The notes under the pieces were generated by a model that was given only the letters and a program-made list of their open reading frames with translations, was not told the origin of the DNA and did not search any database. From positions 496,001 through 560,000 of the forward strand of contig NZ_CP104144.1 of the NCBI RefSeq assembly GCF_025200715.1: 64,000 nucleotides of DNA. The letters are read 5' to 3'. Positions 1-64,000 of the stretch are shown piece after piece; positions within the stretch are counted from its first letter, which is position 1; every line of letters starts with the position of its first letter. A program made the position numbers and the translations under genes. The stretch is from Rhizobium sullae. GTDB lineage: Bacteria; Pseudomonadota; Alphaproteobacteria; Rhizobiales; Rhizobiaceae.

Positions 1-1798
1 CGTTCTTCATCAGCTGCCGGTGATTGCCGCTTTCGATGAGCTCGCCGTTCTGCAGAACGATGATGCGGTCAGCCTCGCGGATCGTCGCCAGCCGATGGGC
101 GATGACGAGGCCCGTGCGGTTTTCGAGGAGCTTCACTAGCGCCTTCTGGATCAGCATTTCCGTGTAGCTGTCGATATTGGCGGTCGCCTCATCGAGCACC
201 AGGATCTTCGCGTCGGCGACGAGCGCGCGCGCGAAACTCAGCAACTGCCGCTGGCCGAGCGAGAGGTTGCCGCCGCGCTCGCCGAGAATGCTGTCATAAC
301 CTTCCGGCAGGCGCATGATGAAGTCGTGGGCGCCCACCGCCTTGGCGGCTTCGATCACCTGTTCGCGCGTCGCCCTTGTCTTGTGATAGCGAATGTTGTC
401 GAAGACCGTACCGGTGAAAAGGAACGGTTCCTGCAGCACCATGGCGATCTGATCGCCAAGCGAATCCTGCGTCAACGCGCGAACATCGTGCCCCCCGACC
501 AGGACCTGACCGTGCTGCACATCGTAAAACCGGTGGATGAGCGACATGCAGCTCGATTTGCCCGAGCCGGTCGGACCGACGAGAGCCACCGTTTCGCCCG
601 GATTCACCTTGAAGCTCACATGCTTGAGGACGGGATGCTTCGGATTGTAACCGAAGACGACATCGCGGAATTCGACCGAACCATCCATGTCCTTCGAAAG
701 AGCCTTGGCGTTCGGCGCGTCCTTGATATCGACCGGCACGTCGAGGACCTCCGTCAGCCGGCGACCCGACGCCATGGCGCGCTGCATGACGGAATATTGT
801 AGCGTCAGCGAGCGGATCGGGTCGAAGAAGCGCTGGATGTAGAAGAGGAATGCCACAAGCACGCCGACGTCGAGCGCCTGGTTCAGGACGCGCGCGCCGC
901 CAACGACGATAACGAGTGCCATTGCCACGCCGGTCAGGCTATCGACGATCGGCACCATCACCTGGGCATAGCGGGCGGCCGTCAGATGCGTCTTGAGGTT
1001 CGCATGGGCTTTGTCGTCAAAGAGCGTGAAATTGACGCTCTGGCGATCCATGCTCTGCACGGCACGAACACCGTGTATCGCCTCGGCGAGTGCGCCAGCC
1101 GCCACGGAGTTCGTCTCGTGCGCTGCCATGAAGGATTTGCGTGCCAGCGGCAGCCAGAAGAGACGGACGATGAAGAGGACAGGCAGGACGGAGAGTGTCA
1201 GCAGCCCGAGCTTGAAGTCGAGATAGAGCATGACGAAGACGATGCCGAAGAGTAGGGCGATATCGCCGACGGAGAGCACCGACGTCTCGAGAAATTCCTG
1301 CATGGAGTTCACGTCGCCCTGAAGGCGTGACATCAGCCGTCCGACCTCTGTCTTGTCCATGAAGGAAAGCGAGACTCTCTGGAGATGCGAGAACATCGCC
1401 CTGCGGATGTCGAAAAGCACCTCCTCGGCGACATTGCCGACCAGCGTTTCCTGCGCGTAGCTTGCCGCATAATTGATCAGGATCGCAATCAGAAAGGCGA
1501 TGATCGAATAGAGGAGGGCGGAGCGATCCCCGCCCGGCTGCATGCCGTGGTCGATCGCGTAACGGATTATAAGGGGGATCAGCAACTGCATCGCCGTGAA
1601 GGTGAGCACGGCTGCAACCGACCACAGGACTTGCCGACGGTATGGCGCGACGAAGGTCCAGATGCGCTTGACGATGTTGCCGTCGAAGGCCTTTCCGAAC
1701 ATTTCTTCTTCGATGCGGTGCGAGCCGACGACCGCCCGCGGCGGGCGGCGGCCGTCCTCGCGAACGTCGGAGCGTTCGGTTTCCAGTTCCTCGGCCAT
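1..1798 (-). CDS. ABC half-exporter (membrane + ATPase domains), C-terminus cut by window edge
   Basis: The 599 visible codons run from ATG at 1798 and are still open at base 1, so only a short C-terminal tail is missing. Residues about 45-340 are a six-helix type I exporter membrane domain. Residues about 375-599 are the nucleotide-binding domain, with Walker A GPTGSGKSS (408-416), Q-loop LQEP, a signature that reads LSLGQ instead of LSGGQ (512-516), Walker B ILVLDE and H-loop AHR. These half-transporters work as homo- or heterodimers in the inner membrane and export lipids, glycans or drugs. It starts 22 bases after the stop of the next half-exporter gene, so the two are probably co-transcribed and may form a heterodimer. 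The altered signature is typical of a degenerate site in heterodimeric exporters. Substrate cannot be told. Confidence 0.93.
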   Translation of the reverse strand, partial: MAEELETERSDVREDGRRPPRAVVGSHRIEEEMFGKAFDGNIVKRIWTFVAPYRRQVLWSVAAVLTFTAMQLLIPLIIRYAIDHGMQPGGDRSALLYSIIAFLIAILINYAASYAQETLVGNVAEEVLFDIRRAMFSHLQRVSLSFMDKTEVGRLMSRLQGDVNSMQEFLETSVLSVGDIALLFGIVFVMLYLDFKLGLLTLSVLPVLFIVRLFWLPLARKSFMAAHETNSVAAGALAEAIHGVRAVQSMDRQSVNFTLFDDKAHANLKTHLTAARYAQVMVPIVDSLTGVAMALVIVVGGARVLNQALDVGVLVAFLFYIQRFFDPIRSLTLQYSVMQRAMASGRRLTEVLDVPVDIKDAPNAKALSKDMDGSVEFRDVVFGYNPKHPVLKHVSFKVNPGETVALVGPTGSGKSSCMSLIHRFYDVQHGQVLVGGHDVRALTQDSLGDQIAMVLQEPFLFTGTVFDNIRYHKTRATREQVIEAAKAVGAHDFIMRLPEGYDSILGERGGNLSLGQRQLLSFARALVADAKILVLDEATANIDSYTEMLIQKALVKLLENRTGLVIAHRLATIREADRIIVLQNGELIESGNHRQLMKN

Positions 1799-1820
1799 GA
1801 AATCCTCCCGCGCCGGTTTT

Positions 1821-3674
1821 TCACGCGCTCAAAGCGTCGTCGCCCGGCCGTACCTGCAAGTCGTAAAGCGCCTTGTACCGGCCGCCATAGGCCAGCAGTT
1901 CCTCATGCGTGCCTCGCTCGACGATGCGGCCGTCCTCGACGAAGAGGATCTGATCGGCATGCATCAGCGAGCTCAATCGGTGTGCGACGATGATGGTGAC
2001 GCGGTCAGCGGCATATCTGCGCATGGCGGCGCGGATCCGCTGTTCGGTCGCCGCATCGATTGCCGCCGTCGAATCGTCGAATACCATTACCGCCGGCCTC
2101 AACATCAGCGCCCGGGCTATCGAAAGGCGCTGGCGCTGACCGCCGGACAGCGAAACGCCGCGTTCGCCGACCACCGTGCCGTAGCCTGTCGGCAGGCCGA
2201 GGACGTAGTTGTGCAGCTGCGCGCTTTCGCTCGCCCGCTCGATCCGTGGCTCCTTGGCCCAGGGGTCGCCATAGGCGATGTTGTTTTCGATGGTCGTGGT
2301 GAACAGGAAGGAATCCTGCTGCACGACGGCAACGGAGCGGCGGAGCGATTGCAGCTTCACCTTGCGGACGTCCTGTCCGTCGATCGTGATCCTGCCCTTC
2401 GTCACGTCATAAAAGCGCGGTATCAGATGGGCGATCGTCGATTTACCGCTGCCCGGCGGCCCGACGATGCCGATCGTTTCACCGCGCCGCGCTTCGAAGG
2501 AAACGCCGTGGAGCACCTGATGCGTGTCCGAGCTTGGATAAGCGAAGTCGACATCCTCGAAACGGAGCGTGCCTTCAGTCACCTTCAATTCTTTTGCACC
2601 CGGGGCATCACGTATGGCGATCTCGAGGTCGAGCAGGTCGAAGAGGCGCGTGCCGCATGTCGAAGCCCGGGCAAAGGCGTTGACCATCATGCCGAGCTGG
2701 CGCACCGGCATTTGCAGGATGGTCATGAACGTCAGGAAGGAAGCGAGCACGCCGACGGTGATTTCGCCCGCCATCACCTTTTCTCCGCCGACCCAGAGCA
2801 CGAGGCCCATCGCGGCGAAGAAGGAAAAGGTCATGGCGCTGGTATTGGCAACACGGATACCGACGCGCTGATGCGCAAGCGTCAGCGCATTCTTCGAGGC
2901 TTTTTCGAATTTGGAGAGCTCATGCTCCTGCGCAGCGAATGCACGCACGACACGGATGCCGCCGAGGTTTTCCTCCATGATGCGCGTCAGCACCGAAAGC
3001 CGCTCCTGCAGGTCGAGCCACGTGGCCCGCAGCCGGAGCTGCGTCACCGATGAACGCCAGCCGACAAAAGGCACGAAACTTAGAGCCAGGAGACCAAGAA
3101 CCACATCGGTCGAAATCAGCATGTAGGCGCCGATGCCGATCAGCATCGAGAGCAGGAAAACGCGCACAAGTGCCGTCGAAAAGTACATTCGCACGCCTTC
3201 AAGATCGAGCAGCCCTATGGTGATCAGGTCGCCCGAATGAACGGTGTCGTGGAAGCTGAAGGACAGCCGCTGGATCTTCTCGTAGCAGGCAAGCCGCAGT
3301 TCATAGCCGATATGGTGACCGACGCTTTCGCTGTAGTAGTTCTGGACCATCGTGAAGACGCCGCGCAGCACGCTGGCGCCTAGTAAAAGCAGCGCCGTCG
3401 TCAGCAGCGCGTCCTGCGCCAGCTGGCCGGCAGCTCCGCCCGTCAATGCAACCTGCGTATGATCGACTGCCTGGCCGAGCAGCCGCGGAATCAGAAGCTG
3501 GAATGTGGAGGCTATGAGGGTTGCGCCGATGGCGAAGCCCGCTTGCCAAGGGTGACGAAAGGCCATGACGGTGATGCGGACCAGAGTATAGAGACCCTTG
3601 CCCCAGCCTGCCGCATTCACAAGCGCAAGCGAAGCCGAAGGCTTCGTCGCGCGTATCGACGCATCGCTGCTCAC
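1821..3674 (-). CDS. ABC half-exporter (membrane + ATPase domains)
   Basis: A type I ABC exporter subunit with an N-terminal six-helix membrane domain (about residues 35-340) and an ATPase domain with Walker A GPPGSGKST (405-413), Q-loop VVQQDSF, canonical signature LSGGQ and H-loop AHR. The Walker B ends VFDD, with Asp in place of the usual catalytic Glu. I place the start at GTG 3674, giving 618 aa. The open frame extends to 3881, but the extra 69 residues are not family-like and the family-like sequence begins just after this GTG. The next in-frame ATG would cut into the first helix. It is the first gene of the pair with the half-exporter at 1-1798. The partner has a normal Walker B and a changed signature, so each subunit of a presumed heterodimer would carry one deviant motif. 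Start codon choice is uncertain. Confidence 0.9.
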   Translation of the reverse strand: MSSDASIRATKPSASLALVNAAGWGKGLYTLVRITVMAFRHPWQAGFAIGATLIASTFQLLIPRLLGQAVDHTQVALTGGAAGQLAQDALLTTALLLLGASVLRGVFTMVQNYYSESVGHHIGYELRLACYEKIQRLSFSFHDTVHSGDLITIGLLDLEGVRMYFSTALVRVFLLSMLIGIGAYMLISTDVVLGLLALSFVPFVGWRSSVTQLRLRATWLDLQERLSVLTRIMEENLGGIRVVRAFAAQEHELSKFEKASKNALTLAHQRVGIRVANTSAMTFSFFAAMGLVLWVGGEKVMAGEITVGVLASFLTFMTILQMPVRQLGMMVNAFARASTCGTRLFDLLDLEIAIRDAPGAKELKVTEGTLRFEDVDFAYPSSDTHQVLHGVSFEARRGETIGIVGPPGSGKSTIAHLIPRFYDVTKGRITIDGQDVRKVKLQSLRRSVAVVQQDSFLFTTTIENNIAYGDPWAKEPRIERASESAQLHNYVLGLPTGYGTVVGERGVSLSGGQRQRLSIARALMLRPAVMVFDDSTAAIDAATEQRIRAAMRRYAADRVTIIVAHRLSSLMHADQILFVEDGRIVERGTHEELLAYGGRYKALYDLQVRPGDDALSA

Positions 3675-4139
3675 GGTATTGATTCCAAATAGATGTATGG
3701 TCGGACGCTGGCCCGAAAAGACGGCAATTCCATGAAGGAAATGGTTAGCGCGCTTACTTTTGCTGATTCTACCTGAGCGTTCAAGTAAAGAATTCACCAG
3801 CTGGTTATTTTGTCGTGAGTGACGGGCGGTGAGAACCGCAGCCCTAGCTCGATTCCAATCGGGGTAGGTGCCGCAGCACAAGAGGTTTTTTCACGATCCT
3901 TTCGGCAGACGTGACGAAGCAGGAAATCAGAAGGACGGCAGAGACCGAGGCGCAGAACAGCAAGCCGGCGGACACCGGCGAAACTGGTGGCAACACTGTC
4001 GCCAGCGATTGCACGACGGACCCGCCGAAAGTGCTCTGGCTCGCATTGTCGGCCAATGAGGACGGTTCGCCAGGGCGATCAACCTGGTCGGCGGCATCGA
4101 TGCGCAGACACGATAGACCCCATGAGATGCGCGATTGGG
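3675..4139. other. Stretch with no convincing gene
   Basis: Upstream region of the two half-exporters. Short open frames exist on both strands (for example 3844-4155 minus, with one hydrophobic stretch). None has a recognisable domain or a good ribosome binding site, and they overlap each other. The promoter of the exporter pair should lie here, but I cannot point to a specific site. Confidence 0.5.
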
Positions 4140-4484
4140 TAAGTCCATCCATCAATTACGGCGGGCATGCCTTTGGCCTGCCTGACGCGGATTTTCAGTC
4201 ATTTCTGTCACAAAGAGGCAAGTTTCTGAACGACATTACGGTACTGTCGCCCTCCTATCTGGTTCGAGCGAACTCGCCTCCGATCGTGCTCCTGTATTCG
4301 GGCAGCCTACGGGATCAATCGACCGACCACATGTCGCTCGTTCGCAGCCCGCAATTTCGGTGCCGGATTTGAGAAGGTCGCCGAAAAGAGCGGACATACT
4401 ATGACCATTCTCGACGAGGCTGAGCGCATCCCGGCACGCTATAGCGACTTTTTCAATTTCCTGATCGACCGTATCAAGAAATAG
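4140..4484 (+). pseudogene. Remnant of an alpha/beta-hydrolase-like C-terminus, frameshifted
   Basis: One frame (about 4140-4340) reads SINYGGHAFGLPDADF ... VRANSPPIVLLYSG, which looks like the late part of an alpha/beta hydrolase (strand with PPIVLLYSG before the catalytic Asp loop). After the bases coding DHMSLVRS that frame stops, and another frame continues with NFGAGFEKVAEKSGH and ends FFNFLIDRIKK plus TAG at 4484, which looks like the closing helix of such an enzyme. The two halves fit one protein tail joined by a frameshift. No N-terminal part, start site or catalytic Ser motif is visible upstream, so this is a decayed fragment. The family assignment is by eye only. Confidence 0.45.
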
Positions 4485-4764
4485 CCGAGCAGACAGCGCT
4501 GGTGAAGAAGGCACCATCCTGACGGACGCGGCTAAGCAAAAAATTCTTTATTTGTATCAGCAGCCTGACTACCGGACCTGCAAGCGCGTAGAATAAAACG
4601 CTTGCCACCCGCCCATTTTGGCGCTTTCATACACGACTAGTTTGATAGACTATGGCGGCAAGCGTTCCAGACTGCCGCGTGAACCTCAGCAACGCATGAG
4701 CGTATATTCCTGCGTTGAAACCTTGATCGAGACGCGATGCGGGCCAACCCGCAAGGGAGTTGAG

Positions 4765-6171
4765 ATGACGGTTCAGGGTCTTTTTGCTACGAAATTCCAT
4801 GCGAAAGGGCAGGTTTCAGCGATACCGCGTATCGCCGTTGTCGGACGCGGCTTTTCCGGCATGATGAGCGCAATCGCCTTGATGAAAACGGTGCGGACAC
4901 CGTTCCACCTTCAGCTTTTCGATCCGAATTCTTCGGTCAGCGGCGGTCAGGCGCTGTCGTCGACGCGTTCTTCGACGATCCTCAATACCCGTGTCCGCGA
5001 TCTGTCCGTGTCGCTCGGCGACGCCGACGATTTCAACGACTGGCTCTGTAGCAACGCGGAGTTCCGGGCCGCCGTGCCCGCCGCGATCCCGGGTTTCCGA
5101 CAGATTTTCGTTCCGAAGCAGCTTTTCAGCGATTACGTCTATCAGCGCTTTTCAGAAGCGCTCGCAGCCCGCAAGGATATCACCGTACAGGTCTGCCACG
5201 ACCCCGTCGTCTCGATCCGCAGGAGACACGCAAACCGCTTCCTACTTGAGAGTGCCAATCCCGCCAATCCGATTTTCGATACCGTCATTTTGGCCACCGG
5301 TTACGGGCTTTCCGAGCCCGAGGCTGTCACGGAGGATCAGTCGCCGCTGCGGTCGCAGCGCCTCGTTGCCCGACCGCATGCGGCTCTGCTTGGAAGTGGC
5401 ATTCGCGTTCTCGACCAGTTGCTGCAGCTGCGCGATAGCGGCTACACCGGCCAGATCACCATCGTCTCGAAACATGGTTTCCTGCCGCAGAGCCATACGC
5501 CGAATTCCGCCGATCCGGTTTTTCCGGCCGAGGAGCTGCCGCAAAGCCTGCCGGAGATCGTCCGCTTCATCCGCGCTGCCTGCCGAAAGGCGGAAGAAGA
5601 AGGCCGCAGCTGGCAATCGGTGATGAACGGCCTACGCAGACATGCCCGCTCGCTTTGGCGTTCGCTGCCGGCGCGCCAAAAACGCCAGTTCAACCGGCAT
5701 CTGCGCGCCATCTACGACAGCCACCGCAACCGCCTGCCCGAGGCCATGTACCTGCGCTTGAAGCGCGAGCTTGCCGAAGGCAATACCGTCCTTCGCCGTG
5801 GCACGGCCGACCGCCGGGGGCTGAGCGGCATCTTCTTCACCCCGGCTGGATCGGATGTCGAGGAAGTCATCTATGCGGAGCGTGTTTTCGATTGCCGCTG
5901 CCGGGCGCCGAATCTCGCGATGCCCCTGATGCAGAGCCTGATCAGCTCCGGCCTCGCCATGCCCGACGAGCTTTCACTGGGTCTTGCTGTCAATCTGCGC
6001 GGCGAAGCCTGCCTGGAGGACGGATCGACGGTGGACGGCCTCTTTGCCGTCGGTCCGCTCGGCCTCGGCAGCCTGCCGGATATCGATCTGGTCCCTGAGA
6101 TCGTCAGCCAGGCCTACGCGGCTGCGGACAAGATCGGGCAGCAGCTCCACCCTCAAAGCAGAGCTGTCTGA
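4765..6171 (+). CDS. FAD/NAD(P)-binding protein (NAD_binding_9-type)
   Basis: A 468-residue protein that opens with a dinucleotide-binding fold, RIAVVGRGFSG (22-32), followed by the helix and an acidic-loop region of an FAD-binding Rossmann domain. It continues through ILATGYG-type and second-nucleotide-site-like segments, in the pattern of the COG4529 uncharacterised FAD-NAD(P)-binding family. Members are thought to be flavin-dependent oxidoreductases, but substrates are not established. The start at 4765 is chosen because AAGGGAG lies 5-6 bases upstream. The longer frame back to 4618 has no Shine-Dalgarno and no family-like sequence. It stands alone, with a 73-base gap before the histidine kinase gene. 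Confidence 0.85.
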   Translation: MTVQGLFATKFHAKGQVSAIPRIAVVGRGFSGMMSAIALMKTVRTPFHLQLFDPNSSVSGGQALSSTRSSTILNTRVRDLSVSLGDADDFNDWLCSNAEFRAAVPAAIPGFRQIFVPKQLFSDYVYQRFSEALAARKDITVQVCHDPVVSIRRRHANRFLLESANPANPIFDTVILATGYGLSEPEAVTEDQSPLRSQRLVARPHAALLGSGIRVLDQLLQLRDSGYTGQITIVSKHGFLPQSHTPNSADPVFPAEELPQSLPEIVRFIRAACRKAEEEGRSWQSVMNGLRRHARSLWRSLPARQKRQFNRHLRAIYDSHRNRLPEAMYLRLKRELAEGNTVLRRGTADRRGLSGIFFTPAGSDVEEVIYAERVFDCRCRAPNLAMPLMQSLISSGLAMPDELSLGLAVNLRGEACLEDGSTVDGLFAVGPLGLGSLPDIDLVPEIVSQAYAAADKIGQQLHPQSRAV

Positions 6172-6244
6172 ATTATTCAGACTTCCCCGGAACCATTTCG
6201 GCCTCCTTCGGTTTAGGCAACTGATGTTTTCTCTTGGGGGCCCT

Positions 6245-7870
6245 ATGGAACTCGCCGATCGATATGATGCGTCTCTCACGGACGAGGGCCGCTTGCGATT
6301 ACTTGTCGATGCCATCACCGACTACGCCATCTATATGCTCAGTCCGGAGGGCCGTGTCGCGACCTGGAATGCCGGTGCGCAACGCCTCAAAGGATATTCG
6401 CAGGAAGAGATCATTGGCGGGCACTTCTCGAATTTCTACACCGAGGAGGATCGTGCTGCCGGTGAGCCGGAACATGCTCTTGACGTTGCCCGCCGCGATG
6501 GCCGATTCGAGAAGGAGGGCTGGCGGGTGCGCAAGGACGGCAGCCGTTTCTGGGCGTGCGTGGTCCTTGATGCGATCAGGGACGACTGCGGTGAGGTGAT
6601 TGGTTTTGCGAAGATCACACGCGATATGACCGAGAAGCGCGAAATCCAGTATGCCCTCGATCAGGCACGCGAAGAGCTTTTCCAGGCGCAGAAAATGGAG
6701 GCGATCGGCCAGCTCACCGGTGGCATCGCCCACGACTTCAACAATCTTCTGATGGCCGTTCTCGGGAGCCTGGAGATTTTGAAGAAGCGGATGCCTGAAC
6801 AACCGGAGCTGATGCGCCTCGTGGAAAATGCCATTCAGGGTGCGCAGCGCGGTGCGGCACTGACGCAGCGCATGCTCGCCTTTTCCCGGCGCCAGGAACT
6901 GGCGGTCAAGACGATCGACATTGCCATGCTCATGGACGGAATGGCCGACATGCTGCAACGTTTGGTCGGGCCGCTGACCATGCTGGAAACCGAAGTGCCA
7001 CGGGATCTTCCGGCAATTGCCACCGATCCCAACCAGCTCGAAACAGCCATCCTCAACCTGATTGTGAATGCACGTGACGCAATGCCGGGCGGCGGGAAGA
7101 TCACCGTGAGGGCGGAAGAGCGGGCGATGGGTGACGGGAACGGGGCTGTTGCGCCCGGTACCTACCTGTGTATTTCGGTCACTGACCGCGGAGAGGGCAT
7201 GGACGAAAAGACGCTTGAACAGGCGACGACACCCTTCTTCACGACGAAAGGTTTCGGGAAGGGCACTGGTCTCGGCCTGCCGATGGTTCAGGGGCTCGCG
7301 GCGCAATCAGGCGGCAAACTCGTGTTGAAGAGCCGTATCGGCGAAGGCACAGTCGCCGAACTTTGGTTCCCTGCGATCCCGGAGCAGGACGTTGCACCAG
7401 CAGAACATCCGGAGCAAGCGGCTGATCATCGCGACCTTCCGCATTCGCTGCGCATCCTGGCCGTCGACGATGACAGTCTCGTGCTCATGAACACCGTTCT
7501 GATGCTGGAAGATCTCGGCTATGAAGTCATCGAGGCGGCATCGGGTGCCGATGCGCTGGCCATCCTTGCCGCTGAACAGGTCGACCTCGTCATTTCCGAC
7601 CACGCCATGCCGCGGATGACCGGTGCAGAGCTTGCGGAGGCGATCCGCCGTGATTGGCCGCAAATGCCGATCATCCTTGCCACGGGCTATGCAGACATTC
7701 CACCCGGCGGCGGCCTCATCGACCTGCCGCGCCTCGGCAAGCCCTTTTCGCAAGCGCAACTTGCCGAGGCAATCAGCCGGACGATTGCCGCGACTACCGC
7801 GTTCGAATCTCGCCGCGGATCACGTATCCCAGCAAACCTGCCACCATCAGCGCCAATCCAAACCATGTGA
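6245..7870 (+). CDS. PAS-domain hybrid sensor histidine kinase with C-terminal receiver
   Basis: 541 residues, soluble, no membrane segment. Residues 15-130 form a PAS sensor domain. The dimerisation helix carries the phospho-acceptor His163 in GGIAHDFNN. The ATPase domain follows, with N box [10 protein letters not shown] (271-280), G1 TDRGEGMD, F box TPFFTTK and G2 GTGLGLPM. A receiver domain spans about 402-515 with acidic DDD (408-410), phospho-acceptor Asp452 (SDHAMP) and Lys499. The HDFNN class belongs to the FixL-like hybrid kinases, and the signal is unknown. The start at ATG 6245 follows GGGGG by four bases; an upstream ATG at 6224 is possible. The last 25 codons are antisense to the end of the SURF1 gene and look like read-through past the normal end of the receiver domain. 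Confidence 0.92.
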
Positions 7871-8534
7871 TCGCGTAGACGAGGTGGTTGTTCGGAAAGA
7901 CGATACGCGTCAATCCGCCGACCGGTAAGCCGCCTGGGTTTGGCGTCGCATCTGTATCGATGAAATAAGGGGCGGCGTTTGTGACGCCCTTTTCCACCGC
8001 GATCGCCGCGACATCGCGGGAATACCAGCGGCCCGAGGCCGGGTCGTTCGACTGCAGCAGCGAGCCTTTCGGCTCCGTCATCCGTATCAGCCCGGTGATC
8101 GTGACCGGACCGGAGAGTTGGCCGGACTGCCGGGTTTCAGGATTGCGCTTGTCGACCGGCACGAAGCCACGGTTGATCAGGATCGCCTTGCCATCTGGAA
8201 GCGACAGCGGTGTCATCACCCAATAGCCCGGCCCCAGCTCAGTCGAGGCATAGACCAGCGTCTCCTTACCGTTCTGCAGTGTGCCGGTCGTCGTTACGCG
8301 GCGGTATTCGTCATCGGCGGCGTTGACTGATCTGCCGAGCGGCGCCGGAACCGGTTCGGCTTTTACCCGTTGATCGACCCGAGCAATGAGATCGAGTTTC
8401 CAGGATAACCGCTCCACCTGCCAGACGCCGAGCGCAACAAAGCCCGCAATCGACAGAAGCATTAGGCTGCAGAGCATTGCCAGCTTGACCGCCGAGCGGC
8501 GCCGGTCTTTCGGTTCAGGAGAGCTGTTTGACAT
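7794..8534 (-). CDS. SURF1-family cytochrome oxidase assembly protein
   Basis: 246 residues with the classic SURF1 plan: one N-terminal membrane helix (about 18-38, ending ALGVWQVERL), a periplasmic domain with PGYWVMTPL and GKAILINRGFVP, and a second helix near the C-terminus (about 218-238). SURF1 proteins help insert heme a/o into terminal oxidases. The gene lies directly downstream of cyoD, which fits a role in maturing the quinol oxidase encoded there. It converges on the histidine kinase gene, and the two coding regions overlap by 77 bases. The stop is TAG at 7794-7796. Confidence 0.93.
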   Translation of the reverse strand: MSNSSPEPKDRRRSAVKLAMLCSLMLLSIAGFVALGVWQVERLSWKLDLIARVDQRVKAEPVPAPLGRSVNAADDEYRRVTTTGTLQNGKETLVYASTELGPGYWVMTPLSLPDGKAILINRGFVPVDKRNPETRQSGQLSGPVTITGLIRMTEPKGSLLQSNDPASGRWYSRDVAAIAVEKGVTNAAPYFIDTDATPNPGGLPVGGLTRIVFPNNHLVYAITWFGLALMVAGLLGYVIRGEIRTR

Positions 8535-8582
8535 GGCTGCAAAACCGGAGCGGGCGGCCTGCCGCCGCCCGCTCGATGCCCA

Positions 8583-8984
8583 CTAGGGCATGTTCTTCAT
8601 CACTTCCGGGCTCATCGGCATCATATTGGTATTCAGATGATGCATGACCCAGAGCGAGCCGGAAAGCGCGATCGCCACGATCACGATGGTGAAGATCAGC
8701 GCCATCATCGTCCAGCCGCCCTCCGAGCGGGTGTTCATGTGCAGGAAGCAGATCATGTGAACGACGATCTGTACGGCGCCGAGGGCCATCACGAGCGTGG
8801 CCGTCACCGCCGGGCTTTCGAAGACGCCGGCCATGACAAGCCAGAAGGGGATCGCGGTCAAGATGACCGAGAGGACGAAGCCGATCGTGTAGCTCTTTAG
8901 CGAGCCATGGCCCGCCCCGTGCCCGTGGCTGTGGCCATGATGGGCTTCGTGCGCGTCCTCATGCGCGGGTGCTTGCGAAATCAT
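8583..8984 (-). CDS. cyoD: Cytochrome o ubiquinol oxidase subunit IV (CyoD)
   Basis: 133 residues with a His-rich N-terminus ([12 protein letters not shown]) followed by three membrane helices in the pattern of CyoD, including [21 protein letters not shown]. The subunit assists CuB and heme assembly in the bo3 quinol oxidase. The start at 8984 overlaps the cyoC stop as ATGA, showing translational coupling. The longer open frame upstream to 9134 is only the shifted reading of cyoC. It is the last cyo gene before SURF1, 48 bases away. Confidence 0.95.
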
Positions 8985-9601
8985 CCGAGAACTCCCATCA
9001 GATAGACGAAGGAAAAGACGCCGATCCAGACGACGTCGAGGAAGTGCCAGAACATCGAAAGGCACATGAGGCGGCGGCGGTTGGCCTCGATCAGGCCGTG
9101 CATCGAAACCTGCACCATCAGTGTCGCCATCCAAATGATGCCGGACGTGACGTGCAGCCCATGCGTTCCGACCAGCGTAAAGAAGGCCGAAAGGAAGGCG
9201 CTGCGCGATGGGCCTGCGCCCTCGTTGATCAAGTGGATGAACTCGTAGAGTTCAAGGCCGATGAAGGCCGCGCCGAAGAGGCCGGTCACCGCCAGCCAAA
9301 TCAGCGTGCCGGGTTTGCTGTTTTTTTCCATCTGCAGCATCGCAAAGCCATAGGTGATGGAAGAAAAGAGCAGCATCGACGTGTTGACGGCGACGAGCGG
9401 CAGGTCGAAGAGGTCTTTCGGGGAGGGCCCGGCCGCATAATTGCGGCCGACAACACCGTAAGTCGCAAACAGCACCGCGAAGATCAGGCAGTCGCTCATC
9501 AGGTAGAGCCAGAAGCCGAGATTCGTGCTGCCTTCCGGATGATGTTCCTCGGTCAGATAGAATTCAGGCTTTTCGGCCGTGTCGATGGTATGATCGCTCA
9601 T
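8981..9601 (-). CDS. cyoC: Cytochrome o ubiquinol oxidase subunit III (CyoC)
   Basis: 206 residues, five membrane helices, with heme-copper oxidase subunit III features: [22 protein letters not shown] at the first helix, then [12 protein letters not shown] and [13 protein letters not shown] in the later helices. I use ATG 9601, which lies behind AGGTGTGATGACC. ATG 9607 (MTMSDH), which overlaps the cyoB stop as TGATG, is equally possible. Product: a structural subunit of the bo3-type quinol oxidase in the inner membrane. Coupled to cyoB upstream and cyoD downstream. Confidence 0.95.
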
Positions 9602-9606
9602 GGTCA

Positions 9607-11610
9607 TCACACCTGTGCCGCAAGCAGTTCGGTCCGCTTGCCTTCCGTTTTGCGGACGTCTTCCACCGGGATGTAGAAGTCGCGCCTATAGTTGAAGGTA
9701 TGGGCGATCGTGACGACGAGCAGCCCCACAGCGGAGAGCACGACGAGCCACCATATATACCAGATGAGGCCGAAGGCGAGAGCCACGCTGATGGCCGAAA
9801 GGATCGCGCCGGTGCCGGTGTTTTTCGGCATGTGGATCGGCTTGAAGCCTTCAAGGGGCCGTTCGTAGCCGCGGTTCTTCATGTCGTACCAGCTGTCATG
9901 ATCGTGCACGACCGGCGTGAAGGCGAAATTGTAATCCGGCGGCGGCGAGGAAGTCGACCACTCCAGTGTGCGGCCATCCCATGGATCACCTGTATGGTCG
10001 GCGAGCGCCTCACGCTTCATGAAGCTGACGACGAGCTGAACGAGGAACGCCAGGATGCCGAGCGCGATCAGGAAAGCACCGAAGGCCGCAATGATGAACC
10101 AGATCTGCAGCGACGGATCCTCGAATTGCGAGACACGGCGGGTGACGCCCATCAGGCCGAGCACATAGAGCGGCATGAACGCGAAGTAGAAGCCGGTCAG
10201 CCAGAACCAGAAGCTCACCTTACCCCAGAAGGCATCGAGCTTGAAGCCGAAGGCCTTCGGGAACCAGTAGTTGACGCCGGCAAGCAGGCCGAACAGCACG
10301 CCGCCGATGATCACATTGTGGAAGTGGGCGATCAGGAAGAGCGAGTTGTGCAGCACGAAGTCCGCAGGCGGAACGGCGAGCAGCACGCCCGTCATACCGC
10401 CGATGACGAAGGTCACCATGAAGCCGACGGTCCAAAGCATCGGCACCTCATAACGAATGCGGCCGCGATACATGGTGAAGAGCCAGTTGAACATCTTCGC
10501 TCCGGTGGGGATCGAGATGATCATCGTCGTTATGCCGAAGAAGGAGTTGACGCTGGCGCCGGAACCCATGGTGAAGAAGTGGTGGAGCCAGACGATATAG
10601 GAAAGGATGGTGATGACCACCGTTGCGTAGACCATAGAGGCATAGCCGAAGAGGCGCTTGCCGCAGAAGGTGGCGACGACTTCCGAGAAGATGCCGAAGG
10701 CCGGCAGCACGAGGATATAGACCTCAGGATGACCCCAGATCCAGATGAGGTTGACATACATCATCGGATTGCCGCCGAGGTCGTTCGTGAAGAAGTTCGT
10801 TCCGGCGTAGCGGTCGAGCGACAAGAGCGCGAGCGTTGCCGTCAGGATCGGAAAGGTGGCGACGATCAAGACGTTGGTGCAGAGCGAGGTCCAGGTGAAG
10901 ACGGGGAGCTTCATCATGGTCATACCGGGCGCGCGCATCTTGACGATGGTGGCGATCAGATTGATGCCCGACAGTGTCGTTCCCACACCTGCGACCTGCA
11001 GGCCCCAGATGTAGTAATCGACGCCGACTCCGGGACTGTAGTCGGCGCCTGAAAGCGGCGGGTAGGCAAGCCAACCGGTGCGCGCGAACTCGCCGATGAA
11101 GAGCGACAGCATGATGATGATGGCGCCGGCCGTCGTCATCCAGAAGGAGAAGTTGTTGAGGAACGGGAAGGAGACGTCACGGGCGCCGATCTGCATAGGC
11201 ACCACGAAGTTCATCAGGCCCGTGACGAAGGGCATGGCCACGAAGAAGATCATGATCACGCCGTGGGCGGTGAAGATCTGGTCATAATGGTGCGGCGGCA
11301 GGTAGCCTTCCGATCCGTTGAAGGCGATCGCCTGCTGGATGCGCATCATGATCGCGTCCGAGAAGCCGCGCAGCAGCATGATGACGGCGAGGATGACATA
11401 CATGATGCCGATCTTCTTGTGATCGACGCTAGTGATCCAGTCGTGCCACAACGGACCCCAGAACTTGAAATAGGTGATGAGGCCAAGCACGGCCAGACCA
11501 CCGATCACCACGGCGATGAAAGTCGCGACGAGGATCGGCTCGTGATAGGGGATCGCTTCAAGCGTCAACCGGCCGAAGATGAACTTCAGGAGGTCAGGAT
11601 TGGAAAACAT
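9607..11610 (-). CDS. cyoB: Cytochrome o ubiquinol oxidase subunit I (CyoB)
   Basis: 667 residues, the catalytic heme-copper subunit with about 15 membrane helices. Heme and copper ligands are visible: [11 protein letters not shown] (low-spin heme His), [12 protein letters not shown] (CuB His with the cross-linked Tyr), WLHHFF (two CuB His) and [11 protein letters not shown] (both heme His). It oxidises ubiquinol, reduces O2 to water and pumps protons. The length agrees with the E. coli protein (663 aa). It follows cyoA after a 45-base gap and is coupled to cyoC. Confidence 0.97.
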
Positions 11611-11655
11611 GGATTAACCCGTTCATTGGTGTCTTAGCGACGCAAAGCGCTAGGT

Positions 11656-12831
11656 TTAATTGTTGTTGCCCGGCTGAGCCGGATTGCCGCTGCCGTGGTT
11701 CATGTCCGGCATCGAATGGCCGTCGTGCTGCATTCCGGGCATGGTCTGCCCGCCCTGCTGCGGTTGGGCGCCGGGCTGCTGGCCGCTGTTTTCCGTGCCC
11801 TTCGGCGCCTCGTCGCTGAAAGCCGGCGTGCCGGTTGCCGGGAAGGTCGGGGCGTTGGCGCGTTCACCCTGTTCGGCATGACGGTTGTCATATTCCAGCC
11901 GCTCGCGGTTTTCGGCGCTTTCCCTGCCGCCGCCGCCCATCATGTCGATATGCATCATCTCGTTCATGCACATCTTTCCGGGTGTCGCGCACATGTTGAG
12001 GATCGCCTCGTAGAGGCCGGCCTCGGCGCTGGAGTAATAGCGCACCGGCTCGCGTTCGCTCGGCTTTTCAAGCTTCAGGTAGGCATCGCGGTTCAACGCC
12101 GTACCTTGGGATTTGACGCGGGTGACCCAATCGTCGAAGCCCTGCTGGTTGAGGCCGTGAAACCTGAAGCGCATGTGCGAGAAGCCATCGCCGCTGTAAT
12201 TGGCGGAAAAGCCCTCGTACTCGCCTTCCTTGTTGATGACCGCGTGCAACCTCGTCTGCATGCCCGGCATGGCGTAGATCTGGCCGGCGAGCGCCGGGAT
12301 ATAGAAGGAGTTCATCACCGAAGAGGCGGTGATCTTGAAATTGATCGGCACGTCGACAGGGGCGGCCAATTCGTTGACGGTCGCAATGCCGAGATCCGGA
12401 TAGAAAAACAGCCATTTCCAATCGAGCGCTACGACTTCGACAGTCAGCGGCTTCGCGTCGGCAGGAATCGCACGTTCTGCGTCCAGCCGATCCAGCACGC
12501 GATAAGGGTCGAGCTTGTGGGTGCTGATCCAGGTGATTGCGCCGAGCGCGATGATGATAGCAAGCGGCGCCGACCAGATCACGACTTCGAGGCGGGTTGA
12601 GTGATGCCATTCCGGATCATAGGTTGCCGCGGTGTTCGAGCGCCGGTACCGCCAGGCGAAGAAGAGTGTCAAGAACAAGACGGGCACGATGATCAGCAGC
12701 ATCAGGAAGGTCGAGACCATGATGAGGTCCGCCTGTTGATTGGCGATGTCGCCCGAAGGCGACATCACCACCAGATTGCACCCTGCCAGCATGAATAGCG
12801 GCAATACGAATAGAAGGCGGGAAAACTTCAT
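11656..12831 (-). CDS. cyoA: Cytochrome o ubiquinol oxidase subunit II (CyoA) with long Met/His-rich tail
   Basis: 391 residues. It begins with a lipoprotein signal (LFMLAGC, lipid Cys18), then two membrane helices (about 38-60 and 84-103) and a periplasmic cupredoxin domain (about 130-240) without the CuA ligands, as expected for a quinol oxidase. The conserved GKMCMNEMMHID segment lies at 285-296. Family members are normally about 310-330 aa. Here residues 300-391 form a low-complexity tail, Gln/Gly/Pro-rich and ending in a Met/His-rich stretch (GMQHDGHSMPDMNHG). The start at 12831 puts the signal peptide at the N-terminus; the longer frame to 12930 is rejected. First gene of cyoABCD-SURF1. 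Confidence 0.95.
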   Translation of the reverse strand: MKFSRLLFVLPLFMLAGCNLVVMSPSGDIANQQADLIMVSTFLMLLIIVPVLFLTLFFAWRYRRSNTAATYDPEWHHSTRLEVVIWSAPLAIIIALGAITWISTHKLDPYRVLDRLDAERAIPADAKPLTVEVVALDWKWLFFYPDLGIATVNELAAPVDVPINFKITASSVMNSFYIPALAGQIYAMPGMQTRLHAVINKEGEYEGFSANYSGDGFSHMRFRFHGLNQQGFDDWVTRVKSQGTALNRDAYLKLEKPSEREPVRYYSSAEAGLYEAILNMCATPGKMCMNEMMHIDMMGGGGRESAENRERLEYDNRHAEQGERANAPTFPATGTPAFSDEAPKGTENSGQQPGAQPQQGGQTMPGMQHDGHSMPDMNHGSGNPAQPGNNN

Positions 12832-13215
12832 CAGTTTTTGCACGTCTCTAAGCTCTTGTTGTTTCGTCCGAACCGCGACTAAAGCACGGAACGGCATGGT
12901 GACATGAGGTGTTTGGTCGCAGTGCAGCAAATATGCCGCGGTGCGGCAGGATATCGCTTTTTTACGGCCTTCCTGAAATCCTGATTAATTCAGTAAGGAT
13001 TTTGATCGGCGATAAAATGTTTCCCGGCCTATATATCCGCAAAAGCAGCGTTGGCCAGTTTCCGCCAGCCGTCCCTCATGCATTTTGCGACCTGCATTGC
13101 AATTTTGGAAATGGATGATGAACTATTTACGCCACGCGGACTTGATAACCCGGCAGGTTTGATCAAGATCGTCTTGAGGCGCTTCGTACAAGCACTTCAA
13201 CGAGGGAGGCGTTAA
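12832..13215. other. Divergent promoter region between cyoA and an MFS gene
   Basis: 384 AT-richer bases between divergently read genes, so it should carry both promoters. A partial match to an FNR/FixK box (TTGAT, four bases, ATCGT at 13159-13172) is present, but the right half is imperfect and I do not call it. No gene is seen. Confidence 0.5.
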
Positions 13216-14550
13216 ATGGCTGAAACACAAGTACACTACGGACCGTCATCGCGCACACTGGAACGCGACGCCCGCAGAATTCATGACGATAAGCCGGTCT
13301 CGCCGGGCAGCATCGCGATCGGTGTCGTCATCGGGCGCATGTCGGAATTTTTCGATTTCTTCGTTTACGGCCTGGCCTCGGTTCTCGTCTTCCCGCAGCT
13401 TGTCTTTCCCTTCGCGCCGGACCGGCTGACCGCCACGCTTTATTCTTTCGCGATCTTTTCGCTGGCTTTTCTCGCCCGCCCTGTCGGCTCCGTTGTCTTC
13501 ATGACGGTCGACCGCCTTTACGGCCGCGGCACAAAACTGACGATCGCGCTCTTCCTGCTTGGCGGCTCGACAGCCTCGATAGCCTTCCTGCCCGGTTATA
13601 GCCAAATCGGCTACTGGTCGATCGCGCTGCTTGCGCTCTTTCGCCTTGGGCAGGGCTTCGCCCTCGGCGGCGCCTGGGATGGGCTTGCTTCGCTGCTGGC
13701 GCTCAATGCACCGGAACGGCACCGCGGCTGGTATGCGATGATCCCGCAGCTCGGCGCGCCGATCGGCTTTGCCCTGGCGAGCACCCTCTTCGGCTTCTTC
13801 GTTGCCAATCTTTCAAACGATGATTTCCTCTCTTGGGGCTGGCGCTACCCGTTCTTCGTCGCGTTCGCGATCAACGTCGTGGCGCTCTTTGCCCGCCTGC
13901 GTCTCGTCATGACCAAGGAGTTCGGCACGCTTCTGGAGCAGCATGAATTGGAAGCCGCGCCAATTCTCGATGTCCTCCGCATCCACGGCCGCGATATCCT
14001 GATCGGCGCCTTCGTGCCTCTCGCAAGCTTTGCGATGTTCCATCTCGTTACCATTTTTCCGCTTGGCTGGATGAGCCTCTACGGCAGTCAACCGCTCGGC
14101 ACTTTCCTGGTCGTGCAGATCATCGGTGCCATGGTCGGCATCGTCGCGATCATCGCCTCGGGCCTGATTGCCGATCGCATCGGCCGCCGCGGTCAGCTTG
14201 CCGTCTGCGCCGTGCTGATTGCGATCTTCTCGTTCATCGGCCCGATGCTGATTGCCGCCGGCGACACTGGTCAGGATGCTTTCGTCATCATCGGCTTCGG
14301 TGTGCTTGGCCTTTCGTTCGGACAGGCGACCGGTTCGATCTCTTCGCGATTCGGCCGCGGCTACCGCTACACGGGCGCAGCCTTCACGTCGGATCTCGCG
14401 TGGCTGGTGGGTGCAGGTTTTGCGCCGCTCGTTGCGCTTGGCCTGTCCAGCCGCTTCGGCCTGCCTTTTGTCGGCTATTACCTGCTTTCAGGCGCCATCT
14501 GCACGCTTGCCGCGCTTGCCTTCAGCAAGGCGCTGGAGCAGCGCGAATAG
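13216..14550 (+). CDS. MFS transporter, metabolite:H+ symporter type
   Basis: 444 residues with 12 membrane helices. The N-terminal RMSEFFDFFVYGLAS segment and the loop DRLYGRGTKLTIALF resemble the MHS (citrate/proline/dicarboxylate symporter) branch, and the second half repeats the loop as LIADRIGRRGQLAV. GAGGGAGG sits about 5 bases before the ATG. Substrate unknown; organic acids are typical for the branch. It is divergent from cyoA and followed by a hairpin terminator. Confidence 0.88.
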   Translation: MAETQVHYGPSSRTLERDARRIHDDKPVSPGSIAIGVVIGRMSEFFDFFVYGLASVLVFPQLVFPFAPDRLTATLYSFAIFSLAFLARPVGSVVFMTVDRLYGRGTKLTIALFLLGGSTASIAFLPGYSQIGYWSIALLALFRLGQGFALGGAWDGLASLLALNAPERHRGWYAMIPQLGAPIGFALASTLFGFFVANLSNDDFLSWGWRYPFFVAFAINVVALFARLRLVMTKEFGTLLEQHELEAAPILDVLRIHGRDILIGAFVPLASFAMFHLVTIFPLGWMSLYGSQPLGTFLVVQIIGAMVGIVAIIASGLIADRIGRRGQLAVCAVLIAIFSFIGPMLIAAGDTGQDAFVIIGFGVLGLSFGQATGSISSRFGRGYRYTGAAFTSDLAWLVGAGFAPLVALGLSSRFGLPFVGYYLLSGAICTLAALAFSKALEQRE

Positions 14551-14566
14551 CGACGACTGAAGCATG

Positions 14567-14598
14567 AAGCCCGCCGGCTGTCCGCCGTACGGGCTTTT
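14567..14598 (+). terminator. Intrinsic terminator after the MFS gene
   Basis: AAGCCCG (14567-14573) pairs with CGGGCTT (14590-14596), with a 16-base loop that can itself fold, followed by more T. It begins 17 bases after the MFS stop and also faces the end of the cNMP-binding gene, so it may act in both directions. Confidence 0.6.
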
Positions 14599-14618
14599 CA
14601 CGTCCGGATTCGCCGAAA

Positions 14619-15089
14619 TTACTGAAGGGCTGCCTGCGGCTTTTTTGCAGCACGTGCTGCCGTCAGTTCCGCGGTCGTATGGTTCAGGCGGTCGGCAAGG
14701 ACGCGCATGATCTCGACGGCGATTTCGGGAAAATCGCTGAGAAGCTTCAGGAAATGTTCCTTGCTGATGCGAAGCACTTCGAGCGCGGAGGTGGCACGGA
14801 CGGTTGCGGTACGCGACACGTCACAGAGAATGGCGATTTCGCCGACGATGGAATTAACCTCGACATCGGCGACCTTTATGTCGCCCGCAGGCGAATTCAC
14901 CAGAATATCGGCGGTTCCGGAAAGCACGACATAGGCCGCGTCGCCCGGATCGCCTTGGTGGAAAAGGTCCTGACCGGCCTTGTAGGTCATCCGGTCGGAG
15001 GTGAAGGCCAAAAGCTTGAGTTTCGCCGGGGCGACCCTTGCGAAGATCGGCACCCGCCGTAGCATTTCGACTTCATCTCTCAACAGCAT
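14619..15089 (-). CDS. Stand-alone cyclic-nucleotide-binding (CAP_ED) protein
   Basis: 156 residues, nearly all one cNMP-binding beta-roll. Visible are the AGQDLFHQGDPGDAAYVVLSG strand-loop, the phosphate-binding-cassette region NSIVGEIAILCDVSRTATVRA (cap Gly-Glu and Arg-Thr), and C-terminal helices. There is no HTH domain, so it is not a Crp-type transcription factor but a signal-binding module that must act on a partner. Family members bind cAMP or cGMP. It is the last gene of a minus-strand run with an ABC exporter and three glycosyltransferases; the gap to the exporter gene is 107 bases. A link to export or synthesis is inferred from position only. Confidence 0.88.
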   Translation of the reverse strand: MLLRDEVEMLRRVPIFARVAPAKLKLLAFTSDRMTYKAGQDLFHQGDPGDAAYVVLSGTADILVNSPAGDIKVADVEVNSIVGEIAILCDVSRTATVRATSALEVLRISKEHFLKLLSDFPEIAVEIMRVLADRLNHTTAELTAARAAKKPQAALQ

Positions 15090-15196
15090 GAGCGTCTCAC
15101 CCCCTGCCGCTTCTCCTCGCCGAAGGAGAACGCGCTTTAAAAAACTCTACTGACATTCCCTCGCAAGAATGCCGTCTCTGCCGCCCTAATAGAATA

Positions 15197-17911
15197 TTAC
15201 GATAACAGTTCCTTGAACATACCGTTTTTCTCGGAAAGTTCCGGATAGTTCCCAGCTTCCACTAAATCACCGCGATTAAAAAGCAGAATCCGATCGAAGA
15301 TTTCTGCAAGTCTTGCGTTTGAAAGCACCCAGATAATCGCTGGACGTTTACCTTCCTCGTGTAGACCTTGAACGACATTGCGGATGATCTGATCCTGCAC
15401 ACGCTGATCGAGCGCGGGAAGCGGCCGGTTGAAGATGAAGTAATCAGAACGTTTCAAAAGCGCACGGGCAAGGTTGAGTTTTTGCCGCTGGACCATGGTC
15501 AATCGTTTGCCGCCGGAGCCGACATCGAATTCAAGTCCGATCGACAACACGTCGTCGAAAAGATCAAGTGTGTCGAAGAGTTCGCTCATGATGGTACGAA
15601 TACGATCGGACGCGTCCGCCTGTTGATAGGCGATGCGGCCGAACAGCACATTGTCCATCAGCGACGCGGATGAGGTGAAGCGCTCGGGATCGTAGCGCTC
15701 GATGAGAGCTGCCAGATCGTCCGGTATATTCTCGTGAAATTGCTTGCGGGCGCCCACGATCTTCGCCATCAGTTCATCGCTCAGCAAGCCGAAGCGGTGG
15801 CGCGGCTCGATATAGGCAAAGCTCAGCCGGATGATCATCGACCGCTCGTCGATAGTCGCATCCTCGAACCTGCGGCTCTGCAATTTCTGCAGCAATGCCT
15901 GATAGGTCGGAATATCATCCGCCGTCATGAAGGTCAGTTGCTGGAAGAAGGGGTGGTCCGGCGGCAGATCGTGGAAGAGTTCGACGGCGTTTTCGGCGAT
16001 TTCCAGACCCATCGCATAGAGGTCGTTGCTGAGGCCGGTATCGCGGAAAAGCTGCTGGAAATACGGGTGTGCCGCAAGCCTGCGGTTGTTCATCATCGGC
16101 CGTTTCATCGTGCCGAAAAGCAGGTTTTCACCGACCGTTGCCTGGGGATTGTAGTTGTCGAAGTCAAAGGGCACGACAACGGCATCGAGGTTCTCGTCCT
16201 TCATGCGTTCGCGCAGCGACCGGCGCAGATCAACGATGCGACCTGCAAGAGCAACGTGCACGCTTGTATCGACCGTCGAGCGGAGAGCAAGGTCAAGTAT
16301 GTCGTGCGAAATCAACACGGCATCGAGCACCGGCCGGATCGCCGTCAGCAGATCGTCCGGGCCGGTCGCGCCGGCGGCGTTGTAATCCACCCAGTCGCTG
16401 TTGAGGTCGAGCGTCGGGTTGCCGGCCTTCAGCGCCTCGGCGGCATGCCATTTGAAGTCCTGGGCGGCCTCGCCTTCGTAGCCCGGATCGGTCAGCGGCG
16501 CGTGCTTGAGGCCGTAGAGCAGGTTGTCACGCAACGTGCCGTGGAAAAAATAAGTATCGGCGGAAGCGTAGGAAATGCGGCGGCCGGTAATCGATTCCGG
16601 TAGTTCCAGAAGGTCGCGGCCGTCGATGCTGATACGGCCCGAGTCGGGCCAGACGATGCGGCCGAGCGCTTCTGCGAAAGCCTCCGCACCGCTGCCGTTC
16701 GGCCCGACGATCGCCACCGTCTCGTTCGGCCTGATCTCAACCGAGACGCGATCGACCAGACGCGCGCCGCTATCGTCGCTGACGGCGAGGTTACTGACGA
16801 CGAGTGCCGCCGTCAGTGGGCCGACTGCTTCTGCCGGGATTTCCTGGATCCGGCTGTCGATGAGGGGCTCGACATTGAACTGTTCATAGACCTGCTGATA
16901 CTTCACCTGAACGTCCTGGCGCATCTGATCCCAGTCGATCAATTCCTTCAATGGTCCTGGAAGATCCTTGTAGGCGCTGATGACGGCGACGAGCTGGCCT
17001 ATGTCAAGGCGCCCCTGCAGCGCCAGATAGCCGCCGATCGCGTAGAAGAGGAAGGGGGTCACCTGAGCCAGGAAGTTGTTCAGGAACTTCACCAGGAATT
17101 TCCACTGGTAAAGGTCGTAACGAATTGAAAAGATCAGGCCGAGACGCGTAGCGATGTCAGCACGTTCCAGGTTCGAGGTGTCATTGCCGTGGATCGTACC
17201 GATCCCCTCGACAATCTCGCCGACGCGGCCGGAAAGCTCGCGGGCCGTCAACTGGCGCTGGCGGCCGAGCTCGAGCAGCCGTTTTCTCATACGCGGAATG
17301 ATGACCGCCTGCACGCCGACGATTGCTGCTGCAATCATGCCGAGCCAGAAATTCTGGACAATGATGAAGGCAAGCGCCGTCAGCGCCTGGCCGCCGAGAA
17401 GGGCAGGCGAGACAAAAGCATCACCCGTGAAGCCGCCCATCGGCTCCACCTCGTCCTTGATCATCGTGGCAATTTCAGCAGATTTCACGCGCTTGAAATG
17501 AACGGGCGGGAAACGCAGCACCCGGTCGATCAATTGAAACCGGATACGCCGCAGCATCCGTTCGCCGAGGCGGCCCTTATAGGTGTTGATATAGAACTTG
17601 AAGAGGCCGTTCAGCACCACCAGTGCCAGGAAGACGAGGCTCAGCGCCATCAGCGTCTGCAGCCGGTTGAGCTGCAGACCCTCGAAGAATTCGACATGCC
17701 CGATCAGCGGGATGTCGTAGGCAATATGCATGAAGGTCTGCCTCGCATTCGCATTCTCGAAGCCATCACCCTGGATCGGTCCGTTGACGATCTGTTTCGG
17801 CAGATCGAAGGACAGGAAGTAAGGGACCATCGAGACGGCGACCACGGCCAGAATCCAAAGCTGCTGCCGGCGCGTGTTCGACCAGATATAGCGGGCGAGG
17901 CTTTTTTCCAT
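15197..17911 (-). CDS. Large ABC-exporter-like protein with degenerate, expanded nucleotide-binding domain
   Basis: 904 residues, against about 600 for a normal half-exporter. Residues 15-320 are a six-helix exporter membrane domain. The ATPase domain starts normally (VEIRPNETVAIVGPNGSG, 391-408), but the Walker A Lys-Ser/Thr is replaced (GSGAEAF). The signature region reads GSGGKRLTMVQRQ (799-810), Walker B is DYFIFNRP (823-830, no Asp-Glu), and the switch His is replaced (WVLSNAR). About 250 extra residues lie between the Q-loop region and the signature. They contain repeated versions of the post-Q-loop motif: LRDNLLYG (460-467), VGENLLFG (593-600), MDNVLFG (752-758). It probably cannot hydrolyse ATP by itself. 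It is next to three glycosyltransferases, so a glycan-related role is an inference. The start at ATG 17911 gives a sensible N-terminal helix. Confidence 0.9.
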   Translation of the reverse strand: MEKSLARYIWSNTRRQQLWILAVVAVSMVPYFLSFDLPKQIVNGPIQGDGFENANARQTFMHIAYDIPLIGHVEFFEGLQLNRLQTLMALSLVFLALVVLNGLFKFYINTYKGRLGERMLRRIRFQLIDRVLRFPPVHFKRVKSAEIATMIKDEVEPMGGFTGDAFVSPALLGGQALTALAFIIVQNFWLGMIAAAIVGVQAVIIPRMRKRLLELGRQRQLTARELSGRVGEIVEGIGTIHGNDTSNLERADIATRLGLIFSIRYDLYQWKFLVKFLNNFLAQVTPFLFYAIGGYLALQGRLDIGQLVAVISAYKDLPGPLKELIDWDQMRQDVQVKYQQVYEQFNVEPLIDSRIQEIPAEAVGPLTAALVVSNLAVSDDSGARLVDRVSVEIRPNETVAIVGPNGSGAEAFAEALGRIVWPDSGRISIDGRDLLELPESITGRRISYASADTYFFHGTLRDNLLYGLKHAPLTDPGYEGEAAQDFKWHAAEALKAGNPTLDLNSDWVDYNAAGATGPDDLLTAIRPVLDAVLISHDILDLALRSTVDTSVHVALAGRIVDLRRSLRERMKDENLDAVVVPFDFDNYNPQATVGENLLFGTMKRPMMNNRRLAAHPYFQQLFRDTGLSNDLYAMGLEIAENAVELFHDLPPDHPFFQQLTFMTADDIPTYQALLQKLQSRRFEDATIDERSMIIRLSFAYIEPRHRFGLLSDELMAKIVGARKQFHENIPDDLAALIERYDPERFTSSASLMDNVLFGRIAYQQADASDRIRTIMSELFDTLDLFDDVLSIGLEFDVGSGGKRLTMVQRQKLNLARALLKRSDYFIFNRPLPALDQRVQDQIIRNVVQGLHEEGKRPAIIWVLSNARLAEIFDRILLFNRGDLVEAGNYPELSEKNGMFKELLS

Positions 17912-18102
17912 GCTAATCGTCAGCCTGATGGGAAAGGGCGGACCGCGATATCGGGCCGTTCAAAAGGGGAGATGCCGAAAACAGATTCATGCAACCGGAC
18001 CGCCGGATATCGTAGAAGATCAAGGAGAAGCGGATTGATGTGGAATGCCGATTCTCGCCAGAGGTTAGTTATATCACAGGATTTTCATAATAGGCGAGCG
18101 AT

Positions 18103-19236
18103 TCAACCGAGCATCGATCGGATGATCGAAGCGGTTGTCCCGGCGCCTGTCAGATCGAGCGCGACTTCCTTTCTGGCCGGCGCTGCAAGCGCGCTTTCGA
18201 CCGCCGCGGCCACATGCTCGGCCGTCAATCCTTGCTCCGGAAGAATAGTGGCAAGACCCATCGCCTGCAGGCGCTCGGCCCGCACAGTCTGCTCCGTTTC
18301 GCCGCCGGCGACAAAGGGAATGAGGATCGAGCAGCAATCCGCATGCAGCAGGTCTCCGATCGTATTGTAGCCCGCCTGCGAGATCGAGACCTTCGCGCCG
18401 CGCAGCAGGGAAGGAAAGTCCTTGCGGAAGCGCGTGAGCCTGATGTTAGCGGGCGCATTCCGGCTCAGGCCTATAAAGTCCGCTTCCGGCAAATTGGGAC
18501 CGGTAACGAGCAGCCAGCGATGGCTTTCGGGGAGCATGGCGGCTGCATCGCGGGCCGCGCGGATCAGGTCCAGGCCAACGGCTCCGCCGCCCGCAGAGGC
18601 AATGATGTCGAAGATTTCCGCTGGCTCGGCCGCTGGTGCTGCTGCAACGAGGCCTGTGTAATGCACCTTGTCTGCGATTTCAGCTGTCAGCCGAAAGGTA
18701 TCTTCGAGCCGCACGAAATCCGGATCACCGTGAATAAGCACGGCATCGAAGTGGCGCTTCACCAGGTCGACGGTTTCCTCGTCGCGCCCTGGCTTGCGGT
18801 TTTCCTGCAGGATGTCGCGCACGGAGGTGAAAAGCTTCGGCCGCGGATCGGTCTTTTCGATCATATCGAGCAGCGGCAGCAACTCGAAACGCATCTGCCG
18901 CCGGCCGAAGGGGAAGGCCTCGATTATGACGGCGTCCGGCTTCGCCTCTTGAAACGCTGCAAGCAGCAGATCGCGACGTCGCGAGAGAAACTCCTCGCCG
19001 GCGACATTGCCGTCGGCGTCCGCAAGGCCAGAAAAGCCTGCATTGCTGGCGACGACCGCTGGCAGCGCTACGGTCTTCACGCCGTCGCCGGGAAAACCGG
19101 AAACCGGCAGGCCGCCGGTCACGATCGTCACATCGAAGCCGTCCTTGGCCAAAGCGTCCGCAATGCGGCTTGCGCGCGCGATATGGCCGATGCCGAGTAG
19201 GTGCTGGACGTAGAAGAGGATGCGTTTTGCACTCAT
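18103..19236 (-). CDS. GT-B glycosyltransferase, MurG/GT28-like
   Basis: 377 residues. The N-terminus RILFYVQHLLGIGHIARASR carries the Gly-rich loop of a MurG-like GT-B fold, and the C-terminal half holds AGYNTIGDLL and FVAGGETEQTVRAERL, the sugar-nucleotide-binding region of that class. It shares this plan with the protein at 20492-21700, so the two are likely paralogues. The start at ATG 19236 overlaps the stop of the upstream glycosyltransferase as ATGA; the longer reading to 19251 would lie inside that gene. Acceptor and sugar are unknown. Part of a three-glycosyltransferase operon. Confidence 0.87.
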   Translation of the reverse strand: MSAKRILFYVQHLLGIGHIARASRIADALAKDGFDVTIVTGGLPVSGFPGDGVKTVALPAVVASNAGFSGLADADGNVAGEEFLSRRRDLLLAAFQEAKPDAVIIEAFPFGRRQMRFELLPLLDMIEKTDPRPKLFTSVRDILQENRKPGRDEETVDLVKRHFDAVLIHGDPDFVRLEDTFRLTAEIADKVHYTGLVAAAPAAEPAEIFDIIASAGGGAVGLDLIRAARDAAAMLPESHRWLLVTGPNLPEADFIGLSRNAPANIRLTRFRKDFPSLLRGAKVSISQAGYNTIGDLLHADCCSILIPFVAGGETEQTVRAERLQAMGLATILPEQGLTAEHVAAAVESALAAPARKEVALDLTGAGTTASIIRSMLG

Positions 19237-20480
19237 GAGGGTTTTTGCCATTCCTCTTCAAAGAGGCGTATTAGCTGCTTTACGCTGGAATGATAGTCGA
19301 AATGTTCACGCACGCGTTTTTCCGCCGCATCGCCGAGACGGCGGCGCAGTGCCGGATCACGGATTGCCGCCTCGAGTGCATAAGCGAGCGCCTGCGGATC
19401 ATCGGGCGGAACGACAAGACCGTTCTCACCGTTGGTCAGCAGTTCAGGAACGCCTGAAACATCGGTCGAAAGGCACATCAATCGCTGGCTCGACGCCTCG
19501 ACCAGCACGTTCGGCAAACCGTCCCGATCGCCGTTGGATGCGATACGGCACGCAAGCGCGAAGAGATCAGCCTGGCGGTAATGGCCGAGCACCTCCTCCT
19601 GCGCCATTGCGCCTTTCCAGCTTATCTTGCCGGCAAGCCCGAGCTCTGAAGCGAGAGCTCTCAGCTTGGCAAGTTCATCACCACCGCCGATATGCTCGAA
19701 ACGCCAATGCAGGCTTTTCGGAAGCAGGGCAAGCGCGCACAGCAGCACGTCGTAGCCCTTCTTTTCGACCGCCCGGCCGACGCTCAACAGAAGAACCGGA
19801 TGGGCAGGGTCGGCGCCGTCGCGGCCTGAATGTTGGCCTTCGAAATGGCCGAAGCGGGCCAGATCGAGGCCGTGATAGCTGAGATGCACCGCATCCGGCC
19901 GGTCGGTTAGGCTGCGCATATGCTCGTAGCCGCTCCTGGTGCATGTCACTGCCCAGCGGGCGCTGCCAAGTTTGATATTTAACTCCCAGTCGGGCGACGT
20001 CCAAATGTCTTTCGCATGTGCCGAGACGGTCCAGGGCACGCCCGTCAGGATGCTTGCATATTCGGTCACAGAAGCAGGTGTGTGGATGAAATGCGCGTGC
20101 AGCCACTGGCCGCTATCCGGCCATTCGCAAGCCAGGACCAGCGCCTGACCGAGGCGGCGGAAGCGGTTGCGGGACATATCGCGCGGCAGATCGGCCAGGA
20201 AGCGCTTCATCAACGCCTTGAATCCCGGCTTTCCGACGCCGGCGAAAAGTCCCTTCAGTACGCGCATCGGCTCTTCGTGCAAGTATTCCGGCAGGTAGAC
20301 GACGCGGGCCTTGATCTCGTCATGCACTGGATGGCGTTTCTTGTCGGTCGGCCGCCTCATCGAAATCAGCGTCAGGTCGAAGCCTGCTTTTTCCAGGCCA
20401 AGCAACTCTTGGGCAATGAAGGTTTCGGAAAGGCGTGGGTAGCCTTTCAGCACGACAAGGATCTTGCGGCGTTCCGGCAA
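19233..20480 (-). CDS. Glycosyltransferase family 4 (colanic-acid-type)
   Basis: 415 residues, GT-B fold. The N-terminal half contains GYPRLSETFIAQE, typical of the WcaL-like/colanic acid branch, and HAHFIHTPA. The C-terminal GT1 domain has LLSVGRAVEKKGYDVLL, a DGLPNVLVEA donor-site motif and NGENGLVVPPDD. It transfers an activated sugar to a growing glycan on the cytoplasmic side. It is coupled to the next gene by ATGA and lies 11 bases after the preceding glycosyltransferase, so all three are one operon. Confidence 0.9.
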   Translation of the reverse strand: MPERRKILVVLKGYPRLSETFIAQELLGLEKAGFDLTLISMRRPTDKKRHPVHDEIKARVVYLPEYLHEEPMRVLKGLFAGVGKPGFKALMKRFLADLPRDMSRNRFRRLGQALVLACEWPDSGQWLHAHFIHTPASVTEYASILTGVPWTVSAHAKDIWTSPDWELNIKLGSARWAVTCTRSGYEHMRSLTDRPDAVHLSYHGLDLARFGHFEGQHSGRDGADPAHPVLLLSVGRAVEKKGYDVLLCALALLPKSLHWRFEHIGGGDELAKLRALASELGLAGKISWKGAMAQEEVLGHYRQADLFALACRIASNGDRDGLPNVLVEASSQRLMCLSTDVSGVPELLTNGENGLVVPPDDPQALAYALEAAIRDPALRRRLGDAAEKRVREHFDYHSSVKQLIRLFEEEWQKPS

Positions 20481-20491
20481 GGCTTTGTTCT

Positions 20492-21700
20492 TTACTCTGC
20501 GCCGACGACGGCAAGACGGCTGCCGCGATTGTCGAGCCAGTGGCCGACTGTCTGCGAAATATGATCGAGCCCTTCGAGTTGCATATCGCTTCCGCTCTTT
20601 GATGGCGGCAGGCGTTGCGGCAGCCGCTTCAGCGCCTCGGCCATGACGGTCGGATCAGCCGACTGATCGGGAAGCAGCATGTCCACCAGGCCGAGGGCGC
20701 TGGCGCGCTGGGCGCGCAGCAACTGCTCTTCCCTCGGCTTGATGCGCGGCACGATGAGCGCCGGCTTGTCGAAGGAAAGGATTTCGCAATAGGTGTTGTA
20801 GCCACCCATGGCAACGACGCCCGTGGCGCCGACGATGAGCTCTTCCATATGGTTGTCGAACTCGATCACCTCGATATAGGGAATCTTCTCGCCCTTCCTG
20901 ACGAGTTTCGACCGCTCGGCTGCCGGCATATAAGGCCCGAGTACGACCAGTGCTTTTTGCTCAAGCGTCGCATCATGCTCATAGGCGTTCATCACGTCAT
21001 GAACGAGGTCGGAGCCATCCCCGCCGCCGCCGGTGGTGATGAGGATGTAGTCGTCCTTGCGGGCATTGATCGAGGTGTTTCCTTTCGAAACGCTGCGCTG
21101 CAGGAAGCCGACGAAGTCCATTTTCCGGCGCACGCTTTTCGGGACATCGAGGCCGATCAGCGGATCGTAGAACTCGGGCGGCCCGTACACCCAAACGCTG
21201 TCATAATACTGGTCGATCTTCTGCATGATGCCGTTTCGCTTCCACTCGGCGTCGAGCAGATGCGGCGCATCCATGATTTCGCGGAGACCGAGCACCAATG
21301 TCGTGCCCTGCGCCTTCAGATAAGCAAGCGTATCTTCGACTTCGCCCTTGAGTCCCATCGGCTCCTTGTCGACGATGAAGATGTCCGGTTGGAAGGTCTC
21401 AGCCGTATGGCGGATGCTCGATTCGCGCATCTTCAGCGTTTCGTGCAGGTCGATATGGCTCGCCATCGACGTATATTCGCCGTTATGAAGTTTGATCACG
21501 CTGGGGATCTTCACGAAATCGACGCGCGCCCGGTAGTCGAACGCACCGGCGATCGTTGCGCCGGAAATGATCAGCACATTGAGACCGCGATAATCCTCGA
21601 CCAGCGCATGTGCGATTGTCCTACAGCGGCGCAGATGGCCGAGCCCGAACGTGTCGTGGCTATACATCAGGATGCGAGCATCTTCCACGCGTCTGGCCAT
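20492..21700 (-). CDS. GT-B glycosyltransferase-like protein, GT28-like
   Basis: 402 residues. The N-terminal ARILMYSHDTFGLGHLRRC loop matches the MurG-like Gly-rich motif seen also in the protein at 18103-19236. The middle has YILITTGGGGDGSDL and the C-terminal half GGYNTYCEIL ... KPREEQLLRAQRA, the donor-binding pattern. I use ATG 21700 because AAGGA lies 7 bases upstream. ATG 21727, nine codons earlier, is also preceded by a G-rich stretch and cannot be excluded. First gene of the glycosyltransferase operon; the target glycan is not identifiable. Confidence 0.85.
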   Translation of the reverse strand: MARRVEDARILMYSHDTFGLGHLRRCRTIAHALVEDYRGLNVLIISGATIAGAFDYRARVDFVKIPSVIKLHNGEYTSMASHIDLHETLKMRESSIRHTAETFQPDIFIVDKEPMGLKGEVEDTLAYLKAQGTTLVLGLREIMDAPHLLDAEWKRNGIMQKIDQYYDSVWVYGPPEFYDPLIGLDVPKSVRRKMDFVGFLQRSVSKGNTSINARKDDYILITTGGGGDGSDLVHDVMNAYEHDATLEQKALVVLGPYMPAAERSKLVRKGEKIPYIEVIEFDNHMEELIVGATGVVAMGGYNTYCEILSFDKPALIVPRIKPREEQLLRAQRASALGLVDMLLPDQSADPTVMAEALKRLPQRLPPSKSGSDMQLEGLDHISQTVGHWLDNRGSRLAVVGAE

Positions 21701-21793
21701 GGGCAGTTCCTTCGGGGCGAACGACATACTTAGACCCCCAATTTTCCGGAGGCCGAGACATGGCAGAACGGAATATCTCCGCCGCGCTTGCTG

Positions 21794-22966
21794 CTATTTG
21801 TAGGGATCTGCTGCATCGCGCAACCCATCTCCCAGAAAGTTGAAGGCCAAAATGACAAGAACCACCGGAATGATCGGGAAAAGCAGCCACGGGTAAAAGG
21901 CGATGACACTGACGCTCTTGGCCTCGGTGAGCAAGATGCCCCAACTGGTGATCGGCGGACGGAGGCCGAGGCCCAGGAAGGAAAGCGCCGTTTCGCCAAG
22001 GATCATGCCCGGAATCGAAATCGTTGCAGAGGCAATCAGATGCGACATGAAGCCGGGAACAAGGTGCCGCCCGATGACCCGGGGCGTGCTTGCCCCCATG
22101 AGCTGGGCAGCTTGCACGTAATCCTCCTCACGCAGTGCCAGAAGCTTGGAACGCACCGCACGTGCAAGCCCGGTCCAATCGATGATACCGAGGATGACGG
22201 TGATGCCGAAATAGATGACGATCGGGCTCCACGTCACCGGCATGATGGCCGCAAGGGCCATCCAGAGCGGCAGGCTCGGCAGCGACTGCAGCACCTCGAT
22301 TACGCGCTGGACGATGAGATCGAAGACGCCGCCCCAATAGCCGGCAAGGCCGCCGATGACGATGCCGAGCACAAAGCTGATCGCGATGCCGAGCAGGCCG
22401 ATCGTCAACGAAATCCGCGCGCCGTAGAGGATACGGGAAAGTACGTCGCGCCCGAGACGGTCGGTGCCGAACAGGAACATCTGGCCGCCTTCTGCCGGGC
22501 AGACAAGATGAAGATTAGACTGAACGAAGCCCCAGAACCTGTAGGAATCGCCACGGCAGAAGAAACGGATCGGCTGAACGTCGTCCGGTTTGTCGGTATA
22601 GATCCGACGCAGCGTGTCGAGGTCGAGTTGCATCGCGCGGCCATAGACGAAGGGACCGACGAACTCGCCCTTGTCGAAGAAGTGCACGCGCTGGGGCGGG
22701 GAATGGATGTAATCGACATTGCGCGTGTGCAGGCCGTAAGGCGCCAGAAACTCGACGACCAGGATCATCAGATAAATGGCAAGCAGGAAGATGCCGGAAG
22801 CCAGCGCCAGACGGTGCTGTTTGAACTTCCACCACATCAGTTGCTTCTGGGAAGCAAGGTGAATGCGCGAATTCGCAGCCGTCATCGTTTCCGTGGCGAT
22901 CGGATCGAACGGTGCGGTCGAGACGTAGTGCTGCAAGGGAGCGCCGGGCGGCGGCAAGGGCGACAT
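21794..22966 (-). CDS. ABC importer permease, peptide/opine type (YejE/DppC-like)
   Basis: 390 residues with an N-terminal helix (about 54-75), a long periplasmic insert, and a C-terminal five-helix permease domain holding the EAA loop (DYVQAAQLMGASTPRVIGRHLVPG). The insert between the first helix and GTDRLGRDVLSRILYG is typical of YejE-like subunits and longer than in DppC. It imports peptides or opine-like compounds together with the neighbouring permease, binding protein and ATPase. The start overlaps the stop of the upstream permease by one base (ATGTC/TAATG arrangement), so the two are coupled. Confidence 0.92.
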   Translation of the reverse strand: MSPLPPPGAPLQHYVSTAPFDPIATETMTAANSRIHLASQKQLMWWKFKQHRLALASGIFLLAIYLMILVVEFLAPYGLHTRNVDYIHSPPQRVHFFDKGEFVGPFVYGRAMQLDLDTLRRIYTDKPDDVQPIRFFCRGDSYRFWGFVQSNLHLVCPAEGGQMFLFGTDRLGRDVLSRILYGARISLTIGLLGIAISFVLGIVIGGLAGYWGGVFDLIVQRVIEVLQSLPSLPLWMALAAIMPVTWSPIVIYFGITVILGIIDWTGLARAVRSKLLALREEDYVQAAQLMGASTPRVIGRHLVPGFMSHLIASATISIPGMILGETALSFLGLGLRPPITSWGILLTEAKSVSVIAFYPWLLFPIIPVVLVILAFNFLGDGLRDAADPYK

Positions 22967-23964
22967 TATTTGGTGCTCCTGCCTTGCAGACGGATGCGCG
23001 GGTCGAGGAAGCCAAGCGCAATATCGGAAACCAGCACGCCAATGACATTCAGGAAGGCAAGGAACATCAGGAAAGAACCGGCAAGATACATATCCTGGCT
23101 CTGCAGCGCCTTGATCAGCATCGGGCCGGTCGTTTCGAGCGACAGCACGATGGCGACGATCTCGGCGCCGGAAATGATCGACGGCAGGATCGAGCCGATG
23201 TCGGCGACGAAGAAGTTGAGCGCCATGCGCAGCGGATATTTGATCAGCGCACGGGTTGGATGAAGGCCTTTGGCGCGCGCAGTCGTTACATATTGCTTCT
23301 GCATCTCATCCAGCAGATTGGCGCGAAGGCGGCGGATCATGCCGGCCGTACCTGCCGTGCCGACGATAATGACGGGGATCCAGAGATGGGACAGGATCGA
23401 CCGCGCCTTCTCCCAGCTCATAGGCTCGGAGAGGTATTTCTGATCCATCAGATGGCCGATCGAGATGCCGAACCAGATATTGGCGAAATACATTAAGATC
23501 AGCGCCAGCATGAAGTTCGGAATGGCGATGCCGAGCAGACCGAGGAACGTCAGTCCGTAGTCGCTCCAGCTATATTGATGGGTGGCGGAATAGATGCCGA
23601 TCGGAAAAGCAATCAGCCAGGTGAGCAGGATCGTCGTGAAAGAAACGAGAATCGTCAGCCATAGGCGGTCGCCGACTACTGCCGAAACCGGCAGCTGGTA
23701 TTCGAACGAATAGCCGAAATCGCCGTGCAGCATGCCGCCGACCCAGTAGACGTAGCGGATGATCGTCGGCTTATCGAAGCCGTATTGCTGACGCAGCTCC
23801 TCGATTTCCTGCAGGTTCGCACTCTCGCCCTGCGCCCGCAGTTCGGCGATCTGGCTTTCGAAGAAATCGCCCGGCGGCAGTTCGATGATCGTAAAGACGA
23901 GCGCCGAAATCACGATCAGCGTCGGCACCATCGCGGCAATCCGCCATAGGATATATTTCAGCAC
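22966..23964 (-). CDS. ABC importer permease, peptide/opine type (YejB/DppB-like)
   Basis: 332 residues with six membrane helices. The N-terminus MLKYILWRIAAMVPTLIVIS is the standard DppB-like opening, and the EAA loop reads YVTTARAKGLHPTRALIKYPLR. It forms the inner-membrane channel with the second permease. It lies one base after the binding-protein stop and is coupled downstream. Substrate class is inferred from the family only. Confidence 0.93.
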   Translation of the reverse strand: MLKYILWRIAAMVPTLIVISALVFTIIELPPGDFFESQIAELRAQGESANLQEIEELRQQYGFDKPTIIRYVYWVGGMLHGDFGYSFEYQLPVSAVVGDRLWLTILVSFTTILLTWLIAFPIGIYSATHQYSWSDYGLTFLGLLGIAIPNFMLALILMYFANIWFGISIGHLMDQKYLSEPMSWEKARSILSHLWIPVIIVGTAGTAGMIRRLRANLLDEMQKQYVTTARAKGLHPTRALIKYPLRMALNFFVADIGSILPSIISGAEIVAIVLSLETTGPMLIKALQSQDMYLAGSFLMFLAFLNVIGVLVSDIALGFLDPRIRLQGRSTK

Positions 23965-23965
23965 C

Positions 23966-25876
23966 TCACGCCTCCTTCAGCCAGAAAGCATCCGGCATGT
24001 AGATGCCGAGATAGGAGGTTGGATCGAAACCGTAGAGCGCCCGCTCCGGCACATTCTGCATCTTGGCAGAACGCAGGATCGGCTGCAGGGCGCCGTTGAT
24101 GAGTCCGATCGAGAAAACCTGCTGTGTATAGATCGACAGCATCTTATGCCAGATCGCTTCCCGCTCGCGGAAGTCGGCAGTGGCACCCCACTGGTTGAGG
24201 AGGTCGACGAGCTCGACTGCCTCAGGCAGGTCGGGCGCACTGCCCTCCTGACCGGCAGAGAGATAATGCATGCCCCAGATCGGCCATTGCAGCTGGTCGT
24301 CCACGGTTGGCGCGAGCTGGTTAGGCGCCATATCGGCGGTCGGAACGCCGTTCTCGATGCCGAACCATGTCGACATCATGATCGCGCCGCTCATGGCGCG
24401 GCTCTGGAAGACGTCGCGCTGAGAAGTTCGCGTGTAGAGCGCGAGCCCGATATTCTTCCAATGATCGTGCACGAGTTCGAGGACGTCGGTATCGAGCGTG
24501 CTCTCACCGGCAGTTTCAACGATGATTTCCGCTCGCCGTCCGTCCGGCAGTAGGCGGAAGCCTTCGCCGTCACGCCTTGCAAGGCCGAGTTCGTCAAGCA
24601 GGCGGTTGGATTCATTTGGATCGAACTGGATGAAGGCGTCGGCATATTCCTGCTTGTAGAGCGGGCTGTCCTGCAGGACGGTGTCGGCGCTCGGCCTGCC
24701 GAGGCCGTAGAAGGCCACCATGTTGATTTCGTGCCGGTCGATCGAAAGCGACAGCGCCCGGCGGAAGCGAACGTCGCGGAAGAGCTTCCGCCAGGTTTCG
24801 TCGGCGCAATTGAGGTTCGGGAGCAGCGCGATCCGCGATCCGCGCGCCTGCTTCCAGAGATTGACCTTTACCGGGAAACGCTTCTCGGCCTCCTTCAGGA
24901 AGGTATAGTCGTTGAAGTCGATACCGGTCGCCTGCAAGTCGGATTCACCCGCACCCGCTTTGGCCGCGATGATCGACGACGAGCTGACGTTCACGACAAA
25001 GCGGTCAATATAGGGCAGTTGCATGCCGTTTTCGTCGACGCGATGGAAGAATGGGTTGCGGATGAAAATGAATTGGTCGGCTGGCGGCGCTGTCGTGTTG
25101 CGCCACGGATCGAGCGTCGGCAGTTCTGGATTTTCCGGACGCGAGGCGCGCGACATCTTGATGTGCAGGTCGACCCATTTCTTCGCGCGGTTCTCGCGCA
25201 TGAGTGCGGAAAGCCGGAAGTCATCCTGGTATTTCTTGTGGAACTGCTTGAGGTAATGCGCGGGACCGAAGATGACGAGCGGCAACGGGCCGGCGAGCGC
25301 CGGCAGGAAATTCGGGTTGGGCTTGTCCCAACTGTAGCGGACGGTGAATTCGTCCAGTACCTCGAAACGCGGAAGCGTGCCGTGAGGTCGCAGTTCGAGC
25401 GCGCCGCCGCCGGGCGTCAGGGCTTTGTCGAGGATGACGTCTTCCCACCAGTAGCGGAAATCGTCGGACGTGAAGGGATGGCCGTCGGACCATTTGTGGC
25501 CTTCGCGCAGGTGGAAGGTGAAGACGGCATCATTTTCCGAAGTATAGCCGCCGAGGATATCCGGCTGGAACCGCAGGTGCTTGTCGTAACCGACAAGGCG
25601 CGAATAGCCGTAAACGGTCATGTAGCGGATGTCACGGGCGCTGCCGATAATGGTACGCACCGAACCGCCGTAGACGCCAGGCGTCAGGCCGGCCTCCTTC
25701 ATGTTGACGATGCGCGGATGCTTCGGGATCCGCTCGACCATCGGCGGAATACGGCCTGCCCTCAAAAGGTCGCGCAGGAATTCCGGCTCGATATCACGGT
25801 CGCCCACAGCATATGCGATCGAGGGTCCGAAGGCTGAGCCGATAAGGCCGCCGAGAAAGGTTCGGCGGCTTACCAT
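23966..25876 (-). CDS. ABC importer substrate-binding protein, family 5, Tat-type signal
   Basis: 636 residues, solute-binding protein family 5 (peptide, opine, oligosaccharide). The N-terminus has a twin-arginine-like signal, [11 protein letters not shown], ending AYA. The body shows FTFHLREGHKWSDGHPFTSDDF, the usual family 5 signature, and later FRDVRFRRALSLSIDRHEIN. Family members average 500-550 aa; this longer type is found with YejBE-like permeases. The ATG at 25876 lies inside the last codons of the ATPase gene (7-base overlap). A Tat signal would mean export as a folded protein. Confidence 0.92.
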   Translation of the reverse strand: MVSRRTFLGGLIGSAFGPSIAYAVGDRDIEPEFLRDLLRAGRIPPMVERIPKHPRIVNMKEAGLTPGVYGGSVRTIIGSARDIRYMTVYGYSRLVGYDKHLRFQPDILGGYTSENDAVFTFHLREGHKWSDGHPFTSDDFRYWWEDVILDKALTPGGGALELRPHGTLPRFEVLDEFTVRYSWDKPNPNFLPALAGPLPLVIFGPAHYLKQFHKKYQDDFRLSALMRENRAKKWVDLHIKMSRASRPENPELPTLDPWRNTTAPPADQFIFIRNPFFHRVDENGMQLPYIDRFVVNVSSSSIIAAKAGAGESDLQATGIDFNDYTFLKEAEKRFPVKVNLWKQARGSRIALLPNLNCADETWRKLFRDVRFRRALSLSIDRHEINMVAFYGLGRPSADTVLQDSPLYKQEYADAFIQFDPNESNRLLDELGLARRDGEGFRLLPDGRRAEIIVETAGESTLDTDVLELVHDHWKNIGLALYTRTSQRDVFQSRAMSGAIMMSTWFGIENGVPTADMAPNQLAPTVDDQLQWPIWGMHYLSAGQEGSAPDLPEAVELVDLLNQWGATADFREREAIWHKMLSIYTQQVFSIGLINGALQPILRSAKMQNVPERALYGFDPTSYLGIYMPDAFWLKEA

Positions 25877-27765
25877 GCACGTAGTTCCTTTGCATCGGCA
25901 CCCTTGCGGGCGCGCACTAGGTGGCCGTTGCCGAGATCGGCATAGGCGAGCTCTGACGCGTCGTCATGTTCAGCGGTAAAGGTTATGCCCCAGTTCTGCT
26001 TGTCGGCGGCGCCGTTCTTGCGTAGCGCCTCGAAATCGAGCGGCCGGTCGAGATCGGGGAAGGGCACGGCGGCAAGCAGCGACTTCGTGTAGGGATGCAC
26101 CGGGTCCCGCAAGATGATCTCGCGCGGGGCGATTTCGACGATGCGGCCCTTGCACATCACCGCGATACGATCGGCCATATAGTCGACAACCGCGAGATTG
26201 TGCGAAATGAAGAGGTAGGTCAGGCCGAGCTCTTTCTGCAGATCCTTCAGCAGATTGAGGATTTGCGCCTGCACGGAAACATCGAGTGCAGAGACCGGTT
26301 CGTCGAGGATGATGAGCTTAGGACCGAGAGCAAGGGCGCGGGCGATGCCGATGCGCTGGCGCTGGCCGCCGGAGAAGCTGTGCGGGTAGCGGCTCAGGTA
26401 GCGCCGGTCGAGGCCGATCGCGCCCATCAGCGCTTCGACCTTCCGCTTGCGTTCGGCGCCGTCTCCGCGGTCATGGATTTCCAGCGGCTCGCTCAGGATG
26501 TTGCGCACTGTCATGCGCGGCGACAGCGAGGAGACCGGATCCTGGAACACCATCTGGATCTTGGTGCGCAGCGCCTGCAGATCGTCGCCCTTGACGGAAA
26601 GAACGTCGATCACGTCCTTGCCGTCGTTGAAGATCACCGAGCCGCCGTCGGGCGTGACCGCGCGCATCAGGATCTTGCTGACAGTGGTCTTGCCGCAGCC
26701 GGATTCGCCGACGAGCCCCAGACATTCGCCCCGCTGGATATCAAAGCTGACGTCGTCGACGGCCCGCACGACCGCGGCTTCATCCCTACCAAAAAGGCTG
26801 CGCTTGCGGGTCGTAAAGGCCTTGGAGAGGTTGTTGACCGAAAGCAAAAGCTTCGGGGCGTCCGTATCCGCCATCTGCTTTTTGCCAAGGAACGATTCCA
26901 GATTGACCGGCACATCGCGCAGGGCCTTCAGCCGCTCGCCAGGCTTCATGTCGAAATGTGGCACGGCAGCCATCAGGCCCTTGAGGTATGGATGTTGCGG
27001 ATTGCGGAATATCGCATTCACGGGCCCAGCTTCCATGATTTCACCGTGATAGATCACGACGACTTCGTCGGCCATATTGGCGACGACGCCGAGATCATGG
27101 GTAATGAGCAGCATGGCCATGCCGAGTTTGTGCTGCAACTCGCGCAGCAACTCGAGAATTTGTGCCTGGATGGTCACGTCGAGCGCCGTCGTCGGCTCGT
27201 CGGCGATCAGCAACGCCGGCCTGCAGATCAGGGCCATCGCGATCATCGCGCGCTGGCGCATGCCGCCTGAAAGCTCGAATGGATACATGTCGTAGGTGCG
27301 TTTCGGATTGGCAAAGCCGACAAGGCCGAGCATCTCTTCGGTTCTTTCGCGCGCTCGCTTCTTATCGGCGTCCGTGTGGATCAGCAGCACTTCGCTGATC
27401 TGGTTGCCGATCGTGTGGAGCGGCGAGAGCGAAGTCATCGGTTCCTGGAAGATCGTTGCCATGCGCTGGCCGCGCAGATCCCGCATTTCCTCGCTGTCGC
27501 GGCCGAATTGCAAGATATCGGTAGTCTCGCCATTGAGTGGATCGGTGAAAAGAATGCGGCCGCTTGCCTTTGCGGCGTTCGGCAGGATGCCCATGATCGA
27601 CTGGCTGATGACCGATTTGCCGGAGCCGGATTCACCGACCAGTGCGGTCACCTTTCCCGGAAGAACGCGCAGTTCGGCATTTTTTACAACGCGCAGCTTA
27701 TCCCCGAACACCGAGAATGAAACGTCAAGGTTCTCGATACGCAATAAGTCGAACGCGGACGCCAT
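25870..27765 (-). CDS. ABC importer fused double ATPase, peptide/opine type (YejF-like)
   Basis: 631 residues with two complete nucleotide-binding domains. The first has Walker A GESGSGKS, signature LSGGMRQR and Walker [13 protein letters not shown]. The second has [17 protein letters not shown] and [12 protein letters not shown]. Each carries the oligopeptide-type C-terminal extension with [12 protein letters not shown] and [12 protein letters not shown]. It powers the importer formed by the next three genes. It is the first gene of the four-gene operon ATPase, binding protein, permease, permease. No regulator gene is adjacent. Confidence 0.94.
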
Positions 27766-27912
27766 ACCAACGATATTCCCCAGTCACTTTTGTGTTCCCG
27801 TTAAGGCACACTATCGTACCGCAATCGGGGTGTCTAGTTAATGACAGGGGTATGGGAAACCCGCGCGTTTCGCCTGATTTTACAAAAGCAAAACAAACAT
27901 TTCAGCCGCGGC

Positions 27913-29256
27913 CTACTGAACGAATCTCTCGACCGTTGGCCGCTTCGCCTGCTTCTTGGCGTCGCGGTGGAGCAGGATGACCTGTTCGGCTTCGGAAAGG
28001 CCGTTCGGGGCGACTTCGCGGAAACCGCCTTCAATGGCGAGTGCCGGTGCGGGAGCGCGCGGCTGAAGGATCGTCACCTTCTGGCGGATGCCGCGCAGCT
28101 TCTCTTCGCCGAGGGTCGTCCATTCGCCGCCGCAATAGCCGGCAAACGCCTGGCTGGCAACGACCTCGCGATTATACTTCTTGGTCAGTGCCTGCAGGCG
28201 CTGGACCTCGTTGACGGCCGAACCGAAGGCCGAAAACGTCAGGCGGTCCTTGAGGCCGACATTGCCAAGCATCACGTTGCCGATATGCAGTCCGATGCCA
28301 TAGCTGATCGCGCCAAGACCTTTTTCGGCGCGTTCGTTATTGAGTTCGGCAACGCGGGCCTGCGCCTGATAAACGGCGGAAAGGGCCGCCTGCGAGGCAA
28401 TCTTCGACGGATCCTTGTGACGGCCGCAGGGATAGACAGCGAGGAAGCCGTCACCCAGGAAGCTCAGGATCTCGCCGCCGTTGCGGTTGAACGGTGCTGC
28501 TATCGCGTCGAAAAATTCGTTCAGCGTGTCGATATAGGCCTGCCGGCCTTCCTTTTCGGCATACATCGTCGACTGGCGCATATCGCCCATCACAAGGGCG
28601 GCTCGGATCGTTTCTCCGTCGCCGCGGCGGATCTGGCCGTTCAGCACGCGCTTGCCTGCATCGCCGCCGAGATAAGTCGTCAGCATGTTGTTTGCGAGCT
28701 TGCCGAGCACGGCCATCTTGGCGGCAACGGCCAGATGATTCTGCATGCGCAGCAGCGCATCGATCATGTCGTCGGAAAAACCAAAATGATTGTCCGTCGA
28801 CCACGAACCCATCATGCCCTGGACAGAACCGTCGCCGAAGGGCTGCACGAAAGCAAGATAGTCGGTGATCTTCTCGGCGCGAAGATCCTCGAAGATCGGG
28901 AATTCCGCCGGGCCATCGAGCGGGATGCGGCGGCGGATATGCTGGAGATTGTTGTCCAGCAGATAATAATAGGGGCTTTGGAGAAAACGGTCGGGCTTTG
29001 CGCCTACCGAATGGCGATAGCCCTCGATCGTGACGCCGCTCGCCCGCCGCCAGGTAAAACCCAAAGCGTCATAGAGCGGATGAAGCATCGAAAACGTCAG
29101 GTGCACGCGCGCGATCGGCAGGCCGGCGGCAGCAATCCGCTCGCAGAAACCGCGAACGATGTTCTCGAGATCATCACCTGCAAGCGAAGAATGTGTCAGC
29201 CATTCGGCGACGCGGTCCAGAAGGATGGAGGACACGCTGGATTCGATCGTGCTCAT
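27913..29256 (-). CDS. Class III nucleotidyl-cyclase-domain protein with N-terminal sensory region
   Basis: 447 residues, soluble. Residues 1-200 are a sensory-like region found with some rhizobial cyclases, containing YYYLLDN and FGDGSVQGMMGSWST. The catalytic domain is at about 218-400, with metal ligands Asp225 (MGDMRQST) and Asp269 (FLGDG) and the transition-state Asn and Arg in VNEVQRL. The base-recognition Lys of classical cyclases is Ser265. It may make cAMP or cGMP, or be a weak or altered cyclase. The start at ATG 29256 is chosen because the longer frame (to 29346) has no family-like sequence. It lies about 150 bases downstream of the ABC importer and reads in the same direction. Confidence 0.87.
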   Translation of the reverse strand: MSTIESSVSSILLDRVAEWLTHSSLAGDDLENIVRGFCERIAAAGLPIARVHLTFSMLHPLYDALGFTWRRASGVTIEGYRHSVGAKPDRFLQSPYYYLLDNNLQHIRRRIPLDGPAEFPIFEDLRAEKITDYLAFVQPFGDGSVQGMMGSWSTDNHFGFSDDMIDALLRMQNHLAVAAKMAVLGKLANNMLTTYLGGDAGKRVLNGQIRRGDGETIRAALVMGDMRQSTMYAEKEGRQAYIDTLNEFFDAIAAPFNRNGGEILSFLGDGFLAVYPCGRHKDPSKIASQAALSAVYQAQARVAELNNERAEKGLGAISYGIGLHIGNVMLGNVGLKDRLTFSAFGSAVNEVQRLQALTKKYNREVVASQAFAGYCGGEWTTLGEEKLRGIRQKVTILQPRAPAPALAIEGGFREVAPNGLSEAEQVILLHRDAKKQAKRPTVERFVQ

Positions 29257-29689
29257 TCTCGGTATTATCCTCATAAAGCACGTCCGTTCCTGAAAAACGA
29301 TAGAAAACCGGCCCGCGGCACCGTCATGCGCAGGGCGGAAATTCAAGATGGACGAGCGGTATTATCGTGTCAACGATCTGCCGAAGACCCGGCAGACGCA
29401 CCTGTCAGACCCATAGAAATCGGGAGGACGGGCAGTCCTTTCTGTCATTCACTTATTCGATTTAAATAGGCGTGCCGGAAATGCGAAACAATGGCATCGG
29501 GGCAATTTTCTCCCGTTGCGCGATCATCGCGAACGATGGCCGGGTCTTTTCGGTCACACTGGAGAACCCATGCCCGGCAGATGCGGCGCCGATGAAGCAT
29601 GGCGATCGCGTCTGCCTCACATCGTCGTTAGGAGACTGCGGGTTTCAATCCCGGCGATCTTGCATTATCTCACAGCCTAACTTCCTCTT
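29257..29689. other. Divergent intergenic region without a supported gene
   Basis: 433 bases between the cyclase-domain gene (minus) and the sugar-nucleotide dehydrogenase (plus). A 73-codon frame (29472-29693) has no recognisable domain or ribosome binding site and is left uncalled. The promoters for both neighbours should be here. Confidence 0.5.
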
Positions 29690-31045
29690 TTGAAGAGACC
29701 TGCCTTGGCCAGCCCATCCTCCTTCGCCGCCCTTTCCGCAAAGATTAAAAACCGCTCGGCCCGTGCGGGCATCATCGGACTTGGCTATGTCGGCCTGCCG
29801 CTGGCGATTGCGATTGCAAGGAGCGGCTTTGCCGTTGTCGGCTTCGATATCGATCCGAAGAAGATCGTGGCGCTCGACGCCCGCAAATCCTATATCGACG
29901 CGGTGGCCGACGATGCGTTGAACACGGAGGCGGAGGCAGGCCGCTTTTCAGCGACGGCGGACTTTGCGGGCCTCCAGGCTTGCGACATCGTCATCATCTG
30001 CGTGCCGACGCCACTCACGAAGCATCGCGATCCCGATCTTTCCTATGTCGAGGCGACGTCACGCTCGATCGCAGAGCATCTTCGTGCTGGCCAACTCGTG
30101 GTGCTGGAATCGACGACCTATCCTGGTACGACGGACGATATCGTGAAGGTGATCCTTGAAAAGACGGGACTGAGATCCGGCGTGGATTTCTTCATCGGCT
30201 TCTCACCAGAGCGCGAGGACCCCGGCAACCAGCACTATCATACCGCAACCATTCCGAAGGTTGTCGCCGGCGATGGGCCGGAAGCGCTGGAACTGATGAA
30301 AGCCTTCTATGGTGCGGCGGTAACAACCATCGTTCCGGTGTCCTCTAACGCGACTGCCGAAGCGGTAAAGCTTACGGAGAACATCTTTCGTTCGGTCAAT
30401 ATCGCGCTCGTCAACGAGCTGAAGACCGTCTATGCGGCGATGGGTATTGACGTCTGGGAAGTGATCGACGCGGCCAAGACCAAGCCGTTCGGCTATATGC
30501 CGTTCTATCCGGGGCCGGGGCTCGGCGGCCACTGCATTCCGATCGATCCGTTTTATCTGACGTGGAAATCCCGCGAATACGAACTGCCGACGCGCTTCAT
30601 CGAACTTGCAGGCGAGATCAATTCGGCAATGCCGCGCTATGTCGTCGGTAAGCTTGCAGAAGCACTCGATATCCGCGCCGGAAAAGCGCTCAGCCGCAGC
30701 AAGGTTTTGGTCCTTGGTCTTGCCTACAAGAAGAATGTCGCGGACATCCGCGAGAGCCCGTCGCTGCGCCTGATCGAAATCATCGAGGAGCGCGGCGGCA
30801 GGGCGGATTATCATGATCCTTTCGTTGCCGAAATTCCGTCGACCCGCGAATATCAGGAGCTGAAGGGCCGGAAGTCCGTGGCGCTGACGCAGGAAGCCGT
30901 GGCGGGTTACGACGCGGTTCTGGTTGCAACCGATCACGATCAGGTCGATTACGCCGCGCTTGTCAAAGATGCACCGCTGATCGTCGACACGCGCAACGTC
31001 TTTACGCGGCTCGGCCTTTCGGCACAGCACGTCATCAAGGCGTGA
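29690..31045 (+). CDS. UDP-sugar (N-acetylhexosamine-type) 6-dehydrogenase
   Basis: 451 residues with NAD-binding GIIGLGYVGLPLA (28-40), the central domain, and the catalytic Cys282 in GLGGHCIPIDP. This is the nucleotide-sugar dehydrogenase family with WbpA and TviB. It oxidises the C6 hydroxyl of a UDP-sugar to a uronic acid for polysaccharide synthesis. No ATG is available. TTG 29690 opens the frame, and TTG 29705 with GAAGAG 7 bases upstream is an equally good start. The gene ends 11 bases inside the convergent DUF3095 gene. It is a likely supplier of an acidic sugar for surface glycans, but the exact substrate is not decided by the sequence. Confidence 0.9.
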   Translation: MKRPALASPSSFAALSAKIKNRSARAGIIGLGYVGLPLAIAIARSGFAVVGFDIDPKKIVALDARKSYIDAVADDALNTEAEAGRFSATADFAGLQACDIVIICVPTPLTKHRDPDLSYVEATSRSIAEHLRAGQLVVLESTTYPGTTDDIVKVILEKTGLRSGVDFFIGFSPEREDPGNQHYHTATIPKVVAGDGPEALELMKAFYGAAVTTIVPVSSNATAEAVKLTENIFRSVNIALVNELKTVYAAMGIDVWEVIDAAKTKPFGYMPFYPGPGLGGHCIPIDPFYLTWKSREYELPTRFIELAGEINSAMPRYVVGKLAEALDIRAGKALSRSKVLVLGLAYKKNVADIRESPSLRLIEIIEERGGRADYHDPFVAEIPSTREYQELKGRKSVALTQEAVAGYDAVLVATDHDQVDYAALVKDAPLIVDTRNVFTRLGLSAQHVIKA

Positions 31046-32210
31046 CGTTTATCGCAGATAGCGTCTTGCCGGTGATTTTGCTGGCGGCAACGGCATAGCC
31101 GCCGCTTGCGCCGTCGATGAAGTGCATGTGATCGCGCGAAAGCGGTGTCGGCACGAAACAGGTCATCAGCGCCGATTCTTGCCGATGCAGTCCATAACGG
31201 GCGATCCCCTTGGCCCGCGCTTCATCGAGCAGCTTTTCGATCCGCTTCAGCCGTGCGGCATCCACATCGATCGTCATCTTCAGGCCGTCGTCGAATTTGC
31301 GGAAATCCGAGTTTCCGGCAACATCCTCCTTGTAGCGCCGGGCGTCGAATTTGCCGAGCGGCATACCGATTTTGTAGAGCGCGGCCAAGAGAGCGAGCTG
31401 CAGCATGATGAAGAGCTTTGTAAGAAAACGCTTTCCCTTTGGCGCGGCCACCTTTACTTCGCGATCAATGCCTTTCATCGAGAAGGAGAGCTTCGGACCT
31501 TCCGGAGGTATCGGATGGCCGCCACGACCCTGCTCGGCGGCAATCGCGACGATTGTCGTGACCAATTGCTGAAACTCCGCTCCTACTCCCATTGCGCCAG
31601 GCACGGCAATGATGGAGACGATTTCTCCATAGTTCGATGAGATCGGGTTCCAACGGCAGGAGAGCCCGGCGAGATTCGGCCGGCTACCTGGTGCTGCGCG
31701 TGCAACGGCGTAATTGCCGTCCTTCATCTGCCGTTCGGCCCAGCTGTTGCCGCCCCCCGAAAACATCGCGTAGGTAACGTAGGGGCTCGCGGAATAGCGG
31801 GCGATCATCACATCGAGACCCTCGCGGCGGATATCGGCAAGCGGCACGACGGCGGCGCGGAGCGTGAAACCGAGATCCTCCTCGACCCAGATCTGCACGG
31901 CCGCGAGCGCATCGCGCGCAATCTGTTCGAGGGATCCCGGCAAAGCTATGAGCGCCCCATCGCCGCCGAAAACGAAGGGATAATCGCCCTTGCCGACGGC
32001 ATTCAGCACGGCGGAGATAACGGAGGCGCCGGCCATGTTGACGTCCTTGTAGCGGCCGCCTTCGATCGCCTGCGTAGATCCGACGATATCGGCAAGCGCC
32101 AAAATCCAGCCGTCCGGCAGTGGCCGGTAGTTTCCGGCATCGGTCACACCCTCGAAATCGGTGAAGACCGGCACTGTCGCAAAGAATTTCTGATCCGAAA
32201 CGGCATTCAT
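31035..32210 (-). CDS. DUF3095 family protein (cyclase-fold-like)
   Basis: 391 residues of the DUF3095 family. The N-terminal half has the class III cyclase fold pattern, with ALADIVGSTQAI (metal-Asp loop) and VFGGDGALIALP (second metal Asp), but later motifs diverge from true cyclases. A hydrophobic stretch (about 270-290, IMLQLALLAALYKIGM) lies in the second half. Function is undescribed; a nucleotide-binding or cyclase-related role is suggested by the fold only. It overlaps the dehydrogenase end by 11 bases (convergent). Confidence 0.85.
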   Translation of the reverse strand: MNAVSDQKFFATVPVFTDFEGVTDAGNYRPLPDGWILALADIVGSTQAIEGGRYKDVNMAGASVISAVLNAVGKGDYPFVFGGDGALIALPGSLEQIARDALAAVQIWVEEDLGFTLRAAVVPLADIRREGLDVMIARYSASPYVTYAMFSGGGNSWAERQMKDGNYAVARAAPGSRPNLAGLSCRWNPISSNYGEIVSIIAVPGAMGVGAEFQQLVTTIVAIAAEQGRGGHPIPPEGPKLSFSMKGIDREVKVAAPKGKRFLTKLFIMLQLALLAALYKIGMPLGKFDARRYKEDVAGNSDFRKFDDGLKMTIDVDAARLKRIEKLLDEARAKGIARYGLHRQESALMTCFVPTPLSRDHMHFIDGASGGYAVAASKITGKTLSAINVTP

Positions 32211-32333
32211 AATCCAACCTTATCACAGACCCGTATCGCTGCGGCAACGGCATTTTGATTTACGGTGATCGACTTTGCGCGGTTTCATGTGATAGCACCG
32301 GATTGAAAAAAAGAATGACGGACAAGGACATAT

Positions 32334-32813
32334 ATGAGCCGCCTCGACAGCTTCATCCGCCGTTTGACGGCTCAGCGCGATATCCTCAATTCCATCGGCG
32401 CTCTGGTCCAGGATACGGACGGTCCGGTTCTGGAATTCGGCCTCGGAAACGGCCGGACCTATGATCATTTGCGTGAACTTCTCCCGAACCGCCGCATCAT
32501 TGCCTTCGATCGCGAGGTGCACTCCTATTCAGCCTCGACACCGCCTCCGGAGGACATGGTAACGGGCGATATCCGCAAGAGCGGCCCGGCCTTCGTAGGC
32601 ATCGGTGCGGCACTTGCCCATGCCGACATCGGGACCGGCCACGACGAGATCGACGCGGTAACGCTGACCTGGCTGCCGCAGCTGGTGGCCGGCGTTCTTA
32701 AAGCGGGCGGTATCGCCGTCAGCGGCCTGCCGCTCGATTGGCCAGAGCTGGAGCCGCTGCCGCTGCCTGACGGCATCAAGGATGGACGGTATTTTCTCTA
32801 CCGGCGCAAATAG
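32334..32813 (+). CDS. Small class I SAM-dependent methyltransferase
   Basis: 159 residues. Motif I is VLEFGLGNGRTYDHL (about 32-46), followed by IIAFDREVHSY (acidic residue that contacts the ribose). The C-terminal strand AGGIAVSGLPL is kept. The ATG at 32334 has GGACA and AAGGACA upstream. It converges on the FkbM gene end to end (32813/32814) with no gap. The methyl acceptor is unknown. Confidence 0.83.
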   Translation: MSRLDSFIRRLTAQRDILNSIGALVQDTDGPVLEFGLGNGRTYDHLRELLPNRRIIAFDREVHSYSASTPPPEDMVTGDIRKSGPAFVGIGAALAHADIGTGHDEIDAVTLTWLPQLVAGVLKAGGIAVSGLPLDWPELEPLPLPDGIKDGRYFLYRRK

Positions 32814-33692
32814 TCAGGGCAGGAAGAGCACGTCATATTGGTCGATGCCGCCCGGCAGGTCGCGGACCTTCATGTCCTGCTCGCCCACCTCGAAGAAGAC
32901 GATGCAATCCTCGTAGAAGCTTGAAAGCGCTGCTACGAAATCGCGGGTCTGTCCTGGCCCGTAGAAGATCGGCGTGAATTCCATGTAGAGCGGCACGCGC
33001 CGCGACATCAGCGGTGCCATGGAACGGCAGGCGACAGGTTCATAGCCTTCGATGTCCATCCAGACGAGGCCGATGTCGCTCTCATTGAAACCTGCGTGAC
33101 CGATGATATCGCCCACTGGCTTTACCGGAACGCTCACCCTGATATCCGACGAACTTTGGCGAATGGCGCTGCTCTTTCCGTGGTTGTTTGCGTTGAGAAA
33201 GAAATCGATCTCTCCCGCAGTCTCCCCTGCGGCGCAGTTGACGAGCGTGACCTTCTCCTCCAGCCCGTTCTTGCGAATGTTGGTTTCCAGCAGCCGAAAA
33301 TTGCGGGGGTCAGGCTCCACGCTGACGATGTGCGAATAGGCGTTGCTCAGCGCGAAATAGACGGTCTGCGTCCCGATATTGCCGCCGAGTTCAAGCAGGA
33401 CGCCCTCCTTTCGCAACAGGCCGCGTTCACGCAGCGACGCCAGCAGCCGGTCGACGTTCTCGCGTTCGAAATGCCCCTTCCGGAAGACCTTGCGGCCGAT
33501 ATAGTCGGACGGCGAAAAGGTCATCAGATGATCGCCGCCATCAACGGTCATGGAAACTACGCGCGGACCGATATTCTCGATGAGCAGTCGGCGGCCGAAG
33601 CGCGTGTCAAAGAAGCGGCCCGCCAGGGTGTTTCGCACCTTGCGCAGCCGCTTTCGCCAGTATTTTTTTGAACGCCACGTGTTAACGGCCAT
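32814..33692 (-). CDS. FkbM family methyltransferase
   Basis: 292 residues. Motif I is VLLELGGNIGTQTVYFA and motif II is IVSVEPDPRNFRLLETNI, then VTLVNCAAGE and IGLVWMDIEGYE, the FkbM pattern. Members O-methylate sugars of polyketides, LPS or exopolysaccharides. The start at ATG 33692 is supported by GGAAAG 5 bases upstream and overlaps the upstream cyclase stop by 11 bases, so the two are co-transcribed. The longer frame to 33740 has no binding site. Sugar methylation is the likely job given the glycan genes around it. Confidence 0.87.
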   Translation of the reverse strand: MAVNTWRSKKYWRKRLRKVRNTLAGRFFDTRFGRRLLIENIGPRVVSMTVDGGDHLMTFSPSDYIGRKVFRKGHFERENVDRLLASLRERGLLRKEGVLLELGGNIGTQTVYFALSNAYSHIVSVEPDPRNFRLLETNIRKNGLEEKVTLVNCAAGETAGEIDFFLNANNHGKSSAIRQSSSDIRVSVPVKPVGDIIGHAGFNESDIGLVWMDIEGYEPVACRSMAPLMSRRVPLYMEFTPIFYGPGQTRDFVAALSSFYEDCIVFFEVGEQDMKVRDLPGGIDQYDVLFLP

Positions 33693-35409
33693 CAGGCTTT
33701 CCGTTGAGCGGCCTAGCCGCTTGTTCTTTATCGACCACATAGACTTTCAAAGGCAGAGCACGGCCGCGCACGCTGATGTTGCGGCTTTCGATGCCGCGCA
33801 TGTCCGCGCCCGAAAGATCGGCCACCGGCTCGGAAATAACAAGCGCCGCACCGAACTCCTTGGCGGCGCTCTCAAGGCGGCTTGCGACGTTCACCGTGTC
33901 GCCGACGGCGGTCAGATTTCGCACCCTGCCATACCCCATTGTTCCGACGACGGCCGGCCCGAAATGGATTCCGATCGCGATCTGCAGGGGGATCGTCAGT
34001 TCATCGGCGAGTTCGGCACCCAATTTTTCGATTTCGAAGGCGATCGTTTCGGCTGCCTTGAGCGCCTGTCGGCAAGCGTCCTCGGGCGAAGTGCCGATGC
34101 CGAACAGAGCCATGGCGCCGTCGCCGATGAACTTGTCTATCCGTCCGCCTGTCTGTTCCACTGCCTTGCCGACAAGCGCAAAGTAACGATTGAGCAGGAA
34201 AACGATGTCGAAGGGCAGCCGGGTTTCCGTCAGGCTCGTGAAGTTGCGGATGTCGCAGAAAAGCACCGCGATGTCCCGCTCCCGGCCGGGGTTTGTTTCC
34301 TGCGTATTGGCGGGCAGGGAGGTTTCCGTTGCCGGGATCAGGAGCGGTACGACGGTGATGTCGTGGTCCGGGCGGAGCTGACAGGCGAGACGCACGTCCA
34401 GGCCCGCATTGATGCGGTCGAGCGTCTTCTGCTCCAGTTGGTCAGGCTGCGGCAGACGCTCGTAATCGCCGAGAATCTGAACGCGGCAGGTGGAGCACTG
34501 TCCTTTGCCGCCGCAGACCGAGTAATGCGGCAGCCCACCGAGACGGCTTGCCTCAAGCACCGTGAAACCGCGCGGCACCTTGATCGTTTCGCCTCCCGGA
34601 TAATGCACGGCAATCTGGTCGGTACGCTCCTTCCATTTGCGGCGGGTGCGCGCAGCGACGACGGACAAAAGCGTCAGCGAAAAGGAGCCGTAGAGCCCGG
34701 CGCGGATCATTGCGATCTGCCGCTGGGCGTCCGGATCGGAAAAATAACGGGTGTTCAGGTTCTCCTGATAGCGCCCGGTGTCGACAAGACCTTCGTAATC
34801 CGGTTCGGCGATCGTACGGCCCATTTCGATAAAGCCGAGCAGCGAAAGCACCGGCAGCAGGATGGCAAGCGCCAAAAGCAGCGGCGCAAGACCGTCATAC
34901 CAAGGCCGGTAGCGCAGCCAGAAATGCAGGCCGATGCAGCCGTGGATCCAGACGACGACGAGCGCGACTGCCTGCCGGATGCCGTTGCCGAAAGAGAGGA
35001 TCCATAGCTGGCGAACGACCGTTTCGTAGCTGTCGGCATATCTGTAAAGTTCGTGAACGATACGCGTTCCGACCACATGATCGATCAGAAGCAGCGGGAT
35101 CGCGAGGCCGACCACGATCTGCGCCATTTCGCCGTTCGGCATGACCAGGCTGCGGCGCATGTATAACGAGCGAAACACCAGCGTGATGTGAACGAAGATC
35201 GCGCTGTAGAGGATCAACGTGCCGAGCGGATTTCGCCAAAGGGCGACAAACAGCCGGCGGCCATCATCGGCAGCGGCGACGGAAATGAGGCCGAGTGCAT
35301 GGTTCGACAGGTGAAGAACCACGAAAGCGAACATGACAAGGCCCGAGCCGAGCCGCGCGCGCCGGATGTTGCGCTCCGAGAAGATCCCTGTGTGCACGAC
35401 GGTTGCCAT
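33682..35409 (-). CDS. Membrane cytochrome-b-like / [2Fe-2S] ferredoxin / class III adenylate-guanylate cyclase fusion
   Basis: 575 residues in three parts. Residues 20-255 hold about six membrane helices with regularly placed His (33, 37, 74, 111, 120, 156, 162), like a heme-b membrane domain. Residues 266-355 are a plant-type ferredoxin with Cys299, Cys305, Cys308 and Cys343. Residues 378-560 are a class III cyclase with metal Asp386 (FCDIRNFT), Lys426 and Asp430 (DKFIGDGAM) and the Asn/Arg pair in VNVASRLES, so it looks catalytically complete. The layout suggests a redox-sensing cAMP/cGMP synthase. It is co-transcribed with the FkbM gene (11-base overlap). Confidence 0.92.
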   Translation of the reverse strand: MATVVHTGIFSERNIRRARLGSGLVMFAFVVLHLSNHALGLISVAAADDGRRLFVALWRNPLGTLILYSAIFVHITLVFRSLYMRRSLVMPNGEMAQIVVGLAIPLLLIDHVVGTRIVHELYRYADSYETVVRQLWILSFGNGIRQAVALVVVWIHGCIGLHFWLRYRPWYDGLAPLLLALAILLPVLSLLGFIEMGRTIAEPDYEGLVDTGRYQENLNTRYFSDPDAQRQIAMIRAGLYGSFSLTLLSVVAARTRRKWKERTDQIAVHYPGGETIKVPRGFTVLEASRLGGLPHYSVCGGKGQCSTCRVQILGDYERLPQPDQLEQKTLDRINAGLDVRLACQLRPDHDITVVPLLIPATETSLPANTQETNPGRERDIAVLFCDIRNFTSLTETRLPFDIVFLLNRYFALVGKAVEQTGGRIDKFIGDGAMALFGIGTSPEDACRQALKAAETIAFEIEKLGAELADELTIPLQIAIGIHFGPAVVGTMGYGRVRNLTAVGDTVNVASRLESAAKEFGAALVISEPVADLSGADMRGIESRNISVRGRALPLKVYVVDKEQAARPLNGKPDGR

Positions 35410-35505
35410 TCATTCCCGTTCTTGAAGTTCGAATGCTTTTGCTGGGAACCGGTTAACTTTAGATCGACTTGACCTAAATCTGAATCCGCCGCCCGACCGA
35501 AAGGC

Positions 35506-35610
35506 TGGAATGTGATCCGGCGAAAATCACTTCACAGCTTTCAGCATCATGCTCTAGTGATGTTTGGATAAATGCGGAATGCTGTCTTCTCCAGCCGCGA
35601 TCACATTCCA
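35506..35610. repeat. Inverted repeat in divergent intergenic region, REP-like
   Basis: A perfect 12-base inverted repeat, TGGAATGTGATC (35506-35517) and GATCACATTCCA (35599-35610), encloses 81 bases that include GCATCATGCTCTAGTGAT, resembling a sequence I remember as frequent in Rhizobium intergenic regions. It lies in the 302-base gap between the fusion-cyclase gene and the glycosyltransferase gene, which holds no gene. It could be a dispersed repeat or a long hairpin. Confidence 0.6.
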
Positions 35611-35711
35611 TATGTTTATCAGTAACTTTTAAGGAAGCGGACAATAGCGGAAATTTTCGCGATAGGCCGGATGGCTGGTTGGAAACAGTGCGTTCTCAAA
35701 GGAGCGTGCTG

Positions 35712-36800
35712 ATGCGGATTGCATTTTACGCGCCGCTGAAATCTCCTAACCACCCGACACCCTCCGGCGACCGCCTGATGGCACGGCTGCTTGTCAGGGC
35801 GCTGCAACTCGCCGGCCATTCCGTCGAGATCGCCTCCGAGTTCCGCAATTTTGCACCGACCCCCGAGGCGGCAGCGGCGCTTGAGGACGAGCGGCAGGCA
35901 GAACTTCTTCGGCTGAGGAGGGCGTGGCACAACGAGCCAAAACCGCATCTCTGGTTCTGTTATCATCCGTACTACAAATCTCCGGATCCCTTCGGACCGA
36001 TACTCGCGGCGGAATTCGGCATTCCTTATGTCACTGCCGAGACATCCTATTCCCGCAAACGTGACGCCACCGGCTGGGCACCGTCGCAGGCGCTGGTTGC
36101 CGCAGCAATCCGGCAGGCGGCCATTAACATCGCGCTCACGGAACGTGACGAGGCAGGAGTCGGGCAGGCTGTTCCCGAGGCTCGACTTGCCTTAATCAAG
36201 CCGTTCATCGACACGGCGTCTGTCAGGAATATCGATCTGCGGCCGGATTCGAAACGGCTTGTAACGGTCGCCATGATGCGCGCCGGCGACAAGATGGCCA
36301 GCTACACGATGCTGGCCGCGGCGTTGCGGATGATCGAAGAAAAGACCTGGACGCTGGGCATCATTGGCGATGGACCGATGCGGACGGAAGTCGAGGCGCT
36401 GTTTTCGGATTTCCCACCTGGCCGTATCGATTGGCTGGGAGAGCGCAGTGCTGGCGACGTCGCCTGTCTGCTCTGCACATCAGGCCTTTATGTCTGGCCT
36501 GGCTGTGGCGAAGCCTACGGTCTTGCCTATCTGGAAGCTCAGGCGGCCGGTTTGCCGGCGGTGGCGCAGCGAACCGCGGGCGTGCCCGCGGTGATCCAAG
36601 ATGGCGTGACCGGCATATTAACGGCGGATGGCAATGTCGGCGCCTTTGCGGCCGCGATCGACCGGCTGCTGCACGATCCGGCGCGACGCCAGGAGATGGG
36701 GGAAGCGGCGCGGCGTTTCGTGCTGGAAGAGCGATCGTTGGAGATCGCCGCCAGGGAACTGGACGGGATACTGAAAATATACGCAGGAGTTGAACCATGA
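35712..36800 (+). CDS. Glycosyltransferase family 4
   Basis: 362 residues, GT-B fold. The N-terminus is IAFYAPLKSPNHPTPSGDR, typical of a rhizobial GT4 branch. The donor domain contains GIIGDGPMRTEVEALF, YVWPGCGEAYGLAYLEAQAAG (donor-binding Glu region) and a closing DRLLHDP helix. The start at ATG 35712 has AAAGGAG 7 bases upstream. The gene overlaps the following deacetylase gene as ATGA, so the two are coupled. Sugar and acceptor unknown; synthesis of a surface or secreted glycan is likely. Confidence 0.9.
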   Translation: MRIAFYAPLKSPNHPTPSGDRLMARLLVRALQLAGHSVEIASEFRNFAPTPEAAAALEDERQAELLRLRRAWHNEPKPHLWFCYHPYYKSPDPFGPILAAEFGIPYVTAETSYSRKRDATGWAPSQALVAAAIRQAAINIALTERDEAGVGQAVPEARLALIKPFIDTASVRNIDLRPDSKRLVTVAMMRAGDKMASYTMLAAALRMIEEKTWTLGIIGDGPMRTEVEALFSDFPPGRIDWLGERSAGDVACLLCTSGLYVWPGCGEAYGLAYLEAQAAGLPAVAQRTAGVPAVIQDGVTGILTADGNVGAFAAAIDRLLHDPARRQEMGEAARRFVLEERSLEIAARELDGILKIYAGVEP

Positions 36801-37576
36801 GCGGCAATTCGGTCTGGAGACCCCTCCATGAAGAACTTGCGCGCTGGCAGGAGGCTGGAAAAGTGGCCCGCTTCTGGTGGCGCGATGACGATGCGATCGA
36901 GCCGACGGCGGCGCTGGACAGATTGCTCGGCCTTGCAAACGCGCATGAGACGCCGTTGACCGTTGCTGTCGTTCCGGCAAAGACCGGTCCGGCGCTTTCC
37001 GAGCGGCTTTCGGCTGCGAGCGGCGTCAGCGTTGCCGTGCATGGTTGGTCGCATGAGAACCATGCGCCGCCGCAAGAGAAAAAGCAGGAGCTTGGCGGAC
37101 ACCGCCTGGCGGAGGCCGTGCTTGGCGAACTTTATAGCGGCTTTCTGACACTGCAGCGACTGCATCCGGCGCGGTTCATTCCCATGCTGGTGCCGCCGTG
37201 GAACCGCATCGACGGGAGCCTTGTTTCAAAGCTCCCGGCGCTCGGTTTCGAATGCATGTCGGCTTTCGGCCGGGCGGCCGAGGAAGCCTCGATCCCGCTC
37301 CTCAACACCCATATCGACGTCATGGGACGAGGAGCGGACCGAAAGGGGCCGCGCGTCGGAAAGCCGCATGACGAACTTGTAAGCGAACTGGTGACGGAAC
37401 TGCAGGACCGTTTCGAAGGCCGCCACGAACCGGTCGGCTTGCTGACCCATCATCTCGCACATGACGCGACTGCGTGGAAATTTACCGAGGGGTTCCTTGC
37501 AGAAACCGGCGATCACCCGGCGATCGCATGGAAGCCGGCGACTGCCCTTGTGAAAGATCAGATGTCGACAACCTGA
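36797..37576 (+). CDS. Polysaccharide-deacetylase-like protein
   Basis: 259 residues, a NodB-like fold in a divergent form. Metal and catalytic motifs are ARFWWRDDDA (Asp pair), VAVHGWSHENH (His-x3-His type) and LLTHHLAHD near the C-terminus. Family members remove N-acetyl groups from polysaccharides. There is no signal peptide, so the substrate would be cytoplasmic or a lipid-linked precursor. It is coupled to the glycosyltransferase upstream. It overlaps the convergent MBL gene by 19 bases. Confidence 0.85.
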   Translation: MSGNSVWRPLHEELARWQEAGKVARFWWRDDDAIEPTAALDRLLGLANAHETPLTVAVVPAKTGPALSERLSAASGVSVAVHGWSHENHAPPQEKKQELGGHRLAEAVLGELYSGFLTLQRLHPARFIPMLVPPWNRIDGSLVSKLPALGFECMSAFGRAAEEASIPLLNTHIDVMGRGADRKGPRVGKPHDELVSELVTELQDRFEGRHEPVGLLTHHLAHDATAWKFTEGFLAETGDHPAIAWKPATALVKDQMSTT

Positions 37577-38388
37577 TTGTCACGCGCCGCGAACGCGCCG
37601 GGAAACGCCGCCTGGGCATCCTTTTCCATTTTGCCGAGCTGCTCGTCTGTGCGCGACGGCGCATGGTGGAAGAGCGCAAAGCGCTTCGTCCCGGCCATTT
37701 TGGCAAGTTCCGTGCCGTGCTGCCAGGTCGAGTGGCCGAAACCCTTGAAACGCTGCATCTCGTCTTCGTTGTAGGTGCAGTCGTAGATCGCCAGATCCGC
37801 ACCTTTCATCATTTCCAGCGCGACGGGGTCGTGTGTTCCCGGAATGTGTTCGATGTCGAAAACGAGGGCGATTGCGCGGCCCTCCCACTCGATCCGATAG
37901 CCGATTGCGCCACCGGGATGATTGAGCATGTAGGTCTTTATGCGGACGCCGCTATGCGGGGAAAGCGTGTCGCCGGCACGAAAGTCGCGGAAGTTCATCG
38001 TTGCCTGACAGATATCCGTCTTCACCGGGAACCATGGCGGGCTGATGAACTGATCGACCATCTCCTTGGTGCTCATCTTGCCGTTCAGATGGCCGGACCA
38101 GATGTTGACGTTTATCGAGGGATAGTAGATCGCCTTGAAGAAGGGCAGACCGATGATGTGGTCGTAATGACAGTGGCTAAAGAACAGATCGACGTGCGTG
38201 ACGCCTTCATTAAGCATGGCAAACCCCGCCTCGCGCAGGCCGGAGCCTGCATCGAAGATCATCAGGTGGTCGCCGCAGCGGACTTCGATGCAGGAAGTGT
38301 TGCCGCCGTAGCGGTCGAATTCGGGGCCCGATACCGGGATGCTGCCGCGAACGCCCCAAAATTTTACCTGAAACTGATCGTTACTCAT
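37558..38388 (-). CDS. MBL-fold metallo-hydrolase (phosphodiesterase/RNase Z-like branch)
   Basis: 276 residues. The N-terminus VKFWGVRGSIPVSG and the metal motif HCHYDH (72-77) place it in the RNase Z / class II phosphodiesterase-like branch. Further ligands are LNHPGGAIGYR, FDIEH and HHAPSRTD. The branch includes phosphodiesterases, among them enzymes acting on cyclic nucleotides, but also unrelated activities. Because three cyclase-like genes lie within 11 kb, cyclic-nucleotide hydrolysis is an attractive but unproven idea. The start is ATG 38388. Confidence 0.88.
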   Translation of the reverse strand: MSNDQFQVKFWGVRGSIPVSGPEFDRYGGNTSCIEVRCGDHLMIFDAGSGLREAGFAMLNEGVTHVDLFFSHCHYDHIIGLPFFKAIYYPSINVNIWSGHLNGKMSTKEMVDQFISPPWFPVKTDICQATMNFRDFRAGDTLSPHSGVRIKTYMLNHPGGAIGYRIEWEGRAIALVFDIEHIPGTHDPVALEMMKGADLAIYDCTYNEDEMQRFKGFGHSTWQHGTELAKMAGTKRFALFHHAPSRTDEQLGKMEKDAQAAFPGAFAARDNQVVDI

Positions 38389-38677
38389 GGTTCTTCAAAA
38401 TCGGGCTCCCGCGTGGCGCTATCGTAATCATAGTTTAACCCTGATGCGAAGTGCGGAATTCCGCGGGGTTGCCTCTATCCTGCCTATTGTCCCAATCGCT
38501 AGCAGCAGAAGGAGTAGATTTTCCTAAGGCAGCAGTATTTGGATCCGAATGCAGCCGGACATGGTTTGTTTTCCGTAAACGGAAATGCCGGAGTCTGTGA
38601 GGCGGCGGACAGTTCCTGCCATATTAGGTGGCCCTTCCAGGACGAAAATACAATTCTCTGCTTTCCGGCGTCCCTAT

Positions 38678-39401
38678 CTAAAGGCTGGCGGTGATGCCGC
38701 CATCGACCATCAGCATGTGGCCGTTGACGAAGGAGGAAGCGTCCGAGGCGAGAAAGACGACTGCGCCGACCAGTTCTCCCGTTGCCCCATCGGCCTGCAG
38801 GTGTCCGGTTCTCCAGCCAAGCCGAGAAATTCGGATCGTCCACCAGCGCCTGGTTGAGTGGCGTCTTGAAATAGCCGGGTGCGATCGCGTTCGCCTGCAG
38901 GCCGTATTTTACCCAATCTGTCGCCATGCCGCCGGTGAGATTTCTGACCGCACCCTTGGTCGCCGTATAAGGGGCAATGCCCGGGCGAGCGAGTTCGGCC
39001 TGGACGGAGGCGATGTTGATGATCTTGCCTTTTCCGCGGGCAATCATTGCCTGCGCCGCCGCCTGGCTGACGTAAAAGATGCTTGAGACGTTGGTCTTCA
39101 GCAGTTCATCCCACTTTTCGATCGGGAAAGATTCCAGCGGCGTTCGAAACTGCATTCCGGCATTATTGACGAGGATGTCCACCGGGCCGATCTCGCTTTC
39201 GATATAGGCGATGCCATCGCGCGCCGCGGCAGCGTCGGTCACGTCGAAGGCCGCGCTCAGCGCATGGAATCCTCTTGCCCTGATCGTCTCCGCTGCGGCG
39301 GCTGCTTTCCGGGCATTGCGGCCGTTGATGACGAGGGAAGCGCCGTGTTCTGCAAGGCCGAGCGCCAGCGCATGGCCGAGGTCGAACAAGTGAAAAGACA
39401 A
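38678..39401 (-). pseudogene. Broken short-chain dehydrogenase (gluconate 5-dehydrogenase-like)
   Basis: From TTG 39401 (GAGGAG upstream) the frame reads LFDL directly into GHALALGLAEHG, lacking about 14 codons that normally hold the TGxxxGIG nucleotide loop. The middle is intact, with NNAG, INIASVQAE and the catalytic YTATK. After RTPAGRWGN the frame shifts. The proper C-terminus (ELVGAVVFLASDASSFVNG ... VDGGITASL and TAG at 38678) is found in another frame, so the longer open frame to 38499 is only read-through. Both an in-frame deletion and a frameshift show that this gene no longer makes a working enzyme. The family is polyol or gluconate dehydrogenases. Confidence 0.85.
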
Positions 39402-39517
39402 ACCAGACTCCTCATTGTTACGGCTGATTGAAGAGGAGTTGCCGTGTCAATGCAAGCAGTGGCTTTGACGCAGGCCGCTGCGGTCTGTTATGTCCGGCCC
39501 TAGAGTGGAGGATCATC

Positions 39518-40021
39518 ATGCGCATCCGCAACGAGACCGAAGCCGATATCCCGGCGATCCGCGCGCTGGTTAGCACGGCATTCGCCGGCAAGGCTTACAG
39601 CAGCCAGACGGAAACGGCAATTGTCGACGCCCTGCGCAGGAACGGAGCGCTTTCCGTGACGTTGGTTGCCGAAGACGAAAGCGGCATCATCGGCCATATC
39701 GCGTTCTCACCCGTGATGATCGACGGCGAAGATCTCGGTTGGTACGGCCTGGGTCCGATCGCCGTCGCGCCTGAAAGACAGCGCGAGGGCATCGGCAGCG
39801 CTCTGGTGCGCGAAGGGCTCGCAGCCATCCGAAAACGCAATGCCAATGGATGTCTCCTGCTTGGAGATCCGAATTATTACGGCCGGTTCGGCTTCAGGGC
39901 GGATGCGCGCCTCAGGCTTGCAGGGGTTCCGCCCGAATATTTCCAGGCGTTGTGTTTCAGCGGCGAAATGCCGGCAGGCATGGTCACCTATGACGCGGCT
40001 TTCGAGGTGACGAACGACTAG
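39518..40021 (+). CDS. GNAT family N-acetyltransferase (YhbS-like)
   Basis: 167 residues. Motif A (acetyl-CoA site) reads LGPIAVAPERQREGIGSALVREG, followed by GCLLLGDPNYYGRFGF, the mark of the YhbS-like subgroup. The start is ATG 39518 with GGAGGAT just upstream; the longer frame to 39428 is unsupported. Substrate unknown. It stands between the broken dehydrogenase and the converging importer operon. Confidence 0.88.
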   Translation: MRIRNETEADIPAIRALVSTAFAGKAYSSQTETAIVDALRRNGALSVTLVAEDESGIIGHIAFSPVMIDGEDLGWYGLGPIAVAPERQREGIGSALVREGLAAIRKRNANGCLLLGDPNYYGRFGFRADARLRLAGVPPEYFQALCFSGEMPAGMVTYDAAFEVTND

Positions 40022-40035
40022 GCCGCGCATAGGGC

Positions 40036-40732
40036 CTAATGCAAGCCGCCGACGCCGAGCAGGCGTTCCACGGCATCGTGATCCGTCGATAGCGCATCGG
40101 GTGTGCCGGTCCAGGCAAGGCGGCCGCGCTCCAGAATGATGACCTGATCGGCGAAGTCGAGTGCGCTCTGGATGCGCTGTTCGACGAGCAGTATCGTCAT
40201 GTCGCCGGTTTGAGCGAGTTCGGAAAACGCTGCCATCAGCTCTTCGCAGATGACGGGTGCGAGACCTTCCAACGGTTCGTCGAGCAGCAGCACGGAGGGG
40301 CGGCCGAGAATGGTGCGGGCGGTCGAAAGCATCTGCTGCTCGCCGCCGGAGAGCTGGCTGCCGAGATTGCGGCGGCGTTCCTTCAGGCGCGGAAACATCT
40401 GGTAGGCCTCTTCGAGCGCCGTCTTCGGCCGTCCCTTGAGGCCAACGAAGAGATTTTCCTCGACCGTCAGCGTCGGGAAGATGCAGCGCGCCTGCGGCAC
40501 ATACCCGAGCCCCTGATGGGCGCGAGCGGCGCTGGCCATTGCCGTAACGTCGGAGGAGCCAAGGCGGATGCGGCCATCATAAAGCTTGGTCTGTCCGGCA
40601 AGCGTCGCAAGCAAGGTTGTCTTGCCCATTCCGTTGCGGCCGAGGATGGCAAGGCGCGCGCCAGCGGGCATAGAAAAGGAGACGCCCTCCAGAACCCGCG
40701 TCGGTCCATAGCCGGCGGAGAGATTTTCGACA

Positions 40733-40752
<20 letters not shown>
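40036..40752 (-). CDS. ABC importer ATPase, branched-chain-amino-acid type (LivF-like)
   Basis: 238 residues. Walker A is GRNGMGKTT, signature LSGGEQQ, Walker B VLLLDEPLEGLAP, the LivF pattern. I choose ATG 40752: GGGAG sits 8 bases before it but only 2 before the other candidate at 40758. It overlaps the LivG-like stop by 20 bases. Last gene of a five-gene importer operon. Given the PcaQ-like site upstream of the operon, it is probably part of an aromatic-acid importer (PcaMNVWX-like) and not a leucine transporter. Confidence 0.92.
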
Positions 40753-41493
<741 letters not shown>

Positions 41494-41497
<4 letters not shown>

Positions 41498-42501
41498 TCG
41501 GCCTCCCTGCGGCGGGCGAAGAAGGCAGCTGCGGTCCCGTAAAGCCCCTTCGGAGCGAAGAGTACGACGGCAATCAGAAGCGCGCCGACCATCGTCAGCC
41601 AATGGAAAGGGTTTGCAGCCGACACATAATCCTCGAAGAGCATGAAGATGACGGTGCCGGAGAGCGCACCGAAGAGCGAGCCGGTGCCGCCGAGCACAAG
41701 CATGACAAGGCTTTCGGCCGAAAGCGTGAAGGAGAGGCTGTCGAGGCCGACGACCTGCGTCGAGATGGCGTTGAGCGCACCACCAACACCGGCGACCGCA
41801 CCGGAGATGACATACATCTTCATCAACGCTGCTTTCGGTGAAGCGCCCATTGCGCGGATGCGCAAGGCGTCTTCCTTGATGCCGCGGCAGAGCATGCCGA
41901 AGGGCGAACGCACCAGAAGGCGGAGCAGAATGACAACGGCAAGCAGCAGGATCACCCCGAAAACATAGGCAGTGTGGCCGTAAAGATCGAACTCGAAGAT
42001 GCCGAACACCGGATCGGCCGAGACGCCCGAAAGGCCGTCGCTGCCGCCGGTCCAGGACGACGCCTTATTGGCGAATTCGTGGAAGAGGTGGATGAGCGCG
42101 ATCGAAAGGACAAGCTGCGGCAGGCCATGGGCGCGCAGGACGACGAAACCGCAGACGAGGCCCGCAGCCGCACCGCCGGCGACACCGGCAGCGGTCATCA
42201 GGAGCGGATCGGTGATGCCGTAATGGGCCGAGACAATGCCCGCCGCATAAGCACCGGAGCCGAAGAGCGCGGCGTGACCGAGCGTCGCCACGCCGCAATA
42301 GCCGGTGACGAGATCGAGCGACAGGACGAGCAAGGAGATCGCGATGACGCGCGTCAGCAGCGCAAGGTTATCCGGAAAGAGCAGATAGCCAAAACCGGCG
42401 AGCACAAGGATTGCGGCAATGCCGGCCGCATCGCGGCCAAGCGAGCGATGGCGCCGGGTGGGTGCGGCCGTCGTTATTTGTGTGTTCATGGCGATCGTCA
42501 T
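41494..42501 (-). CDS. ABC importer permease, branched-chain-amino-acid type (LivM-like)
   Basis: 335 residues with about nine membrane helices. YCGVATLGHAALFGSGAYAAGI is the LivM signature, and the C-terminal part contains GGTGSLFGALSGTVIF. The start at 42501 lies two bases after the LivH-like stop. ATG 42489, four codons later, is an alternative. Channel subunit with the LivH-like permease. Confidence 0.93.
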
Positions 42502-42502
42502 C

Positions 42503-43366
42503 CTACTTCATCCTTCCGGCAAAGCCGCGCGGGAAAACGCAGATGATGGCGATGACGGCGAGATAGAAGAAGAATTCCCCATATTCCGGCATCAGATAGC
42601 GGCCCGTGGTATCGATGCCGCCGAGCACCAGGCAGGCAATCAGAGCACCCGGAATGGAGCCCGCGCCGCCGACCGAGACGACAACGAGGAAGGTCACCAT
42701 GTAGCGCAGCGCATAATAGGGCTCGACAGGCAAGAGCTCGGCGCCGACCACGCCGCCGAAGGCTGAAAGGCCGACGGCGACGGCGAAGCTTAGCGCATAG
42801 ATGATCTCCGTGCGCACCCCAAGCGCTGCGGCCATGGCGGCATTGTCGACGGACGCGCGCAGTTTCACGCCGAAACTCGTCTTCTCGATCGTGTACCAAA
42901 GGGCGGCTGCGACGGCGAGGCCGCAAAGGATGGCAAAAAGCCGGTGCACCGGAATGGTGCGAAAACCAAGATCGGCGGAGCCTCGCAAGCCGTCGGGCAG
43001 CGGAATGGTCTTCAGCGTCGGTCCCATGACGTAGTTGGCGATGCCGATGATGCAGAAGGTGATGCCGATCGTCATCAGCACCTGGGTAAGTTCCGGCGCA
43101 CCATAGATGCGGCGGAATAGGAAGCGTTCGACAGGAATGGCGATGACGATGGTTCCGACGACGGCGACAATAACTGCTATTCCGTACCCGAGACCGAGAT
43201 CATGCGCTGCGTAGGAGGCGATATAGCCGCCGATCATTGCGAAGGCGCCATGGGCGAGGTTGACGACGCGCATCAGGCCCATGGTGACTGACAGGCCGAT
43301 CGAGATCACGAACAGCACCATGCCATAGGCAAGCGCATCGACGGCTATGCTGAAGACAGTTTGCAT
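42503..43366 (-). CDS. ABC importer permease, branched-chain-amino-acid type (LivH-like)
   Basis: 287 residues with about eight membrane helices. The signature is GLMRVVNLAHGAFAMIGGYI, and GGAGSIPGALIACLVLGGI lies near the C-terminus. The start at ATG 43366 puts the first helix at the N-terminus; the frame continues open to 43531 through a repeat-like spacer and is not used. Co-transcribed with the next three genes; separated from the binding protein by a 189-base spacer. Confidence 0.93.
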   Translation of the reverse strand: MQTVFSIAVDALAYGMVLFVISIGLSVTMGLMRVVNLAHGAFAMIGGYIASYAAHDLGLGYGIAVIVAVVGTIVIAIPVERFLFRRIYGAPELTQVLMTIGITFCIIGIANYVMGPTLKTIPLPDGLRGSADLGFRTIPVHRLFAILCGLAVAAALWYTIEKTSFGVKLRASVDNAAMAAALGVRTEIIYALSFAVAVGLSAFGGVVGAELLPVEPYYALRYMVTFLVVVSVGGAGSIPGALIACLVLGGIDTTGRYLMPEYGEFFFYLAVIAIICVFPRGFAGRMK

Positions 43367-43399
43367 GAGGTTCGTGTGTTCCTTTTGTCGTCCATGAAG

Positions 43400-43550
43400 C
43401 CGCGCCGATGGCTCTCGCTCTACATCGTCCCGCGTACCGTGCCGCCTCCTCGTCCGCCTGCCGGCATCCTCTCGCTTGGGAGAAGGGATTTGCGGCGCTG
43501 GGAGAGGACAGGATGAGGGGGCGGTTTCCACGATCGCGCCCTCATGACAG
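43400..43550. repeat. Candidate rhizobial intergenic (REP/RIME-like) element
   Basis: The spacer between the binding-protein gene and the LivH-like gene holds CTCGTCCGCCTGCCGGC, TCTCGCTTGGGAGAAG and GGGAGAGGACAGGATGAGGG. These resemble repeated intergenic sequences I remember from Rhizobium genomes. Such elements often form hairpins that adjust mRNA levels between binding protein and permease genes. The identification is from memory of the type, and exact limits are not known. Confidence 0.4.
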
Positions 43551-43555
43551 GCGGT

Positions 43556-44728
43556 TTACTTCATAGCCGCCAGACCCGGATCACCCTGCTTTTCGAAGAC
43601 CTGGATTTCCTTGTTGATGTATTTGCCGCCCGCATCCTTGGTGACTTCGCGCAGATAGATATTCTGCGTGAGATGGCGGCTTTCCGGATCGATCGAAACC
43701 GGGCCGCGCGGGCTTGTCCAGGAGAGACCTTTCACGGCTTCGACGGCCTTTTCGGCGTCCTGCTTTCCGCCGGTCGCCTCGATCATCTTGTAGATGACGT
43801 GCATGCCGTCATAGGCGCCAACCGCGGGGAAGGTGAGTTCGGACGGGTTGCCGAGCGCCTTGCCGGTGGCTTCGACGAAGGCCCTGTTTTCCGGCGAATC
43901 ATGCGAAACCGCATAATGGAACGTCGTCAGCATGCCGAGCGCGGCATCGCCGAGTGCCGGCAAGTCAGATTCCTGCGTCAGGTCGCCGGGGGCAAAGAGC
44001 TGGATGCCGCCGGCCTTCAGACCATTTTCGTCATAGGCCTTCACGAAGCCGAGCGTCGTCGGCCCGGATGGCAAGAAGGCGAAGACGCCTTGTGCGCCGG
44101 AGTCTTTGATGCGCTGCATGATCGGGCTGAAATCATTGGTGGCAAGCGGCATGCGGATCGCCTCGACGATTTCGCCGCCGGCCTTTTCGAAGCCCGCCTT
44201 GAATGCATTTTCAGCGTCGACGCCCGGACCATAATCGCTGACGACGGAGATGACTTTCTTCACACCCTTGTCGAAGGCGACCTTGGCGATTGGCGTGGAG
44301 GTCTGCCAGAGGGTGAAGGATGTACGAACGACCAGCGGGCTCTTGGTGACGATCGCCGAGGTCGCCGCGTTCATGATGACGAGCGGCGTATTTGCCTGCT
44401 TCAGGATGGGCGTGACGGCCATTGCATCCGGCGTAAAATAAAAGCCGGCGAGATACTGGACCTTTTCCTTGACGACGAGTTCCTGGGCAAGCGCCTTAGA
44501 CTGCGCCGGATCGGCGGCCGGCAGATCGCGATAGATTACTTCGATGGTGTTGTCGCCGATCTTGGCGCCGTTCGTTGCCATGTAGGCGTCGATACCAGCC
44601 TTGAAGTTCTTGCCCTGCAGCGCGAACGGACCCGAAAATGGGCCGACAACGCCGACCTTGATCGTGTCGGCATAGGCGGCCGCGCCCATGACGAGTGCCG
44701 CTGCAGCGGCCAGAACCATCCGTTTCAT
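43556..44728 (-). CDS. ABC importer substrate-binding protein, family 6 (LivK-like), probable aromatic-acid binding
   Basis: 390 residues. A Sec signal peptide (1-20, cleavage after AAAYA) is followed by the periplasmic-binding-protein fold TIKVGVVGPFSGPFALQG. The later part holds FDKGVKKVISVVSDYGPG and GAQGVFAFLPSG. The LivK-like family also covers binders of benzoate-type acids. A PcaQ-box-like site lies 119 bases upstream of the start, and the pca genes are next door, so protocatechuate or a related acid is the likely ligand; S. meliloti has a PcaQ-controlled Liv-type importer, pcaMNVWX. The ligand is inferred, not seen. Confidence 0.92.
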   Translation of the reverse strand: MKRMVLAAAAALVMGAAAYADTIKVGVVGPFSGPFALQGKNFKAGIDAYMATNGAKIGDNTIEVIYRDLPAADPAQSKALAQELVVKEKVQYLAGFYFTPDAMAVTPILKQANTPLVIMNAATSAIVTKSPLVVRTSFTLWQTSTPIAKVAFDKGVKKVISVVSDYGPGVDAENAFKAGFEKAGGEIVEAIRMPLATNDFSPIMQRIKDSGAQGVFAFLPSGPTTLGFVKAYDENGLKAGGIQLFAPGDLTQESDLPALGDAALGMLTTFHYAVSHDSPENRAFVEATGKALGNPSELTFPAVGAYDGMHVIYKMIEATGGKQDAEKAVEAVKGLSWTSPRGPVSIDPESRHLTQNIYLREVTKDAGGKYINKEIQVFEKQGDPGLAAMK

Positions 44729-44846
44729 GTTTTCCTCTCCCTTTGTGTCCGGCGCACTCCACCGCCGGATTAGCGCGAAGCTAATAATTTTCGCGTCAGT
44801 GTGTCATGCGGAATAGTAATGTAAAATGAAATAAATGCCGTAATTC

Positions 44847-44862
44847 ATAACCGGAGAATTAT
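44847..44862. promoter_or_regulatory. Probable PcaQ binding site upstream of the importer operon
   Basis: ATAAC, six bases, ATTAT (44847-44862), which matches the site found before pcaD (ATAAC, six bases, GTTAT at 50058-50073) at 9 of 10 fixed positions. It is also close to the published PcaQ motif as I recall it (ATAACC-N4-GGTTAA). It lies 119 bases before the start of the substrate-binding-protein gene and 30 bases before the pcaB stop. Confidence 0.6.
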
Positions 44863-44891
44863 GTTTCGTACTACCATGACGTCGCCATGGT

Positions 44892-45950
44892 CTATGATCT
44901 TCCGAGGCGCAAGATATTGCCGGTCAACTCACGTGCAAGCCGCAGGGCGGCGGCGGTCGCCATCACCATCTGCGGTATCACGAGCCATTCGAGCGTCCAG
45001 GCGGCACCTGAACGTTCCTGTTCGTGAACGAGCGATTGATGGATGGCGGAAAGCTGGGCGGCGTTGAAGCGGGCAAGCGCAACAAGCGTCTCGGCCGCGA
45101 CGGGATTTTGCTTATGTGCCATGGCAGACGAACCGCCGCCGCCAGCAAGTTCGATCTCGCCGCCCGCCTGCGCCAGAAGGGCTATGTCCTGGCCCATCTT
45201 CCCGAGGCTGCCGGTGATCAGCGAGAAAAGGTTGGTAAGATCGGCGATCATGGCACGCTGGCTTTGCCATTGCGGTTCGTCAGCGAGCCCGAGTTCCTGG
45301 GCAAGTGAAGCGCGGATGGCGGCCGCCTTGTCGCCAAGCTTGTCCAGCGTTCCGGCCGCGCCACCGAACTGGACGGGAAAAGACTGTTCCGTCAGCCGGC
45401 CGCGATAAAGTTCAAGCGGTGCCCGCCATGTCCGCAGACGATCGGAAACGGCAATCGGGATTGCGGCCTGCATGCGGGTATGACCCATCAGGGTGTTCTG
45501 GCCGAATTCGCGGTCGAGCGCGTCGAGAGCGAAAATAGCGGCACCGAGCCGGCCGGAGAAAAGAAAGGCGATCGATTTCAGCCTGATCATCAGGCTGGTG
45601 TCGATGACGTCCTGGCTGGTCGCGCCGAAATGGATATGCTCGGCCGCGTCGCCGCCCACGGACTTGCGCAGTTGCTTGATAAGCTCGGGAACCACGACGC
45701 CGTCCCTGGCGGTCGCGGCCTTGAGGCCGGCCATATCGGCAGTGAAGCCTTTACAGGCGTCGGCAATGCGGCTTGCCGCCTTTTCCGGGATCAGGCCGTG
45801 GATGCTTTCGGCCTTCGCAAGCGCTCGTTCGAAAGAGAGCATGGCGCGGATATCGGCATCGGCCGAAAGATAGGCAGCAACCTCGTCGTCGCCGAGAAGG
45901 CCGCACAGAAACGGGTGGTCGAAGGCCGGTGTGGTCACGTGACGTCTCAT
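44892..45950 (-). CDS. pcaB: 3-carboxy-cis,cis-muconate cycloisomerase
   Basis: 352 residues of the fumarase/aspartase superfamily, with the signature loop GSSAMAHKQNP and FGATSQDVIDT earlier. It converts 3-carboxymuconate, the ring-cleavage product of protocatechuate, to 4-carboxymuconolactone. Bacterial PcaB proteins are 350-450 aa, so this is a shorter form. The start at ATG 45950 puts RHVTTPAFDHPFL at the N-terminus. Unlike the usual pcaDCHGB arrangement, an acyltransferase gene lies between pcaG and pcaB. Confidence 0.93.
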   Translation of the reverse strand: MRRHVTTPAFDHPFLCGLLGDDEVAAYLSADADIRAMLSFERALAKAESIHGLIPEKAASRIADACKGFTADMAGLKAATARDGVVVPELIKQLRKSVGGDAAEHIHFGATSQDVIDTSLMIRLKSIAFLFSGRLGAAIFALDALDREFGQNTLMGHTRMQAAIPIAVSDRLRTWRAPLELYRGRLTEQSFPVQFGGAAGTLDKLGDKAAAIRASLAQELGLADEPQWQSQRAMIADLTNLFSLITGSLGKMGQDIALLAQAGGEIELAGGGGSSAMAHKQNPVAAETLVALARFNAAQLSAIHQSLVHEQERSGAAWTLEWLVIPQMVMATAAALRLARELTGNILRLGRS

Positions 45951-46050
45951 TGATTTCTGCCTGCTCTGCCGCCAGTTTGGCGGCAGAAGGACCGCATGGC
46001 TACCGAAATCCCGGAAGACTAGGGACAAAGGCTTTCCGCTCCTTTGCCGA

Positions 46051-47220
46051 CTATACCTTTACCGGCTCTTCGACGGACAGGATTTTTGTATCCGCATTCT
46101 CGTCGACGCCACGCGCCTTTGCAACGAACGAGAATTTCTTTCGCATGCCCAGGATGGGTTTTTCGATCATATGCCAGGAAAAGACGGCGATACCCAGGGC
46201 GGCACAGATGCCGACGGCATAGAGTGCGAGCGCTCCCGTCTTGGGGATGAGGAACAAACCCGGTGCCAGGCTGATCAAAATCTGTAGAAAGGGATCGTGA
46301 TAGAGGTAGACGCCGTAAGAGTAGTCGCCCTTGTGAAAGACGGAGGGCAAGGGTACCGGCGTCAGGCCGACAAATATCGTGATATAGACGAGTGCCGGCA
46401 GGACGAGCAGCCTGTTCGGCACGCTCTCGATGGATGGGCTGCTCAAAAGGAGCATCGCCAGGACGGAAATCGCCAGGCTGGCCACAAACAGCGATCTTTT
46501 GTGCGGAATAAAATCCCGCAATTGATAGGCGAGGATGCCGAGCAGAAACGCGAACACCAGTTGGGCGCCGCGGCTGACGAATAGCGTGCTCAAAACCAGG
46601 TTTATGCGATAGGGCAGCAGATGTCCGAGGAACTGGACGACGAGCCCGGCCAGGATGAAGCCGCCAGTCAAAAGTGCCAGCTTCTGCCACGACTTGATGA
46701 TCGAGGTGATCATCAGCGCAGACATGATGATGTAGCAGAAGATTTCCCAAGGCACGGTCCAGAGAGCCCCGTTCACCCGATGCGTCGGGTTCTCTTCAAA
46801 CACGCCCGGCAGGCTGTAATGGATCCAGCCGACGATGTTGAGGAAATACTTGTAGAAATCGGCACCAAGAAAATAGTCGCGCGAGGCGACGGTCGTCACC
46901 AGGGGGCCGATGATGAGCGCGCAGACGACGATATCGACGGCAAGGGCTGGGACAATGCGCAATCCGCGGTTCAGGAGAAAGTTCTTGAGGCTGAGCCGCT
47001 GAGCGCTGCCGGCGATCAGAAAACCGCTGAGCGCAAAGAACATCGGCACCAGTGCGTATTCCGCAAACCAAAGCGGGCTCGAACGAAAAAACGCGTCATT
47101 TCCGGTCAGCAAAAGCGAATGTGCAAATACGATTGAAAAAGCCAGAGCAATTCTGAGGAAGTCGAAACCTGGACCAAGACCCTTGTGTGCGGACAGGACG
47201 TGCCCGAATGTTTTCTGCAT
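46051..47220 (-). CDS. Acyltransferase 3 family (OafA-like) membrane protein
   Basis: 389 residues with about 10 membrane helices. The N-terminal catalytic His region is FDFLRIALAFSIVFAHS, followed by VPMFFALSGFLIAG, the family mark, and WTVPWEIFCYI. It O-acetylates (or acylates) surface sugars or lipids. The start at ATG 47220 follows GGTGGAAAC. It has nothing to do with aromatic catabolism, yet sits inside the pca run with 184 bases before it and 100 after it. It may have been inserted there or may have its own promoter. Confidence 0.9.
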   Translation of the reverse strand: MQKTFGHVLSAHKGLGPGFDFLRIALAFSIVFAHSLLLTGNDAFFRSSPLWFAEYALVPMFFALSGFLIAGSAQRLSLKNFLLNRGLRIVPALAVDIVVCALIIGPLVTTVASRDYFLGADFYKYFLNIVGWIHYSLPGVFEENPTHRVNGALWTVPWEIFCYIIMSALMITSIIKSWQKLALLTGGFILAGLVVQFLGHLLPYRINLVLSTLFVSRGAQLVFAFLLGILAYQLRDFIPHKRSLFVASLAISVLAMLLLSSPSIESVPNRLLVLPALVYITIFVGLTPVPLPSVFHKGDYSYGVYLYHDPFLQILISLAPGLFLIPKTGALALYAVGICAALGIAVFSWHMIEKPILGMRKKFSFVAKARGVDENADTKILSVEEPVKV

Positions 47221-47404
47221 GTTTCCACCATCACCGTTCAGCCCGTCCAAGTCTTACTGCGGTGCAGCATTTTTAACAACCCGCATATCGCTGTTTTGTC
47301 ATGCGCGCAGCTCTCTTTGATTGTAGTCCTGACCGTCAACGGCATTGCCCTCCGCCAGGAGTTGCCTGCACCATAAAGGCAAAACCTCTTATTTTACATC
47401 ATGG

Positions 47405-48016
47405 TCAAATGTCGAGAAATACGGTTTCCTGCTCCCCCTGAAGGCGGATATCAAACGTACAGGTTGTGTCATCGCGGGACGCGATCATTGTTGCAGTGCG
47501 CTCGCGGTGCTCGATACGGGAAAGCAGCGGATCGGCCTTGTTGGCGTCCGCCTCTTCGGGAAAATACATACGGGTGTGGAGTCCGATATTGATGCCGCGC
47601 GCGACGATCCAGAACGAGATGTGCGGCGCCATCATGCTGCCGTCCTTGAACGGGACGCGGCCGGGCTTGACGGTTTCGAAGATGTAGGCGCCGTCTTCGG
47701 CGCTGGTCGGGCAGCGCCCCCAACCGGTGAAATTCGGGTCGGCCGTACCGCGCATTTCCGATGGGCTGTTGTAAAGCCCGGCGCTGTCGGCTTGCCAGAT
47801 TTCGACCACTGCGTCACGCACGAGCGCGCCTGTGCCGTCATAAATACGGCCTGTGACGGTGATGCGTTCGCCGAGCGTCTTGTCGTTGACCATCGCGCTG
47901 CCGAGGTCTTCTGCGTAAACGCCGCCGATATCGCAGAAATTCGGCGTCAGGCCGATATGGACATAGGGACCTGCCGTTTGCGACGGGGTTTCCTTGAGAT
48001 AGCTGGATTCCTGCAT
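47405..48016 (-). CDS. pcaG: Protocatechuate 3,4-dioxygenase alpha subunit
   Basis: 203 residues. SQTAGPYVHIGLTP at the N-terminus, EIWQADSAGLY and MAPHISFWIVARGIN in the core are the alpha-subunit pattern; it lacks the iron ligands, as expected. It pairs with PcaH to cleave protocatechuate between the hydroxyls. It lies two bases after the pcaH stop, so it is tightly coupled. Confidence 0.96.
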   Translation of the reverse strand: MQESSYLKETPSQTAGPYVHIGLTPNFCDIGGVYAEDLGSAMVNDKTLGERITVTGRIYDGTGALVRDAVVEIWQADSAGLYNSPSEMRGTADPNFTGWGRCPTSAEDGAYIFETVKPGRVPFKDGSMMAPHISFWIVARGINIGLHTRMYFPEEADANKADPLLSRIEHRERTATMIASRDDTTCTFDIRLQGEQETVFLDI

Positions 48017-48018
48017 AG

Positions 48019-48768
48019 TCAGTTGCCCTCCAGCCGATTTTCGAACAGTGTCGAACGGCGGCCGCGCAGCACGATATCAAACTTATAGGCGCGCGCATCC
48101 ATGGGGATGGTGTTGCCCCAGTCGAGCGGTGCAATCAGCTGCTCGATCGCTGCCTTGTCCGGGATCGTGCCGACGATCGGACATTTCCAGATCATCGGAT
48201 CGCCTTCGAAATACATCTGCGTGATCAGCCGCTGGGCAAAGCCGTGACCGAAGATCGAAAAGTGGATATGCGCCGGGCGCCAGTCGTTGACGCCGTTCGG
48301 CCACGGATAGGCGCCGGGGCGAATGGTGCGGAAGGAATATTGCCCATACTCGTCGGTGATGCAGCGCCCGCAGCCGCCGAAATTCGGATCGATGGCCGCA
48401 AGATAGGTTTCTTTCTTGTGGCGATAGCGCCCGCCGGCATTGGCCTGCCAGAATTCGACCAGCGCGCCCGCAACCGGCTGGCGACGTTCGTCGAGCACCC
48501 GGCCGTGAACGATAATACGCTCGCCGATGGCGCTTTCGCCGGGGCGGGCGAAATTGTGGATCAGGTCGTTGTCGAGTTCGCCGATGATCGAGTGGCCGAA
48601 GACCGGTCCGGTAATCTCGGAAATCGTGCCATCGAGCGATAAGAGTGCGCGCTGTGGAGAGCGCAGCACCGATGTCTTGTAACCGGGCGCATAGGCCGGT
48701 GGGTGCCAGGCGCGGTCGCGGGCGAAGAAGGCGCCAGTTTCCGGCTTGCGGTTCGGGATATCGGACAT
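48019..48768 (-). CDS. pcaH: Protocatechuate 3,4-dioxygenase beta subunit
   Basis: 249 residues. All four non-heme Fe(III) ligands are seen: Tyr115 (GGRYRH), Tyr154 (GAYPW), His167 and His169 (AHIHFS), each shifted by 7 from the Pseudomonas numbering. The C-terminal region is the usual dioxygenase beta fold. It is the catalytic subunit of the intradiol dioxygenase that opens protocatechuate to 3-carboxy-cis,cis-muconate. Confidence 0.97.
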
Positions 48769-48777
48769 CTCTTCCTC

Positions 48778-49182
48778 TCAGGCTGCCTTTTCGGCGTCCA
48801 TTTGCTCGAAAACCTGCTTGGCGATCTTGATTGCGTGATTGGCTGCCGGAACGCCTGCATAGATCGCCACATGCAGAAGCGCTTCACAAACATCATCGCG
48901 GCTGGCACCGGTATTGGCTGTGGCGCGCACATGCATCGCAACCTCGTCGTCCTGGCCCAGTGCCGCCAGAAGCGCGATCGTCACGATCGAACGCTCGCGC
49001 TTGGTAAACGCCGGACGCGACCAGACATGTCCCCAGGCAGCCTCCGTGATCAGGTCCTGAAACGGCTTGTCGAAAGCCGTCGAGCCTACTTCGGCGCGAT
49101 CGACGTGATCGTCGCCGAGGATCGCGCGGCGGGTCGCCATGCCCTGCCTGTAGCGTTCGGACGGGATCGGGGCTTCATTCAT
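48778..49182 (-). CDS. pcaC: 4-carboxymuconolactone decarboxylase
   Basis: 134 residues of the carboxymuconolactone decarboxylase family. EVGSTAFDKPFQDLITEAAWG and VWSRPAFTKRERSIVTIALL are characteristic, and the C-terminal helix holds the CEALLHVAIYAGVPAA motif. It produces 3-oxoadipate enol-lactone. It overlaps pcaD by ATGA and precedes pcaH by 9 bases. Confidence 0.96.
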   Translation of the reverse strand: MNEAPIPSERYRQGMATRRAILGDDHVDRAEVGSTAFDKPFQDLITEAAWGHVWSRPAFTKRERSIVTIALLAALGQDDEVAMHVRATANTGASRDDVCEALLHVAIYAGVPAANHAIKIAKQVFEQMDAEKAA

Positions 49183-49988
49183 GGGCTCTGTTCTCCATGC
49201 AAGGCAAAGTCGATGAAGGCACGGATGATGGCGGTGAGTGCCTCCGGCTGTTCGACGCAGGGGATGTGACCGGCATCGCGGATCACTTCAAAACGGGCAT
49301 TCGGGATCAGCTGCGCGGTCGACCTCACCAGGTCCGGCGGCGTCGAGCCGTCCTGATCGCCGGCGATGCAGATGGTGGGAACCGCAATCTTCTTTGCAGC
49401 CTCGGTGTAGTCGGCATCACGGATCGACTCGCAGGTCGCGATGTAGCCTTCGAGCGGCTGACGGGCCAGCATATTGCTGTAGCCGTGATAAGCGGCGTTT
49501 TCCGGGCGGCGGAATGCCGGTGTGAACCACAGCTCCATCACCCGATCGACGATGCTGCCGATTCCCTCTTTTCCAACGGTGGCAATCCGCGTGTTCCAGC
49601 TTTCCTGGGTGCCGATCTTGTGTGCCGTATCGCAAAGGATGAGGCCGCGCACAAGGTCCGGGCGCTGCTGATAGAGAGATTGCGCGATGAGGCCGCCGAC
49701 CGAAAGGCCGCAGATGAAGGCCTGTTCGACCTCAAGCGTCTCTAGGAGACCGATCAGGTCGGAGGCATGGTCCTCGATCGAATATGGCACCTGGCCGACA
49801 TCCGAGAGGCCGTGTCCGCGCTTGTCGTAAAGTACGATCGCAAAGTCTCCTGCGAGCCGCACGATCACATCGCGCCAGATCCGGAAATCCGTGCCGAGCG
49901 AATTGGCAAAGACGATGACCGGCTTGTCGGCCGGACCGCCAATGATCTGGTAGTGGATCGTGACATCATTGACGCGAGCAAATTGCAC
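49179..49988 (-). CDS. pcaD: 3-oxoadipate enol-lactonase
   Basis: 269 residues, alpha/beta hydrolase. The nucleophile elbow is CGLSVGG with Ser96; the acid Asp is in IAGDQDGSTPP and the base His in DAGHIPC. It hydrolyses the enol-lactone to 3-oxoadipate. The start is GTG 49988 with TAGGAGG upstream. First gene of the pca operon, divergent from pcaQ; the 92-base gap holds the PcaQ site. Confidence 0.96.
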   Translation of the reverse strand: MQFARVNDVTIHYQIIGGPADKPVIVFANSLGTDFRIWRDVIVRLAGDFAIVLYDKRGHGLSDVGQVPYSIEDHASDLIGLLETLEVEQAFICGLSVGGLIAQSLYQQRPDLVRGLILCDTAHKIGTQESWNTRIATVGKEGIGSIVDRVMELWFTPAFRRPENAAYHGYSNMLARQPLEGYIATCESIRDADYTEAAKKIAVPTICIAGDQDGSTPPDLVRSTAQLIPNARFEVIRDAGHIPCVEQPEALTAIIRAFIDFALHGEQSP

Positions 49989-50057
49989 GGGGCTTCCTCC
50001 TAAGGCGAAATTGAATGTTTAATTCGGTTAGGTAAAATGATATTTCGTGGCTTTCCG

Positions 50058-50073
50058 ATAACTTATGGGTTAT
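50058..50073. promoter_or_regulatory. PcaQ binding site between pcaD and pcaQ
   Basis: ATAAC-N6-GTTAT (50058-50073), a near-perfect dyad close to the PcaQ consensus known from Sinorhizobium and Agrobacterium (ATAACC-N4-GGTTAA as I recall it). It is 70 bases before the pcaD start and 8 bases before the pcaQ ATG, so PcaQ bound here could activate pcaD and repress its own gene. Confidence 0.75.
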
Positions 50074-50080
50074 GTGACAC

Positions 50081-51004
50081 ATGATCGACAGCCGCATCAA
50101 GTTTCGCCATCTGCAGACCTTTGTCGAGGTTGCGCGTCAGAAAAGCGTCATGAAGGCAGCGGGACTCCTGCGTGTCAGCCAGCCGGCGGTGACGAAGACG
50201 ATCCGTGAACTGGAAGAGGTGCTTGGCGTCGACGTTTTCGAGCGCGACGGACGCGGCATAAAGATCACCCGATACGGCGAGGTATTCCTGAAGCACGCAG
50301 GCGCGGCGCTGGCGGCGCTCCGTCATGGGCTCGATTCCGTCACCCAGGAACGGGTGGGCGACGCTCCGCCGATCCGCATCGGCGCGCTTCCGACGGTCTC
50401 GACGCGCGTCATGCCGCGGGCGATGGAACTATTCCTTAAAGAGAATACCTGGAGCCGCATCAAGATCGTAACCGGCGAGAACGCGGTCCTTCTGGAACAG
50501 CTTCGCGTCGGCGATCTCGATGTCGTCGTCGGGCGCCTCGCCGGGGCGGAAAAGATGGCGGGCTTTTCCTTTGAGCATCTCTATTCCGAGCAGGTGGTCT
50601 TTGCCGTGAGAGTAGGCCATCCGCTGCTGAAAGCCAAACAGTCGCCTTTTGCGGCGCTCGGTGATTATACGGTGCTGATGCCGACGCGGGCCTCGATCAT
50701 CCGCCCTTTCGTCGAGAGTTTCCTGATCGCCAACGGCGTGCCGAACCTGCCGAACCAGATCGAGACGGTCTCCGATTCTTTCGGCCGTGCATTCCTGCGG
50801 TCGAGCGATGCAATCTGGATCATCTCGACCGGTGTCGTGGCCGCCGATATCGAGGACGGCATCCTGGCGGCGTTGCCGATCGACACGAGCGAAACGAAAG
50901 GGCCTGTGGGACTGACGATGCGTACCGACGCACTTCCGTCGCTGCCGCTATCTATTCTGATGCAGACGGTCCGCGAGGCCGCACGGGAGATTTCCGCAAA
51001 ATGA
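50081..51004 (+). CDS. pcaQ: LysR-type regulator PcaQ
   Basis: 307 residues. The N-terminal winged HTH (about 8-66) reads HLQTFVEVARQKSVMKAAGLL ... QPAVTKTIRELE, followed by the LysR effector domain. Its divergent position from pcaDCHG and the site between the two genes identify it as PcaQ, the activator that responds to pathway intermediates in rhizobia and agrobacteria. The length agrees with the family. Confidence 0.95.
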   Translation: MIDSRIKFRHLQTFVEVARQKSVMKAAGLLRVSQPAVTKTIRELEEVLGVDVFERDGRGIKITRYGEVFLKHAGAALAALRHGLDSVTQERVGDAPPIRIGALPTVSTRVMPRAMELFLKENTWSRIKIVTGENAVLLEQLRVGDLDVVVGRLAGAEKMAGFSFEHLYSEQVVFAVRVGHPLLKAKQSPFAALGDYTVLMPTRASIIRPFVESFLIANGVPNLPNQIETVSDSFGRAFLRSSDAIWIISTGVVAADIEDGILAALPIDTSETKGPVGLTMRTDALPSLPLSILMQTVREAAREISAK

Positions 51005-51672
51005 AGGGACGAGGACGCCGTCGCAAGGAAGGCGATCCGCGGTTCCGTTCCGTTATGCCGAAGGTGAAGAGCCGGTTATCATTCGATGGCCGATGCCAAG
51101 GCGCAAGGTGTGACGATGGCCCGCGTCCACGCGGCTTCAAACGTGTATCCGCGATGGAATTTCGGACGATACGATCTCGACCTGAACCATTTGCTGCACC
51201 GTCCGCTGGCCTCGGTGTCGGCCTTGGGGACATTGCCCGCAGATTCTCTGAAATCATTGTCTGATCTAGCGGTCCGCCTTTCATCGACCGTCGCCGCTAC
51301 CAAAGGGCTGACGCGGGTCCGATGCCACGGCGGCTGCAATGGGGGCAATGTCCGGATTGCAAACCATCGGGCGACTGGTCTTATACGAGCTGCGTGGTCG
51401 TGATGGGGGAATGCATTGATTCCGGCGCCGGCAGCGCGGTGGAAGTCGCCGTCAACGGTGCCGCTAACGCTGTGGCGCATTGTGCTCTATGCCTGGACCG
51501 ATGGACGCGAGGATGACTTATAAGTTCTGTTTGGTTATTTTTGGTCATCTAGCGTGTCTTCCGCCAAACCGCAGCAGGCATCAAGGCTATCTGGTTGAGG
51601 GGAGATGGCTGGAAAGCACGCAATAGCCCCTGAGGCCTGCTAAGCCGCCGCCCGCTGTCAAGGTGGGAAGGA
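51005..51672. other. Stretch with no convincing gene
   Basis: About 670 bases after pcaQ. Frames on both strands (51086-51403 plus, 51079-51480 minus, 51322-51516 plus) have no recognisable domain. The last has several Cys pairs (CPDC, CALC), but these occur in only one short frame. This is where the accessory region begins. Confidence 0.5.
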
Positions 51673-51720
51673 GACGACGATGACGAAGACGACGAAGACG
51701 ACGAAGACGACGAAGACGAC
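51673..51720 (+). repeat. 9-base tandem repeat just upstream of the DUF2277 gene
   Basis: GACGAAGAC occurs four times head to tail (51682-51717), flanked by GACGACGAT and GAC. It ends 12 bases before the DUF2277 start and next to its ribosome binding site (GGGAG). In the frame of the gene it would encode an Asp/Glu run, but no start codon precedes it in that frame, so it is probably noncoding. Copy-number change here could alter expression. Confidence 0.8.
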
Positions 51721-51732
51721 TGGGAGCAAGTC

Positions 51733-51999
51733 ATGTGCCGAAACATAAGAACTTTGTTCAATTTCGATCCGCCTGCGACCGACCAGGAAATCCATAACGC
51801 CGCGCTGCAGTTTGTGCGAAAGCTGAGCGGAACGAACAAACCGTCGAAACGTAATGAGGCGGCGTTCGACCGCGCGGTCGGTTCGATCGCGGCATGTTCC
51901 CGCGAACTGCTCGTTTCACTCGAGACTTCGCAACCGCCGCGCGACCGCGAAGAAGAAGCCGCAAAAGCGCGCGCGAGAACAGCGACCCGGTTCGCGTGA
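51733..51999 (+). CDS. DUF2277 family protein
   Basis: 88 residues. MCRNIRTLFNFDPPATD at the N-terminus and PPRDREEEAAKARARTATRF at the C-terminus match the DUF2277 pattern from end to end. GGGAG lies 6 bases before the ATG. Small cytoplasmic helical protein of unknown function. Confidence 0.9.
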   Translation: MCRNIRTLFNFDPPATDQEIHNAALQFVRKLSGTNKPSKRNEAAFDRAVGSIAACSRELLVSLETSQPPRDREEEAAKARARTATRFA

Positions 52000-52066
52000 A
52001 CTGTGCCGGTGGTCTGGCCCGCTGCAGGATGAATCCGGCCCTTGCGGGCGTGGGACGTCATGACCA

Positions 52067-52399
52067 ATGCTCGGGACATGGATGCCTCCCTCCAGGAGGG
52101 ATGGAGGCCGTTTGCCACCCAGCCAGCACTATGTCGAGATCACCATTCCACGCGGATTAACGTATGAAGTCTTCTCGCCTCCAGCACTTCCTGGTTGGGA
52201 TGCGATGCCGGCGACCGTGAGTAGGAAGTTCGGTGAACAATGGTGCTTGGAAAAGCGAAGTGCGATCCTGCTGGTGCCCAGCGTGGTGGCGCGCCTCGAC
52301 CACAATGTCCTGATTAATCCGGCTCATCCGGAATTCCCACAAATCGGGGCAAGCTTGCATCAGCCGGTCTATTGGGACCGCCGATTGTTTGGTGCCTAG
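52067..52399 (+). pseudogene. C-terminal half of a RES-domain protein (toxin family fragment)
   Basis: Residues from about 24 on (YVEITIP, then LTYEVFSPPALPGWDAMPA, FGEQW, RSAILLVPSVV and DHNVLINPAHPEF ... YWDRRLF) match the second half of RES domains, the NAD-degrading toxin family usually paired with an Xre-type antitoxin. The N-terminal half with the catalytic Arg/Tyr is missing, no antitoxin gene lies upstream, and the first 20 residues are not family-like. Most likely a decayed remnant. Confidence 0.75.
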
Positions 52400-52713
52400 T
52401 CTTCTGCTTAGGCAGGAGGCGCTCCCGGACTGGCTGCTCGAAGCGGTCGTTGGCCGCCGGTTTGACGCGGACAGGGAGGGAGTTCTTGTCGGCCCGCTCG
52501 GTGCGCACCGGCTCTTCATCGATGAGATTCTCTATGCGCAAATTGGGTCTGGTGCAGGATCGCTACGGAGAGCCCAAGGCTCGTCTCGTACGCGCAGCCC
52601 TGAGCCTGTGAAACCAAAAATGTTCCACCATGATGGCGAACCATCCGAACGAGCTCTTTGCTTTCGAGGCAACAGCACTATCTCAGTTCCCTTGCAACTC
52701 GGAGGAGCAAACC
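52400..52713. other. Stretch with no recognisable gene
   Basis: Short overlapping frames on both strands (52389-52757 plus, 52314-52541 minus) lack any motif I recognise. The ribosome binding site GGAGGAG for the next gene lies at the end of this stretch. Confidence 0.5.
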
Positions 52714-53196
52714 GTGAAGGCGACGCGAGAGGAACAAATCCGAAAACGAGCCTATGAAATATGGGAGCAGGAGGGCCGTCCGCATGGCGAGGACCTCAAA
52801 CACTGGCTGAAGGCTTTCGAAGAGATTGGAAGCAGGCCCCAATCTACCGCGAAGCAATCAGGATCCAAAGCTGACAAGCGAGCCAAGACGGTCGCCGAGG
52901 CGAGAAAGCCGGCGAGCGGTGTCGCCGCCACTGACCGAAAGCCATCGAAAGACAAACGCACTCTTGAGCCCGAGCATCAATCTAGTGCCTCGAACGCAAC
53001 GGTGCCCGAAATGCCAGCAAAATCCAAAGCTCAGCAGACGGCCTCAGGTGCTGCCTTATCAGCAAAGCGCGGCGAGACGTCCAAGAATAAGGTAAAGGGC
53101 GCCTCCAAGAGCACGGAAAAATCCATGAGCGAAAAGCAGCCCGAAGAGTTTGCATCGACCAAAACAAAAGGCAAACCCGAACGCGTTGCTAAGTAG
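52714..53196 (+). CDS. DUF2934 family protein with long charged tail
   Basis: 160 residues. The N-terminal 35 residues, EEQIRKRAYEIWEQEGRPHG followed by EDLKHWLKA, are a DUF2934 domain. The rest is Lys/Ser/Ala/Glu-rich and probably disordered, possibly nucleic-acid binding. The start is GTG 52714, 7 bases after GGAGGAG; the ATG at 52630 would add unrelated residues. This small-domain family is common in rhizobia and of unknown role. Confidence 0.85.
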   Translation: MKATREEQIRKRAYEIWEQEGRPHGEDLKHWLKAFEEIGSRPQSTAKQSGSKADKRAKTVAEARKPASGVAATDRKPSKDKRTLEPEHQSSASNATVPEMPAKSKAQQTASGAALSAKRGETSKNKVKGASKSTEKSMSEKQPEEFASTKTKGKPERVAK

Positions 53197-53544
53197 GCGG
53201 CCGGATCCGGCCGCCTCGTGACGGGCTCTCATGAGCGAACGAGCCGGAAGCGACACGCTTCGTCCAGCCGCCCCGACGGAAGACGGTTGCCATTTCCGGC
53301 CACCACGCGGCGGCCGGCCATGCATCCGGTCCAATTGGGCAGCAATGTCGCGCAGCGATAGATCAGGATCGGCGATTGCGATCCCGGCGACCAGTTTAAT
53401 CAGATCGTCCTCCGCCGGCCAATGCGGCGATCGAACAAGTAGCTCCGGCTCCGCGAGCTTTTCGTGCACCATCCGGTGGACCGCCCGGCGCAGCCGTTCG
53501 ACTGTCCAGTCATGACCTTCTACGATTGAGGATCCGCATGACAC
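53059..53544 (-). CDS. Recombinase-like C-terminal fragment (putative)
   Basis: The first about 90 residues (53270-53544) contain WTVERLRRAVHRMVHEKLAE, VAGIAIADPDLSLRDIAAQL and PPRGGRKWQPSSV, a pattern I associate with the C-terminal part of rhizobial recombinase/resolvase-type proteins. After that the frame runs antisense through the end of the DUF2934 gene, which looks like read-through after loss of the normal end. It is probably a damaged gene; the N-terminal catalytic part is absent. Confidence 0.35.
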   Translation of the reverse strand: MSCGSSIVEGHDWTVERLRRAVHRMVHEKLAEPELLVRSPHWPAEDDLIKLVAGIAIADPDLSLRDIAAQLDRMHGRPPRGGRKWQPSSVGAAGRSVSLPARSLMRARHEAAGSGRLLSNAFGFAFCFGRCKLFGLLFAHGFFRALGGALYLILGRLAALC

Positions 53545-53741
53545 TGCACCGAGGTAATAAGCTCGTCGAGACAGGTGCGCTCAAGCGCCGCCGACACCGC
53601 ACGCACCGCCTCTCGTCGGCGTTTCTGAAGCTCGGGGGGACCCATAGCGGTCAGCCCGAACTTCGTCATATTCCCGTATTGGCATATAGCCCACTTTGAA
53701 GGATCGTGGCATCGTCGGCTCGACACGAATCGAGGTTCTGC

Positions 53742-54098
53742 ATGACAATCGGAAGCCGCCGGGCGGCTGTCACAAAGGCACTTGGGCGCGCGCGCAGGCT
53801 GGGCATCGAAATCGACCCTGATCCCGCCTTTCATATGCTGATCGAATGCTGGGTCAAAGGCGAATTAACAATGCCGCAGATTCGCGAGCGGTATCTCGCG
53901 CTGCTGAAGGAGCGAGAACAGTCCCGGCGCGAGTGGAAAGGACGATCTGGACTTTCCGTTGCTACTGAACCCGAAGACGCCGCAGAGTCCTCACTGATGG
54001 GAGGAACCGAGGCTATAGGCATGCAAGAAGGTGATCGGCAGAGGGAGGAAAAAAGTCACCCGCGTTTGCCAAAACGACGCCGGCCGCGGAAGCCGTGA
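53742..54098 (+). CDS. Small protein with VbhA-antitoxin-like helical domain (tentative)
   Basis: 118 residues. The segment GIEIDPDPAFHMLIECWVKG followed by ELTMPQIRERYLALLKE resembles the helix-bundle antitoxin domain (VbhA-like), with a charged C-terminal tail rich in Arg/Lys/Pro. GAGG lies 6 bases before ATG 53742. No Fic-type toxin gene is adjacent, so if it is an antitoxin it is an orphan. The assignment is by resemblance only. Confidence 0.55.
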   Translation: MTIGSRRAAVTKALGRARRLGIEIDPDPAFHMLIECWVKGELTMPQIRERYLALLKEREQSRREWKGRSGLSVATEPEDAAESSLMGGTEAIGMQEGDRQREEKSHPRLPKRRRPRKP

Positions 54099-54490
54099 AT
54101 GATGGTTTCGATGCATTTCCGCTGAAGACCGGCGACGTCCCCGTACCGGCCGCCTTCACGTCAGATTTCTCAGTCCCGGTCGACCTCGCGCGGATGACAT
54201 CGTCGATATTGCACGGTGGCTGTGACGGCCAGGCCCGTGAGAGGAGGGTTGCGCCTAATGGTGCGATCACAATCGGCACTCCAGTGATCGGGCAGGACAC
54301 CACTCCAAGAGTCAGGATGGGATCGACCATCCGGTAGTTGTGGTTTGGGCCGTCTGTGTCCCACCGCGTTCCAGGTCTGTAGTCCCGCGAAAGGTCCGCC
54401 ACTGCGCGATGTGGCGGGCAGTTCGTTACACGAAATCTGCGACGTGTCGCAGCTTGCGACACCGGGCAGATCTCGCCGCTCGAAAGAACA
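54099..54490. other. Stretch with no convincing gene
   Basis: About 390 bases. An 80-codon plus frame (54095-54337) and a 209-codon minus frame (54013-54642) overlap here; neither has a domain, and the minus frame overlaps its neighbours in an unlikely way. Nothing else is seen. Confidence 0.5.
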
Positions 54491-55162
54491 TCAACGCGCT
54501 GCGTTGATGTTTGCCGACATGGCTCTTTTGAAGCGGTCTGCTTGCGCGACATCAAACCGCTCGAGCATCTTCTTGAGCTGCACGTTCTGTGCATGGAGCT
54601 GTTCGGCCAGCAGGCTGTTGAGCCGCTTATTTTCTGCATCAAGGGCAGCTAGTTCGTCGAAGGAAACCCAATCTCGGGCAGTCACGGATTCCGCGCTTAG
54701 GGGCTCGTCCCTGCCCATCGCAATGTGCGCGATCGGGGCTGCGCTACGCTTGGCGCGCTTTCGATGGGTGCCTTTTGATGTTTTCCGAAGCTGCGGCGCA
54801 GGCTCGCTCTCCTGCACGGGCGCAACAACTTCTGCGGTTAGAACATCTGTCTCATGCTGCTTCGGCACCTCAACCTCAGCAACCTTTGGGCCGTTGCCCG
54901 TTGGTACCGCTGCTTCTGCAGTGCTGACCTCGCCCACGTGTCCGCTAGCAGAACCCGCATTCATCGGGCCAGGCGGCATTGTGTCGCCGTCGTCCGGCGT
55001 ACGAGGTGCTGCATTTGAATTGAACGGATGCGGCGCCGTATCTTCCGATTCGCGAACGAAAGCCTTGAGGTCAGTGTCACCCCAAATTGAGCTTGTCCGC
55101 ACCTTCGTCGATCGTCGACCCGACTTGAATTCAACAACGAAATTCCGTTGTGGCATTTTCAT
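54491..55162 (-). CDS. Hypothetical protein with C-terminal coiled coil like SyrB
   Basis: 223 residues. The N-terminus QRNFVVEFKSGRRSTKVRTS is a basic segment, the middle is low-complexity (Pro/Glu/Ala), and the C-terminus ELAALDAENKRLNSLLAEQL is a leucine-zipper-like helix followed by NVQLKKMLERFD. That tail is close to the tail of the SyrB-like protein at 55457-55924, so the two may be related regulators or partners. Function not established. The Shine-Dalgarno is weak. Confidence 0.65.
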   Translation of the reverse strand: MKMPQRNFVVEFKSGRRSTKVRTSSIWGDTDLKAFVRESEDTAPHPFNSNAAPRTPDDGDTMPPGPMNAGSASGHVGEVSTAEAAVPTGNGPKVAEVEVPKQHETDVLTAEVVAPVQESEPAPQLRKTSKGTHRKRAKRSAAPIAHIAMGRDEPLSAESVTARDWVSFDELAALDAENKRLNSLLAEQLHAQNVQLKKMLERFDVAQADRFKRAMSANINAAR

Positions 55163-55456
55163 ATGATTTCAACCTTGAGCGATGCGTGGCAGAGCCGGCG
55201 CCGATCAGCGCCACGCGTTCCTGCCAGCGGATCCATATATCGCCTTACCGCGCGCTTCAACTGTCACCGCGCAAGACAGTGACGATACTTCGCGCTGACA
55301 CCCGGTGTAAACGACCTTTGAGGCGCTACCGCAGGGAATGTCGCCTTCGCGATTGCTCGCCTCGACGGCAGGATTGGAGGCGAGCCCGACCTTTGAAGTC
55401 GCGCAAGACCGGGCGGTCAATCGATAGAATGACCGCCTGCAAGGCCTCGTCCTGGA

Positions 55457-55924
55457 TCAATCCAGCCCGAGCCTCTTGCGCAGTTGCGTATTTTCCGCAC
55501 GCAACTTTTCCGCCAGGCGCTTGCGAAGCTTCTGGTTCTCCTCTTCGAGCTTGACCAGATCGCCCAGTTCATCGCTGGTCGGAACCGGCTTCTTGTTCCT
55601 TTGAACAACCGGCGTCGCGGTCCGCTTCCAATTATAGTAGGTCTGCTCCGATATGCCGGCCTTCTTGATCGCGTCCTTGAGGGTGCTTTTGCCTTCGGTG
55701 ATTTCCGTTCCGATCAGCTTGAGCTTACCGGCTTTTTCCTGCTCGCTATACGTCCTGGGCTTAGCCACGGGCGACTTTACAGCCACTGCCTTTGATGTAG
55801 CGCGCGCCGGTTCGGCAGCCGTCTTTTGCGGCCGTGGCGACCTCTGCTTCTTGACAGCAGGTGTTTTTGCCTCGGCGTCCGTCGCCGCAACTGCATTCGG
55901 TCCTATGTTGTTCTCGTCAGCCAT
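55457..55924 (-). CDS. syrB: SyrB-like regulator
   Basis: 155 residues. The N-terminal Ala/Lys/Pro-rich half, the HTH-like segment RTYSEQEKAGKLKLI ... AGISEQTYYNWKR and the C-terminal coil EEENQKLRKRLAEKLRAE match SyrB of Sinorhizobium meliloti, which lowers expression of the syrM/nodD3 circuit. The start at ATG 55924 (GAGAGGAAA upstream) gives MADENN; the longer frame to 55945 is rejected. SyrB-like genes occur in several copies in rhizobia, so the exact role in this strain is unknown. Product name is certain at family level. Confidence 0.8.
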   Translation of the reverse strand: MADENNIGPNAVAATDAEAKTPAVKKQRSPRPQKTAAEPARATSKAVAVKSPVAKPRTYSEQEKAGKLKLIGTEITEGKSTLKDAIKKAGISEQTYYNWKRTATPVVQRNKKPVPTSDELGDLVKLEEENQKLRKRLAEKLRAENTQLRKRLGLD

Positions 55925-56105
55925 CAGTATTTCCTCTCTAGCCATTACCTGTTTTCCGCCGAGTGAGCTCCAGAGTCAACACCGCCGCAAGCCACCTGCT
56001 TTTGCGGGCAGTCGAAACCAATTGGGTCGGCCCGGAATGGCATGCGGGAGTCGACCTGACGCGCTCTAAAGATCGCTGAGGATTATGCTTTTCGTCCCGC
56101 CTTTC

Positions 56106-56222
56106 TCACTCGATCTCGTAAATCGCCGCGTTGTTGTCCTCCACCTCGCGCAGCCCCTCATATGACGAATGCCGCAACTTCACGAGCGGTATCCGATCTC
56201 GGCAATCAGCGTGGGTGCCTGC
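56106..56222 (-). pseudogene. Remnant of the C-terminus of an ATP-dependent DNA ligase (LigD type)
   Basis: On the minus strand one frame reads APTLIAEIGYRS and stops at a TGA. A second frame continues with KLRHSSYEGLREVEDNNAAI and YEIE and ends TGA at 56106-56108. Together they match the closing segment of LigD-type ATP-dependent DNA ligases, with a few codons missing at the junction. Upstream sequence does not continue the ligase, so only this tail is left. Confidence 0.75.
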
Positions 56223-56317
56223 ATCACTGAGACAACCACCGGCGGGCCCGAACCGTGGCCGCTTTCCAGTGATGGATTTCATGGGTGTCGTCCTTCGAGT
56301 AGGCGGATTGCCTCTTT

Positions 56318-57787
56318 TCAATGCGATACGCCGTGGCCGCCTATCGGCTTCTTGATGAAGAAAGCCGTCGCGATAGCTGCAATGGAAATGGCCGCCCCAC
56401 AGAAGAACGCCGCGCGGATCCCACCCGTCGTCGCCGCTACAGCATCGGCGCCGGCAAGTGTGAGGCTCGAACCTTCCATCGTCATGATCGCAACGAAGAG
56501 CGCGGTGCCGGCCGCGCCGGCGACCTGCTGGGTGGTGCCGATCATGGCACTTCCATGCGAATAGAGATTGGGCGGCAGTGCTCCGAGGCTCGCAGTGAAG
56601 AGAGGGGTGAACATCAGCGCAAGGCCAATGCTGAGGACGATATGGGCGATCAGCAGCATCCAGACGGGCGTGTCCTGCTGAACGAAGGTCAGACCCCACA
56701 TCGAGACGCTGAACAGAATGGCGCCCGGAACGACGAGCGGCATCGGACCATACCGGTCGAACAGGCTGCCGACCGTCGGGGCGCAAAGTCCCATGATCAA
56801 CCCACCCGGGAGCAACAGCAACCCGGTCTGAAGTGTCGTCAGCCCCAGCACGTTCTGAAGATAGATCGGCAGCAGGATGAACACGCCGAACATCGACATC
56901 ATCAGGATCGCCATCATCACGACCGGAATGGTGAAGGCCTTGATCGTCAAGGTGCGCATGTCCAGCAATGCCCTGTCCTGGCGCTGAAGCCGCAACTGCC
57001 GCAGGACGAAGATTGCAATGACCGCCGCACCTACGCCGAGCGGAATCCAGGGCGAGACGGCTGGCGTCTCAAGCGCGGCCTCGCCCAGTCCGCTCAGGCC
57101 ATAGACGAAGCTGCCGAAACCGATTGCGGAGATGGGGACAGAGAGGATATCGATCGGCGCCTTCGTCGGCTCGGTGACGTTCTTGATTTTCCATGCACCG
57201 AGCGCCAGAGCTATGAGCGCGATCGGCAGGACGAGCAGGAACATCCAGCGCCAATGAAGCGCTGCCAGGATAAGCCCGGAAATCGTCGGGCCGATGGCGG
57301 GCGCCACGGAGATGACGATGGAGATATTGCCTATCGTCTTGCCGCGCGAGTGCGGCGGCACCAGATGCATGATCGTGGTCATCAACAGCGGCATCATGAT
57401 CGCCGTGCCGGATGCCTGTACGATCCGTCCGATCACCAGCATGCTAAAGCCCGGCGAGAGTGCGGAAATCAGCGTGCCGGCGCTGAATAGCGACATCGCC
57501 AAAATGAATACGGGCCGCGTATTCAGGCGCTGCAATAGATAGCCGGTCACCGGAATAACGACGGCCATGGTCAGCATGAACGCCGCTGTCAGCCATTGCG
57601 CCAGGCTTGCGGAAATCTTGAGATCAGCCATCAAGTGCGGCAGCGCGACGCCCATGATGGTTTCGTTAAGGATGACGACGAAGGCCGAAACCAGCAGGAG
57701 ACCGATGACGAGCTTATTACGGGCGCTCTGGTCTTCGGTGACGGGGACATCTTCAACGCCGGATATTGCTTGGGAATCGAGGGTCAT
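56318..57787 (-). CDS. MFS multidrug efflux transporter, DHA2 family
   Basis: 489 residues with 14 membrane helices. Motifs VVILNETIMGVALPHL (helix 1), GRIVQASGTAIMMPLLM and PAIGPTISGLIL are those of the EmrB/LmrB-like DHA2 drug:H+ antiporters. The inner-membrane protein would export toxic compounds. There is no adjacent membrane-fusion or regulator gene. The start is ATG 57787. A DNA ligase remnant lies behind its stop. Confidence 0.92.
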   Translation of the reverse strand: MTLDSQAISGVEDVPVTEDQSARNKLVIGLLLVSAFVVILNETIMGVALPHLMADLKISASLAQWLTAAFMLTMAVVIPVTGYLLQRLNTRPVFILAMSLFSAGTLISALSPGFSMLVIGRIVQASGTAIMMPLLMTTIMHLVPPHSRGKTIGNISIVISVAPAIGPTISGLILAALHWRWMFLLVLPIALIALALGAWKIKNVTEPTKAPIDILSVPISAIGFGSFVYGLSGLGEAALETPAVSPWIPLGVGAAVIAIFVLRQLRLQRQDRALLDMRTLTIKAFTIPVVMMAILMMSMFGVFILLPIYLQNVLGLTTLQTGLLLLPGGLIMGLCAPTVGSLFDRYGPMPLVVPGAILFSVSMWGLTFVQQDTPVWMLLIAHIVLSIGLALMFTPLFTASLGALPPNLYSHGSAMIGTTQQVAGAAGTALFVAIMTMEGSSLTLAGADAVAATTGGIRAAFFCGAAISIAAIATAFFIKKPIGGHGVSH

Positions 57788-58238
57788 AGCGGTGCCTTGA
57801 ATGGATGCGGGACTGTATCGCTATCGAATGCAGAAGCGAGCACCATCATGACGTATCGTCAAGCGAAGATCCGACAATGAGGTTTAGATTTTCTCAGCGC
57901 AGGTTCGATCGCTGATATGATGAATCGCGTGCTGACGACAATACTGGTTTCAACGACCGGTTCCGAAATCACATGAGCCATTGGAGCGGGCTCGCCTCGT
58001 TCTCCTGGTTGAAAGCCGATCGCTTCTCGCTGTGACTTAAACGCCGTTTGCAACGCAGATTTCGCGGCAGATCAGAATGTCGTCCGCGATTAGGGATGCC
58101 TTAAGGCCCAATAAAAAACACCTCCGAGTGATAAGCGCAAGCCCAACTCTCAGTCGGTGCTCCTTGGACAGCGCTGTGCGGAATCGAGGGCCGTTCGATC
58201 TCGGATGTGCCAGAGCTGACTGAAATGGAGGAATGTCC
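57788..58238. other. Intergenic region, no gene supported
   Basis: 451 bases between the efflux pump (minus) and the VOC gene (plus), so both promoters should be here. Short frames on both strands (57859-58053 minus, 58037-58279 minus) carry no motif. Confidence 0.5.
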
Positions 58239-58664
58239 ATGAAGCCGCATATTTCTGTCTTGACGCTGGGTGTCGCCAATCTTGAGCGGTCGCTCGCCTT
58301 TTACCGTGACGGCCTTAAACTGCCTACTCAAGGGATCGTGGGCCGTGAGTTCGAGCATGGAGCCGTTGCGTTCTTTGACCTGTCGAGCGGCGTCAAACTT
58401 GCGATTTGGGCCCAGGACGACCTGGCCCACGACAGCGGTCTGGCGAAAGCACCCGCAAGCAGCACCTCATTTTCGATTGGCCACAACGTCTTGCATCGAC
58501 GTGAGGTGGACGAGGTCATGGAACAGGCCCGGCATGCGGGGGCAGACATCGTAAAGGTCGCCGAGGAGACCTTTTACGGTGGATACGCTGGATACTTTAC
58601 CGATCCGGACCGCCACCTATGGGAAGTGGTGTGGAATCCGGCCAATCTGCCACCGGAGGATTGA
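58239..58664 (+). CDS. VOC (glyoxalase/bleomycin-resistance) family protein
   Basis: 141 residues. It is a single pair of beta-alpha-beta modules with ISVLTLGVANLERSLAFYRDGL (metal-ligand loop) and GYAGYFTDPDRHLWEVVWNP (the usual closing Glu). The start at ATG 58239 has GGAGGAA 7 bases upstream; the ATG at 58233 is too close to it. Function within the superfamily cannot be told. Confidence 0.9.
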   Translation: MKPHISVLTLGVANLERSLAFYRDGLKLPTQGIVGREFEHGAVAFFDLSSGVKLAIWAQDDLAHDSGLAKAPASSTSFSIGHNVLHRREVDEVMEQARHAGADIVKVAEETFYGGYAGYFTDPDRHLWEVVWNPANLPPED

Positions 58665-58750
58665 ATCGACGTGGTTTCCGGGCTTCGACGTCGATCTCTC
58701 CAATGCGAAAACCAAGGAGCTTAGTTTGAAGGCTGAGGTCAAGCCGGTGA

Positions 58751-58954
58751 TCACTTGCTCTTGGCGGTCGATTTTTTGAATTCCGGAGCGGGAAGCTTGG
58801 CCTCCGCGAGCATTTCTTCCTGCGTCGCTGAAGCACCGAGCTTGAGAAAGAGCCGCTCGGCTTCCGTATCACTCAATCGGTATTTTTTGGCGAATTCGTA
58901 AACGGCGGCTCGCGGTCCGTCCAAACGTGGCTGTGTGGCTTCGAATTTTATCAT
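58751..58954 (-). CDS. Small hypothetical protein
   Basis: 67 residues. It has an Arg/Lys/Glu-rich mainly helical pattern, including VYEFAKKYRLSDTEAERLFL, then a Lys-rich tail. GGAGAA stands before ATG 58954. I do not recognise the family. It shares direction with the DUF1488 gene 49 bases upstream and may be in one transcript. Confidence 0.65.
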   Translation of the reverse strand: MIKFEATQPRLDGPRAAVYEFAKKYRLSDTEAERLFLKLGASATQEEMLAEAKLPAPEFKKSTAKSK

Positions 58955-59003
58955 CGGGAATTCTCCTAAGGTCCTCAAAAAAGTATGTGCGCGAAGAGCG
59001 GCG

Positions 59004-59267
59004 TCACTTCAGATCGGCTGCAGTCAGCGTGTAGGCCGATCGGCGATTGCGCTTGTAGACTTTGATCGCCGCGTCCTGGATAGCCGAACGCAATCTGTCG
59101 AAGGCATTGAGATAATCCGCTTCGACGAAGCTCTGATCGGCTTGCTTCATGAGCGCGGCAGCCTCTATGAGAAAGCGCACTTCAAACATGCCATCATAGC
59201 CTTGAAAGCGGACTGACCGCTTCCCTTCGTCGAAACTGCGGCTGCTGTTTGGGAATTGAAGTGTCAT
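59004..59267 (-). CDS. DUF1488 family protein
   Basis: 87 residues. TLQFPNSSRSFDEGKRSVRF and the FEVRFLIEAAAL core with a C-terminal KVYKRNRRSAYTL fit DUF1488 over the full length. Small, probably cytoplasmic, function unknown; often found on rhizobial accessory replicons. Confidence 0.82.
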   Translation of the reverse strand: MTLQFPNSSRSFDEGKRSVRFQGYDGMFEVRFLIEAAALMKQADQSFVEADYLNAFDRLRSAIQDAAIKVYKRNRRSAYTLTAADLK

Positions 59268-59475
59268 GTCAGCCTCTTTCAGGCGTGAGTAAGCCGGGAT
59301 GGCGGGTGCCGTCCGGCGTCAACCCGTGGCCAGATCGGGAAAGACCGGCTCTAAAGCCTCCTGGCAGCCGATATCCCTATCGCGATAATGGCCGGAATTG
59401 CGACGTTTGTTCAATACAACCATCTGACCCTCATCTGGCGCTGTGGTTCCTTCCATGGCGGTCAGGAAGGCAAGT

Positions 59476-60354
59476 CTACGCTGCATTCGCCGGCATGAGC
59501 TGCACCCGGTCAACATTTGCAACAGCCTGGGCGGCGAGATGTCGTTCCAAGACCCCGAGAATCTCGCTATCAACCGTCTGATCGAATTTCCGGGCAAAGA
59601 GATTGGGGCTTGATATCAGTTCAGGGGCGTCTTGGCGCTGATAGGTTCTGGGACGCAGCTTTATGGTGCCATCGGGAATCCAGTCGATCGTCCGCAGGTC
59701 ATCGTTGACGATTTCGCTTTGCATCGCAGAATTCATCATCACCGTTTGGAAGAATCCTTCGTCTGCAATCAGGGTGTTTTCATAGAACGCCTTGTAACGA
59801 GCCACACTCGGGTCGTGGCAGACGAAGTCGCAGAAAGCCCTTGTCACGATCATCCACTGATTGCCGATATAGGGTACGGCGTCGGTAAGGAAGGGCCTTG
59901 AATGTGCAGTGCGCTGAATGGTCTCCTCCAACTCGACCACGTATTCGCTGACGCGGTGCATTGTGTCGGGGCGCTCCCGATCCTGGTCCCGAACCTTGAT
60001 GAATTCGCAATTGAGGTTGGCATTCAGGAATGCGGTGATCTGCTTTTGGGGTTTCAGCGGAAAGTCCTGGCCACTCAGGTTGATGAAATGGCTCCATTCG
60101 CCCATTTGCAGCAGGCGCTCCATGCCGCGTAGTTCGGCATCGACCAGACTGTAGCCGCCCCAAAGAGCCTTCTCGCTTTTGATCATGTCAGCGTTGGCAT
60201 AGGGCAATAGAAACCTCCGGATTTCGGCTTCGAGATCGGCACCCGAGTTCTTGTCGACATGCACGACGTAGTGATTTTCGCTATTGTGGATCGCCCTGAA
60301 CAGACGCTTGAATTGATCGGGATAACGATGAACCAGGATTAGATAACCGATCAT
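59476..60354 (-). CDS. GT14 / Core-2/I-branching-type N-acetylglucosaminyltransferase-like protein
   Basis: 292 residues. IGYLILVHRYPDQFKRL, YVVHVDKNSG and HFINLSGQDFPLKP are the hallmarks of the branch-type GT14 fold, and GNQWMIVTRAFCDFV follows. Bacterial members are mostly uncharacterised and may build surface glycans. The start at ATG 60354 gives a clean N-terminus; the longer frame to 60522 has no motif. Confidence 0.88.
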   Translation of the reverse strand: MIGYLILVHRYPDQFKRLFRAIHNSENHYVVHVDKNSGADLEAEIRRFLLPYANADMIKSEKALWGGYSLVDAELRGMERLLQMGEWSHFINLSGQDFPLKPQKQITAFLNANLNCEFIKVRDQDRERPDTMHRVSEYVVELEETIQRTAHSRPFLTDAVPYIGNQWMIVTRAFCDFVCHDPSVARYKAFYENTLIADEGFFQTVMMNSAMQSEIVNDDLRTIDWIPDGTIKLRPRTYQRQDAPELISSPNLFARKFDQTVDSEILGVLERHLAAQAVANVDRVQLMPANAA

Positions 60355-60560
60355 ATGTTGGCCCCGCAGGATACGGATGATCGGAGGCATTGGGCGGGAT
60401 GGGTAGTCATCGCGTTGATCCTTTGAGAAGCGTGTCGAGCGGCGAACAGCGAGGCTGATCGGCCGATTTCTTCTTTGTTCGGGGAATATTGAGGCAAGCA
60501 CGGAACTGGCGGAGCCAGGCACCTCCAGACACAGAGTAAAGTCGCGCTTTTTATTGGTGT

Positions 60561-60594
60561 GACCAAGGGCCTCTATCGATCGGGGCCCTTGGTC
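60561..60594. repeat. Perfect 11-base inverted repeat downstream of groL
   Basis: GACCAAGGGCC (60561-60571) and GGCCCTTGGTC (60584-60594) with a 12-base loop. It lies 36 bases after the groL stop on the minus strand and may stabilise or end the groESL transcript. It has no T run on that side, so it is not a classic terminator. Confidence 0.6.
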
Positions 60595-60629
60595 GCAGCG
60601 TAGTTTTGGAGGTTTCGCAAGGGCCCTCG

Positions 60630-62288
<1,659 letters not shown>

Positions 62289-62318
62289 TCATGAAGGGAA
62301 ATAAAATGGAAGAAACGG

Positions 62319-62615
62319 TTAGGCGACAACGCCCATGACGTCGGCTTCCTTCATGATCAACAGGTCTTCGCCGTTGAACTTGATCTCGGTGCCGGACCAT
62401 TTGCCGAACAGGATCCGGTCGCCGGCCTTGACCTCGAGCGGCTGGATCTGGCCGGCATCATCGCGCGCACCAGGCCCAACAGCGACAACTTCGCCCTCCT
62501 GCGGCTTTTCCTTGGCAGTATCTGGAATGATGATGCCACCCTTGGTCTTGGCGTCAGCCTCAATACGGCGCACGACGACACGGTCGTGCAACGGCCGAAA
62601 AATGGTACTAATCAT
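62319..62615 (-). CDS. groS: Co-chaperonin GroES
   Basis: 98 residues. [20 protein letters not shown], the mobile loop [16 protein letters not shown] and [17 protein letters not shown] are complete. It caps the GroEL ring. GAGGAA lies 8 bases before ATG 62615; the longer frame to 62666 is rejected. First gene of the operon. Confidence 0.96.
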
Positions 62616-62668
62616 TTCTGGGTTCCTCAACGAGAACGCAGCCGAATGGCCGATCTCGATAGACAATC

Positions 62669-62695
62669 TTAGCAGTCTTACGTTGAGAGTGCTAG
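62669..62695 (-). promoter_or_regulatory. CIRCE element (HrcA operator) of groESL
   Basis: TTAGCAGTC, nine bases, GAGTGCTAG (62669-62695), which is the CIRCE consensus TTAGCACTC-N9-GAGTGCTAA with two changes. It lies 54 bases before the groS start, the usual place for HrcA repression of a heat-shock chaperone operon. Confidence 0.85.
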
Positions 62696-63040
62696 GATTG
62701 ATTCATGTTTTGGTCGCATTCGGCAAGTTTGCGCTCAAACGCGCCACGTATTTCCAGCCGAAGGGCAGCCCAGCACTGAAAAGCCATCGTTATCGATGCT
62801 TTGGCACATCGCGCCCTTAAGATGAAAAGCCGCAATTCAGTGATCGGGAACTGCTGACTGCGCCAATCGGGGCTTTTCAAGATAGTTGGCCCAGAACGGA
62901 CGTCTCATTCGGGAAATTGCATTCCGGTCAGAGCTCCGGTCAACCCTGCACCACGTACCGAAATGGTGGCCAATTGCGACAGCACAAAGGAACAAGCACG
63001 GTAGCCTTGCAGTTAATGCGTAAACCGTTAGGCACCCACG
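62696..63040. other. Divergent intergenic region groS / GH13-like gene
   Basis: About 345 bases upstream of both genes. I see no further gene or clear site; the groES promoter must lie here. Confidence 0.5.
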
Positions 63041-64000
63041 ATGAACACGCGCCCCCAATTCGCGTCGCGAACCTCGCAACTGCCGCCGCAGATTTACTAC
63101 GTGCATCCTCTGATGTTGAAGGGGTTGGAGGCGTGGAGGGAGGTCTTTGCGCATGCGAGTGACCTTGGCTTTGACACGGTCCTGACGGCTCCGCCTTTCG
63201 AACGTGGCCATAACACCAGTGTCTTTGTCGCAAAAAGCTTCGATCGCCTCGATCCGGAATTAGGGCTGGGTGACTCCGTCACGGACGCCGTCAGAGACTT
63301 GGTCCAAGCAGCAACAGACAACAACCTCAAGATTATGCTCGACCTGGTCGTTGATCGGGTCGCCGTTGATAAGCCTTTAGGATCGATCATCGCCGATCCG
63401 CGCGTACCCCCGCACGAAGCCGGCAGCCGGCGCATCGATTTCACACGTGAACCGGGCCATATCGACGACTGGCTTAGTCGGATGAGGCTGCTTACAGACC
63501 TCGGAATTGCAGGCTTTCGCTGCCTTGGTATCGCAAGCCTGGCTCCAGAAGCCTGGTTCAACATTATCATGTCGAGCCGTAAATCGGCGCCGCAAACAAC
63601 CTTTCTGGCTTGGACACCTGGCACCGACTTAAAGGATCGCAAGGCCCTGGAGGGCATCGGCTTTGATGGCAGCTTCTCCTCGTTGGCATGGTGGGACCTC
63701 GAGGAGCGATGGATCATGGACGAATACCAGATCCAGAGGCAGATCGGTTATCAGATCACGTTTCCTGAAGCGCCGTTCGGCAAGCGCATGGCCCACGGCA
63801 CCGACAGCCAAGAGGTTTTGCAGCGCAAGGCTGTCCGGGCACTGCGGCTCTCTTCCACATTTGCCAGCGGCCTGATGATCCCGATGGGCTTCGAATACGG
63901 TGCCGCGACACCACTCGATCCCATGCATGGGGATGGAACCGGCCTGCGCGGCCTTCGCGAACAGGGCGCGTTCGACCTTTCCAGCGATATCCGCGCCGTC
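63041..64000 (+). CDS. GH13/GlgE-like alpha-amylase-family protein lacking catalytic residues, cut by window end
   Basis: The first 320 codons of a longer protein, still open at 64000. The ATG at 63041 is the first start after an in-frame TAG. QIYYVHPLMLKGLEAWREVF and LGFDTVLTAPPFERG match the opening of the GlgE/maltosyltransferase branch, and MLDLVVDRVA is the first conserved GH13 region. The second region normally reads GFR-x-Asp; here it is GFRCLG (158-163), so the nucleophile Asp is Leu162. The region that should carry the acid/base Glu reads FLAWTPG. The rest of the barrel looks normal. It is probably a non-catalytic relative or a subunit. Function unknown. Confidence 0.75.
   Translation, partial: MNTRPQFASRTSQLPPQIYYVHPLMLKGLEAWREVFAHASDLGFDTVLTAPPFERGHNTSVFVAKSFDRLDPELGLGDSVTDAVRDLVQAATDNNLKIMLDLVVDRVAVDKPLGSIIADPRVPPHEAGSRRIDFTREPGHIDDWLSRMRLLTDLGIAGFRCLGIASLAPEAWFNIIMSSRKSAPQTTFLAWTPGTDLKDRKALEGIGFDGSFSSLAWWDLEERWIMDEYQIQRQIGYQITFPEAPFGKRMAHGTDSQEVLQRKAVRALRLSSTFASGLMIPMGFEYGAATPLDPMHGDGTGLRGLREQGAFDLSSDIRAV

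Follow-up and report, generated by a model that had tools for sequence, protein, structure and literature searches.

ABC exporter-like proteins with degenerate ATP sites and a cyclic-nucleotide-binding partner in Alphaproteobacteria

In a window of 64,000 nucleotides of Rhizobium sullae DNA (the whole stretch that was analysed), we find a gene for an ABC exporter-like protein whose ATPase half has lost its catalytic motifs. The losses are conserved, the protein is under purifying selection, and it is accompanied by a cyclic-nucleotide-binding (CNB) protein, which in other genomes is fused to it, within a gene cluster that is shared between species. The conjunction of a conserved membrane half, a dead motor and a CNB companion at 58/60 loci points to a signal-controlled membrane protein, usually placed in a glycan pathway. 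The reading that we tentatively put forward is that of a cyclic-nucleotide-switched and probably ATP-independent permease or flippase of the ABC fold, which would usually serve such a pathway.

Architecture of the ABC protein

The window is carried by a 2.76-Mb Rhizobium replicon. The ABC gene is the single full-length match within its own genome; the gene and the parts of its product are as follows.

15197..17911, minus strand: degenerate ABC exporter-like protein, 904 aa (intact ORF; Pfam and motif alignment)
16877..17911, minus strand: N-terminal part with exporter-type transmembrane domain, residues 1-345 (Pfam; profile matches; dN/dS below that of the other parts in most of the 7 pairs)
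16682..16705, minus strand: degenerate Walker A, residues 403-410, K409→A and S/T410→E (alignment)
16559..16561, minus strand: Q-loop position 451, Q→A (alignment)
15692..16486, minus strand: insert in the ATPase domain, about residues 476-740 with approximate borders, about 265 residues (Pfam, NCBIfam, hhalign)
16097..16300, minus strand: repeat unit A, residues 538-605, holding TVGENLLFG (hhalign)
15623..15802, minus strand: repeat unit B, residues 704-763, holding SLMDNVLFG (hhalign; N754 in 92/92)
15488..15502, minus strand: altered signature LTMVQ, residues 804-808 (alignment)
15425..15448, minus strand: Walker B region, residues 822-829, D-E → N-R (alignment)
15320..15322, minus strand: switch His position 864, H→S (alignment)

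Pfam places ABC_membrane at residues 85-312 (2.4e-15) and ABC_tran at residues 387-485, and the NCBIfam exporter models have a second stretch of matches at about 748-903. A profile of the protein (133 homologues, alignment A1) matched the same two blocks in solved B-family exporters, namely PDB chains of ABCB4, MsbA, Sav1866 and P-glycoprotein, with a long unmatched gap in between. The membrane half is thus of the normal exporter type, as a preliminary description of this DNA had proposed. The best NCBIfam match is the MsbA model TIGR02203, at 178 bits, which is below its equivalog cut-off of 602.

The insert, together with a few flanking residues, holds two related units of about 60 residues each (538-605 and 704-763). 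Both carry an N-[LV]-LFG string with an invariant Asn: N754 is found in 92/92 non-redundant members, and the 133 rows of A1 keep both N596 and N754. Residues 458-467, after the Q-loop, form a string of the same kind, whose profile similarity to the units is weak. The view of the insert as a series of Q-loop copies is borne out only in part: the two units resemble each other (hhalign probability 98.2, E 5.8e-14 in a single comparison), but the Q-loop stretch aligns with them at a probability of only 38-45.

Loss of the ATP-site motifs

Motion driven by ATP is what defines an ABC exporter. Motif columns were set by aligning the family with seven ordinary exporters from the same genome, which were canonical in 7/7 cases except in two columns, a signature Gly and the Walker B Glu (6/7 each). 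At these columns, the ABC protein carries K409→A and S/T410→E in Walker A, Q451→A in the Q-loop, L804-T-M-V-Q808 (T805-M806-V807) in place of LSGGQ, and D828→N and E829→R in Walker B; the switch His column falls on S864, not on N865, and the A-loop aromatic is also gone, as judged by eye. Retained are the Walker A glycines 403 and 408, G801, Q808, R809 and the D-loop D835. Of the five functional motif sets of an ordinary ABC exporter (Walker A GK[ST], Q-loop, LSGGQ, Walker B DE, switch His), 0/5 are left, so that we file the protein as a variant of the ABC exporter fold. To judge from these residues, ATP hydrolysis has probably been lost. The loss of the Walker A Lys, the Walker B Asp-Glu and the switch His, the altered signature and the expansion of the ATPase domain had been described earlier and are confirmed.

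The losses are fixed in the close relatives. Among 200 close rows (120 proteins among the matches listed and 80 loci; 182 distinct rows, the window's own included), K409, S/T410, Q451, S805, G807, D828, E829 and H864 were each present in 0/200, and G806 in 12/200. A sequencing error, which the preliminary description had named as a possible source of the losses, is excluded because none of these rows carries the canonical residue at any of the eight positions, the 182 distinct rows sharing the losses.

In the family at large, motifs were counted on 92 non-redundant members (98 rows before removal of near-duplicates), from a motif alignment made without eight rows (L090-L093, L096-L099), earlier ORFs of at most 700 aa and exact duplicates. 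All five motif sets were found in 0 of these members, two in 7, one in 20 and none in 65. Individual residues fare better: the Walker A Lys is kept in 26/92, the Walker B Glu in 29/92 and the switch His in 16/92. Three protein searches, each represented by its best 120 of thousands of matches, give a similar picture: the best retention among the 360 listed proteins is 3/5 sets, in one protein, and Lys survives in 76/120 of the proteins listed from the second search, where it is mostly followed by Glu or Asp. Beyond Rhizobiaceae, motif loss is graded, a retained Lys being usually followed by Glu/Asp. Since full motif sets occur in 0/92 members and some partial retention is seen, the loss is family-wide but graded, a pattern that counts against the simplest version of the dead-motor claim. 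Orthologues with a normal Walker A, which would have overturned the earlier description, are almost absent: GK[ST] occurs in 1/92 members and in 2/360 listed proteins, none of them with the full motif set.

The residues that are kept bear on the idea that the degenerate site binds ATP or another nucleotide without hydrolysing it, as in ABCC1 and CFTR, with the CNB protein as a second input. Indeed, the Walker A glycines and the D-loop Asp remain here, and Lys, Glu or His in some relatives; in addition, according to passages of PMC7756269, ATP stays bound for minutes at the degenerate sites of ABCC1 and CFTR. The same passages describe the other site of both proteins as able to hydrolyse ATP (PMC7756269), however, and our protein has lost the A-loop aromatic, the Lys, the Ser/Thr, the Gln and the two Walker B acids, position 410 being acidic in 65/92 non-redundant members. 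We consider such nucleotide binding quite improbable.

Selection and integrity of the gene

The degenerate ATPase half is under purifying selection. In a comparison of the window's ABC gene with seven orthologues of 86-97% identity (7 pairs), dN/dS was 0.042-0.094 overall, 0.026-0.049 in the membrane half, 0.042-0.154 in the N-terminal ATPase part, 0.064-0.128 in the insert and 0.036-0.072 in the C-terminal ATPase part. Of all parts of the protein, the membrane domain is the best conserved (mean conservation 0.93).

That we are dealing with a decaying gene or a sequencing artefact is exceedingly improbable. The loss of every catalytic motif would fit, and the S. meliloti 1021 record has a stop at residue 225 of the ABC gene; yet the reading frame is open in S. 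meliloti 2011 and R14, the 182 distinct close rows are alike, a length of 904 aa or near is kept in nearly all 120 proteins listed from the first protein search (best 120 of thousands), and overall dN/dS is below 0.1. The conserved losses in the close rows and the low dN/dS rule out a pseudogene, and the earlier claim that this long, intact gene (904 aa) is kept for some purpose stands.

The cyclic-nucleotide-binding partner

The next gene on the same strand encodes the CNB protein.

14619..15089, minus strand: stand-alone CNB protein, 156 aa, with phosphate-binding cassette (Pfam cNMP_binding 1.1e-19; cassette conserved; partner or fusion in 58/60 loci)

Neighbourhoods were compared at 60 loci from 55 genomes, hand-picked for spread from the order and class matches (at least 251 matching genomes), and in 40 arbitrary control stretches, mostly from the same genomes. 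CNB genes were assigned by gene maps (codon usage) and HMM searches. A CNB gene lies just downstream of the ABC gene in 45/60 loci and a CNB domain is fused to the C-terminus of the ABC protein in a further 13/60, while CNB genes occur in 2/40 control stretches. For adjacent or fused CNB (58/60 versus 2/40), Fisher's test gives p = 1e-22 with the loci taken as independent, which they are not fully; moreover, both the CNB model and the cyclase model were derived from the target loci, so that the comparison is tilted somewhat towards these. No CNB was found near two divergent members (L167 and L195), both of which were unplaced in the gene map and were counted as lacking it. Note that L155, entered as 'none' in the gene map, has a CNB ORF directly downstream and was counted with CNB, and that one short called gene separates ABC and CNB in L183. 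On the FastTree tree, fused and separate forms require at least two changes, forced by the starred branches. The CNB protein is thus the steadiest, and sometimes fused, companion of the ABC family, and this is the firmest of the links reported here.

The Gly-Glu...Arg of the phosphate-binding cassette is present in the window's CNB protein (GEIAILCDVSRTATV). Among the separate CNB rows, one of which is an unrelated CNB gene of L193, Gly is found in 46/46, Glu/Asp in 46/46 and Arg in 45/46; Arg is found in 12/14 of the rows filed as fused, a set that includes L200, which was filed there by ORF length in the cassette count and actually has a separate gene. The Thr that follows the cassette Arg presumably resembles that of cGMP-binding kinases, a likeness that we take as a lead only. 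Pfam detects no HTH in the window's CNB protein, whose sole domain is cNMP_binding (residues 34-118 of 156), so that the protein does not look like a DNA-binding regulator of the Crp type, as far as its domain content tells. A S. meliloti record names the counterpart of this protein a Crp-type regulator.

The gene cluster

Upstream of the ABC gene lie eight further genes of the same orientation.

18103..19251, minus strand: glycosyltransferase GT1, MurG-like C-terminal domain (Pfam, gene map)
19233..20480, minus strand: glycosyltransferase GT2, GT4 type (Pfam, gene map)
20492..21727, minus strand: glycosyltransferase GT3, MJ1255/MurG-like (Pfam, NCBIfam, gene map)
21794..22966, minus strand: peptide-type ABC permease, OppC/YejE-like (profile match)
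22966..23964, minus strand: peptide-type ABC permease, OppB/YejB-like by position and synteny only (ABC transporter permease in the R. johnstonii annotation)
23966..25876, minus strand: peptide-type substrate-binding protein (profile match)
25870..27765, minus strand: double-ATPase subunit, GsiA/YejF-like (profile match)
27913..29256, minus strand: putative nucleotide cyclase, possible first operon gene (Guanylate_cyc; R. johnstonii and S. meliloti)

Read along the minus strand, the order is putative cyclase, double ATPase, binding protein, two permeases, three glycosyltransferases, ABC protein and CNB protein, with intergenic gaps of -19 to 191 bases; these genes are probably co-transcribed. 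The cyclase matches Pfam Guanylate_cyc at 1e-7 on its longest ORF, which has a TTG start and reaches 29346. We use the start of the gene map, which gives the length of the R. johnstonii gene and leaves 147 bases before the ATPase gene; a cyclase stands at the same place in S. meliloti. The gene order is the same on R. johnstonii pRL11 and, within the extent of its gene table, on S. meliloti pSymB. On Azospirillum and Sulfitobacter plasmids, where the fused form has its CNB domain at residues 881-1024 and 867-1018, respectively, the neighbours are glycosyltransferases, a histidine phosphatase and a polysaccharide deacetylase. The search for orthologues that the preliminary description had called for thus returned both the same motif losses (0/200 close rows canonical) and the same neighbours (pRL11). 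Its glycosyltransferases and cNMP-binding protein were rightly named; the CNB protein as the steadiest and sometimes fused companion, the cyclase and the alphaproteobacterial spread had escaped it.

Glycosyltransferases like the window's were found at 42/60 loci and in 0/40 controls, and an MBL-fold hydrolase at 22/60 and in 0/40. A nucleotide cyclase lies within about 9 kb at 26/60 loci versus 3/40 controls; no cyclase was found within this distance at the other 34/60. We found none of the three glycosyltransferases near 18/60 loci (contig ends truncate some of the stretches). Since CNB is kept at 16 of these 18, the tie to glycan synthesis is less tight than that to CNB: it is strong, not universal.

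These counts also bear on a scaffold that would have lost transport altogether, the membrane half serving as an anchor, the rebuilt ATPase half organising the glycosyltransferases and the CNB protein switching assembly or enzyme activity. Such a scaffold would suit the family-wide loss of ATPase motifs, the invariance of N754 in the insert region while catalytic residues drift, and the association with glycosyltransferases (42/60 versus 0/40). It is unlikely, however, in view of the membrane domain, whose conservation (0.93, with low dN/dS) exceeds what an anchor needs, and of the 18/60 loci where no such glycosyltransferase was found and CNB remains in 16.

The transporter genes form an arrangement of the Yej type, with two permeases (one assigned by synteny only), a binding protein and a fused double ATPase. 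The scores are below the NCBIfam cut-offs: the Yej-like ATPase reaches 512 bits (YejF cut-off 834) and the Yej-like permease 118 bits (cut-off 439). Opp-type permease or binding-protein genes occur at 18/60 loci versus 2/40 controls. In the passages concerned, PMC9790009 assigns YejBEF-YepA a role in peptidoglycan recycling in Agrobacterium and notes, in the same genus, a glycan cluster that is uncharacterised and includes a putative ABC exporter.

Could the ABC protein borrow its motor, either from a canonical ATPase encoded elsewhere or from the double ATPase of the cluster? A double ATPase like the window's is present at 27/60 loci, though also in 9/40 controls; the Yej-like ATPase stands next to permeases of its own, and a second exporter-like gene was found near 1/60 loci only, among nearby genes. 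A borrowed motor is therefore very improbable. A heterodimer with a neighbouring exporter likewise finds little support, and so does the earlier suggestion of a partner with its own ATPase, as far as nearby genes are concerned.

Proposed mode of action

We favour a gated permease or flippase over a scaffold, a non-hydrolysing nucleotide sensor and a borrowed motor. In the mechanism that we propose, the ATPase half would no longer be an ATPase and would have been rebuilt as a regulatory platform with its repeat-containing insert. The CNB subunit, a separate gene here and a fused C-terminal domain elsewhere, would bind a cyclic nucleotide, made perhaps by the adjoining cyclase as the supplier of the signal, and would physically dock on the platform. 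Its conformational change would then gate or position the membrane half, and the latter would move the product of the adjoining glycosyltransferases, presumably a glycan, by flipping it down a gradient or along a gated path, or would present it. A regulated channel, one of the roles suggested in the preliminary description, may also fit. A narrower version, in which a cyclic-nucleotide switch has taken the place of the ATP motor and the protein is a homodimeric, ATP-independent gated flippase or channel that has CNB as a direct subunit or fused domain and controls the export of an uncharacterised alphaproteobacterial glycan, is doubtful.

Several findings go against the permease or flippase reading. 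No CNB was found near two members, no such glycosyltransferase near 18/60 loci and no cyclase near 34/60; the parts of the ATP site that are kept in some relatives, and the D-loop Asp and signature Gln-Arg kept here, may also speak against it.

Comparison with known systems

MsbA (the lipid A flippase) and the other B-family half exporters, such as Sav1866 and the halves of P-glycoprotein, have the same membrane domain and the same order within the ATPase domain; in the ABC protein, by contrast, not one ATPase motif is whole, about 265 residues are inserted, and there is a CNB partner. Exporters with one degenerate site (TAP, CFTR, TM287/288, BmrCD) have likewise lost catalytic residues and kept the ATPase domain. 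In BmrCD and TAP, a degenerate site is paired with a canonical one. More generally, such exporters pair the degenerate site with a canonical, ATP-hydrolysing one, as stated in passages of PMC7756269, whereas degeneration affects every motif set of the ABC protein itself, and at 59/60 loci we found no exporter partner nearby.

CFTR offers an analogy in the way it works: it is an ABC-fold ion channel whose opening depends on a cyclic-nucleotide pathway (cAMP). Its control passes through PKA phosphorylation and ATP, whereas in the ABC family the CNB subunit or domain would act directly. A CNB protein is also found in the ABC export operons of cyanobacterial NHLP/bacteriocin systems, whose exporters have a peptidase and a canonical ATPase. 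The window's CNB protein matches the corresponding model, TIGR03896, weakly (44 bits; cut-off 161), and the ABC protein differs from these exporters in having no peptidase (Pfam) and in having lost its ATPase motifs. We found no description of the family in the open-licence literature.

If our reading is true, a large conserved family shows how a motor becomes a signal-gated device. Laboratory rhizobia allow one to test whether ATP hydrolysis is dispensable for the working of an ABC fold, what bacterial cAMP/cGMP controls outside transcription and which glycan this widespread cluster makes.

Distribution

The family is widespread in Alphaproteobacteria. Residues 471-770 of the ABC protein (300 aa, the insert region), used as the query, matched 122/397 sampled genomes of the order, 131/385 of the class and 31/398 of the phylum, all 31 within the class (the share of the sample outside the class is not given). 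Plasmid records gave 261 matches at E 1e-60, mainly in Rhizobium and Sinorhizobium, and also in Azospirillum, Ruegeria and Sulfitobacter.

Genes near the cyclic-nucleotide-binding gene

The following genes were found near or beside the gene for the cyclic-nucleotide-binding (CNB) protein, in the window or at other loci of the degenerate ABC family:

L165, 7638-8459: MBL-fold hydrolase (example; 21 other loci)
L194, 11531-13225: nucleotide cyclase adjoining the CNB gene; it carries a 2Fe-2S ferredoxin domain
Window, 13216-14550: MFS transporter, adjoining the CNB gene

The MBL-fold hydrolase lies near the CNB gene at 22 of the 60 family loci, as against none of the 40 control stretches, and directly follows it in most of these loci; it is possibly a cyclic-nucleotide phosphodiesterase. 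The cyclase also adjoins the CNB gene in cluster-16 relatives, and its ferredoxin domain suggests that these enzymes may receive a redox input. As for the MFS transporter, gene order makes pRL110043 of R. leguminosarum its likely counterpart; in an INSeq study, that gene was needed to attach to roots at both pH 6.5 and pH 7.0 (PMC11406972).

Variation among family loci

L167 and L195 form a divergent branch of the family (863 aa; ORFs near 8.1-11.0 kb), and neither gene maps nor an HMM search of the 60 loci revealed a CNB gene near them. Among the same 60 loci, glycosyltransferases of the window type were not found near 18 (L150-L154, L160, L166, L167, L173, L178, L191-L193, L195, L200, L204-L206).

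The pSymB copy in the S. meliloti 1021 record (L253, NC_003078.1, 16001-18710) carries one additional base compared to strains 2011 and R14 and has a stop at residue 225; in the latter two strains, the reading frame is open to residue 904.

Other genes of the window

1-3881: a pair of ordinary ABC exporter genes, some 11 kb from the degenerate ABC gene
31035-32210: DUF3095 protein

In one of the two ordinary exporters the Walker B Glu is replaced by Asp, so they may pair as a heterodimer. A DUF3095 protein is encoded near the family gene cluster at 5/60 loci, versus 1/40 controls.
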